From: Mugil cephalus
Lineage: Eukaryota > Chordata > Actinopteri > Mugiliformes > Mugilidae
Length of the DNA: 64,000 nt
Assembly: GCF_022458985.1 (NCBI RefSeq)
Contig: NC_061772.1
Coordinates: forward strand, 5,071,501-5,135,500
Direction: 5' to 3'
The notes under the pieces are model-generated. The model did not search any database and was not told the origin of the DNA. It worked only from the letters and a program-made list of their open reading frames with translations. Each line of letters opens with the position of its first letter. The first letter of the stretch is position 1. This document shows, one piece after another, positions 1-64,000 of this stretch. The position numbers and the translations under genes are program-made.

Positions 1-396
1 CGTTGCTCCTTACACACCAGCCACAACATTATATCCATTAACAGGAGAAATAAATAATATTGACTATCTTGTAATAGTTCAGTGTTTTACTGGCAAACAT
101 TTGGACGTGGCATTCGTGAGGATGTTACTTAGACATGTACCACCCACTTAGACCAGACCAGGCAATCATTTTGCAATGGTAGTTGTGGCAAAAACCACAC
201 TGATGCAGGATCACGCTGGTGTGTAGGTCTTTAATGTGACTCAGGTTGCATTGTGTGGTCAAGCTACCAACTGCGAAAACTGACTACCTCAAAATGTGGT
301 CAGAGATCGTATCTCTCAAATGCATCTCAATCAGTACACGCATCACGCAATCAGTTTACATGCATTCTGGGTATGTTCACATCTGTACTTTACACT
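1..396. repeat. Intergenic edge with interspersed repeat fragment
   Basis: No gene is seen here. About 66-200 resembles 50,975-51,085 inside an spg21 intron: both share a block around 'ggatgttacttagacatgta' followed by a 'cacccac' run. The match marks a dispersed repeat family of unknown class. The fragment is truncated by the window edge or by divergence. Confidence 0.5.
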
Positions 397-988
397 CAGT
401 GCGTTTACATGCATGTGAAAAAAACTAATTATTGCCTTAATCGGACTGCTTAAGTGCATGTAAACACGTTACTCCGATTAAAATCGGGCTTATCATTATC
501 CAATGAGACACCCAGATAATGCGATTGAATCAGACTTTTCAATCGGATAATGTGTGTGCGCATGCTCCACGACCGCTGCGCTGGCGTGTGACCCCGGAAC
601 AAAAACGTTCAAGAAAGCTGGTCGCAGAAGAAGAAGAAGAGAAACGGAGCCGTCTGAGGGATAGCGCGGATCTTACCTGCACCAGAAGTAGCGCAAACAT
701 TACGCACAAGATGAAAAAAATGTACTATTATCCATCTGGTGGTTGTTTGAAATGCCGGTCCGCCGCATGAACGACTCTAGTTTATTATATCACGTAATAG
801 GTCAACCCGTAGAATCGGGCCGTATTAACGTGGTATTAACCCGTGAAAAGATACGTATCGCCACCTAGTGTGGAAGAGGAGAACAGTTATGCGATTTTCT
901 TGCGCTGCATGTAAACTGGGACAAGGACTGTAGTCAGAAAGTCGAATTTTGAGCATAGCCCGATTAAGCTCTGCATGTAAACGCACTG
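397..988. mobile_element. Non-autonomous DNA transposon (MITE-like), 17-bp TIRs
   Basis: The ends are perfect 17-bp inverted repeats: 397-413 (cagtgcgtttacatgca) and 972-988 (tgcatgtaaacgcactg). The trinucleotide ACT flanks both ends (394-396 and 989-991) and looks like a 3-bp target-site duplication. Shorter copies of the terminal motif occur subterminally (tgcatgtaaac at 455-465 and 906-916) and once outside the element (354-364). The interior is relatively CpG-rich and has no transposase; its one longer reading frame (519-770) is Arg/Glu-rich and unlike any protein I recognise. A 3-bp duplication fits PIF/Harbinger or CACTA-type elements, but the superfamily is not established. Confidence 0.7.
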
Positions 989-1718
989 ACTGATCAGATT
1001 CCCCATGATGGATGTTTATGCAAGGTCAGAAGTGGCCTAAGTTTCGTTGTGTTCCACTTGTCCACTTGTGTTCTTATGACATCCATTCACAGTTCCACAC
1101 TCACAACAGCAGCAAGACTGAAAAGTGGCTAATGGCATGCCACAGCATATACGGATGATGTGTCATGGGATTCTGTTGACATGTCTGGGATTTTACTGAA
1201 CAGGATTCTAGTGACTTGCCTTTGCCCCTTATGGCACCATTATAGCAAACTGCTACTGTCCCAACAAGACTGTAAAGGGCTGCAAGAGTAAAGCTTAATA
1301 CCAACTGTCAGTGGCCAAACTTCAGATTTACAAGAGTATATTTTTTTTCACTTAAGATGTTTCAAACCTTTCACAATGTAGGGACATGTGGAGAGAGTCA
1401 GGGAAACTTCTGCAGCACAATCGTACTGACTGAAAATATATTATGGTTAAACATTATAATATATGGTTTATTGGTCTGCTTGGATGCACTACTATACTGT
1501 TATAGACCCTTTCAGTGGGCCCCATACTTTCTTTTCTTCTATTTCCATTTTTTAATAGGACATGTCTTATAATTGTTCAATCTAGAGTATGACAGTGGGC
1601 CAGAAGTGACTCAATTAGTGTAGTCCCAGGAACTAAAATGGGAAGGTTTCGTCACTATGCTCATGGCAAGAAACACAGGTGACATTTCCTTCCCTGGGGG
1701 TTACTTTTATTATATGTG
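989..1718. other. Intergenic DNA, no gene seen
   Basis: AT-rich unique sequence. Reading frames are short and have no recognisable domains or paired splice sites. Confidence 0.6.
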
Positions 1719-1958
1719 TTCAGCACTCCAGACCAGAGACCCTCACAAGAAGATGGAGGGGGAGGGGAGCGGAGGGGAGAGAGTAAGACACAGTGGTTAG
1801 TAAATTATAAAAGATAGAAAATAAAATGATAAGATATTAGAGGACAGGAGCCAGAGAAGAAAGAGGAGAGGACATGTCCTCAGTGTATCGTCCCCCTGCA
1901 GCCTAGGCCTATAGCAGCATAACTAAGGGATGGTTAAGTCCAGCCCTAGCTATAAGCT
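1719..1958. repeat. 240-bp duplicate of 5454-5693
   Basis: This block is, as far as I can read, base-for-base identical to 5454-5693, in the same orientation and of the same length. The identity begins at 'ttcagcactccagacc' and stops at 'ctagctataagct'. The second copy lies inside a larger LINE-derived repeat in antisense orientation. This copy stands alone, so it is either a very young fragment of the same family or a local duplication. Confidence 0.85.
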
Positions 1959-4921
1959 ATTCACAATCCTGGGACAATAGGTGCAGGGAAGGGTATGCCA
2001 TTCAGTGGTGCACTCCCATGTTAGAAGGAACTGACCAGAAACCTTTTTAACATTTGAATTGGAGGACATGTCAGGCACAGAGAAGCAACCAATTTATAAT
2101 TTAATTATAATCAACAATGTTTTTTAAATAAGTAGTTGTCCAGCCAGTCATAACTGGCACAACCATTGCATCTCACACTCCCCTCATTTACTGATTCAGA
2201 TCTTCGAAGATTATACCCAAATATCTGCATCAGTACATGTGATATACATGTATAAAAGTCATGTTGGGGCTACAAATTGGGTCTTCAGTGAGGGGTTGAT
2301 ATTGTCATCATCTACAAACATGAATATTAAAATCACCCACTAAAATGAATTCATATGTTGTTAGCACTAGATGAGTAGAAAGTAATTTGAAAGTCTTAGT
2401 AATGAGCAGGTGAACAATTCACAACAGAATAGCTTTTTTTTGTGTTTTCCATTCCTCCTCCTCATTTAAACTGACATGCCATAAAATCATTTCCCATGAG
2501 ACCTTCAGATAAGAGAAATACTTACAGTACTAGTAATATCACTGTAGTAGTATTAAATATTCCACATTGAATTAGTTTCTTATAAGTAATGTGGCTTGTG
2601 TTGGTTTTTGGTATATAAAATCTGGGAGCAGACACAGGATTGGGGAGTTCTGGGTGTGCGAGACAACAAATCTACCACCTGCCGCACCATCCGAAGTATG
2701 ATGGATGTCTTCTTTCCTGATCACACCAGGCTTTCCCCAGAAACCATGTGTCATTTGGGCCAGATGGGTGCGCCTTTGTCTTGGGGGTTTTAAGTTTCTG
2801 CATCAAGTTAAAGAGCACAAGTTTTGGAGGTGATACACTCAGAGTCAGGAGCCTTGCCTCGGTGAAGTCTCTCCAACTGTCTCATTGCTCTGGTCAGTCA
2901 TCACAGTTGTTCTGTGAAGCTTGCTCATCCCTGTAATCGTTGGAGTTTGGGGGATGATTAGGAGGTGGGGGTGGAGGGAAAAGCAGGGACTGGTTTGTCT
3001 CAGAAGACTATGGAGGCCCAGTTGGGGTCCTTTGCCGAATCTTTTAAACACACATTGCGCATTACAACATTCATTCCGAGTCATTTTCAGAGGTTTGACG
3101 AAGAAAAGCTTCCATATACATGCACATGTAAAGGGATTAACAAGGATGGCGTACTGGTGGGTTGTCTCTGACTGACTGGGGTAAGCCACCTAGCCCAAGA
3201 ATGCCAGTCAAGCGCTGGGTCAAAGTAAGGAGGCAACTAGTACAGAGTCCAACATTTTCTGGACAGTTGTGGAATTTGCTTGTTCTGACTCTTTGAAATA
3301 GAGTATTGATATAGAGGATGGTGGTCTGCCTCTGAAACGATAAGGGTTTTAAACTTCATCCCACCCATCTCCTCACCCACTCAGGGCTGTTAAAGCCTGG
3401 GTGACCTCCAAACTATCAGAATGTCCCTAGCAGTCATGAGGGACTATTGATCTTAAAAGTGGGTCACAGGCTGCAGCTATCACAATCACTTTGTACTGAT
3501 TGGAGAACAATAAGGTTGGAAAAAGGAGACACAGGCTGCAAGGCTGATCACACTTGTTGATACAAATCTAAGTAACAGGAACCATTGGTGCATTATTTCT
3601 AAAAACTTGTGCGTTCTCCTTAACCTCATATTCCCCCTTTACTCTCTTGCACAATAAAACTACATTTCTTAGGCATCCTTAAGAAAGGGCCCATTTCTTG
3701 TAATCGGAATAATGATTAACTGGAACAAAGAGGCCATTGTGCGTGGTCCTTAAATATCAGGTCATCTAAATGCTTGTTTGACTGCATCCTTATAGAAGAG
3801 GAGGTTAGTGCATTAATAACAATAATAGTAATGGCATTTCAAGTGGCGAGAATGTTGCTAGAACCTTGAGTCGTGAAGATCCTAAACGAGGATATTGTGT
3901 AAAATTTGAATAAAAGAGAACTCAAAGATTGTCAAATTAGTTTAAAAAGATGACAGGAGCATGTTTACCCCTGTGTTGCATCACCTCTTCTCATAACAAC
4001 ACTTTGCATCTGGAAACTCTATCACACACAGCCAGATGCTGTGCACGTAATATCTACAACTAAATAGCCGCCATCTCTCAGCCCTGACATTCTGTTATGA
4101 CTCAACAGTAATACAATCTCAGAGCTCTATGTCTGTCACTGTGCTAAAACTATAATCATAGGCTAGTATCTTGATTAGCCATGTGTTCTTGGGATGGATT
4201 AATCCTGAGAAGACTTCCCTTCTTCATTGTGCAACCATATGTGCCAGAGACTGGAATATATAGCTACGATGGTGCATCCTATAATGAGGGTGAAGTTATA
4301 TAGTTGGCTCAGACATTATGTAATGTACTTGACTGTCATTATGTAATGACTGCTGGTTAACTGTCAGTTGTAATCTTTATTTTTCCTCTATATTTCGTCT
4401 ACATATTTGATTTTCAGTCTGAGCAATAAATCACACTTCTGTTCAGCCCACCACATCCAGTGTGTTCACATTAGATGGGATTAACATTAACTAATTACAT
4501 ATATTACTCTTTTATTCTACTCTTACGTTGCATGTATGCCACTGGTGTATATTTGTAACACCTTACTTTCCAGAGTGGAAGCTACATATCATTTCCACTT
4601 CATGTGGCTTTCAACTGATTCATTGATTAGGTGACTGATTATTTATTTATTTTTTAATTAATGCATCAACTATTTTCTGAGTTGCGTATTAATCTTTTGA
4701 TTAACTACTAATATGCAATGGAGCATTTTCTAATACATGTTATTCAAATGATTAAATGATGATATATTTGAACACCTGTGAATGAGAAACCTATTTCACA
4801 TGGTACTGTTTAACAAAAAGAAAAGATGAAAGATGTTCATTTAGTACAGTCTGTTATTAATTAGTATACTTAGTATGATTTAACTACAGTAACTTGTGCT
4901 GATTGTAATTTGAAATTCTAA
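1959..4921. other. Intergenic DNA, no gene seen
   Basis: Nearly 3 kb of AT-rich sequence without convincing coding potential. The longest reading frames (114 codons or fewer, around 2,850-3,190) overlap on both strands and lack conserved motifs. Confidence 0.6.
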
Positions 4922-5950
4922 TTCATTCAGTTTTATTTATATAGCGCCGATAACAATACAAATCGTCTCAAGACGCTTCACAAAAACCAGCCTGCAACCT
5001 CCAGAGCAAGCCTGAGGGCGACGGTGGCAAGGACAAACTCCCTTTTAACAGGAAGAAACCTTGAGCAGAACCCAGCTCATATGGAGGGACCCATCTGCCG
5101 AAGGCCAGCCGGTTAGAAACAGAGAAGATAGAGAGAAAAGAAGAGCAGGAGAAACAAGATAAACAAACTTCTGTCATAGATACATACATCAAGCTGAAGG
5201 AAACATGTAGGATCTAGTAATATAACACATAGCTGATGATCTGTGACAGTTTGTGAGTATAACAGGAATCTTGGGCAGGTTGGTGAATTGTTCATCTAGG
5301 TAGGAGTGGACAACTGGAGGAGGCCATGAAGACTGGGGCAGATGTAGTTTATGGAGCTCCACAGGTCTGATACACAGACTCCAGACCATGAAGGCTGGGC
5401 TGGTTGATGAGGCCACAGCAGCAGATGTAGCTTAGAACTCCACAGGTCAGATATTCAGCACTCCAGACCAGAGACCCTCACAAGAAGATGGAGGGGGAGG
5501 GGAGCGGAGGGGAGAGAGTAAGACACAGTGGTTAGTAAATTATAAAAGATAGAAAATAAAATGATAAGATATTAGAGGACAGGAGCCAGAGAAGAAAGAG
5601 GAGAGGACATGTCCTCAGTGTATCGTCCCCCTGCAGCCTAGGCCTATAGCAGCATAACTAAGGGATGGTTAAGTCCAGCCCTAGCTATAAGCTTTTTCAA
5701 AAAGGAAAGTCTTAAGCCTGACCTTAAACGTAAAGACTGTGTCTGCCTCCCGAACCCAAACTGGGAGCTGGTTCCATAGGAGAGGAGCCTGATAGCTGTG
5801 TTGCATCTGTATTATAATGCAGAGGGTTGCCATTCATACTAACGTTAAAGAAATATTTTTTGTGAGTTGCAGCAAGGGACATCCAGAGAAGTAGTTGGGA
5901 GAAGGGCTGCAACAACTCACCTTTAATGATGTCAACTGTGTAAATACATC
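4922..5950 (-). mobile_element. LINE-derived 3' region, antisense
   Basis: Read on the minus strand, this stretch ends in the fish non-LTR signature 'cttgagacgatttgtattg', then a 'gcgctatataaataaaactg'-like tail (4922-4975). Internally it has the common 'ctcaaggtttcttcctgtta' block (around 5050-5070). At about 5750-5790 it reads as the complement of the 'tggaaccagctcccactttggg' sequence seen at 12,180. I infer the 3' part of an L2-like family. No intact ORF remains. It contains the 240-bp block shared with 1719-1958. Confidence 0.7.
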
Positions 5951-7370
5951 ACTTCACTTAGACGCACACATTTACTAATAGTTGAACTACTCCCAGCTAT
6001 GGTTGAGCCGCTAATTATTTGTACTGTATTACAGTGAATTTAATCTGATGGTTGGTTGGTGGTCAGAGGCTGGGAGTCATTGTTGTCAGTTGTTTTTGAG
6101 AGAAGAACTCAACAAAAACTGAAAAGGAGATGCTAACTGGGATGCTAATCATTAGCATGGCAGCTGCACATATAAACCTATTAAAAGAACTGACATAAGA
6201 ATTCAGTGACTTCACTCTTAGCATTTGGAAGTCACCTTTGGTGTTGCATCACAGCATGTACGTCTTAGGTTCTAATCTGTTGTGAAGTTTACATGTTGCA
6301 CCTGTGTCTGTGTGTTTCCTCTCACATGAACATTTGGGTTATTTTAAACTATTACAGTGTCTGCTGACATAGACAGCATTAGTCAGAGCATGAGCTAATG
6401 TCTGTCATTTGTGGCAACATTGTAGAGTCTTGTCTGTCATGCTGTGTTCATATTACCAGTCAAAAAACAAGAAGCCCTTTTCAGTGGAAGCCTTGTCTGC
6501 TTTTTTTCAGGATGCCACAATGTGGGGATCATCAATCATTTGTGTTTCTTTCAAAATTTTTACCAGAATGACAACGTTAACAAGCTCTTGAGCACCACAC
6601 CTGTGTTGCTAGCCACACTTGGCTGTTACATCAGGAGAGACTTTGTTCTGAATGAACAGTAAAGATTGTAATTGATAAAGAGCACAATAGAAACATGTAA
6701 AAGTATGGACCTCCTGCAGTCACCTGGCCTTCTATCTCTAATTCTGTAGGAGCCACTTGTATAAAACTGTAGTTGACAGTACAGCAAGATTGTACATGTC
6801 TGATCTGTTGGGGTCATGGCCGGCTAGACCAGCTTCCGTGTGGCGGTGCTCCCTGAGTTTATAATCACAAATCAAATTAAACAATGGTAAACTTACATTG
6901 AAAAGGTTGTTTTAGTCTTTTCACAAATGACAGCGTTGTTCAGGGCAGCAATGAAAAACAATATCATTGTTTGCAGTGGCAGAAATGGTATAGTCCACTA
7001 TATATTGTTTCACCACAATACTGTATGTGTCATTATTATAGGAGTTGCCTCTAAACAATAGGAGCTGTGTTTCCTGAGTTCATTGTCCATCTGACAGTGA
7101 CTGAAGATTTGCAACATTCACACAATGAGCTAAAAAAAAAAAAAAAAAAACTAACTGGACATCAGTGTGACGATAAAAATAACAATAAAATGACTCACTC
7201 AGTAATTCCATTCAAAAACTTTTCCTTTTGCCCTGCTAAAAGTGGAGATCGTATGGTTGTTTGACAGGTTTTTCTCTGTTGACTGTCAGATCTGGATTCC
7301 CAGATTTAAAGAAATTATATTTCTGGCACAACTTCACCTGCTGCCAAGGTGTTCAGAGGAGGAAAAGAAG
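5951..7370. other. Intergenic DNA, no gene seen
   Basis: AT-rich sequence with one homopolymer A tract (about 7131-7150). Part of 5,960-6,090 resembles 59,540-59,650 in a shcbp1 intron (ctactcccagct... ttgtcagttg), suggesting an old dispersed repeat. Confidence 0.5.
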
Positions 7371-7500
7371 TTTTATAAAGGTCGAGGCCGCAGCAGCACT
7401 GGCACAACATGGAACAACTTTATTAGACTGATGTGTTTGGGCTCTTGGCCTTCATCAGGATCATCAAGAAACACACTGCAAACAATTATTTGAAATAATG
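7371..7500 (-). repeat. Interspersed repeat, common fish type
   Basis: The minus strand reads 'ctgatgaaggccaagagccc', then a stretch about a shared 'agttgttccatgttgtgcca' and a 'gccgcggcctcgacctttataaaac'-like end. I recognise this as a recurrent teleost interspersed sequence but cannot name its family. Confidence 0.5.
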
Positions 7501-9509
7501 TATAAAGTAAAAATATGTGTCATTTGAAATGAAAACAGCCAATCACATACATCCATATTCATTTATACCAGTCCACTAAAGTGAGTATTGGACATACAAT
7601 ATTGTCGTCTGGTTAACCTATAAACACTATAAAAACAGTATAGACAATGTACACAAAAGATACAAAGAGACACGGAAACAAAAACAAAAAAAGAAAATAA
7701 AATTTGAACAGTCTTTTTGTTGCAGGTATTACTAATTCTTGTGAAGAGGATTCATACGTGACACTGAATGGGGGGTTGATTCATAGCAGCTAAACTAATA
7801 TCTTGTAGGCTCAACCAAGCTGCTTGGCAGAAAATGATGCAGTAATGATTTTTCAGAGTTTGATCACATTCTCCTTGAAAATATCATTAACATTTAGAAC
7901 TTCATTGTGCAGTGATATAGTTAATAGCAACTTTAGATGCTATTAAAGGAGAGAGACCCAGAGAACAACAATGGCGGACTTCTTGAAGATGATTGGGCAT
8001 GAGGGGAGATTATCCATGTGGATGAGTCATCTTGAAAGTCGAGAGCAAACAATGGAAATCTTACCAGAGATGAAGCAGTGGGTAATTACATACAATCCAT
8101 AACCATCGTACAAACAAAGTAGTGAGTCATAGTCCTAATCTCCAGGGACAGGTTTGACAGTCCATCTGGGGCAGATGGACAAGGACGGCGCGCGATCAAC
8201 ATTATCTTACGCCCCACTGGTTGCCCGGCTGCGACCCTCCTGCTTTTGATCCGATTAGCAGGTGAATGAGGAGATGGACATCAAACTGACAGTCCAGAAC
8301 TGGCTTCTGTTTGGACACCTGACCTGCATACTCATTAGCCCACACATATGCTGCTCTACAAACTAGCATATTGCGAAAGGCTTCAACTAATTCCCCTAAA
8401 CTGTTCAGTGTGAGGGGAAGTGTTTGTCATCAGTGGTTGGGGAAAAGATGATGCAGTGAGGTAGACTATGCAAGGTCGATTAATAAAATGCCAGAAGATT
8501 GGTGGGAAGCCCTCTTAGATTATTAATGATTCAGCATTAGTTCAGTGACTGCTGTCAGAGGGATCTTAGCACTAATCAGTAGATAAACTATGATGTCTGG
8601 AATTTCTAAAAACATTATAGACTCAATTATCTAGAAACTGGGACAATATTCTATGACATTGCAGCACATCCCTAGTAAAATGTTGCCTAGTAACATGGTT
8701 GATGTAGGCGCCAAGAGGCATCAAAAGTTCATTGATAATACAAGCATGGTCCTCGCATTTAACAAAATCATGAGACTCACAACCACTTTGCCTTCGTGAG
8801 TTTCCGAAGCATGACCACAAAGAATATACACACAGAAACAGAGGAATACCTTCATTCCTCTGACCGCTCCTCTCTAATAATACTCTCTGTTCTATTAAGT
8901 GCCCCATTAGCAATAAAACAACTACATGGTATTCAGTCATTGATTATTTATCTGTGTATGTCCTGCTGTGATGTGTCTGACTTGTATTGATTGATGGATT
9001 AAGCGGTGGACATGCAGAACTGATGGATACAGTTCATCTTAAAAAGAACCACACTTCACTGAATGCTTAACTAAACCAATGCAGAGCCTGGTCACTTTAG
9101 ATGAGTTTCTATTTTCACTGCAGACATGCTGAAAAACTACTGGTTATCACTGTTGGTTTTACAAACAGTAAATTCTCATTACTTGAGAAGGTGATCCTCA
9201 TGAATGTTCTGATAACAACAACTAATTACATCAATTATTTACGCTTATTGTGAAGTAAATTCAAGTCACCAATAGATCAAAGGAATAAAAATGTACAACC
9301 AATAGTGCTACAGTAAATAAAAACTTATGTTGGTAAAGACAGGCTGCTTGATACTGCACAATGTTGTTAGCTTGGCTTTGCGTTGATATTGTTGAACTTT
9401 TCAACAAGACAAATGCACTAATCACAACGTGGAGGCACACTATAAACATATTGATTTTCAGAAAATGGATTGTGCTGCAGTAAGTCCCCCTGTCCAGGGG
9501 AGGGTAGTA

Positions 9510-9513
<4 letters not shown>
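7501..9513. other. Intergenic DNA, no gene seen
   Basis: Two kilobases without a supported gene. The overlapping 105-codon minus frame (8,623-8,940) and 64-codon plus frame (8,796-8,990) show no conserved domain. Confidence 0.6.

Positions 9514-9557
<44 letters not shown>
9514..9557. repeat. (TG)n microsatellite
   Basis: About 22 uninterrupted TG units. The cysteine/valine reading frame across it is an artefact of the repeat. Confidence 0.97.
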
Positions 9558-9559
<2 letters not shown>

Positions 9560-12149
9560 ATCTGCAGCAGCCAGCTATGAGCCTCAGAGCAGCAGCCTGT
9601 CCTTTGTCCTACTCTGCAGTGAATGTTTTGGACTCTTTTACCTGCTAAGACTCACTGCCTTGGCATTTGACACTTTAGTTTGGGGAGTTCCAGTAACCTT
9701 TGAAAAGTACTAAGTAATAGCCTTGTTAGCTTTTTGCAACAAACTCTTCTGATCCAAATCATTTTTTGTTCTTAGACACCTAACCTCCAGTTATCATCAT
9801 CTGGCACGGGCATGTGAATGTGTGTATGAATGTGTGAGTAAATGGGTAGATGTGTCACTGTGACTACAGTTTGAAAGCACAGGTACAAAAGCTCCATATT
9901 AAAACAAAACCACTTGATTGAAAATGGGTTAAACTCCCATTAGTTCATGATTTTATTATAGATTCAGTTCTATTCATGCAGCCCATGTTCTCCACTGTAC
10001 TGTAGGTATAGGGGTATGTTTTTAGTACGCATGATTTGATGGAGTTCTCCATCAAACACATAGGAGCATAGTTTCTGTCTTCCTTTGGCTCCTTTAATCC
10101 CTCTTTTATCTCCTGCACTACACTGTGTTGGAGCAGCTACTTTTTAGCTGGGCTGAGATGAACAATTCATGACATGATTGGATGTATTCTTGCAGCACTC
10201 CTGGGTTTGTTTAAGAGATTCCTCTCAACTATGTTGTGTTTGTTTTATAGAGCCTTGTGGATGTTTTTCATAGTCTTTCAAAGTTCAAGGTTTTTATTTG
10301 AGATATACTTAATATACGGGTACAGCAGACACCACATTAAATTGCAACATCTCCCCACAGTGCAAATTATTATTATTGTTATCATTAGTATGCTATATTG
10401 GAATGTCGTTGCTAACTTAAACTTGTGAAGTTTCACAGTTAGTGGTCTGACCACATCTAGCAAGTAGAGTACTAAAACATTGTCACTACTGACACCCTCT
10501 TGCACCTTCTAACACCTCTCCTGTGTGCTTGTAACTTCAATGAGAATAGGATTTTATTACCCTCTGGAGGAGGATTTGATTAAATGAGTTGCATGTTGTG
10601 CAAACTATGACATTTAACTACAATGAAATGTTATAAATGTTAATACAATTCTTTGAAAATACAGCAAATACACAGATATTATTGAATTATTCAAGTCTTA
10701 ATTTCTCATGTTAGCATTGTTTGGTTTTTGGTCTTCTGTTTTCTTTGCAGAGTGTTAATTGGTATACTCACCTCACACTGGTTAGTCACCGTTAAATAAA
10801 TAGCATGAAAGACACTAAAATTAGTATCATTATTTTGTATATCATGGTTGCCATGTCATTATTCACATGCACAGCCAAGACTGCAATGGCAGGACCAGCT
10901 TCTTCAAGGACTACAGCAGCATAAGACCTAATTTGAACTGAGATCTGTTTGATCCAATACTTGCTGCTAAAATATAGAAGTCAACCAGGGAACTGTCAAC
11001 TGTGTTCCAAAGAGAGGTCAAAGCAAAAGGGACCTTATCCACAGTTTGTGGCCCAAATACAACTGGTATTGACAGACAGTGATGCCATGAAGAGTGATAA
11101 GTAACATACACCCTTCAAATATCAAGCTTCCTTTGCCATAGACTCTGGTCTGACCACTATCTAGTCAGTGCACATTCTTACTGATGCGCTTCTAAGTTTT
11201 ATGTGGCAGTATAACATCCCGTGACCAACTTGTGAGCCTGTACAAGACACCATACCTTGACCTGCTGGAAAATAGAACTATTTAACTTGCAATAGCATGG
11301 TCATAAACAAGACTTACAAAGACTTAACAAAACAAACCTGTATCAGGCTTAGGTTATTGTGAACCTAACCAACGGCTGTGTCTTCACTACCTGCTCTAGC
11401 ATGACTGGAGAAGTAACGTGCATCTTGTCATATCTGACAACCAAGTTAATTACATATATATTATTCGTGATGATCGGTAAAATCTTTTCATTTTATCACA
11501 TTTAATCGAGTTTCTCCTGAGACCAATCTTTCCTCTGAGTGGCAGCTGGTTTACAATAAAATTTATAATGGAGCCATTAACTTTACTTCTCTGATTCTGG
11601 CACCGAACAACACAGCAAGATGACATGTTGATAACAGAAGCCTTCTATTCTGCTCTGCGGTTTTTGCCTCCAGCTAACCCCTGTGATGTACCCCATAAAA
11701 GGGTCTATATTTATTTGTTAGTCCATTTGAGACTGTTGAGACTTTTAAGTTAGTGTTATCTCGTTTTAGTTGTTGGCCCACCTCAGATAAATGCAAATTC
11801 TTCTTTAGCAGTTAGCTTATCAAGCTAGGCAGGGACAATGTGTAGAAGCTGCCACAGATAACACACGGCTTCTACAGTTATGAAAAGGCGTGGTAATGAA
11901 TGGAGACACATTTTGCACAGCAATTACAAGTCTGATTTACATTTGAACTCTGCTGCTACCCTGCTGCAGTGACAGCAGTTTTGTTATGTTATATTGGAAA
12001 GAAGAAAAGATTACATTTACAATATTGTTTCTCATCTTGAGGTTTGGAGAACCTCAACCGAGTTGGTTCATAAATGTAATTTGTTCATCCATAATAATTA
12101 GCAAGAGGGATATTATTACTCCATTTTTATCGAAATACAGAATACCATC
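9558..12149. other. Intergenic DNA, no gene seen
   Basis: AT-rich unique-looking sequence. Reading frames are short and compositionally random. Confidence 0.6.
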
Positions 12150-12625
12150 ATACTACTTCAGCTATCAGGCTCCTCTCCTATGGAACCAGCTCCCACTTTG
12201 GGTTCAGGAAGCAGACCACCTTTAAGATTAGGCTTGAGACTTTCCTTTTTCATGAAGCTTATGGTTAGGACTGGACTGAACCATCTGTTATCATGCTGCT
12301 ATAGGTTGTGACATGATGCACTGAGCACCTATCCTCTACTCTCTTCTCTGATTTCTTCTTGTATGCATCAACTATACAGTACCGTGTGTCATGATCAGAT
12401 TCTTCATGTAAGCTTTCATGATGTCTGTATGTATATTTGTATCACAGATGTATGTTAGTCTTGTTCCACCTGCTGCCTTCTTCTCTGTCTTTTTCTGAGT
12501 TTTGAGCTGATTTCACTGCCACCTCAGTGCTTGATTTTGGGGTTTCAAGCTCTGGGTTCTGTAAGTGTCTTGAGACAATTTGTATTTTTAATGACGTTAT
12601 ATAAATACATTTGAATTGAACTTAA
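12150..12625 (+). mobile_element. LINE 3' end with relic of ORF C-terminus
   Basis: The frame at 12,150-12,225 reads YQAPLLWNQLPLWVQEADHL. This is the 'AP.LWN.LP..VR.A' motif found at the C-terminus of fish LINE reverse-transcriptase proteins. The 3' region follows and ends in 'gtcttgagacaatttgtatt' and an 'atataaatacatttgaattgaa' tail at about 12,565-12,625. The rest of the ORF is absent, as expected for a 5'-truncated insertion. Confidence 0.75.
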
Positions 12626-15600
12626 CTTGAACATGGGTTCATTTACAATGTAGCACTGCCATCTGCTGATCATAAAATATGTTCAAACTAATCTTGCCGA
12701 TGACTACTCGTGCTGCCAAGACATACGTGTTGGGGAGGGTAGGTTGTATTTGGGACAATTACGTCCCTTTGGCATATACACGGCAGAAAGAGAGAACACA
12801 CACAGGATATTCAACCACAATGCTTAAAAGCTACTAGTGCTAAAATGCAAGGCAGGGACAGTAATAAACTGCTGTTGATGTTAAAGCAGCCATACAGTTT
12901 ACAGAGCATATGACTCATATGACTGAATTAAAGTTGCTAATGCACGTATCTTGAAAAATGAACATAGTGTCTTAATAGTCTCTAATTCCCACTAGCCGCA
13001 CTACCAGCTGACAACAGGCAAAAAGGCTGATCTGAGAATAGTCCCAGATATGGAAGAGACTGGAGAGATGGTAGATCATTGTCGATAGTGATTGATTTAA
13101 ATGTTACAGGTTAGGGTGAGGCAGAGTGCCGTCTTGTTGAGGAAGATTTTCTCTTTTGATGTTCATGTGCAAAGTGGTTGTACTACAGTGAGTGGAGGTA
13201 TCATATTTGGTTACTGAATCTTTATTTAAAGAATTATCACCCTTTTTGAGTTATTTCAGCATATCGTTAGCCTAATAGCATAATTATAATGTCCCAAAGG
13301 ACGATGACGATGACGATGTGTTACAACCCAGCTCAGGTAAGGATAAGGGAATCAACATTAAAGTCAAGTGAAATAGGTTTTAGTTAAGATTTATTGTGAA
13401 ATTATATAGGTAACAGAAAGCACAGCACTAAGGCTGGACAAGGGGTGTTGAATAAATCAAAAAACATAGTAGAACGAAACAACACTACACAGTTAATCCA
13501 AGCCTTAGCTAAAAATAAGATCTCAAAAGAAAATCCTTTCTCCTTAACCAAAACAAAACATACAAATAAACAACACTAAAACATAAAAGTGCCTATACAA
13601 AGAGAATCTAGCTAGTGTGACCACAATTCTATGGTGAGCTACAGAGTCTGCTGGGTGGCAGGACAGCACAGGGCTGGCTGATTGAAGCAGCATGGCCCTA
13701 GCATCCCCCCACTCCCCACACACACAGCCGCCCAGACCTCCCCATCCTCTGTCCTGCAAGCATTTAACCTCTGACCAGCAGGGCCAATATTAACTCTTGA
13801 GTGATTCTTTCAGTTCAGCTGACTTCCCCTGGCTCAGGCCCTGAGAACATTCCTGTTCCATCAGTCAAAGAGTCTTGTCACACTGCTGACCTCCACCACA
13901 CACAGCCCTCACACCACCTTCTAGATAGCAACTTCTAGTAGTACTAGCTTACTGAGGTGTATTTTAGGAACTTGAAATGACCCATCTGATCACATAAGCG
14001 ACATGTTAAAAGGGCCTTTTCTCTACATTCAGGTTTAGCTGACTTTAAGGGGAAGAACCCATTTTCACTCCTGTCTCCAAACTCATTCCCACCGATAGCT
14101 TCATCCAGGAAAGCTGTAGCCAGCCTGCAGCTTCTTTTAAGAAACTGCTCCACGATGATGGTCTCTGTAATTTGATCTTTTGTCTTGGCATCAAGAGCCA
14201 TTCACTTGCCACTGAGCTTAACTTCCAAGCTTCCCTAAGGCTTAAGAGGTTAAAGGCCTTTCAATCCTCACCCTGTTGGAAGAGAAAGGATAGCTTTTTG
14301 TTAATTTTAACAACACACTGCATCCCATCTTTTTTTACCTTCACAAGGAAAGACGAAAGGTGATCACTCCTGGAAGATCAGCTGCTGTATATCGTGCAAC
14401 AGAGCCAGGAAATGTTTGAAATGTAGTCAAGGTCCAAACCAATCACAGTCAAGGATTCACAAAATGGCCATGGCAACATTAGCACATGAGGTATTACACA
14501 GGGACATCCGCCTGCATAACTGTACAAGTGACACAGATTAACAAAGAGCTGCATTAACAGAAGGGATCTTAACACACACTCACATACATTGTGCTTGTTG
14601 AACTGACAGATGCTATTGTCTCTGTTCTAACCTCCTGCATTTTCATGACCAAAACCCATTCTTTACATGGACTGTGTCTGCTATTTTGCTCCTCTTTCTT
14701 CTCACACAGCCTCCCATACACACAGCTTCACATTCCATCATACACATATGCTTGCCTGCTGGTGTGTGCTAGTGATAGGGATAAAGAGGTGACGATATAG
14801 ATAATGCTATAAATTAGGCACGGTTGTTAGTGGTGGTGGCCTCAGCACGGCACCTTGGGGAGCTCCCTGTAGCTTCATTGCACGTAAACGTAAACACTCA
14901 GAAAAAGTACAAGAAAGATAAAGTGAGGTTAAAGTAAAAAATTACAGAATTAGCATTATGAACAAATGTACAAAAAGTAGTTAGCAAAACAGTGCCCAAG
15001 GTGATGTGGTTGTTTGGCTAGTTGCATAGCAACAGCAGCATGGATCGTCTCGCATGGTGTTTCCTCGTCCTTGTCGCGACTGTTTGGAGGCACAAGGGAC
15101 ACCTACACAGTGGGTCATAATGTTATGCCTGATCAGTGTATACTCTGATAAAAAAACACATACTGTATAAGCCCAGCTAAGGACTGCAAAAACAATATTG
15201 TATTGCACTGGGTCAGCCTGGGTCAGGCTGTAGGTAGATGGTTCTTAATGCCCACTGCAGGTGGGACTGATTAGGGCAATTAAGTCCATGAAGGACTCAA
15301 ACCCCTTGAGCTGCCACTGCAAGGCTGTTAAGGGTGCAGAATGACGTAACAGCTTGTTCTGGCATTGTGCAACACTTTTTTGTTTCCACTTAACACACTG
15401 GGAAACATAAAGGGTATGTACATGGTTATGTATTAATATTCCCAAAGGTCTCTTATTGCAAGTTATATTAGAATGAAAGAACGATCAGATACCACCATGA
15501 CAATATGCAGAACAGCATTTTTATTTGTTTTAAATGCAAAAACTAATGCATCCAGCAAAAAATAAAATTAATGACATTCTATTATCAGTCTAAAAGGCCT

Positions 15601-18150
15601 AACATTAATACAGATGTTCACCAAGTTTCATCTAAATAATTTAGTTTGATGCTTTCCTTTTTGTACATTTTCAATATTTCAAAATATTTGTCTTTGTATG
15701 CAAATAATTTGACTGTGCAATGTTAATGCCAACATTTATTATTTCTGAATTAAATTACTGTAAAAAAAAGATTTATAAGAAATTATACTGTTACACATTA
15801 CTATATTTATGTAATATGTTCCCCTTTTTCATGTTGTATATTAACTTTCTTATGATACATCTTCCATTCATGATGTCCACTCATCTATAATACAATGATC
15901 ATCATCAGTGATGTAGTTTTCTGCCTCTGTGCTCCTGTTTATCCATTTAACAGTAACATTATGAGCACACTATATACTCACTCAGTTGTTTTATAACGAA
16001 TGCATTAATATCTGGTGATGTCTATCATTTTCAACATCTTCATTTTCAGTGAATAAGCAAGTATCATGCGGCCTCCTTGCATCATCTGTGTGTGGTATGC
16101 TGCATTATGCTTTATCCAGGTACATAAGGTTGAGATGCTTGCTTCTGACTCTGTTGACTTATTTTGAAAGTGAGGAATCTTGCATGAAACAGTGTCAACA
16201 TGATGGAAAAAGTACGAAAAATTGGATTTGGGGTTTGAACAAATCAAGGGGGTATTTGTGATTTACTGAGTATGTAGGTCTTTTGCACAAAAACCACTTA
16301 CATATTGTCTTAGTTTTTTACATAAGCATCATTCTACATTACAATACAACGTAAAACCATGGTTCTCTTTTTCTGGAACAAGCACACATGCAGTGGGATG
16401 CATGCGCAGATTTAACAGAGGTTTACATGCAAAATTATATTTAAATTCCATTGAAATTGTAATTGTCTATTAAAACACATACACACATACATAATTGTTG
16501 AATTTAATTGTTAACACTAACTAAAGATTCCTTTATATCTTTGAAACTTTTGTTGATTTGTGAATAAGTGGATGCATATATGCCTATAGTAGGAAGTAGG
16601 GCCAACTGTGAATAAGTCTGAGATTAATTATCTTGATGGTGGATGCACAGTCTAGTCAACAGTGGTCAACCGGAACTAGATGCCATCCAAAAATAAAATA
16701 AAGAGATCTGGGTTAGATGCGGAGTGGACTCTGATGAGCTGGAAATGAGTTTACTACCACAACAGGGCAGCAAGCCGGAGGCCACGGGGCTGGTGGGCTG
16801 CAGTATTGTGTTGGGGGCAACTGTCTGCTCTGACCTATTGTCTGGATGAGCGTGACTGTCTCTGAGACAAAAGAAGCACCTGCCTGATCATCCACACACA
16901 TATAGTGGTCTGCCATGTGTCTGACACAGGGGCTTGTGTGTATGTGTGTCTGTCTGTATGCACACTAAAATCATGGGTATTGCCAGGAGAGTGCTGTGTG
17001 TATAGTGTGTAGTTGAGCCTTGTGCGTTGGGGGTGGGAGGGTTCACCCTGGGGGTCAGTTTGGCGGGAACGTGAGGCTTGTTGATCATACATATGTCCAG
17101 CAGTGTACCAGACTGTGTGCTACAGAAAACACACAAGCTCATTCACACATTTGTGAGGAAGAGAAAGGCAGCATTTTGGACTTGTTCCTTAATTAACAAC
17201 AGATCAATCTTTCCATTTCTGTGTGTGTCCATGTGTGCACTGAAACATCTGTTGTCGTGTTAACAGCTACCACAGTTAAAGAGGGTCTCTGTTGATCCAA
17301 CCAGTCAGCCATAATCATCCAGAAAGGCATAGGCAGACTCACTCGGGTCCTGTTCACACCTGGCATTAACATGCGCATTGTGGAATCTGATTATAAGTGG
17401 GCAGCTGTAAGTGTTCACACCTTGCACTACAATGTGTTTCAATATACATATACCAAACAGTCCCTTAGGATTTACTCATCCACGTTAGCCCCTGATGTTG
17501 GTTTGTTCAGAGAGCCACAAAGTTCAGATCATAACTTGAACCGTGGATGCATTCAGATGCAGGAGAATGTCCCTGCTGCACTGTTTGCTGTCTTAAAAGT
17601 GCAAGAACCTTGGCTAAAAAAAAAAAAGTCTGGACATAGAAGTATAACATTAACTTAATTCCACTTGGCTACTTTACAGACATCACCATGAGGCATCATC
17701 ATTTATAAAACATTACTCACTTAGCAAATGTCCGCAGCTAATGATTGGTAGCTTTAATTCTGGAGGATTCATGCAGCTGGTAACACTGCTGGTACAGACA
17801 ATGCATCCCATTTTCACATCATTGTCAAAAATACAGTAGCATGCTGAATCCTAATTGACAGCTTTCTCTCAAACACCACTTCTACAGTGCTCAAACTGGA
17901 CCTTCTCAGTCTGAAGTTGCAATCTTCGGCCTCACTTTACTTCAGCGATAAAACACTATTTAATCACCAGTGTTGACTGATCTCTGGTCAAGTAATTTTA
18001 CTTGAAAAAGACATTTTAATTACTGTTTCATGCTACATGAAAGATGGAAAAAACAAGTTTAAATTATCTGTTGGGATGCTTTGTTCAACTTTGATGTAAA
18101 CTGACAACATATCTATACAGAGAGCTCCCAGCATGGAGACCCAAGGCAAC
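12626..18150. other. Intergenic DNA, no gene seen
   Basis: Only repeat fragments could be picked out. 15,085-15,145 matches the dispersed repeat at 51,290-51,360 (shared 'ctgtttggaggcacaaggga' and 'cataatgttatgcctgat'-like ends). 15,500-15,850 is strongly AT-rich. 13,290-13,320 carries a short GACGAT run. 17,340-17,430 has repeated 'gttcacacct' motifs suggestive of an old DNA element. Confidence 0.5.
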
Positions 18151-18194
18151 TGCTAAAGTTAGCTAGCTAACATGAACTCGCTAGCTATCTAGGT

Positions 18195-18221
18195 CATTAG
18201 TTAACATTAAGTTAACTAATG
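18195..18221. repeat. 11-bp perfect inverted repeat
   Basis: Arms cattagttaac (18195-18205) and gttaactaatg (18211-18221) flank a 5-nt spacer. The surrounding 100 bp is rich in GCTAGC/GTTAAC-type palindromes, including gttagctagctaac just upstream. Confidence 0.8.
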
Positions 18222-20000
18222 TTAGTTAGGCACTAATATCACCTTACCTAATCTTGCTAGCTCAGCGTTAACTAGGTAGATATCACTATTACTTTAGCTC
18301 ATTCTAGCCTTACCTTGGAGCAGAGGTATGTATGCTTGTTTATTTTCTTGAGATTAAGCTGGGAGTGGGGCCTCCCACACTTTTTGATCCGCTTAAGGCG
18401 TCACTGCTGTTGTGTTTTCGGTTTCAGGAAGAACGCAACTTCCCCAGTCAAACTCTTATTGTACCTAGTGTCGGACTTACATGTGCTACACACACCGCTT
18501 CACCATTTTGCTTGTTGGGGGTCTGCAGCTTGATAGACTTTGTTTACAAAGCAACAGTTGCCAAGATATATGATTGGACGATGAGGTTTGGGGGCGGAGT
18601 TTTGTTAAAGTTCAGTTGATAGATAGGCCCAGTTCTGTTTGTTCTGTCAACATGTATGATTTTGCTTTATATTTTGATTCATTTTAAATGAGCAAGGTTT
18701 ATATAAAACTAATCCAATAAACCATGCAAAATGAAAAGGCAAGTGTAAGTGTATGCTTGTCCAATGTATGGTTGTCCAGACACACTTGATCAACTGAGTC
18801 CACAAGAACTCAAGGTTACGCAGGATTTAGCCCTGTCATTGGCCCTGTTAAATCTGTTAAATCAAGTGAAAATAAAGTGCACATCCATCACCAAAAAACA
18901 ATACCCCCGACATTATCTTGCTAAGCAGAGAAATCTCAAATCTAGGGCTTAGACAATCAACACTGCTAATGTGAGTTAATGCTATGAAGCTGAACTAAAG
19001 CTAAATGAAGTTGGGATGAGCTTATTGAATTATGTAGAGACTTTTCGACAGGAGACATAACTAAGAGACATTTGTGTCAAACTGTAAAAGGCTGGACTGG
19101 GACACACATAGTGGGCTTGTGTGTGTATGTGTGTAGACAAACATGTATATATATATATTGCAAATGTGACGTATTGTTCTTTGTGACATTTATTTTGTGA
19201 TTGTCTTTTGATATACAAAATTTTGAATATTTAAACTGTACATATACAAAAACACCATTTAAATCACCTAGTGTGAGTTACTTGATATCAACTCAAATTT
19301 GATAAAAGGAGAATATCATAACATTATATAATATTCTTAAAAACTGAAACAATATACTGTAGTATAGGTACCAACTCATTTATTTATTTGTGTTATTTGG
19401 TCAAATTTAAAAGCAAAAAATAAAAAAATAAAAATACATTAATACATTAAGCGTGCCACAGTCCTGGCCCATAGTACTATAACACGCAAATTATTTAAAC
19501 TTCTGAGTAGTTACATGGGACAGGTGTTACATTTGGGTTTTCTTTTGTGCATGTGAGTGAATGACTGAGCGTAACAATGGGAATGCATCTGAGGACTCAC
19601 TACAAAGTATGTGTTGTTAAAGCAATAACTGATTGTCACCTCATCTTTAAGCATAGTCATCTGAATCACAGTTTTCTCTGAGGGTAATATGATATGGTTG
19701 TGGTTAAATAGAAGAGAACAGCCAGGCCTCTAGATGATCATGTCACAGCAGCTGTAATATTAATATTACTTGACCGTTCATGTATTTTTTGGGTATTCAT
19801 GTATTTTTTTACTTGGGCATTCATACATTCATGTTTGATTTTTTTTCAAGACTGGTGTAGAAAAGTAAAGCAGACCAAAGGTTCATTACAGTAACAGGAG
19901 AAAATGTGAGTAGTTACTTCCTCCCTACAGTGTCTGTGTGTGTGCATGTGCCGGTGTCCTCTTTATTTTGATAACAATGATTGCTCTGTGGAGGGCTGCT
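18222..20000. other. Intergenic DNA, no gene seen
   Basis: AT-rich, with short TG and TA runs around 19,110-19,160. No gene could be supported. Confidence 0.6.
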
Positions 20001-20015
20001 CCACTTCAACCCCTG

Positions 20016-20345
20016 ATAGAGAGATACAGGGAGAGGGAGGGAGCAGGAACAGAGACAGCATGGAAAAAGTGAGGACTTATTTGCGGAGTGTGCCTCGCAC
20101 CCTCTTGTGGGCGCTCCCTCTGCTCTCCTCCGGTTGTCTCTTTCTCCTCTCTTCTCTCTCTTCTCTCATTCCTTTCTTCTAAGCCACTCTGATGTAATCC
20201 AAAAGCCTCCGCAGGAGCAGCTGCACAGCGAACCAGCCCCAGCTCCCTCCCTCTCCCTTTCTCTAAATGTCTTTCTCTCTTTTCTTTGCACTTCCAGAGG
20301 CATGCAATGGGCAAAGTGAGGGAGAGGAGGGCCCTCAGAAACAAT
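20016..20345. other. Purine/pyrimidine-biased block, possible non-coding exon or regulatory DNA
   Basis: A GAGAGGGAGGGAGCAGGAAC-type purine stretch is followed by long CTCTC/TTCTCTC pyrimidine tracts, with a few CpGs. Its composition is unlike the AT-rich flanks. Overlapping frames of up to 112 codons arise from the low-complexity sequence and I do not call them genes. It could be a 5' exon or promoter of a transcript not otherwise visible. Confidence 0.3.
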
Positions 20346-22077
20346 TGGGGTCTTTTTCTGCCCTGAAAAAAGGGGGCTATCGCCTCACATCTCCTTCTGT
20401 AGCCCCTCTACTGTAATATACTCCAGGTGGGTGGCTGCAGGGGCACAGTGTCTTGGTCTGCTGTTAGTATAAGAAGACAACTGCAAATACTGGAGCCAGA
20501 CAGAGGATTTAGCTGCAGACAAATAGCAATGGCTTTAAAAAGGCTCATGTACAAAACCAAACTCAATACATATCTTAAGTTGAACTCAAGTAATCAGTAT
20601 CCCAAAGCCAATCAAAACATCAGTGACAGTAACACCCTGCTCTCTGCAATGTTAGTACACGTCTAAAACTCTCTAAAACTCACTTTCAATTACTCCTCAC
20701 ATTAAAGTAGCACTGGAGAGATTAGTGTGTAGAGTGTAGTTCAAAAATCTTTCTGGTGATCTTTGTTAGGGGTGTGTAGTTCACAAAGATTGTTGCGATC
20801 TTCCCTGTTCTCAGATAATTTCAAAGCCAGCAAGAAACTCTTAATTTTGCCCAAACAGTTCTGTCTTTAATGTATTTTTTTTTTCTTTATTGCAGGCCTG
20901 GTCTTTTTGGAAAATCAGTGACGCCATTAGTGGGAGCTATGAGACCTCTAGTGTGTTCAAAACCATGTATTGACTATTGTCTTGTAGGACTAACAGATGC
21001 ACGTTTGCTTCTAAACTTCTGAAAGAGTGTGGGACTTAACTTCCAGTTGTTGTTGAAGGAACTTGAAACTGTATATCAGACAAGTGGCATTGATCTGTGC
21101 CACTGGGATGTGCAACACTCACACCCAGCTCTGACAAATAGCTTTGATATGTGTTGTTTTCTTGCTATTCTATACTATCAGTCTTTACAAGAATATGCCT
21201 TTTTTTGTCAACAGCAAACCAAGAGAAGCAAGCTTTGCCACACTGAGCACTGCTCTGCAAGGAGGGGAGGGGCCTTGTTTCTGCCCTAAAAGTTGCAAGA
21301 TGGAATCAAGCTCTACTGTAGTTGTACTCCCAGTTTTCTGTGTAGTTCCATGAAGCGTGGCCCAAGAAGGGGACATCTCACTAGTGGTAAATGTCCCAAC
21401 CTCAATTGTAGCTGTTCAGTCAGACTTCACTAATCAAGTGTTCATAAGCAGTCCACAGGTACCAGACCAGCAGACTGTACATGTGCCTGGCATGATCAAA
21501 ATACCGTAATGAGAATGGAGTAACCACTTCAGTGAATTAGATTACATGATTGTATAATTCAAAATATAGAAAATAATCAATTCATTCACTATGTTGACAG
21601 TTCATGGCCTGACCATGTGGTTAGTTTGTTACATAAGTAAAAAGAAACCTGTTTTGACTGTAGTTGCACAATGACAGTAGTACCAGCAACATTTATTAGC
21701 GGTTGAATGAGGTAGAGGGCTGTGATCCTTTTTACCCTTCTGTGTGTAACTAACTAAAAACCCTAACAAACCTAACTTTTGGTTTGTGCCAGCTAGCCTA
21801 TACAGTTTCCTTTTTGGGTGGTGTTCCATGCTGGTTCCCTCACACCTTCCACCTTCAAACACACTGCATCACACTGGACAAATGTTCTAGCGGGATCAAG
21901 CTTCTGTTGTCATTACGGCACCTAGTTAAAGGTCCAGTCAAACCGCCTTCATGTGTCTTGTGAGGAACTCGCCATGGGGTCACTTTTGCTGATAGCTAGT
22001 TGTATTGCTCATCTTTGTAGAACAGGAAATTGGAGCCTCCCCTCTGAATATGTCGATGTATTTAAGGACTGTTTGAA
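20346..22077. other. Intergenic DNA, no gene seen
   Basis: No supported coding region or recognisable repeat. Confidence 0.55.
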
Positions 22078-22130
22078 GCCTGAGTCTGTGACCCTAATAG
22101 TACTTGACTATAAGGGTCACAGACTCAGGC
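22078..22130. repeat. 18-bp perfect inverted repeat (hairpin)
   Basis: gcctgagtctgtgaccct (22078-22095) is perfectly complementary to agggtcacagactcaggc (22113-22130). Inside the spacer, atagt and actat can pair again. Outside, three or four more pairs form beyond one mismatch. The predicted stem-loop is about 60 nt, resembling a small hairpin RNA or a collapsed inverted-repeat element. It lies about 50 bp upstream of a LINE-type tail. Confidence 0.85.
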
Positions 22131-22175
22131 TGCAAGCAATTGTGTACAGAATAATTGTGAAAGCTGTGTTAATGC

Positions 22176-22245
22176 TTGCTCCTGGGGGTTCAGACTGGGT
22201 TCTGTTATTGGTGCTATATAAATAAAATTGAACTGAATTGGATTA
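22176..22245 (+). mobile_element. LINE/SINE 3' tail fragment
   Basis: Contains 'cagactgggttctgttattg' followed by a 'gctatataaataaaattgaa' tail, the terminal signature of the fish LINE family also present at 12,600 and 27,500. Confidence 0.7.
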
Positions 22246-25200
22246 AAATCCATCATGCTATGATGTCTATTGTGACCCTTCCAAGACACAAATACTTACA
22301 CAAACACGAACACACAGTCTATTTTCTATCACTCACAAGACATAACTGTGTAACTGTGTGACATAATTGAAGAATTTTGTGACAATGAAGCCTACAGGGA
22401 CTAATTGGGCAGGCTTTTCAAAACAAAAGCCCTAAACTACTTTTTAGAAGTCACCAGAAAGTGTTGATGTGTGCCAGATTGTCCACTATCTACGTTTCTA
22501 ACAATTAAAGTAGCATTTTTTAATATGGTTCCACGTGATGTTAGGGTGTGGAATACATTTAACAGTTTAGACAGCTTGTTTTTGTTGTTGTTGCTGCAGA
22601 GAGAAGAAGAAGCAGTCTGGAGAGATGCAGATGCTGCAGTAGCATTAGGTCTGCAAGATGATACATCCAGCAGGGACCATACAGAGACCGACAAGAGCAG
22701 GTGGTGCCTTAGCTCAAACTACACCAATCTCAAACCGAACCATTCTGCTGACGTGAATTTGGCTGTGCACATTGTGCGTGTTAATTTTGTGTCTGTTGGA
22801 TGCTGTAGTCTATGCCAGGACCAAGGGAGATCATGTGTGTTTGTGCCGTACAACGCACAAAAATGTCTCTCATCACTTAGACAGAGGTCTGTTGGCAACT
22901 TGCTTGAAAGCCTCCAAAACCGTTAAAACCAGCAAGGCTTGGCTGTTGTTACTTTTGCCGTTTAATCCAACTGGCCACCAAAGTTACAGTTATAAGCTAA
23001 GTTGATGACAGATGGCAACACTAAACTTTTTAATATACACTATTTGGATTACACACTTCCAGTGTTATTCAATTTATGGTGTTTTTTGCCTGTGTTCTGA
23101 GGGAACAGTCACATGATGTCATTTACATTTTGGACTCTGACATGTTTGAAGCACACGCCCACCTACCCACCACTTGTACATGCATTGCAGTACTGGCTTT
23201 GTGAATAGGGCAACTCAGAAATCTCTGTTTCTTTGTCACACACAGGGAATGTTTGCTTAATTTGACTGTAATCACCATTAACAGTGATGGATATTCACAA
23301 AAAGTTCTTAACCTCTAAATTTGCTTTGGATACAGATCAGATCCTTTCCTGGGGAAGACTCAAAGGTCCTGTTGTGGCAAAATGGATTTGGCATTTGAAC
23401 TTGTGCATCTTCAATAAAGTATAATGTTCGTGTTTGCCTGCCACTCAGATCATTTCCATGTTGGATGTTACAAGCACAAGCCAAGATGAAACTTTATAGC
23501 TCGACAGCTAATCCTGCTTTGACGAATGAAAAACCACTTCAGGTTTGATATGTTATGTTTATACACTAGACTCGGCTCCTGTAGGGGTTACAGAGGTGCA
23601 TTTATTTAAAAGGCTATGAGCAGGTTTGACAATATGCAGGAGGTGGTACTGTCACTCATATGTGACTATCATACATTTCTTTGACATTGACCAAATGGCA
23701 AAATCGCAAATGATGTCCTGTGCTTCCATCTACTGGTGGAAATGCTTTAACATAGTTTGATGGTGAAATCTGCAAGTACCATATTATGTAAATGCTCTTA
23801 CGGAAAAAATAAATGAATTAAATCAGGACACTCACCACCAACATAAAACAAAGTATAAGAGTTAAGAACTCCTGAGTACTCCAATAAGAACAGTACCATC
23901 AAGAACAAGACAAAGAGTGCGCAGCCAACAAACCTGAGCACAGGAAGGACTGGATTTGTATTTTATGGTTGTTGCTTCCACACAAGTCTTGCTGTTTGAC
24001 CAGCAGTTTCAGGCCCTGGATTCTGTGTCTAGAGACAGTTATAATTGTTATATGGAAATAAAACTAAAGCACCACTACAAACCTCAGTGCAATACTACTG
24101 ACCGGTTCTGTGATAAAGTTTGCTCCGAGTTTATAACATACAACACTAAGCTTTAAAATACTGGATTTTTTTTAAAGCTTTTATTTCTGGTTGTCCTGGA
24201 CTGTTCTTGCAGGACCACTCAAATAACAAGTGGCATGGTCTACATTATCACTGTTGGGAATTATCCAAACTAATGAGATATTACCAAGGAATTTGGCATG
24301 GTAAGAGAGCATCCTCAGGTTCATGGCAAAGGGACCTACATATAGGGCAGCTGGCAAACCTCAGACTGGACGTACAACTAGGCCAAAGCTATTCATGCAG
24401 AAATCAACCACATGATAATAGTCAGTGGATTGGCCCACCGTTCCAAAACTCCATTATCTGCCATTTGAATTTACTGAATTAAATGTGGTGCTTATTTAAA
24501 TACTTATTTACACCTTGTCTCCGGACTTTTAGAGATTTAAATTTACAGTCAATACAGACAATAGTGTCTAGTAATTGTAACTGAAGAGGCCTTTACCAAG
24601 CTTAACACTATTTATGATGATTGAAATCAAATTCTCCAAGAGTGCTGTTGAGTACAAAAATGACATTAATGTTAGATCAGCAAATACATAGTGACTTCTT
24701 GTCTGATTACTTAAGTATGTGTAATAACAGCATCCATAAGCATAAAGATTTTTGCTGAAATACAGGAAAGAAAGGATGATGGGGTGCTGGTGACCAACCA
24801 CTGCAGTTGTGAGGAAGAGACATCTGTGCTCCTTGGCAAACCATTGCTTCACACTCCCATCTACTGGCAAAAACCTGCTACGTCAGACCAGTTAGTCCCT
24901 TTCACACCCACATTTGTCATGCAGACAGACAAATATATATTTTCGGCAGGAAAAATAAAATACAGAAACCTTCTCAAATTGGTGAACACATCAAAACTAA
25001 ATAAATGACATCTACAAATATGTGATCACTCTTAAATGGGCATCACACACTCGCACAAATGAGTAGTTGCGATTCTTGAAAGTGTTTGCTCTCAGATCCA
25101 CTGAACCATACCCTCTAAAACTGAAGACTTGCTCCAAAAGGGAGCTGGATGTGATGTGTCTCAGGCCTCTTAGTGTTTACACACAGACATTTTTAAATGA

Positions 25201-25749
25201 CATAGCATGCACATCACTCACTTTCCTTTGTCATAAAGTGCCAATAGAACCTTAAACTCACAAGGTGGAGTATGGTGTACTCATTGTTTGCCAACATGGC
25301 CTATGTCATTATGGAGACGTTTGAGAGCACTGAATCTGAAAGGGAAGAGTAACTGCCTGAGTCCATTCACCTGTAAAGGAGAGCATGTTTGAGGTACAGC
25401 CTCGAGAATGAGCTTTTGGGTGGTGCCGTTTTGCAAATTTTATCAGTTAATTTCTCAAATGCTCCTTCACCTGACCTTCTTGCTAACTGACACGGTAACA
25501 TCAGTCCTTGTCTGGCAAGCTGGTTTAGAGTTAAACTAAACTAAACCTCAGTAGGTACAGTAGGAGCGTTTGTTGCCAACCTTTACAGCATGGCCTCCAC
25601 CAATCTTACATTTAATTCTGTAGTCAGCAGGTCACCCCTGAAACCTCCCCTGACCCTTTTTTGGAAGAGGCTCTACAGTCAGACCCTGGGTATTTCAATG
25701 TAGATACATTATTCCACATGCCATCTGGTTTGTGCTTAGTGGAATCATG
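22246..25749. other. Intergenic DNA, no gene seen
   Basis: A 151-codon open frame (22,471-22,926) has no recognisable domain. A weak LINE-tail-like fragment (ggattctgtgtctagagaca, then a 'tatatggaaataaaac' end) lies at about 24,017-24,064. Confidence 0.5.
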
Positions 25750-25839
25750 ATTGTTTTTTCAAGGACAATGACCCCGATGACAGTCTATGGGTGATTACAA
25801 CTAAAAGTGCATTTTCACTAATGCTACACAAGTACACAG

Positions 25840-26010
25840 CTACACTGGTATTGTACTGCAACAGAGAAAGTGGTCCAATCACGTGACAGAGAATATAAAC
25901 TTCCCAAACTTCTCAGACCACTGAATGTGCTCAGTGATCTGGCATCTGGTCAGTAGTGGCAATCTTGACGGTCTCCATTCTGTAAAGGTCATTAGACCTA
26001 GAAGGAGAGT
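25840..26010. repeat. Diverged repeat, copy 1 (pair with 29,265-29,385)
   Basis: This copy and 29,265-29,385 share, in order, 'gattacaacta', 'gtgacagagaatataaactt' (one change), 'ctcagt.atctg', 'tctggtcag.agtggcaatc' and 'cattctgt'. The divergence implies an old dispersed element with no open frame. Confidence 0.6.
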
Positions 26011-26959
26011 GATGGAGGGCTGCTACAAATGACCGGAGCTCCACAATCAAATGACCTGGGATGAGTTGGACCAACAAGCCAACAAACGCTCAAGACATGT
26101 AGGAACTACTGTTGGAGATGACAGGAATGAGAGAATGTGTGCAAAGCTCTCACTGAAGCAGCGAGTGCAATCTAAATCATAAAACATGATTAGTTTGTGA
26201 GCACATAAAACACGCTAATGCAATCTCGGAAACGAACTTTGACCTTACAGTAATTACTACTCTATGAATACCATTTTAGATTTTATCAGATGTTTCATTG
26301 ACCATAATTCAAACATTGTGGTTGTTGTAAGTTTAAAGAGACAGACATATCTTTATTGTGTCATTGGCTCAGCTTGTAAGAATGTACAAGTTATACATAA
26401 CCATCCAGGTTTTGAATGTGATGCCTTGTCAACAGTGTGGCAATCCAAATTTGATGAAGTCTTTTAAAGTGCATTTTATTGTTAGATTAGGCCATTTAAA
26501 ATAAATCCAGTATTTAAACACATATTATACTCACTGACCATACACTCAATGTAGTCATCTGTACAAATGTTGTGGCAATTTTTTATGTGAAACATGGCTT
26601 TGTTCAGCTTTGTAGACCTGTATTTATGTTATATAATATACAGTATACTTTATATATTTTATACAGAAGACCAAAGTCAAGAGGTCCATGAACAGTGCAG
26701 GCTTTTGGAGAAGCTGTTAGATGAAATGCCAAATCAGAAACACATCATTGTGTTTGTGAACAGTGCATGTTTTTAGCTCCTTGCTGATATAAAGCTTGAA
26801 ATATTCTTTGCGGTATGGCAGGCTGTGATATGGCAGAGGTGTCATTCAGTTTTAGGTCATACAATCTATATTTATTTTGCTCAGTAGATCTACTAAACAA
26901 AATGCATTGCATGATTTTCACCATTTAATGATATACTCTCTCTGGATGGCATTACTGTG

Positions 26960-27535
26960 GCCAACTTTGATTTGATCAGGATATGTCCTTTAATTCTCAC
27001 ATAAAGCAAGTGACCAAGAATGCTTTCTTTCACCAGTGTAATATTGTTAAAATTGTGCTCCTGATCTGCAGAGCACTGTACTACTCATGTGTGGTCCTGG
27101 TCTCATCAACCTGTCCAGTCTGTCAATGCGCCATTCTCCAAGCTGCTTATGATACCTCTTATATTCAATCATTAGCAACTAAACTACTATTGTCACTAAC
27201 ACATTTTTTTTTATCATCATTATCAATCTCTCATGTAGCACCAGGTATATCTAGATCAGATTCTACATGTAAGTCAGACATGTGTTTATCTCGTTCCTCC
27301 TGCTGTTCTCTTCTCCCTCTTTTTCCATCTCTACCCAGCCGGTCTCAGGCAGATGGGTCCCTCCATATAATTTGGGTTCTGCTCAAGATTTTTTCTTTTG
27401 CCTGTTAAAAGATAAGTTTTTCTTGCCACCATTGCCTTAGTCCTTGCTGGGGGTATTAGGCTGGGTTCTGTAAAGCATCTTAAGACAGTTGGTATTGTTG
27501 TTGATGTCATATGAATAAAATTGCATTCAATTCAC
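26960..27535 (+). mobile_element. LINE remnant: RT C-terminal piece plus 3' end
   Basis: The frame from 26,983 begins MSFNSHIKQVTKNAFFHQCN, matching the conserved 'LSF..HI..VTK.AFFHLRNI' stretch downstream of the RT domain in L2-type fish LINEs. After a decayed portion the sequence runs into the family's 3' region: 'tgggttctgctcaagatttt', 'ctgttaaaagataagttttt', 'gctgggttctgtaaagcatc' and an 'atgaataaaattgcattcaa' tail. Frameshifts and missing parts show it is dead. Confidence 0.75.
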
Positions 27536-27599
27536 TGTAGTCCTGTTTATCTTCTGACCTGACGTCCCGCTCCCTGAGCGGTGGCCTCACTTCATTGTC

Positions 27600-27930
27600 T
27601 ATCTATGGCATTTGGTTGGGAAACAACATCATTGTCCTCCATGTTGTCACATTTGCTGTGCAGGAATGAATGTATCCTGCATCTTCCTCCAGATCTTCTC
27701 CCTCTGCCTCTTCCCTTCCCTACCACTCTGTTATCAAAGCAGTCCTGCAGTTTCGAGGTGACTTCCACAAACCACAACTGGACCATTCTCACTGGTGGTT
27801 TTACTCTGCAGATCCTGGGTCTGCAGGTTGGGATCAGAGTGAGTGAAATATGTTCTGGTAGTCCTAGCACATATGACTGGCAATAGAGTTCAGTTGGTGT
27901 AGACAAACAGAAAAGAAGTGCACAAGTGTT
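27600..27930 (-). mobile_element. Decayed LINE ORF fragment, minus strand
   Basis: The minus-strand frame (27,592-27,933) contains LIPTCRPRICRVKPPVRMVQ then LW and KLQDCF. This resembles the linker between endonuclease and reverse transcriptase in fish LINEs (an 'L.P.YR.....KP..R.V..W......LQDCF' pattern). Start, catalytic residues and most of the protein are missing. Confidence 0.55.
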
Positions 27931-27954
27931 CATTTGTCAGCTTTAACTGCAAAT

Positions 27955-28012
27955 GTCCACACTGTGGGATGAATAAAGGATTATCTTGTCTAATCTTATC
28001 TTATCAACATAG
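27955..28012 (+). mobile_element. Retroelement tail (ATCTT)n
   Basis: A 'gggatgaataaaggattatc' sequence followed by iterated 'ttatc' units, a typical non-LTR 3' tail. Confidence 0.6.
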
Positions 28013-28307
28013 CATTCACTTGTTCTTGTATTTAAACAGAAATGAAGTTACAAAGGTTATTTACATCTCCGCACCTCTGCTATAACAATAAACTGTTAAG
28101 TGTTATAGCTCGTTGGCCCTGCTTGCAGACTGTTGACCGTGAAGTTACGTACCTTCACAAACAGAAAAGCCAAGGTTACTATGACTAAACAGTAACCAGG
28201 CATCGGGTCAAAGACCTGAAATGTTACTGTGTGAACTTTGTTTAAAGACCATGCAACGCTTTTGTTGAGACTTACTTTCCTATTAGGATGTGGAGATGGT
28301 GCAACTC

Positions 28308-28335
28308 AAACAAACAAACAAACAAACAAACAAAC
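28308..28335. repeat. (AAAC)n tetranucleotide repeat
   Basis: Seven uninterrupted CAAA units. Confidence 0.95.
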
Positions 28336-30387
28336 ACAATGAGCTCCCAGAAATAACACTTTTAACTAATTCATTAATTTGAATGAATTTGCTTAAAATG
28401 TCACACAGTCTCAGTTTTATTACAGAAGGGAGTAATGACATGATGTGCAGACTCCTCCCTGTGAACTTTAGAAAGCTCTTCCTCGTGCAGCTTTCACTGT
28501 ATTGAGCATTCGAACGCTCCCTCCTTCTCATTGCAACTAGAACCGAAACAACACAGAAGTGAGTACACTAATTAAGTTTTTCGTTTGTGTGTATGTGTGT
28601 GTGTATGTGTGCGTTTAAATCAGTAAACTCTTGTGGAGCAGTACTTCTCTGGGGTCATATTTGCAATGAGGCTTGCAGCTGATTCTTAAATTCTTATTTC
28701 ACATGTGCTCAGCTCTTTTACGGGAGGGGACCGTATCTTACAGCCTGATAGGTTAGCACTGTACAGTAGAATGATGGAATAGAACAGTGCAATACGCACA
28801 GTATGAACGAGTGTTCATATGTTCTTATGTAGTAGCAGGCTGGTTTATAGAAGACACACACAGTTATCACCATGCTTATTCTTTGTCCTTTTACACTGAA
28901 AAGTGACTTTCGTGACTCACGTGACTCACATCTCTTGCCCGTGACTTTTCATTTATTTTCCTCTTGGCAAGCTGGAGCCCTTATTACTCCTTCTACCAGT
29001 GACTGTTTTACACAAAGGTTTATCAACTAAATGGCTCAGTTTCCAGAGAAAATGAATGAATAGCACAGCAGTAACTTTCCCATACCCTCAGCAATGCCAC
29101 AGTGAGACACAGTCAGGAGGAACTACCGAAACCCAGGAAGTACAAAAATGACTGTGTGGGATCAAGATTTCCACAGGAAATAATAACTAATATAACTGAA
29201 AAAATATGAAATTCACAAAAACTCAACAAAATGATAAATAAATGTTACAATTTGGAAATGGATGATTACAACTAAGTGATCCAACCACGTGACATAGAAT
29301 ATAAACTTCTCAAACTGCATGTGTTCAGTGGTCTGACTTCTGGTCAGAAGTGGCAATCTTTACAGTCTTCATTCTGTCCTTTCCTGCAGCTGTAAATGGT
29401 GACCGCAGATGTGTTTATGAACCTCTAACCGAGCACAGCTTTGGAATATCTCAGCAGACGCAGACACACTTTGTTACCACATTTGGTGAGAGATAGCTAA
29501 TTCACATACTGACTTAATAATTTATTGACACTACTTTGGAAGTCAGGAGCTCAAGTAGATGCTAGCTACACAGTTAAGCTCCTTCTCCATATCCGGCAGT
29601 TTAGGTGTAGCACAGTGTGCTCTCCATCTAGATTAAAGGGCTGTGAGCATTCAATGCTAGAACCACAGAGAAGCGATTACAGGCTCCAGTGAGTCAATAG
29701 CTGAACCTCGCTGGACGAGGTTGGTTGATTGCTGATTAGTTGAAAGGTTGGCCTGCTGCATCGATGCAGTTACTTTTCCCTTGTGGCCAGTTCCTCTCAT
29801 CCCTCAGTCAGGCTCACCTCTACGCACTCATCCACTGCTTTCCTCCTTTTCAGACTGTTGGTCTCAGTCCGCCCTTTTGGGAGTCCTGATTGTCCATTAA
29901 AATCTGGTAATATCGAAAATCTGGTGCATTGACCATTGGGGCGACCATTGCTCAGTAGTTGCTGGTGTGTGAATGTGTGTCTACTTGTGTGAGCGAATTT
30001 GTAGATGCACCTGTGAATGTACCAATTAATAGACAGAAAGATGCTTTGTACAAGCAACACCATTCAGTGTGGGAATGTTAACCAGCTTGCATGCAATGAA
30101 ACACGGGAGTCTAAAGCGCACCGAGCAATAAATACAAGACCATTTACAGTTTAAACTGTTAAATAGCAGCCAATCCCTGCATCAGCCCTGTCACCGAGCA
30201 GCTGTGAAGATGAAAAGAAAAGTACTGCTAGAAGGACAGTGTTACAAGGAACTGCTGGAAATAGAATGCTGAATAACATTTCTTCAAACCATTACTTCTT
30301 ATAGGTTTTACTGATGTTATAATAATACATTTTCAGTCCTGATTCAGTGATTGGAATGTAACAACTTTATGGGGTTTGTCTGTGAAA
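28336..30387. other. Upstream region of the Ost-beta-like gene
   Basis: No coding region is supported. A possible non-coding exon ends at 28,558 before a strong donor (GTGAGT at 28,559). 29,265-29,385 is copy 2 of the diverged repeat at 25,840-26,010. 29,934-29,960 (ccattggggcgaccattgct...) resembles the head of a fish SINE. Confidence 0.4.
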
Positions 30388-30411
30388 TGACGTCTCAGGA
30401 AAGCTATAAAA
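30388..30411 (+). promoter_or_regulatory. Candidate core promoter: CRE-like site and TATA box
   Basis: tgacgtct (30388-30395), one change from a CRE consensus half-palindrome, is followed by tataaaa at 30405-30411. This is about 265 bp upstream of the start codon at 30,673. A polypyrimidine-AG (ccttttcag) directly precedes that start codon, so a spliced 5' leader is also possible. Confidence 0.35.
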
Positions 30412-30672
30412 CAGCATAGTTTATGCATAGCGCGAGGTTCAGTGTGAGCGAGTTTATGTGTGATGTAGTCTCTCCAATAGTCTATTTTCTTGAGTGTGGA
30501 AATATCTTTGTTGTTTAGTATGGTTTTGTTCACATTTGATCCTCATTTTGTTTTGTGTCTCTTGTCACAATATATATTTAACTACCGAAAATGTGACAAG
30601 CAAATGCTTGGAAGAAGAGAGTTGTTTCATGACGTTGTGGTTTCTAAAACGATGCTCTTTCCCTTTTCAGAT

Positions 30673-33448
30673 ATGTTTGACGTGTCAGTACTATTGCTTC
30701 TCCTTCTGACAGGTAAATTAATGGCTCATTCAGACACAGACACAGCTGATTTTTATACATTTACATCTATGACTCTAAAGCTTTCTCACTGACACTTCCA
30801 GGGGCGAGGGCATTCATGATTCAGAACGCCCACAACAACCTGTGTTTGGAGGACTCAGCAGATACAGGGAAACTCATGCTCAACGAGTGCAGCTTGGACT
30901 CAGATTCTCAGCAGTGGATGTGGACGGATCAGGGCAGGCTGATGTGTGTTGGTTCTTCCAGATGTCTGTGGGCCCAGCAGAGAGAGACACCCCAGACCAG
31001 GTCCTGTCATGGGCAAGACGACGTTGCCGAAGGCTTAATGTGGGACTATGACGGGGAGACACTGATCAGCAGAAATAAGACACTGCTGCTGTCAGTCAGA
31101 GGTCAGGATCTGGTTCTCACGCGACATGTCAAACGTTCAAAGTGGAGACTTCTGGATGAGGGAGACGAAAGACTCCGTAAGTCTCATTTAGGATTATTTA
31201 ATCCTAATATTTGGATTATTTTGTTTCTATACTTCACAGTTATTCTAACACAATTAAACTGGATTAAAATGCATTCATGCACAGTAGAAAAGAGGTTTAT
31301 ATTAGTAACCTGTCTGTTTTACTGTCTCCATGTGGCCCAAAAGATACATAATAAATATACAGTATGTATATAAATATATCCGACAGAAAACAAAATGATG
31401 ATGATGTGTTCTGCTCTTTAGGACTCAGGAGGGGATCTGATTACTCAGAGTACACAGACGAAGAAGAAGAAAAAGTGACAGAGGGACAGGGAGGCATGAC
31501 AGAGGAGCAGAGAGAGTATTTGCGCTGGTACTACCGCACAGAGGATCGTAAGTGCTGCTCCTGAAAAAATACATCCTCCCAGAAGTGTTTCTCTTAATTA
31601 TTTAGAACGTATCAGGATGTGCGGTTGTAGGTACAGTAGATGCCAATTATGGATGCTGTCCGACAGAGGTCATGAGTTTTTAAACCAACACTTTACCTAC
31701 TTTTAAACTACACTTTTATGGTACCCATGTAAACCTATAGGTCCACACTCCCTGGACTGCTTCGAGGATTGTTGCATTTCTCTTCAATACTGACAACAGC
31801 TAAAGAAATCTCCAGTGTTGAGACTGAATACTGCCTGGGATCTGACTCTAGATGCCGCTAGCTTCAAATAAATAACTGAGTTCCCTCAGCTGTCAGAGTG
31901 TTACTTCAACTGTGGATCTTTAGCTAAGTAGATTTGCGAGTCCTTTGCTTTCTTCATCCCCGTTCCTTAACACACAAACTTAGAAGCACTCATTTTAGAT
32001 TTTAGATGCATTTACCCATCCACATAACAGTAAAACTGCCTTGAACTGAAGATGATCATATGCATCTTTGACCATGTACTTATTAGTAAAACTCCCTTAC
32101 AGTCAAAAGTGAACTTGTGCACCAGCCAAAATCTTTTCTACGTTGCAAAGGCAGTTGGCAGGTTTAACTTCTGAATTGGGCTCTCTTTAATAATAACAAA
32201 TGTTGAGTGGTGGCAGAAACTGATAATAATGCGGACCTGAGCACAGACGGATTCAGGTTGCTGGTATTAGCAGACATCAAGGAGACAGCTCCTTTATGCT
32301 TCTTACGAGAGGTTTCTTATGGAAAACATGCTTCTATACTGTTGAGACTGAAATTGTGACCAGGAGCCTGTAGTAAGTAACACAAACTTGGCACTTTGAA
32401 GTCGCTATCCAAATGCAATAATAGTAATAATAATATGGAACCAAATTAATGTTGATCTGTTTGACAAGTGCTTTGTGAACATAATTTTCATTGACCTCTC
32501 AGCTATTATGTGTTGTGATTTGTGATATTAGAACAAAGATCAAACCCATTTTATTTAGCATTATGATCTTTTCATAGTAGATTTTTACTGAGCTCACTCC
32601 TTTAGGATTAGGTGCTCGTATTTCTGGAGCTACCATAAAGGGAATCTTCCTCTCTTCAACACAAGGGCCTCTGGTCACATGCTGCACTCCGATTCTGATA
32701 ATTTTATGATATCTTAGTATACACAGTTCAAAAGTAATAAAAATTGTAGCAATATAATAAAAAAATCAGGACATCTTCCAGCAATATTGAAATTGCCCTA
32801 AAGGAGGGGGCCAACACTGTTGCTGAATCTGGTAGGAAAAAATCATTCCCTTTGGTGAGGCGTCTTCCCACTGGAGAAACCGTCCGTGTCAACCCATCTG
32901 TTAAATGGAATGAGTTATTCTCTGAGCTGTTCAGTTACTCAGTGCTTTATTCAGCTCTGTCTCGTTGCAGCCACCATATGGAAGTTCGTGCTGCTGGGAC
33001 TGTCCTTTATCTGTCTTCTTGTTGGTTTTCTGCTGCTGGGAATCGGAACCGTGGCCAACAAGTATGACCTGAAGTTATACCACAATCAACATACATACCA
33101 TATGTGCGAGTACGCTGAGTGACACACTTCTCCTGTCTTAATTCCAACAGGAGCAGGAAGAAGATAGCAAAGTACAAGGCAGCAGCATCTCTGGCTAAGA
33201 AAAACGAAGGTGAGGAGATGCAGGCTATTACACCGCTCAGGGACACCACCACACCCACACTTCCACGATCAGACTGGCAGCTACAAGAAAGACAGTCCTC
33301 TGTGTCCAGCAGCCCCCTCAAAGCAGGAAACATCTCAGTCACATGGAAAGATGGTAATACCTCCTACCTGTACACAGTTCCTGCAGAGGAGGAAAAACAG
33401 GAGCATGAGCAGGAAGAGGTGTCCACGTTTCAGGAGGAGGGTCAGTGA
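30673..33448 (+). CDS. slc51b: Lectin-like beta-trefoil / Ost-beta (SLC51B-like) fusion membrane protein
   Basis: Coding exons are 30673-30712, 30802-31176, 31422-31547, 32971-33061 and 33151-33448, giving 309 aa. Residues 1-17 are a signal peptide ending ARA. Residues 18-131 resemble the N-terminal Cys-rich (ricin-B-fold) domain of mannose-receptor proteins: FMIQN start, LCLED, a QQW motif at 50-52, MCVGSSRCLW at 61-70, SKWRLL end, five cysteines and a sequon at N105. An acidic linker (144-170) leads to EYLRWYYRTED, a transmembrane helix (about 186-208) and basic KSRKKIAKYK, the layout of Ost-beta. A 98-residue Ser/Glu-rich cytosolic tail follows. Ost-beta pairs with Ost-alpha (SLC51A) for basolateral bile-acid and steroid export. 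Its neighbours ubap1l, pdcd7 and spg21 match the human SLC51B locus. The symbol is by synteny and topology; transport function is inferred. Confidence 0.8.
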
Positions 33449-33629
33449 CAGAGCGAAGAGTTCGTGGTGAATGAATTCATCCCATGACAACGTTTATGGT
33501 GCTCCTCTTTGCACGACAGTGCACGCAAATTAGACGAATATGATTAGCTAAACAATGCTCTCTTTCTGGTAAAATATGGACTGAATGTTTTGGATCTGGT
33601 GAACTAATATTGCTGTGGCACTGATCAAG

Positions 33630-33635
33630 ATTAAA
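33630..33635 (+). other. Candidate poly(A) signal (ATTAAA) for the Ost-beta-like gene
   Basis: The ATTAAA variant lies about 180 nt beyond the stop codon. It is the first plausible signal seen downstream. Confidence 0.4.
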
Positions 33636-34861
33636 CCACTTCTGTGTGTCACACATATGTTAACGATTGTAGTTATAGTTCCACTTTTTTGTGACATCTG
33701 CCTGAAATGTTAATACAACAGTAAATAATTTAATCACAGGACTGTGTCTCTGCTCATTTTTATGATGTGGTGTAGTAATTAGCACTGATATGACCATCAG
33801 ATAATAGTAACATGATGAAACTAAAGACAAACACAAGACAGTGTGATACAAAGCAGATATATTTATTACAACTGTCCACTTGATATAAAATGAAGAAAGA
33901 ATCTGCAATATCATAAAATAACATTTTCTGTAGACTTCCTAAGAACATATCAACATCAAAATGTTGAAAACAGCATTTTCTACATTTCTACTTAAGCACT
34001 AAAGCGTGTTGTCACACAAGTTCCAGTCTCAGTGTAATGAGAGGTGTCTTTCAGTGCCCCATTTGGTTTAAAATGGGATTTGTCACAGTCTGATCTGACA
34101 CATGTTTATGGAAGTGTATGATGGCACGAACAAAGGAACTTTCTGGGGAAAAAGAGTTAATCATCAGGCTGGAAAAGGTTATAAAAAAACATCCTTAGAG
34201 AGTTTGGAATCTGCAAATGCACATTCAGACAGATTGTGAACAACAAAGATCACTCAAAAAGGAAGACACACCAGATATTGAAAACTGGGGTTCACTTATT
34301 GACTTATGTGAAAATCCACTGAAGTTTTAAGTCAGTTTTGTGCAGAAATGCATAAAATTCTGCAATGTACAAAGTGAAGAGCCGTCACACATGGACCTGT
34401 GAACACCAGCACCACCATGGCAGGGGTGGCTGTCGTTGACACAGAACTATGTAAGTGGAGGACTACATGATGCTAGTCAGAGGCTAATAGAGACTGGATT
34501 CTGTTACAACTATCAACACAGTAGTTAGTGAGTGCTAATGGCGCTTTACAAGTCCTGTGATGACTTCTTTTTATGTGTGATGGACTGCTATAACCTGAGC
34601 TTGAACCTCTGAGGATGACGAATGGAGGCCAAAGCCTGAGATTGGTGTTTTGAGAATGGTTTTGTCAGGACTGGATCAATACATACAGTACATGTCTGGT
34701 GAGGCTGTCTAATCCTGTCTTCCCTATGGGAAACTGCCTCAAACAGGTTCAGACTTCAATGTCCCCAGGTCTCCAGGCAGTGCTCTGCTGACTTGTTCAC
34801 TCTCTGTGTTATTTACTGACAGCACATTATAGGAACATCACAGTATTTGCATAGCACAACG
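33636..34861. other. Convergent intergenic spacer
   Basis: AT-rich sequence between the 3' ends of the Ost-beta-like gene and ubap1l. No gene or recognisable repeat. Confidence 0.6.
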
Positions 34862-34867
34862 TTTATT
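34862..34867 (-). other. Candidate poly(A) signal (AATAAA) for ubap1l
   Basis: The minus-strand AATAAA is about 320 nt downstream of the ubap1l stop codon. Confidence 0.45.
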
Positions 34868-35186
34868 TGGTAACTAATAAAACAGATAGACACATCTACG
34901 AACCACAAACCGCTGTGATGAACCAAAAAGGTCCATTCTAGTGGCTTTAATTGAATCAGTGACAACATGTTGTGGTGATGTTTCTCTTAGCCTTCAGTTT
35001 TATAATGTCTCTTTGATGGCCACTGCTCCTTTAACTGGAAAGAAATCTTTAATTTCTTTAAGGACCATCAGTTCACAATTACTACAACTACTCATTTCAT
35101 TTAGACTCACACAGACAGCATGAGTTCAATCAACATTAACATGTTTCTTTGTTCACTCTATTCAGCACGTGTGTGTTGATGCAGTG

Positions 35187-39363
<4,177 letters not shown>

Positions 39364-39922
39364 ACCGCACCGGACACTGAGAGACACAGATCAGCTGTAG
39401 TGTTCAGGGAGCACTGGTACAGAGTCTCTCAAGCTGGATGTCTTGACCACAACAAGCTAGTCAGTGGGCCACAACAAAAGGTCTGTATTTAGAACAAAAA
39501 CATGAAATATTCAATTCAATTGATTTAAAATATTTTGTGTACTAACTCATTAAATTAGCAGTAAAACATTGCAGATTACTGCTCAGTGATGATCACATTC
39601 ACGTTCACACTGTAGTTGAATAAATTGAGTCACATCACCTTCACTAAAGTCTGACATCTATTTTTTTTATTTTTTTTATTGGGACCCTTCTCACAGTGAA
39701 AATTTATGATCCCATGAGTTGGACCCATTTGGCCTCATTGAGGAGTTTCAGCTTGTGGTTTGGTTGCACTCATCAAGATCTGTATTACTGGAAGGCTGTA
39801 GCTGACTCAAAGTCTTTGTTCAGTTGATGGTATACATATTTGATGTAATTTACTGTGCAGTATAATGATCAAATGATGCAGATCTGTGTAGTAAACATTA
39901 TCATGTTACAAATGACCTACGG

Positions 39923-40137
39923 CAGGGCTGACAAACTCATCAGCCCAACAAAAGAATAATAACCCAGTGACAACAACTCTCTTTTCCATTTGTTTTAGAG
40001 CAAAGAAGAAAAAGTATGAAATGTATGCTTGTTTACATCTGATAAACTATCCTTTAAAAATAATAAATAAATAATAGCCAGGTTAGATCCTCTGGAGGGT
40101 CACTTTTGGCCTGCGGGCCATATGTTTGACACCAGTG
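39923..40137. mobile_element. Small hAT-like MITE
   Basis: The left end cagggctgacaaactca and right end tttgacaccagtg are diverged inverted copies of the fish 'CAGGGGTGTCAAACTCA' terminus. Flanking octamers acctacgg and acgaacgg agree at 6 of 8 positions, consistent with a decayed 8-bp target duplication. The interior contains 'ggcctgcgggccatatg'. It has no transposase. Confidence 0.65.
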
Positions 40138-41368
40138 ACGAACGGTGAACAAAGCAGCCTCACTGAAAGCGTTCAGTATGTCTTTAACAAGGTTCTCGCA
40201 GATACATTTTTCCTTTTTTAAAATATTATTTATTTCCACACTTATTTCCTTCTTCAACAATTTTTTTTTCATTTTTGTCACAAATGATGGAAGCACAGAT
40301 CAAAAACATCTCTAATGTATTTATGAATTCATTTATTGCACCCTTTATTTCTTCTTTGTTCTAAGAAATTGTGTGATTTAATTTTGTACAGAGACGTGCT
40401 GAGTAGAGTTGTAGTTCTGAAGCCTGACTTGTCAAATAAACAACAAGGGGTTGTGATGAATAATTGTCTTGCTTGTGTTGCAATTGCAATTGTAAATGTT
40501 TACAGCTGGAGTGACCACTAAGAACCGGCTCACACCCTCTGCATCTCAGCTAAATACATGGATGAAAATATCTAAGTGTCCTCCAGGTGAATGAAAGTGA
40601 GAAAAGCAATTAAGGATTACAGTCCGCATAATACTATCTGCTTCAAGCCTTTATCTAATTTGTGGAGTGCCTTACACAACTAAGACTGAACCATGTGCAA
40701 GGAAAGGAAAAGAGGAAACAACAAGGCAGCATGTTACACTCACTATGGGACAAGTGAGCTTGTCTTCTCCAGTCAGTGACACTGTGGAGTCATTATCCAT
40801 CTCATTGTTACAATGTAAAATGAGGCTTTACTTTGCTCAAGTTCAGATGAGTGAACAGATTGCTTCTGTCTACGTAGTAATGTCAGTTTGTTTAGTATTG
40901 GTCCCTGCTGTTCAGTCAAAGTTAATCAGACAGAAACACCAAAACACCGAGCAGACAGATGGTCTCCAGGATGTCCAGCGGCACTGAGTAGATGCTCCCT
41001 AAGCTGATCGTGGTGTTAGGTGTGTGCTTAGATGCTAATGCTACTGGACAAAAGTCACCAAATGCATATGACTAGATTATTAGTTTGCAACATACTTTTG
41101 ACATTATTGTTAAACCTGTTAGAAAATGTTGCCTGGTAAAAATTCTGGTGTCTCATCTGAAATTTCCCATTTACGAGTTTAGTAGAAGACTGATGAACTG
41201 GTGAATATTCACAGTATCTTTGCACAAACATCCTATTTTTATAGATTAATATAATAATAATAAATATAATTGTGTGTTCTAAATAAAATGAACATGTGTA
41301 ACACTCACTTGTCTGTCAACCACACGGATGTATTTTCCTATTTAGATTAGAAGAATAAAAGCTCCTAC

Positions 41369-41450
41369 CTGTGAGTTGTTGTGGATTTCCAGTCGGACTG
41401 TGTGTGTGCAGATCGGAGATTGAAGCGTCACGCCGTAGGTCTGGCTAGAG
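41369..41450 (-). other. Putative 5' untranslated exon of ubap1l
   Basis: On the minus strand a donor (CACAG/GTAGGA) ends at 41,369. It precedes the coding exon, which itself has an acceptor 13 nt before the start codon (at 39,377), so a separate leader exon is required. The upstream limit and the promoter are guesses. Confidence 0.4.
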
Positions 41451-42315
41451 AACCACCTGGAACCCTAATCCACTTACCTCCAGTAACTCCCATCAGCTGA
41501 CTTACTGCCCACACAGTCAACACACACATCAACATGGAAAGTAAAAGCATCACACATTTTTACAGCAGTAAAGACAGACAATTACAGCATCATAACCCCC
41601 ATGATGGCTTTTCATCGGATGCCTGTGTGCTGGTCTCAGCGGTTATAGTTATGAACCCTGAGGGAACCATCACATTACACTGAAGCTCGCTTGGCACTGC
41701 AGTGTGGCAGGTTGTTTTCAGTGGGTGTAAACGATTGAAGATTGTAGTCCAGATTGTGCACCAGGCCTTGGAAAGTCATTGAACTCAAGTACTTAAAGCT
41801 GCTGTAATCTGTGTATTTATATTCATGGATCCAAGTGATTGTGATTTGTTTCCTAGTTAAAGCTTGGCTGTGTCTTCCAGCACCAAAAGGCAGTTGTGTT
41901 TCACATTTAAAATGTGTAAAAAGTCACTGTGCACCACCTGGTCAGCAGTAAGCAGCACACAGATACTGTTAGAGATGAGCTGTGCAACACAATGGAACGT
42001 ATGGTGGAGGCCAAAGAAATGAATGGCTTTTATTCAAATGATGATTGTGTTTGCTCTATGGCTACTGTACGTGGAGATAAAAGCTTTTGTTGATTCTTTA
42101 CAGTAATCAGCTTTGTCGTATGTTGGGTGTGTTTACAGACTCATGCTCGTCATGATTAGCGTCACTGCAGGTAAGATACCCAACACACTGCCATGGAGAA
42201 CGCTCATAAAAACTAGTAATATTCACTCAATAGTTGACAATAAAATGTTTAATAAACCTGGTGTTTGTTTTATCTTATCAGAGAAGGACGTCACATTATT
42301 TTAATAAAAAGTCAT

Positions 42316-42321
42316 TTTATT
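42316..42321 (-). other. Candidate poly(A) signal (AATAAA) for pdcd7
   Basis: The minus-strand AATAAA lies about 165 nt beyond the stop codon. Confidence 0.5.
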
Positions 42322-42484
42322 GTTCAAATTATAAATACATTTCACAGTCAGTAGAAACATCAAAAACAATCATTATTCCATTCCACTAACCACTTGTTTT
42401 GGTCATCTCAAGCTGTGCTTACACACTGTGTGCACATAGGAGGCTCTGAGTGGCAGCTTTAACTGTCTAGACAGCACAGATGAG

Positions 42485-44513
42485 TCAAGGACCATCATGA
42501 TCGCTTTCAGTCTGCACGGCAGACGCCCAGGCCTGGTCGGATGGGGGGGCTGGCAGGATCCAGTTCTGAGGTATAAAGGAGCCATCAGGGTGATCTGCTG
42601 AAACCACGAACATGTCCCACTCTCTCCTGAAACAAAACAGTTTCATTCAGGAAGCTTCTCAATGGAGACAATAAATGGCAAATAAAAGCTGTAAACACTG
42701 GTGAACAGTATGTGTGACTTCCAGGCGTCAGAAACTGGCAGTCACAAAATATCAGATGCTACTTCAATGCACAATTTATAGCACCACAGGACACTGACTG
42801 TGTAGCTACGACGTGAACCTCTCTAGAAATGGAACTACGTGCTGTGAAGATGTGGACTGTAACGGCTGTGATTGGTAAATCATATATTAAATGTGGATGT
42901 CTGCCATGACACATTCATCGTGACATGATACTGTGATTCTGTAACACATTCAGAGTCCAAAGCTCCGTAAAATTCAAATATTTGAAAAGAGACCATCCCT
43001 GAACAGACTGACACTGGGATATTTACTAATAGTACATCTTCCAAATACCGTCGCCTATTCAGTCCATTTACAAGCATTGTACATTATGGAACTCCTCCTT
43101 GAGAATTAACCTAATAAACTTCACATTGTAGCGCAACTGTTATCAAAAGCTTTTGTAAAAGTTATGCAACATGACCATCGTGCCCATTCAGAGTAAGGTG
43201 TTTTTTGAAATTGCCATTAAAACATCAGTAGCATCTGAAAGTACTGCAATCCCTGTGGGGGGGGGTTAAAGTGAGACACAACTAAAGTGCAGCCAGGCAG
43301 TGGGTGTGAGGGCCGGTTCATTGCTGCTTACAGCTTTAATCTATATTTGGACTCCTTCTCTCTTATAGATCTTTCTGAGGCTCCTTTAGGAAATACTATT
43401 AGGAAGCACTGCATAATCATTCACTGCTATGTAGATCAGACATAAGGACTTGGATGACCTGTTACTTTCTGCCCTCATTGTTTTTATTCCTAAACTCCTC
43501 ATAGATTCACTATGTAGTCATTTAGTTTGTGGATGGTGTTACCCTGGCTTTGAGTAGAACTGTGAGAAACCTTGGGATTATTTATATTTATTCCAAAAGC
43601 CTCAAAAGTAGAAAGGCCCAATTAGAATTTGTCCCAAAAAACAAACAAACAAACAAAAAAAAACACATTTGAAAGAGCAGATGAAATTACGAGCAACCTG
43701 TTAAAAAATGACAGGAAGAAAAAAGTATGGAGAAAGCTTTGGATTAGGAATCAAGGCTTTTCTGAACAGTATTAAAACGGACATTCTATTTATGATTACG
43801 TTCATTTATGCAACTAAAATGTACACTTGTGTGGATGCGTGTTGGTAATATTTGCCGTCTTTCACTAAATGAGGAGAAGTACTAAAAACGTAAGTCAATT
43901 CATGTGTGTGTTGTTTTTTCAGAAAGAGCTCTGTCTTATGCAGGAGCCTGTGTGGAAAATACAGTATGTGAAAGCAAATGGAAATAAATAACATGAATAA
44001 ATCATGAAAATCATAATAATTAATTTTTAATCAATCATGAATATTTATCTGAGTCTGTGTGTGAAGTCATTGTTGTATGACAACCTGACGTGAAGATGAA
44101 GACCAACCTGATTTGTATCAAAGCATGCAGGGAATGTTCAGCCTGGCTGTAATACTGAATGAACGGCTGCAAGACACTGTCCCTGGGAAGCTCCTCTGTG
44201 GAACACACCGAGAAACACATGATCAGCTACATTATAAAACACACCAGACGGTGATTCGTTCCCACCAGACAAACTCTCACCTCCAAACAGCATAGAGTTC
44301 ACTCTGTGTTTCCTGTGCAAATGTCTCTCTTTCTCCTTCTTCATCCGTCTCTCGCGCTCTCTCCTCCTCTCTTCCTCTTGCTCTCCTTCCAGCATCACCA
44401 TCAGAGCTTTCTCCTCTGCCGAGTAAACCGCCATCCTCTTCTTTATCACATAGCCCATGTGCTCCAGTCTGCTGCTGAATACCTGGTTGAACTGCTGCTC
44501 AGTGTCGATACCT

Positions 44514-44556
<43 letters not shown>

Positions 44557-46931
44557 ACACACACACACGCATAAAGGGTTAATGATTGTAGACAAAACAG
44601 TTTCACAAAAGATTTATAACTTATAACTAAAGATTCATAACTGTACCATATACAGTATGTAATAGTAATCTTAAGACATTTTGAATAAAAAGGTGAAGAC
44701 CTTCTGGCAATATAGAAGCACTTCTCTAAAAGTATTGGCATGTTTTCTTTATAACCAATACACTGATCACAACCTGTTCCACCACAGTGACACAGCCTGG
44801 GAAGATTTCCTAAAACAATGCAGCTGAATATTGTCATCTAATCTTGTTTACGTCGACTTCCACTGAAAACGGGGGGTGTGGAGCTAAATAAATAGTGACC
44901 TCTCACCTTTCCTGGATGCTGCCTCTTTCCTCAGCCTGCGCAGCTTCTCCAAAGATTTCAGGACATCTTCCATCCTCTTCATGTCCGCCTGCTTCTTCCT
45001 CACCTCACACAGAACAGAGTCTGCAGCCAGCTTCAGCTCCCGCTCCTGATTCACAAACACAGATGATACTACGCCTTATGATCTCATCATCGTCCGTCTG
45101 TGGTTCTATCCTCAACTTTGACCACAGTGATTTATGTTTTTAATAAAGGGGATGTTTCCATTTCACGCTCTGGGTTCTGGAAAGCATCTTGACACAATTT
45201 TGTTGTATCTAGACATGAAATCCTGTCCTGTTGTCCACATCCATCTTGAATCATGTCCTGCTAAGTCGCTAATGATGTACATGACACAGAAAAACAGAGC
45301 TTCGGTCCATTTGTAATTATCTAAACATCATGTGGACAAACCAGAAGACTATGCCAGAAGAAAATGTTTTGTGAACAGATGAGACCAAAGTAGAATTGTT
45401 TGGTTTAAATTAGAGGCTCATGTCAGAGAGAAAACAACACTGTACTCCAGCACCAGAACCTCATCCCGTCTGAGAAACATGGGGCTGGTAATGTCCAGGA
45501 TGACTTGCCATCATTGATGGACCAATATACCAGCAAATTTTAAAAGAAAATGTCCGAACACCTGCCTGTGAGATGAATCTTAAGAGAAACTGAAACAAGC
45601 AGATCATGTGAGATAACCCATCAACATCTCAGAAGTGAAGTGGTTCTGTTCTAAGGAATGAACTAATATTTCTCCCAGTCTCTATAGACCATTGATCAAC
45701 TGTAACTGGAAATGTTCATCTGTCATTATAACCGCTGTTATAAGTTGTGTCAGACGTCCAAAACAAGGCTTCACTTCCTTTTGCAACTGACTGATCTGTA
45801 CAAATAAATTACTTTCCTGAATAAACAAACGTGTGTGAAAATGCACTGATCTTCTACTGATCTTGTGCAAGGCACTGAACCCCAAGTTGCTGTGAGATGT
45901 GTCATTGTAACTGTAAAAGCCTCTACAGTTCACCAGAGCTATATAATCACAAGATCACTTCAACTCCACTGCAGCAATGGATCCTCTGCTGACAAAGTCC
46001 TTACCTTCTTCTTGTCCTCCACTTGCTGTATTTGCTTCATCATCCATTTATCTATAGCGGCCTCTTTCACAGAACGGCGGTCCTTGGCCTGCTGCTCCTC
46101 CATCTGCAGCTTTTTCCTGGCCCTCTCTCTCAGGGCTCTTCTCCGAGCAAAACGAGACGCGTCAGCTTTCAGTTGATCTAAACATTGGTCGTCACTGAGG
46201 AGTTTCCCTTCGTCACATATTTCTTTCATCACGTTTAAAGTCGTGGAATAGGATTCGCTCCACACAGTGACATCGTGCAGGTTGTGTTTCAGGCTTTCAC
46301 AGGACTCTTCCATCAGTGAGACTAGTTGAGATAGCCGGTACAGTGTCTTTCTGACTGGAGGGACTGAGCTGAGGCGCGTCTGCTGCTGCTGCTGGGTCTT
46401 TGGAACCCTGGACTTTTTACTTCTGTTCTGCAAAAAGCCTCTGAGCCACTGTGTGTCCTGCATCCTCTGCAGGGCTCGCTCATCTCCCGGCTGTGTCTTA
46501 GCTAGACTCCTGTCACGGCCAGGCTCGAAATCATACCGAGGGGGCTGAGGACCCGCTCTGAACGGCTGGGAGAAGGTCTGACTCGAAGGGGGTCTGGAGC
46601 TACGGTATGCGTTCATCTGAGGGGGTGCCATGCTCAAGGGCCCAGGCGGTGGGTAGCTGAAAGGAGGCGGGGGGATGGAGTAGTCGAATCCATACGGGAG
46701 GGCGTAGCGAGGCCCTCCGGGGCCAGCTGCTCCGGGTGAATCGTACGAGTAACCGTCATGAGCCGGGGGTGTAGGTTCCCACGGTAGGAGACTGTGGTCC
46801 GGGGGCGGAGGTCCATGCAACCCGCTACTCGTCGGCTGTCTGTTAGCGATATACGGCGTCTGCATATTACTACCATCGTAGATAGGGGGCTGTTGATTTC
46901 CTGACTGGGCGTACTGATACGTCCTGTCCAT
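42485..46931 (-). CDS. pdcd7: Programmed cell death 7 / U11-U12 snRNP 59K protein
   Basis: Coding exons in transcript order are 46931-46005, 45045-44907, 44511-44281, 44195-44108 and 42626-42485, giving 508 aa (human 485). Residues 1-140 are Pro/Gly/Tyr-rich and unstructured. The middle is charged coiled coil (ALRERARKKLQMEEQQAKDR, then ERRRERERRMKKEKERHLHR). The conserved C-terminus contains REWDMFVVSADHPDGSFIPQ and NWILPAPPS. The protein belongs to the U11/U12 di-snRNP of the minor spliceosome and was first named as an apoptosis-linked gene. It diverges from spg21 with about 1.1 kb between start codons. A seven-codon upstream ORF lies in its leader. Confidence 0.93.
44515..44569. repeat. 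(CA)n microsatellite beside pdcd7 exon 3 acceptor
   Basis: About 27 dinucleotide units, one interrupted by G. On the gene's strand it reads (TG)n and abuts the acceptor of exon 3, with only a few bases between repeat and AG. Confidence 0.95.
45290..45770 (+). mobile_element. Degenerate Tc1-like transposase relic
   Basis: The stretch follows the order of fish Tc1 transposase genes: 'agatgagaccaaagtagaat', 'catggggctggtaatgtcca' in place of the usual 'GGGS' region, 'acttgccatcattgatggac', 'aaaatgtccgaacacctgcc' and 'gatgaatcttaagagaaact'. Many indels and stops break the frame and no terminal repeats are visible. It lies in pdcd7 intron 1, antisense to that gene. Confidence 0.75.
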
Positions 46932-46976
46932 GTCGGAAGCATTAACTAATTCAAAAGTTACTCTAAATACTCTCTT

Positions 46977-47000
46977 TCACATCTCAGCAACAGCAGCCAT
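46977..47000 (-). promoter_or_regulatory. Seven-codon upstream ORF in the pdcd7 leader
   Basis: The minus strand reads ATG GCT GCT GTT GCT GAG ATG TGA, ending about 45 nt before the pdcd7 start codon. Its AACATGGCTGCTG context also resembles a YY1-type promoter element. It can act as a uORF only if transcription begins upstream of 47,000. Confidence 0.5.
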
Positions 47001-47493
47001 GTTTACGTCTTCTTCTGGTCTTCATTCTTCTTCTTTTGTTTTTTAACGGTGGTTGGCCGGTTCCCCCTAAGTGCTCCCCCTGTTGGCTGACTACAATATA
47101 GGTCAAAAACCCCTCATCCACGTTAGTGGATACGAGAAGAGATACAAGATTTTTATCGTCACATGCACAGTTATACACAACACAATGCAAAGTAAAATGA
47201 ATTATTGTAGTGCACTGCAGTCAGTAGTAAAAAAAAAAACTACTACAGTAAAAACAATAGGCTAGTACGTCCACACAGCATACAAGATAGAACATGTATC
47301 AATGTATAACTGAGAAAGGGCAGAATAACATTGAAAATAAAAAAATAAAAAAATATATGAACTGTAAACTTGAAATGTAAACTTACAGGTGGTAGCACGT
47401 ATACACATGAATTTACAATATTTTAAAGTAGCTGTGTGAGTAGGGCAGTAATGCAGTAGTCCACTTAAAGCTCAGACTTGAACAGACGCGTGG

Positions 47494-47494
<1 letters not shown>
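47001..47494. promoter_or_regulatory. Divergent pdcd7/spg21 intergenic region, proximal part
   Basis: Sequence between the two divergent start regions. It has no TATA box at a fitting place and no gene. The last 150 bp become AT-rich before the ATT microsatellite. Confidence 0.4.
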
Positions 47495-47530
<36 letters not shown>

Positions 47531-47601
47531 GTTGTTGTTGTTGTTATTATTATTATTGTTGTTATTATTATTATTATTATTATCATTATTATTATTATTA
47601 T
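47495..47601. repeat. (ATT)n microsatellite
   Basis: About 36 ATT/GTT trinucleotides. The poly-asparagine frame on the minus strand (47,465-47,668) is an artefact of this repeat. It sits between the divergent promoters of pdcd7 and spg21. Confidence 0.97.
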
Positions 47602-47699
47602 ATGTTGACGTATAATACGTATAAGTATTTGGGTGACCTACACAGTTTGATAACAAATCGTGAATCAAGCGCGTGCGAAGACCATGTCAGATGGAGGGC

Positions 47700-47875
47700 G
47701 GGGACAGAGAAGCGTATTGCGGAAGTGTGTGAAACAGAGTCATATGACCAGGTAGAAAACCAGGAGAAAATGCCACCCCGATATGGGTAAACTGCACCGG
47801 ACACGGCGCCTAACATCCACAATCAGCACAGCAACAGTGACCTGAACTCGTTTCCGAACCCGGTGGACATCCGTG
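47700..47875 (+). other. Putative 5' untranslated exon of spg21
   Basis: A CpG-containing stretch (gcgcgtgcgaag, ggagggcggggac, ggacacggcgcc) ends in a consensus donor (CCGTG/GTGAGT at 47,876). The next acceptor is directly before the start codon, so this is the likely leader exon. The true transcription start is unknown. Confidence 0.5.
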
Positions 47876-48059
47876 GTGAGTGAGCCACGACGTGGTGACC
47901 TAGTGTCGTTGACGTAGCCCTCCGACAGTTAGCCGTCTAGCTACCCCCCTCACAGGCACAGCTTGCTTCCTTCTTTTGGGCCACATCGGATTGTGAGTGG
48001 TTGCTGAGCTTGTTTGGTCCCTACATTATGTGACTTCTCGTCTCTCGCTGTGTCCGCAG

Positions 48060-48497
48060 ATGGAGGAAATCAAAGCGTCTCCTGATTATAACTGGTTCAG
48101 AAGCACAGTGCCTTTGAAGAGAGTAAGTAGTTCATCCTTAACGTTCTTGCCTTGCTGCGCTATAAAACACATTTTCAACAGCAGACATTTTGATTTTGAC
48201 TGATTAATTTCATCAACGATGTCTCAGGCTTGGTTAGACCTAACATCTGTCCTGGGGAATCCTTGACCTATGTGTACACACCCAGGACACATGACTGAGG
48301 TGCCTTGAGTCAAGCACCTTACCCCCACATTGCTCTCGGGCGTTACCCAAGTGCTCTGAGTGTACTCAGTCCTGTGTGAATGAACGGATGTATGCATGGA
48401 AGCTCCTCTGGTTGGAGTTATAATATTTGTGCAATTCTAAAATCGTCAAGATGCAGATCAGCAAATAATAACTGAAAATGCGTGCTCAAGTCACACA

Positions 48498-48573
<76 letters not shown>

Positions 48574-51500
48574 CACTGTTCATAGTTCTGAAACTGCAGT
48601 AGAGATCATTAAAGGAACTGTAACGACTGTTGTAATATTGCACTGTGCCACAAATTGTGTCACTGTTTATTCATGCTCTTGAAAGCTGACTGAGGACACA
48701 TGTGGAGTTACATTTTAATGCTAGGTGTGAAAAAAAGCACTAAAATCTGTTGGCTTGCGACTGCATAGCCCAGGTTAGATGTTAATGCACGGTCTGAACA
48801 GGGCCCCAGTAATCAGCAGCACTGTGACATCATTCACTGCAATCCAGACAAAACCCACAAACAGCAACGGTACTGAAGCTTCACTAAACAAGCAGAGGCA
48901 GCTAAGTGACTAACAATGGCCAGTGGTCGGGAATCAAAACCATAAAACCGGCGTATATTTCTGTATTATTCTTTATGAAATAAAACAGGTTTAATTCAGT
49001 TCAGTTATGTCTAATCACTGCCATTAATAGTCTCAAAACTGTCACAAGACATTTTACAGGAAGCTGAACTTTACACCCCTAGAACAAGCACTAAACAATG
49101 GTGGCACGGAAAACCTCTCTTGTAAAAGGAAGACGTCTCTGCTAGGCTGACCAGTTTTTTAAATCCTACATTAATCAGGATAAACATATACAAACATGGT
49201 TACATGACACATAAAGATGAGGCATGATGCGCTCGTAATGGGTGAGGGCACAGAGTTCATGACAAAGCATAACATGAAAGCATGGAGAGTTTGAAGAGAG
49301 GTGCTCAGCAGTGAAAATAAAGGGATGGTTCGGGGTCAAATCTTAAAAGTAGAGACTGTAGTGTCCTCCCATCAGCTGATGGGAACATGTGACCCAGTCC
49401 ATCTCAGAGATTGGGTCTCAAAATGTGATCTCACTGCGCCCTTTGGGTGTTCACACCTGTTTTCTCTTTTACACTGGACACTTACGATCAGATTGTCTAA
49501 AGTTCTGATACTTAGGCAACTTAGGCGGCACCATATCGAAACACTCTGCTTGTTCAGTCTTGGTTTGTTCCGTGTTAGTTGCACAGTGTTTAAGGAGCTT
49601 CTGATCAGCCTTTAAGTCAAATAATTCCAAGTAGGGTAAAATCATCTTTAAATAGGTGTTCAGGACCACGATCTGTGTTCCTCACGTTGCTGTGTTTCTG
49701 TCTCCCCAGATCATTGTTGATGATGACGACAGTAAGGTGTGGTCGCTGTATGATGCCGGCCCAAAGAGCATCAGGTGTCCCATCATCTTCCTTCCTCCAG
49801 TGAGCGGAACAGCTGAGGTGTTTTTCCACCAGGTGCTGGCTCTGACAGGCTGGGGCTACAGAGTAATCTCGGTGAGCTCGCCACTAACACAGCATGACAG
49901 CTGTAGCAACTTGCAAATTTCAATGGGATCTTCACAAGGAAAACCCTAAATATTTAAGTACACAAAAATCACTGAAACAAGTGAGAAGAAGAGAAAATAA
50001 TCCATGCACAAAGCACAGATCGAACCTGTTTTATATTTTATAAAATAGGTTAATAATCAAAATAATTATCTTGTTGACTTGACGTCTCTACATTTCTCAG
50101 CTCTGTAATGTAATAAAGGTGGTGACACAGGACAACACAACAAAGAAAAAAAGTCTGTACATAAGTTATTTATCTTCTCTGAGCCTCAGGTCTTAGCTGT
50201 TTACAAGTTATGGCCCTTTGCCCACTGCCAGCATAATTATCAACACAGGAAAAGGGTTTGTCAGCGGTATCTGATTGTATGGGCATGGACTCAGATGTTT
50301 CTTCATAATTAGCAAATTGTTTCTAAGTTTAAAAGACCTCCTTCGTTACATCTATAATGCTGATGCATGTCCAGGCTTGGTTAACCGTGTTATCCTTAAT
50401 ATAAACAGACAGTCATCAGACATGTGACTGACGCCTGGTGTAGGCTTTGTTGAAAGTGAGTCATTCACACTGATTCATATATATGTGATGTGTCAGTAAG
50501 CATGCTTGTTTTCACCAGAGTATCATTGAGAAAATGTGCAAACAATACATTTGCTGTAAAGGACATTCAATGGGTATTCCCATTGAATGTCCCAAAAGAA
50601 ACATGCCAGCCTCATAAGCCTGCTTTGGGTAAAGGATAAGTGTTTTACAACTGCCATCACTGGCCTACATCTCTCTCTTCAGGATTATATAAGTGGCTTG
50701 TCTCTGTCAGGTCACTGTTATCAACTCGACCTGATATAATCAACATGCTATGATTTCACCATGATTGTTTTCCTGGTCTGACTTTCAGCTGCAGTATCCT
50801 GTGTACTGGGATCTCATGGACTTCTGTGATGGATTTCGGAAGCTTCTGGATCATCTGCAGCTGGACAAAGTAAGACTTTTTCAAAGACATCTGGTTTCTT
50901 TTCACCCAGGATTTGTGACACTACTGTGTAGTTCAGTGGGTTGTTGTCAGGCGAAGGGAGTAACAATAATGTTTTTTGCAATTCAATGTTCTGCTGGGAA
51001 ACTTTTGGACCTGACATTCATGTGGATGTTACTTAGACATGTATCACCCACCTAGAGCAGATCAGACACCCCCACCCCATAGCAATGACACTCCTTGATG
51101 GCAGCACACAAACGCACACAAAAATGGTTTAGAACAAATCAAAAAACATCACATCATCTGTGGGATGATCCTCTGAGGCCCCTCCCCTCAACCCATAGGA
51201 CCCAAAGACCCACACTAACAACATCCTGTTACCAGACACCACAGGACACCCTTAAAAAGACCCATGTCCACTCTCTGATGAGTCACAACTGTTTTGGAGG
51301 CACAAGGGAGACCTACACAATATCAGGAAGCTGGTCATAATATTATGAATGATTGGTGTACGTTTATATAACCTTTAATTTAAACTATGAAATCATAAAT
51401 GAAATGTTGTAAATAGTCCAAAAAAATGTTTGTCTATGACACAGCAACAGTTGTCATCATTAACAGTGTGGTGTTGGACAGTTATCTGCTCCCCCCAGTG

Positions 51501-53715
51501 AACGCTGATGATCCTGTGTCACTTTACCTTCAGGTCCATCTCTTTGGAGCCTCCCTGGGTGGATTCTTGGCTCAGAAGTTTGCAGAGTGCACACACAAGT
51601 CCCCCCGAGTCCACTCTCTGATCCTGTGTAATTCATTCAGCGACACCTCCATCTTTAACCAGACTTGGACAGCTAACAGGTACTTTCGAGGCCATCCCTC
51701 ACCTTCTGGTCAGGCTTACATTCATTATTCATCTTTTTTTTTCGCCGTTCCTCCTCAGTTTCTGGTTGATGCCAGCCTTCTTGCTGAAGAAGATTGTTCT
51801 CGGGAACTTTGCTAAAGGTCCCGTGGACTCTAAAATGGCAAATGCAATTGACTTCATGGTGGACAGGGTAAGTAGACACGTCTTTGGGACCTGCTTGTGT
51901 AACCTGAACATAAACTCTAGCCCACACTGCTCCAACCTCATCCTCAGCAGATAATATCAGGTTGACCAGAATCTGATACCAGAACATTAGTTCTCATGTT
52001 GTATTTGATCGATTTTAGATTTTGTTTCCTCCAGCCGCTGCAGTTCTGCATGTTCTCAGAGCAAAGCAGGCTTTTGATTGATAACAATAGGTACAGTTTC
52101 GGTGTTCACACCAGCCCGTGAAAATAATGTCTCATTAGTGCCACAGTGCAGTTAGCACCGTTAAAATGATTTGCTGATGGCTCTTTAATTACCGCTGACC
52201 CTGATGGCTTACCAACTCCATCTTTGCTCAGCTCCTTCCCACTAGTGTTGCTCACTCTACTGTGCAACGTACAATAAAAAAAAAAAAAAAAAAAACTTGC
52301 ACTGAATTCATCTGTGTTTGATCTGAACTTATTTGTATGAGCTACATTATCTGCCGATGATCTTGTGGAAGTTATTTGGTGACATATATATATTCAGAGC
52401 TTCCTCACATCCAGCTTCCCATTGTCACTAACAGGGCAAGGGTTACGTGCACAAAAGTCACACTGGTGCTCACTACAGTCAGTAAGAAGTCTCACACACT
52501 GTGGATTAACATTTGATTTGCACACATGAACACATTTCACTGCAAACAACAAACCACGTTGCCCCATAAGTCCCCACCGGAGCACTGACTGGGACCTGAC
52601 CTGAGCGAAGTTACTCAGCGGGGGAAGTGAGCAAATAAAGACCAACAAAAGAAAAGGAAGAAAAGAAAACTATTCCGCCCAAAGGACAATACCCCATATA
52701 TCTTTGCCTGCTACCACCTCACTTGCCAGGACGGACTAGACAAAGGAAAAAAACTAAAATAAACCTCCACGGCAAGAGGAGCAAATGTCCCCGATGCATG
52801 TATGAGAACAAATATTAACCTTAAAATACTAATGTCGCACTGTATTGGACAAACAGACACAGTGGAAACTAAACTTGAATACTTAGGTGTCACCATCCTT
52901 CACCAACTTGTGTCTCTACAAACTGACGTGATGTCGACTGTGGACAGAACCAGGCTAGATGTTTCCGTGCGTTTATGCCAAGACCAAGATATCTGGACTT
53001 TAACAGTATAAACACTATAAATATTTAATGTCTCTGTGCTTAACTTTGAATGTTAACCTCCCCTCTCCATATGTCGTTTATGCTGTAGCTGGAGAGTCTG
53101 AACCAGAGTGAGTTAGCTTCGCGGCTAACACTCAACTGTCAGAACTCGTATGTGGAGCCACACAAAATAAAGGATGTTGCTGTGACCATTATAGATGTAA
53201 GTGTTAAACTTAACCATTAACCAACCAAAGTACATCTTCCTCCATTACTGTGACATCAAACACGTTTCCTGTTGATGTTGAGGTGTTTGATCAGAGCGCT
53301 CTGTCGCTGGAGGCCAAGGAGGACATGTATAAACTGTATCCCAACGCCAGAAGAGCTCATCTGAAAACAGGAGGAAACTTCCCTTACCTGTGCAGGAGCG
53401 CAGAGGTCAACCTCTACATACAGGTATGCTCTGCTTCATAGTTTACTGAGAAACAGTTGTTAATACAATACCACTTGTAGCCTGTATAAGGACACGTGCG
53501 GATGTTTTGTCTGATCACAAATGTTGCAACAGTGTTACGACATTTAGTATGTGCTTGCGAATATTTTTTTATTTTTTTTTTTAAATATATTTTTTGGGCA
53601 GATTCACTTGCGTCAGTTCCACGGGACAAGATACGCTGCCATAAGTCCCGACATGGTGAGCGCTGAGGAGCTGGAGGTGCAGGAGAGCCACCGGACGAGT
53701 AATGAGGAAACTTGA
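48060..53715 (+). CDS. spg21: Maspardin (SPG21), alpha/beta-hydrolase-fold protein
   Basis: Coding exons are 48060-48122, 49710-49871, 50789-50869, 51534-51679, 51759-51867, 53089-53196, 53283-53423 and 53602-53715, giving 307 aa (human 308) with all phases closing. It starts [20 protein letters not shown]. It carries the nucleophile-elbow-like GASLGG with Ser109, then [20 protein letters not shown] and the conserved [20 protein letters not shown] near the end. Maspardin is a cytosolic/endosomal protein lost in Mast syndrome. It is reported to bind CD4 and, from memory, ALDH16A1 and RAB7A, and enzymatic activity is doubtful. The ATG at 48,060 is chosen by homology and immediately follows the acceptor. 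Confidence 0.97.
48245..48415. repeat. SINE-like fragment in spg21 intron 1
   Basis: Includes 'ccttgagtcaagcaccttac' followed by 'cccccacattgctctcgggc', reminiscent of the fish SINE block 'ccttgagcaagacacttaac'. Ends are not definable. Confidence 0.45.
48492..48568. repeat. (CA)n microsatellite in spg21 intron 1
   Basis: About 37 dinucleotide units with two interruptions (a CC and a missing A). Confidence 0.96.
50561..50592. repeat. 14-bp perfect inverted repeat in spg21 intron
   Basis: ggacattcaatggg (50561-50574) and cccattgaatgtcc (50579-50592) surround the tetraloop tatt, a near-perfect hairpin in the intron before coding exon 3. Confidence 0.85.
50975..51360 (+). repeat. Interspersed repeat in spg21 intron
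   Basis: Contains 'ggatgttacttagacatgta' (shared with position 126) and ends 'ggaggcacaagggagaccta', 'ggtcataatattatgaatga' (shared with 15,085-15,145). The family recurs in fish genomes; I cannot name its class. Confidence 0.65.
52273..52291. repeat. Poly(A) tract
   Basis: About 19 consecutive A in an spg21 intron. Confidence 0.9.
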
Positions 53716-54258
53716 AGGCGGACCGTGGGATGACGTTTAGCCGCCAGCTGCTTCCTCTGAACATTTCCAGCAGCTGCTGTCTCCCTCCTCCTGAACTCAC
53801 GAGACTCTGAGGAGGACGTTCACTGGATGTTCTAAAAACTTTCTATGGAGCCCAACAGTCAATCAGGAAATCCAGAGAATATTTTTGACAGAAGCAATAT
53901 TTTGGTAATGACTTGTATACAAATGGTATTCCACTGCTTTGCTTTAAAAACAGACGACACCTTGCCTTATGTGAAAAGAATCATTGCACTTATAAACTGC
54001 CCAAACTTAGTTCATGTATATGTATTATAGAAATTGTTCCAGCGATGAACTGAACACACTGGTTGTAGACATGTATAGCTCAGACAATTTGTATAACGCA
54101 CTGATATAAAATTATTTCTATTTCAGTTTTCTATTTTTTTCCTCTTATTTTATGTTATGCATTTCTGTATGTCGCTGTAAAAGATGCAGAACGATGTGAA
54201 AATTTGCCTGAAGGAAGAAAAAAAACAAAACATCTCTTCAGGTTGAGTGTATAATGCA

Positions 54259-54264
54259 ATTAAA
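54259..54264 (+). other. Candidate poly(A) signal (ATTAAA) for spg21
   Basis: The ATTAAA variant is about 545 nt after the stop codon. Canonical AATAAA copies occur further on at about 54,761-54,775, which would overlap the convergent shcbp1 3' end. Confidence 0.35.
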
Positions 54265-54322
54265 ATGTGAGCCGTTAGACTGATTGTGTTTCACAGTTGG
54301 AGTGATTACGATTAGGACTAGT

Positions 54323-54328
54323 TTTATT
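54323..54328 (-). other. Candidate poly(A) signal (AATAAA) for shcbp1
   Basis: The minus-strand AATAAA is about 690 nt past the stop codon. A minus-strand ATTAAA at 54,479-54,484 is an alternative nearer the gene. Confidence 0.35.
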
Positions 54329-55012
54329 TGGAGACCCAGGATCCTGTCCATGAGTTCAAACACCACAGGCTACCTCACACACAGGAAATATTTCCCGTTC
54401 AGTGTGAAACTCTTCTCAAAGAAACATTTCCAACACTGAGCATCACAGCACACATCATATATTTTTTTTAAAAGACGTTTTAATCTGCAGGAAATCTGCA
54501 CCGTTTCCAATTAACATTACACTTCATTTTTCGGGGACTTCTAGCTTCAGAACATGACAAACCTGACGACTGAAAATTTCCCTCAACCACAGAACTCATC
54601 ACTTACACACTAAAATCTCTGGAGGAACTATGTGGAAAAAGATATAAAACAAACTGTAGACTAATTAACACTGTTCCTTCTACAACAATCCACCACCTTC
54701 AAGATAACTTACACTAACCACCAAACTAATATTTTTAAACTGGAATCGGTCGCCCAAAGGAATAAATAAAATAAAAGCATTTGTGCAAGATCAAAAGTGG
54801 GAATCAATTTGGTGAAAGTGCTTATTGGAAAAAACAAAACAAGAAAAACAACAGTAATGACAACCTATTACTGTATACATGACACATGGTGTGTTATCAC
54901 TGCACAGCTCTGTGATGGGTATGAATTGCCAATATGACAGACGAGATTATTCAACCATTATTAAAATGTTACTGTGCAGAAATACTCAATTGTAACTTAA
55001 AAGTTATGCTGA

Positions 55013-58000
55013 TCAGTAGAAAAATGTGCCAAAATCACCCATGCAATTGCGTTTGAACTGGTTTCCCTGAATGGAGACAAAGATCTGGTGATCCATTAGA
55101 TCTTGAACTGCTCGGCTACAGGACGTCTCCTTGTTTCTGCTCAGCTGTCGATTAAACTGCCACTTCCTGCCTGCAGTGGAGGACACTTCACCCTCTGTGC
55201 TGTTACTGGGCTGAGGAGCACCTGAGCTGCTGATGGATGAGGTGGTTGTTGATGTGGAGATGGAGTTAAGGTCTGAGCCATCTTGTGGTTTGTCTCCAGC
55301 CGCGTTAGCAGTAGGATCTTCTGAGAACAGAAAGTTAGTTCAACACTGATATTTAATTAGCTTTTAATAACATTGCTAGAATTCTACCTACCTTCTGTCT
55401 TATCCTCAGGAATACTGTGTGGTTGTTCCCCATTGTTTGGCTTCACTAGAATCACCCCATAGCCTTCATTGTTATAGATCATATTGTTCTCCATTGTGAT
55501 TGAAGGCATTACATCCAGCTCATCAGCAAAGTCCTACAAACACATGCAGCATTTTAATAACAGTGGTTTATCAAACGTCAGGAGCAAATGTGACACGTAG
55601 TTGTTAAGTGTCATTGATCATCCTACTACTGAGTGACACATGTGGCACATCTTTACATCTCATCAGTCCTGGAAAAGCCTTGGAGCTAGTACACATAAGC
55701 CGTGCTTTGAGTAATGGATTTGTTTAATATGGCTTCGTAGATAAACATATCTGGGTTCATTTGCATAGGAATGGAAATGTATGCAGCGTTTTCCAACATT
55801 ATCGCAGAAGGAAAGCTTGTATACTGTGAAAAGTATCGGCTCAAGCACAGAACTCTGTGGAACTCGACTAAACTATAAACTGTGTAGGAATTATGGTCAG
55901 TGCCCCTTAATGTATTTGCAACCCTGAGAAATTTCTATATTTCTGCATAAAAAGTTACCCCAAACATAAGCGGATTTTCTACAGTATCCAACAAAGGAAA
56001 CACAAATAATGCACTTTTATATGTGTTCAGAAATGGTCGTCTCACCTTGATGAGTATCCCGTCCTTGCAGTGATGGATACCGTTACCAACCAGACTGCAA
56101 ACACTTCCAGGGTAAATCTCCAAACCTGCACCCTGCACACAACCAAATTTAGTTAAATGTGATTGTTAGTGTTTTTACCCGATCTCCCCCTCATTTTATT
56201 GTAAGGATTTTATTACAAAGAGTGTTGAAACATGGTGCAACATTTTAGTTTAACCAGCTGTCTTCATTAGAGACTCTGGAAATGAGAAACCACTATGACA
56301 TGAAGGGAAAATAAAAAATAGTTTGCTCATCAAACAAGAGTATTGGAGGCAAACTGTGGTATGAAAACTTTTTAATCAGAGTTTAGCATCAAGTCAATTT
56401 AACTTCTGGGACATTGATCTGATTAGTTATGTAACAGAGGGGGGTGTTTATCAGTATCAGCAGAAAAGTAGAAAAACAGGACCGGTATCTGCTCTTGATC
56501 AGCAGGGCCTGATCTTCAGAAAATATTCAGTGAAGAGGAGCCTTCAGTTCTGAGCAGTGCCTACCTTGGAGCCGTACAGGTCACACATGTTCATGGTGAG
56601 ACGGGCAGACGTTCGAACAATAACGCCAGTGGTGGCACACTGCAGCACGCAGTTCTCCATGTTCACGGTGCCCTGGCGCACACCTGACAAATAGGTACAA
56701 ACACCAGGATGTAAAAACAGATTTCACACTATATCACAAGGAAAGAAGTGCCTGCCGAAACGTGGGAATATTTTTTATAATAGTAACAGAAATGAGTCAG
56801 TCAGACCGTACGCATAGAACAGTGACAAATACTGTACATCTATGTGATCTTCTCCTCAATACCTTTAATCTGATTGTAATTGTTGCAACTTTATCAACTT
56901 CAATTCCAGATAAACAGTGATTGAAAGTAGTTCAGTAATAACTGAAACAATATAAAGTATACACACCTAACCTTTGCAGTGATCTGAGCTATTGTAACCT
57001 GTCTGTTGAATTAGAGGACATGCTGTCTCCCCATTTAGGATAGAAGACTAGCCGCCTATAACCCTTCACCGATATCTCTTCTCAGACCACCTGATAGCTC
57101 CTAACCACTGCAGACCAGGAACAGTCCACACCAGCTCACTTCCAGTTGTTTGGCTATTACCAAAGTCACTCAGATTCTTCCACTTACCCAATTTTCTTAC
57201 ATTGCTCACATTGTACCAACCTTTGTGGCCACAGAGCTGTACATTAGTGACATTCAGTACTCACACAGAATGCCTTCTATAGTGTCATGTTGGATGAACT
57301 TGATGTTGGACAGTCTGACATCAGCTCCTGTTGACTCCACAAATGAGTCACCTTTGTTTTTCTTCTCAATCACCACTTCATCAGGAAACCCAAAGCCTGG
57401 ACACAGACACCGCACAGAAACCAAGAAATCAGCCAAATGCAGCAGGTCTGTAATCACACTAAAGTTGTGTGTTTCTCCTTGCACTTCTATCTTTGTTGGA
57501 CCAGGACGACACATTGAATAACGTATAAAGTGTCACAACAAATTCAGCAGAAAATATAATGGTGAGAGTGTATTTTGTTCTTCCACCACCTTCAATAGTG
57601 ATTGAATCTGGTATGAAGATGGAGTTGCTGATGCTGTAGATTCCTGGAAGAACAATCACCACATCGCCCTGATGGCACAAATCCACTGCTGATACTGGGT
57701 CTCTGTGGAACTAAACACATGACACAGCTTTTAGTTTCATAAAATATAACAAAAACTAGCACTTAGTAATTAAATGAATGATTACAGGGAAAATGATCCT
57801 GTTAATAGCTAGTACAGGTTGAGGGGTTTTAGAGTTGTACATAGACGAAACTGGCAACATTAAAAAGATCAGCATACATACTCAAAGCATGAAAACAGAG
57901 CAACATCACCATTAAACTAATCTAACTGAAGACAAAAGCATATGAGCATGTCAAAAACTGTCTCCCCTCTGTTCTACCTCTGTGCCTTCACTTCCACAGA

Positions 58001-59051
58001 AATAAAACAGGTTAGAGCAGAATTTGTGAAGTGGGCGATTTGAGCCGCTCCTTCATTGTGCGTTGCAGTGTTTCATGACAGTGTGTCGGTTTCTTAGACT
58101 TAGACAGACTTTAATGATCCACGGGGGAAATTACTTTGTTACAGTAGCTTTGTTGGACATAAAAGTAATTTTAATTCATTTTATGATTCTGTGTAGCAAT
58201 GCAATGTTGCCAGATTAGCAAAGAAGAGTTGTCTGTAAGATCCTGCATTTGTGTGGATTAACCTTAAATCAGCATAACCTCTATCGAGATTTTAAATGAG
58301 AAGATGTAGGAAATTGCCTTGTATTTTGAAAAATAAACAAACAAACAAAAAAAATAATCCTAGGAACATGACTAATTTGAATTAGAAAACACATCTGTAA
58401 ACACAGCTTTACTGTGAGGCATATGTTTGTTGCTTGGTAAAATTTAGAAAATGTAATTTCTTCTATTGTAATAATAAATTAATCAGAGATAGTAACCTAA
58501 ATAAGCCACATTGTAACTGAGACTGAAAATCAATATTTGCGTTTTTACAGGCATTGCCATCAGTCAATACGCGGGTGCGTTGGCGATACATACTTTTTTT
58601 CCCCAGCAAGACTTACAGATAGACGCATCTACAGGCAGCCCTGTGCTGCTGGAGGACCTGTGCAGCCCATACATTGACCCTCCCTCACGACGCTGGAAGA
58701 GGCCTACCTCTACCTCTTTTTACCTGTTCATTTTTGTATGCATGACAGTGTTAAATATTCTTCAATAAATGTTTACGCTTTTGGCTAAATTGAGACTTTT
58801 AACATTTGTTATCATTGTGTCATTTTTATCATGTAAATGGAGGGAGAAAAGCAGTATCGACTCCAAATATCGGCTCAGAAAAATCAGCAGCACATATCGG
58901 CCACCGGCCAAGGCTGATGTAAAAAAACATCGGCATCGGCCCTTAAAAAAAAGCAACATATCAGTCGATTTCTAATTAGAACGTAGGCTTTTTTAAAGGT
59001 TTCTTCAGCCATTCTGTGGCGCTACAGTTGATTAATTTAGGGCTGTAATTA

Positions 59052-59097
<46 letters not shown>

Positions 59098-62000
59098 GTA
59101 CTTACCTGGATCTCAGTGTCACCAGAGGAACACAGTGGTATCAGTCTGGCACTGAGGAGGGACTGGAGCTGGACGGTGCTGCAGGAAGCTGTGACTACAT
59201 GAACCACTTTCATGCCCGTTGGTCTGAGGCCACGACTCTGTACAAACTGCTGTTTGATGTTTCCTCTGTAGGCCAGCACATACCTGGAAACAGTGGGGAG
59301 TGGGGTAATGGTCAAGGTTGCAGATAAGGCTGCAAATAAATCGCTGTCATTGATGACGCTAGGTACGTAAATATGTTGACTTGCATACAATACATTGGCA
59401 AACTGCTATGTTGACTTAAAAAGCCCAGACTCAAATGTCAAAAGTGAGGAAATTCATTAAACAGACCCAGACAGATATTTGTTGTTGTTAATACTTTTTT
59501 CCTGCAGAGGGCAGTGACATCAGCTACCAACTAACATTTACTAAAATTTAAACTACTCCCACCTGTAGCTGAGCAGCTGAATATTTGGACTACTGCAGTA
59601 TAGATATATAGTCTCATTGTCAGTTGGCTGTCAGAGTGGGTGTCACTGTTGTGTCCTTATCAGTAATTTGAAGAAGAAGAAGAACTTGAATTTCTACAGC
59701 ACCTTTCAAAGTACCCAAGGCATTTTACAAAAGCACAGTATAGCATGTTTATGCGTAGCGAGAAAAGATGACTCAAATCTCAAGACCAGATGCTAACCAC
59801 TCACAATTCTTGTGGCCCTAGTTGCAGAGGAAGCTGGATAAGATAATCTAAGAGAGAACAGCGGTGATGGTGTTGGCCATTTCTGGGAAGGAGGATAAAG
59901 GACACACCGAGACCTCATACCTCAACAGGGGGTTCTCAATGATGTGTAGCTTGCGCTTGAATGTCTCTAGCTGGTCATAGAGCTTCAGACCCTCCACCAT
60001 GGATACGTTGTCCAGCTCAGAATCTGAGTCAGTGCTGAGGCCACTTCGAAGCACAGAGAACTGCTGGAAGCACTGGGAGCAGTTCTCCAATAAAGACTGG
60101 TACTCTGCCACGAGGCCCGAGGGGACTCTGTCCTCTAAAATGTCGTAGTAACTTTAAAAAAACAAACAAGCAAAATAAAAAAGTCAGTGTTGTGGTTAAC
60201 CTTTAAGATTTTTTAAGTTTTAGACCGTTACATCCCAAGTGGAGAGTACTTTAGAACAGCATAATCATAGTAGAAATTGTGTACTCACAGTCTGAGACGA
60301 GGCTCCACACAACGAACAAAGTAGTCATAGTCATCATCTTCATCTTCCTCATCCCATTCCCTCCAGATGTGCTTATAGAAAAACCTGAGAGGCAGAGGAA
60401 AGTTTGGAACAGCTGGACAGGAAATAACATCAGATTGTCTAAATGTGAGGTCAGACAACAGTGAACTCTATCAGTCTAGGCATACCTGAGGTGTTCGATG
60501 GCGAGGGCCGTCTGATCTAAATCTCCAGACTCGTCGTAGGTCACCTGTAGTTCCTGCAGGGGAACTTTGTGCTGAGTGGCCTCCAGCAGAGATTTCATGG
60601 TTTCTTCAGTAAATTCACAGTCTCTGGTGACACACTGCAGAGGCAGCACTAGCCTCACACATGCTTTGAGATTCTTTAGGTCCACATTTTGCACCTGAAA
60701 ACAGCAGAAGTGGAAATTACCATATGCTGAACACTGAGAACCGGCTCAACTCGATTTGTGTGATTACACAGATTCATTTTTGTGTCTGCTCAACTCTTTC
60801 TTTCTCCTGCTATATGACTGCCAGATTTCCACCCCCTCAGGGCAACAAATGTAACCTATAGTAATATATATTTCTGTTCTGTTCTGTTGATTTGAAAAAT
60901 GATATACAAATAAAGAATATTAAGTCAACACTGTGTCAGGATGCGTGACAATGCTCTGCATAGATGCATAGATTGAATATTGACTGTTAAAGACTATCAA
61001 TACATAATTTGCTACAAACGCTACAAACTGAAGCACCAACACGGTATCATGTTGGGGGCTGACCTGCTGATATGCATGTGCCCGAACCTGGCTCTTTTTC
61101 ACCCTCCACTATCTTTACATGTTGGGTCCATCCATAGCCTTAATGGTCTGACTATGTCTATCTGGACGTTATTAATGGACTGATTTAATGAGGCAGCTAT
61201 GTGTTGAGCTTCAGCTAGAAACGTTATAAAGTGAAAAAGGCACGTCTAATGGTTGCTTCACCTCCACCAGAACATCAAAGACATCCGTGGACCACAGAGC
61301 TGACCAGTCACACGGGTCCAACACCTTTTCCAGGTAGTCTGTGATGAAACCCATCACCTCTGAGGGTTTACAGTCCCCTATACACAACCACAGAAAAAAC
61401 AATCAAAAAGTGAGATCAGGAATCTTTTAACAATTCTGATTATCACTGTACTCAAGTCAGTCAGTAGCTGAAGTTACCAAGCATGTAGTCCTGGTACACC
61501 TTGAACCTTTCATAGAAGAGCAGGTGACTGGTCTGGAATGTGTCAGGAAGACTTGAACTCTCTCCCCCATGTCGCTCAAATCTCTGCAGCTGGGTCCCTG
61601 ATTTTTCAGTGTTAAAGTTGTCTGTGCCACTGTCGTCATCATCATCATCGCTGTCACTGTAATCGCCTTCTTCCTGAAACAGGGCTGTTGGGGGAAATAT
61701 TGGTTATTTATCTCACTGGTGGTTTAAACCAAGGTCATCATTCCCACCCTTTATTCAGACAACTTGTGTGAAATTACTTTTTTTTCGTCCCCTCGGACAT
61801 TATAGTTTAATAGTATTTTATATCAACTAATTGTTGATTTCACAAAAGCCATTTTGTGTCCCCTGAACTAAATCGATCAGTAAATTTGAAAGATATATAG
61901 AAATTAAATATTGTATACTTAGAGTAAATTATATATGTGCGATAAAGAACTATTGTTTTTTAGAGTTTAAAACGATCTCTCTGTGTGAAGCGTCTTGCAA

Positions 62001-63145
62001 AAAACATAAAAATGTCCTGTCCCTCAATAGGATTTTTCTACTTTACCAGTTGTTGATCATAATACAAGACCTTTAACAATTTAATTTCTCATTAATTTGT
62101 GAGTCTGTTCTAAAGTATTAAAAATATCCAAAGGAACAACACTTACTGCAATTGCAAATTCTGAATCCATAATGATGGTTGCTTTAAAAATTAAATAAAT
62201 ACATAAATAAATAAATATCTTCTCATAAGTGAAGTACGTGCAGACTCCCTGGAGGCTCTTCTATGGTGAACAGTAACGTTACATCATTTTTGTATGTATG
62301 TATGCATGTATTCTGTCGTTTTAGGTACTTAATATAATGCTGATGTATGTTCAAGTGTACATTTTCTGAGAAGCTTCGTTTCAGTCAAATACAGTCGAAA
62401 AAACATGATGCGACATCGTGATCTGTGACAGTTGCCATTGACAACCGCTCAGTGCAGGGGGCGGGTCATTGATAAGGTGGTTCCACTCCGGCTACAAACT
62501 CGCAAGATGGCGCCGTCCGTATCCCCGGGACATTAGCTTGAGTATGGTCTTTCTTCCCCCTGCAGTCTATTGTACAAACAAGTAAAGCAAGTACTGCAAA
62601 GCAACAAGACTGTGTCACCGTGGACTGCACCACGATGTCAGAGCACGAACCCGCTTCAGACAAGGAGTAGGACAGTTGAACTAGATGAAACCGTGACGAA
62701 TTAAACACACAAATTTCCTGAATTCGCCGAAAAGCAGATTTGACCATCCAAACCGAACACTGGCAAGCAGACAAAGTGTCTGGCACTTGTCTGGTTTAGA
62801 ATAAGTGGCAAATAAAGAGCGTTTTCTCCCACTGGCTGCACTTAGATGAATGTTTTAGCACAGACTACAAGGAACGGGCACACACATTAACGTTACATTC
62901 ACGACGAGAAGCCAAGCAGATCAAAATAAATACATGAGTAGTATCGTAAATTACTGCTGGGTTGAGCATTTAACAAGTCCAGAAAAATCCATCTACAGAC
63001 CTTGTGTTATGTCCGACGCCCCACGTCCTACTTCAGAAATGCCGTTTCCCACGTCGAGTTCGGTTTTAACATCAGAAGTATCTATCACAACGAAGTCCGA
63101 CATGTTGTTGTCAGGGCACGCGGTTTCCTGTGATTCTTGCTCCAT
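55013..63145 (-). CDS. shcbp1: SHC SH2-domain-binding protein 1 (SHCBP1)
   Basis: Fourteen coding exons in transcript order: 63145-63001, 62181-62147, 61673-61478, 61377-61262, 60694-60486, 60384-60289, 60151-59921, 59283-59106, 57710-57590, 57396-57265, 56683-56565, 56132-56046, 55533-55392 and 55320-55013. All phases close, giving 704 aa (human 672). Landmarks are an acidic run (about 61-75), LLFYERFKVYQDYML, DQTALAIEHLRFFY, YDYFVRCVEPRLRL, SMVEGLKLYDQLETF with IENPLLRY, then a right-handed beta-helix region (about 405-610: GDVVIVLPGIYSI, GADVRLSNIKFIQHD, ENCVLQC, GAGLEIYPGS, GIHHCKDGILIK, YNNEGYGVILVKP). The C-terminus GNQFKRNCMGDFGTFFY is the family ending. SHCBP1 binds the Shc SH2 domain and acts with centralspindlin in cytokinesis. 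Confidence 0.95.
55690..55850 (-). mobile_element. Decayed LINE reverse-transcriptase fragment
   Basis: The minus-strand frame reads LEPILFTVYKLSF..., then IHFHSYANEPRYVYL. This matches the fish L2-type 'LGPLLF..YMLPL...' and 'FH.YADDTQLYL' region, with the catalytic YADD changed to YANE. It is 5' and 3' truncated and lies in a shcbp1 intron. Confidence 0.7.
58850..58978. repeat. Interspersed DNA-transposon-like end in shcbp1 intron
   Basis: Repeated 'tatcggct', 'tatcggcc' and 'catcggcatcggccc' motifs ending 'tatcagtcgatttctaatt' resemble ends of fish hAT-type elements. It lacks a definable partner end. The short frame at 58,580-58,768 is probably part of the same decayed insertion. Confidence 0.45.
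59056..59094. repeat. (GT)n microsatellite near shcbp1 exon 8 donor
   Basis: About 19 GT units ending 6 bp before the donor of the exon at 59106-59283. On the gene's strand it reads (AC)n just inside the intron. Confidence 0.96.
62457..62515. promoter_or_regulatory. GC box plus YY1-like motif in shcbp1 intron 1
   Basis: A gggggcgggt box (about 62,457) is followed 40 bp later by caagatggcgccg (62503-62515), which fits the AAGATGGCGGC-type YY1 site of housekeeping promoters. It lies between coding exons 1 and 2 of shcbp1. It may be an internal or plus-strand promoter; no conserved ORF follows. Confidence 0.35.
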
Positions 63146-63400
63146 GGAGAACCGTGTAGGCTTCCTTTTGATCTACTAAAAGCTAGAAGCGCTACGATTT
63201 TATCTCTGACAAAAACAACTCGGCCAACTATACAAACCCTGTTAACTTTCAAAAATATCCCGGTCTACGAAGCCGCAGCCAATCAGAAAGGAGAGCTTCG
63301 GGTGCCCCGCCCCCTGGTTTCGAGCGGCGAGGCTGAGCTCTCTCCACGCATGCGCGGCCAAACGAGTTTCGGACCAAGGAACCAGTGCAGTGTAAGCAGC
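63146..63400 (-). promoter_or_regulatory. shcbp1 promoter region (CCAAT, GC box, CpG-rich)
   Basis: Upstream of the start codon lie a CCAAT box (63279-63283, in agccaatcag), a GC box (gccccgccccc, 63304-63314) and CpG-rich sequence to about 63,365. There is no TATA box. NF-Y/CCAAT-driven TATA-less promoters suit a proliferation-linked gene such as shcbp1. The exact start site is not visible. Confidence 0.5.
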
Positions 63401-64000
63401 AGTAAGTAATCACAAATACACCCAAATATTGAATTTCTTTGTGCCATCAGGCTTATATGTATATACATTTTTAATGCAGGTAGATAATTTTGTCTTGGGC
63501 ATGGTTGAAGTAGTTCTCAAGCCAAATAAGAGTGGACATCCCTGATATAGTGCTTACAATGCCAATGCCATTAAATTACAATGGTGAAAAACTCCGAAAC
63601 GGCAGTCCTATGTCTGATATTTACTTGTTGCCATTGGGGCGAAACGTAGCAGTACAGCACTAAGAGCAGAATTAATTGAAGTACCGTGATTTGATTTCAA
63701 GATGTTTTTAATTTCAATTACAATCTTCAGCATTACATTGCGCAAATATTCACAATTCTCCAGCAGGCGGCGGCATGACCTCAAATAGCCATAGGCTGTA
63801 TCTATTCCAGATTTATGAATCAGATGAAGAAACATCGGGTCATTCTGATGTTGGATTTTAAAATTAAAGCCTCTTTAAAGATCGAATAATCTCATTCTGC
63901 AAATTCGAATTTGCAGAATTGTCTATTCCATTCTATACCATTCTGATCAAAATGGTATTAAAAGAAAATTCCCTGTTTGCACAGATTAATTTCACTTTAG
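63401..64000. other. Intergenic DNA, no gene seen
   Basis: AT-rich sequence beyond the shcbp1 promoter. The 75-codon minus frame at 63,608-63,835 has no recognisable motif. 63,890-63,915 has a short inverted repeat around 'attctgcaaattcgaatttg'. Confidence 0.5.

Follow-up and report, generated by a model that had tools for sequence, protein, structure and literature searches.

A probable slc51b gene of the mullet Mugil cephalus with an additional N-terminal domain of the mannose-receptor Cys-rich type

On the + strand of the mullet Mugil cephalus genome, a gene model of five exons at 30673–33448 encodes, in frame, a 309-residue protein in which a signal peptide, an R-type lectin domain and an Ost-beta-like transporter subunit follow one another. 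The window, i.e. the whole stretch of DNA analyzed, is 64,000 nucleotides long (C3:5071501–5135500; assembly of 634.8 Mb in 24 contigs), and positions are those of the window unless a contig is named. The model was rebuilt from the sequence; its exons and associated features are as follows.

30655..30670, + strand: very strong splice acceptor ending two bases upstream of the ATG (score 12.61, splice-site weight matrix)
30673..30712, + strand: exon 1, start codon and signal peptide, residues 1–14 (frame; donor CAG/GTAAAT)
30802..31176, + strand: exon 2, whole R-type/CysR beta-trefoil domain by Pfam, PDB matches and phases
31074..31082, + strand: N-glycosylation sequon N105-K-T, in the lectin domain (motif scan)
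31176..31432, + strand: furin-type site R139-L-R-R142/G143 (RLRLRR/GS), by motif and split codon
31422..31547, + strand: exon 3, acidic linker (to residue 163) and juxtamembrane motif ending LRWYYRTED (frame; OSTbeta profile)
32971..33061, + strand: exon 4, single transmembrane helix, residues 182–208 at 32973–33053 (hydropathy; OSTbeta profile)
33151..33448, + strand: exon 5, basic R213-K-K patch (33155–33163), cytosolic tail and stop (frame; OSTbeta profile to residue 279)
33630..33635, + strand: ATTAAA, a polyadenylation-signal variant 3' of the stop (motif scan)

The frame is closed by a stop codon at 33448, all four introns are GT-AG, and the cumulative phases are 1, 1, 1 and 2, confirming the five-exon model first drawn in an earlier note on this DNA. 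Splice sites were scored with a splice-site weight matrix and ranked against every GT or AG on the + strand of the window. On this scale, the four donors lie between the 91st and 99th percentiles and the four internal acceptors between the 95th and 99th. The coding parts have a GC content of 0.52 versus 0.38 for the introns overall, and by codon position the coding values are 0.55, 0.41 and 0.59 (positions 1, 2 and 3). By the same matrix, the acceptor at 30655–30670 is among the strongest of the window, with a percentile printed as 100.0th among + strand AG. Because it ends only two bases before the ATG, an unmapped 5' exon probably precedes the model. Inspection by eye of the signal peptide gave a hydrophobic core (VLLLLLL) and a likely cleavage point after ARA, at residue 17.

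The surroundings of the gene are consistent with the SLC51B locus, where the earlier note had placed it. Ten downstream frames were scanned against Pfam; two matched PDCD7, two matched SHCBP_N, five had no match, and the remaining one, an SPG21-like frame, had a sub-threshold match to Abhydrolase_1 (0.0057). By eye, a UBAP1L-like gene comes before PDCD7, and the SPG21-like gene lies between PDCD7 and SHCBP. The human order is presumably SLC51B, RASL12, KBTBD13, UBAP1L, PDCD7, in which case nearness to PDCD7 is common to both species; it is this order, together with the PDCD7 and SHCBP matches, that bears out the placement. In the upstream frames (+ strand, 10801–30602; − strand, 901–30602), no Pfam family was matched at E 0.1, and RASL12 and KBTBD13, the upstream neighbors expected from the human order, were not found among them. 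The 64-kb window holds no second convincing OST-beta-like or CysR-like copy. Counts of FXR-type IR-1 sites (10 in the window versus 7.7 expected) gave no signal, and a TATA-like scan returned 9 matches in the window versus 7.4 expected.

To assign the N-terminal half, we relied on profile searches and on sequence searches of solved structures. In a Pfam scan of the 309-residue protein, Ricin_B_lectin matched residues 18–116 (E 1.8e-9, above the curated cut-off) and CysR_MRC2_N matched residues 17–133 (E 5.6e-9; 36.3 bits versus a cut-off of 27), with the profile match spanning almost the whole CysR domain. Lectin residues 18–131 correspond to 30813–31154, all within exon 2, and the same exon was recovered at 37.7 bits when the genome was searched with a CysR profile. 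Among solved structures (phmmer, PDB), the lectin half matched the CysR domain of the yolk-sac IgY receptor at 2.6e-7 and that of the mannose receptor at about 1e-3. Both Pfam matches and the PDB matches thus bear out the proposal of a beta-trefoil resembling the mannose-receptor Cys-rich domain. By profile, the domain would be classed as an R-type (ricin B) lectin, with sugar binding putative. Relatives of the lectin exon were absent from viral and prokaryote collections (exon-2 query only), as expected for a fish gene. A single-sequence structure model of the lectin exon alone had a mean pLDDT of 38 and was discarded.

For the C-terminal half, OSTbeta (PF15048) matched residues 164–279 (E 4.1e-14; 53.2 bits versus a curated cut-off of 27), so that profile searches of both halves returned the families foreseen for them, ricin-B/R-type and OSTbeta, all above cut-off. 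A solved OST-beta chain was matched at 2.5e-6 (phmmer, PDB), and the residues common to the two include W174, R177, E179, D180, W184 and L202-L203-G204. Hydropathy reaches 2.84 over 19 residues in the one transmembrane helix, and the basic stop-transfer patch is R213-K214-K215. The protein therefore resembles SLC51B/OST-beta (PF15048; 9ljg_B, 9unv_B) in its W..R.ED...W motif, one helix, RKK patch and a tail matched to residue 279. The Ost-beta-like motif, single helix and basic patch that had been read by eye hold up against the profile, the hydropathy and R213-K-K. To our knowledge, human OST-beta has a short N-terminus and no lectin domain, whereas ∼160 extracellular residues precede the helix in the mullet protein. 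In mouse Ost-beta, the RKK patch is reported to be necessary for topology (PMC5942847). From the signal peptide, helix and patch, the mullet protein is predicted to have its N-terminus outside and RKK on the cytosolic flank.

One clear difference from human OST-beta lies in the N-terminal acidic dileucine motif, ELLEE, which is described as essential for human alpha–beta association and as conserved in eight species (PMC4924846). The dileucine is absent from the mullet protein, where the aligned place reads EQREY. Skate Ost-beta is described as lacking the LL motif in PMC5942847, and reports differ on the skate LL; given the report for skate, the dileucine may not define the OST-beta family. 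We think it likely that the fused protein serves as the beta subunit of the exporter.

When the protein is cut apart, each half keeps its own Pfam families, and the occurrence of both matches in one spliced frame is not accounted for by chance. Even so, a modelling error could in principle have joined two adjoining genes, one for a secreted lectin that stops within intron 2 and another for Ost-beta. The exon-2 frame does continue into intron 2 before it reaches a stop, and an AATAAA lies in that intron at 31350. However, the lectin and Ost-beta parts are only 245 bases apart; the donor that closes exon 2, GTAAGT, has the phase seen in other CysR exons of the genome; exon 3 opens at a strong acceptor in the matching phase; and the exon 2/3 joint completes a multibasic linker motif. 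We consider two separate genes highly improbable. The fusion proposed earlier is supported by two independent profile families, by the splice structure and by exon phase, and the fused gene is very probably real.

The exon-2 frame is open to 31373 (a 207-aa open frame), and 31177–31373 has a hydrophobic stretch. A lectin-only product made by intronic polyadenylation at the AATAAA (31350) is conceivable, but the arrangement may be due to chance.

A different possibility is that the lectin exon behaves as a cassette, or is bypassed by an alternative start, such that the main product is an ordinary Ost-beta and the lectin transcript is a minor isoform. With a length of 375 nt and phase 1 at both ends, exon 2 can be skipped in frame, which results in a protein of 184 aa. 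Alternatively, a start at Met164 in exon 3, which sits directly before the conserved Ost-beta part, would yield 146 aa. Against this, exon 2 has good splice sites by the weight matrix, its skipping would remove the ARA cleavage site and leave the product with a short hydrophobic N-terminus (by eye), and intron 2 has no match in the TATA-like scan of the window, the only promoter search made there. We regard such a minor-isoform role for the lectin transcript as rather unlikely, and continue with the lectin-bearing subunit as the preferred reading.

Exon phase provides a view of the lectin exon's origin. Across the genome, the CysR profile matched 15 places, six of them above cut-off, with the slc51b lectin exon among the six. 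Eight (L001–L008, L005 being the slc51b gene) were used for phases and alignment, and the weaker L009–L015 were dropped as chance. All seven of the other CysR exons enter in phase 1, as judged from the acceptor at the domain start, chosen where several were printed. A scanned donor at the domain end is in phase 1 in four of these seven (L001–L004). The donor scan was empty for L006 and L007, and the only GT for L008, in phase 0 and inside the domain, was set aside; for L004 and L005, further donors were also printed. The slc51b lectin exon is phase 1 in and phase 1 out, like other CysR exons. This shared phase 1-1 structure points to exon shuffling, and it links slc51b to the mannose-receptor family independently of profile scores. 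Apparently, the lectin exon was gained ready-made from a gene of mannose-receptor type. A tree built from 10 CysR domains puts slc51b on a long branch without a resolved position; as to the mannose-receptor gene that gave the exon, BLAST bits favor the IgY-receptor type (48.5), followed by MRC1 (40.8).

The domain agrees with the CysR domains of MRC1, MRC2/Endo180, PLA2R1/IgY receptor and LY75 (PF24562) in its near-whole-domain match, its phase 1-1 exon and its first disulfide. Three disulfides are given for the Endo180 CysR (PMC4635314). Our alignment retains pair one (C28, C43); the second is uncertain, with C82 three residues from the usual place. Unlike the mannose-receptor CysR, the slc51b domain lacks the third disulfide, both partners being missing together, and has an extra cysteine, C62. 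FN2 and C-type lectin domains, which belong to the mannose receptor protein family, are absent among the eight Pfam families listed for the slc51b protein.

The earlier note had raised recognition of sulfated ligands as a speculative use of the domain. In the mannose receptor, 4-SO4-GalNAc is described as stacking on Trp117, and Endo180, with Ser at that place, as leaving sulfated sugars unbound (PMC4635314). In the slc51b domain, this pocket Trp is replaced by Arg125. The region of the NRQ loop near Trp117, which we take to be a sulfate contact in the mannose receptor, is mostly gap in the alignment, whereas an MRC1-like exon of the same fish (L003) keeps both the Trp and an NRN loop. Because Trp117 is replaced and the sulfate-contact loop is mostly gapped, the MRC1 binding mechanism is unexpected here, and the suggestion of sulfated-ligand recognition is unsupported. 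A true sulfate or sulfo-sugar site, catching sulfated bile alcohols or conjugates beside the exporter, would be in keeping with a fold family that contains the sulfate-binding mannose-receptor domain. But besides the altered residues, and the Endo180 precedent for loss of binding, such a domain would face the side to which the substrate is exported, and we hold out very little prospect for it. Our reading remains that the domain is, by alignment and profile, a CysR family member in which the sulfate-binding mechanism of MRC1 is not expected.

Other CysR exons lie close together in this genome. On C3, the chromosome that carries slc51b, L002 and L004 (24.06 and 24.09 Mb) are 26 kb apart; L002 groups with the IgY receptor (support 87/90), and, going by the human arrangement, the two may be the PLA2R1 and LY75 pair. 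On C7 (11.55–11.59 Mb), three closely similar CysR exons, L006, L007 and L008, fall within 40 kb. These are MRC1-like in the tree, lack ∼13 residues as well as the first repeat's second Cys, and have no Trp at the Trp117 place. Possibly, they represent an expanded fish mannose-receptor branch.

At the boundary between lectin and linker lies a furin-type site that the earlier note omitted, and its presence there means that the lectin may not stay attached. RLRR142/G143 is the only RX[KR]R motif of the protein and has a further Arg at P6. The codon of the P4 residue, R139, is divided between exon 2 (31176) and exon 3 (31422–31423), and hence only splicing of the two exons creates the site. An RX[KR]R motif occurred somewhere in the ectodomain in 15.6% of shuffles and within the 12-residue boundary stretch in 0.8%, one caveat being that this stretch was chosen after the site had been seen. 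The predicted cut after R142 leaves 167 residues. Skate Ost-beta has 182 residues. Human OST-beta has 128 aa (PMC4924846), and the predicted 167-residue product is near the known Ost-beta sizes. As judged from the motif, cleavage may turn the precursor into a secreted lectin plus an Ost-beta of ordinary length. Just beyond the site, six acidic residues lie within five positions of Y149, a context that resembles tyrosine sulfation sites, and Y146 has three acidic and two basic; sulfation is predicted at both. A tentative proposal is that furin splits the pre-pro-protein in the Golgi, so that an R-type lectin is secreted and the Ost-beta of ordinary length begins with an acidic stretch sulfated on tyrosines Y146 and Y149; we consider this possible but less likely than not.

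An Ost-beta would require a partner, and a candidate was found on another chromosome. A Solute_trans_a exon on C1 (L028; C1:23201881–23203776, near 23.20 Mb) matches solved OST-alpha at E 0.003, whereas three other Solute_trans_a loci that we tried gave no match to solved OST-alpha. As the only locus among those tried to match, C1 L028 is likely slc51a (Ost-alpha). Whole-protein BLAST of the genome found no second OST-beta-like gene, with the caveat that a diverged copy with short exons could escape; the same search recovered four of the five slc51b exons, missing only the 14-residue exon 1, along with two weak CysR matches. A genome search with PF15048 gave no matches at E 0.001. At E up to 10 there were six weak matches, and since slc51b's own locus was not among the six, this search says little about paralogues. 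The best of them, on C7, falls at an eef1d-like gene on the other strand (by eye) and was taken as chance, and the frames listed for another, L046, included nothing convincing.

The spliced frame, both family memberships, the topology signals and the exon phases are read from the sequence itself. On balance, we favor, with reasonable confidence, an slc51b gene, encoding the beta subunit of the steroid and bile-acid exporter Ost-alpha/Ost-beta, that has an extra extracellular N-terminal CysR domain, with a history and a mode of working as follows. A symmetrical phase 1-1 CysR exon would have come between the signal-peptide exon and the Ost-beta exons, an insertion that would keep both the reading frame and the outward topology in one step. 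The signal peptide would take the trefoil domain into the ER lumen, and the single helix and RKK patch would set the Ost-beta orientation and allow pairing with Ost-alpha. The complex would then reach the basolateral membrane and present the trefoil domain on its outer face, connected through the acidic linker. A furin-like protease may act in the Golgi, cutting at RLRR142/G143; cleaved molecules would release the trefoil and keep an Ost-beta chain of 167 residues, and uncut ones would retain a tethered trefoil domain. Most likely, the domain makes contacts with proteins or glycans at the cell surface that serve assembly, retention or dimerisation, and does not act as a trap for sulfated substrate.

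Partial parallels exist. SLC3 proteins (4F2hc, rBAT) are ancillary subunits of heteromeric amino-acid transporters with type II topology and a glucosidase-like ectodomain. The likeness is in working only, a one-helix partner with a large ectodomain on a multi-helix transporter; the SLC3 subunits belong to unrelated families, and the comparison makes no membership claim. In the Clonorchis sinensis OST, alpha-like and beta-like parts are reported to be fused together (PMC5942847). Like the mullet gene, this is a gene fusion involving an Ost-beta-like part; it differs in that it joins alpha-like to beta-like, and the passages on it in PMC5942847 name no lectin. A lectin-bearing Ost-beta architecture was not found in the literature searched, which is a weak negative, as that literature covers few subscription papers, and the architecture may already sit unremarked in the automatic annotation of fish proteins.

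Our analysis describes a known transporter subunit with a new arrangement of domains and suggests that the exporter has an unrecognised outer module. If true, the gene would link a transporter with a module of mannose-receptor type, and it would offer an easily testable case of a transporter subunit gaining a domain by way of a single symmetrical exon. If the precursor is indeed cut, the same epithelial cells would couple assembly of the exporter to release of a lectin in fixed proportion. Attached or cleaved off, the folded outer domain of a natural Ost-beta would show the range of variation of that part of the protein.
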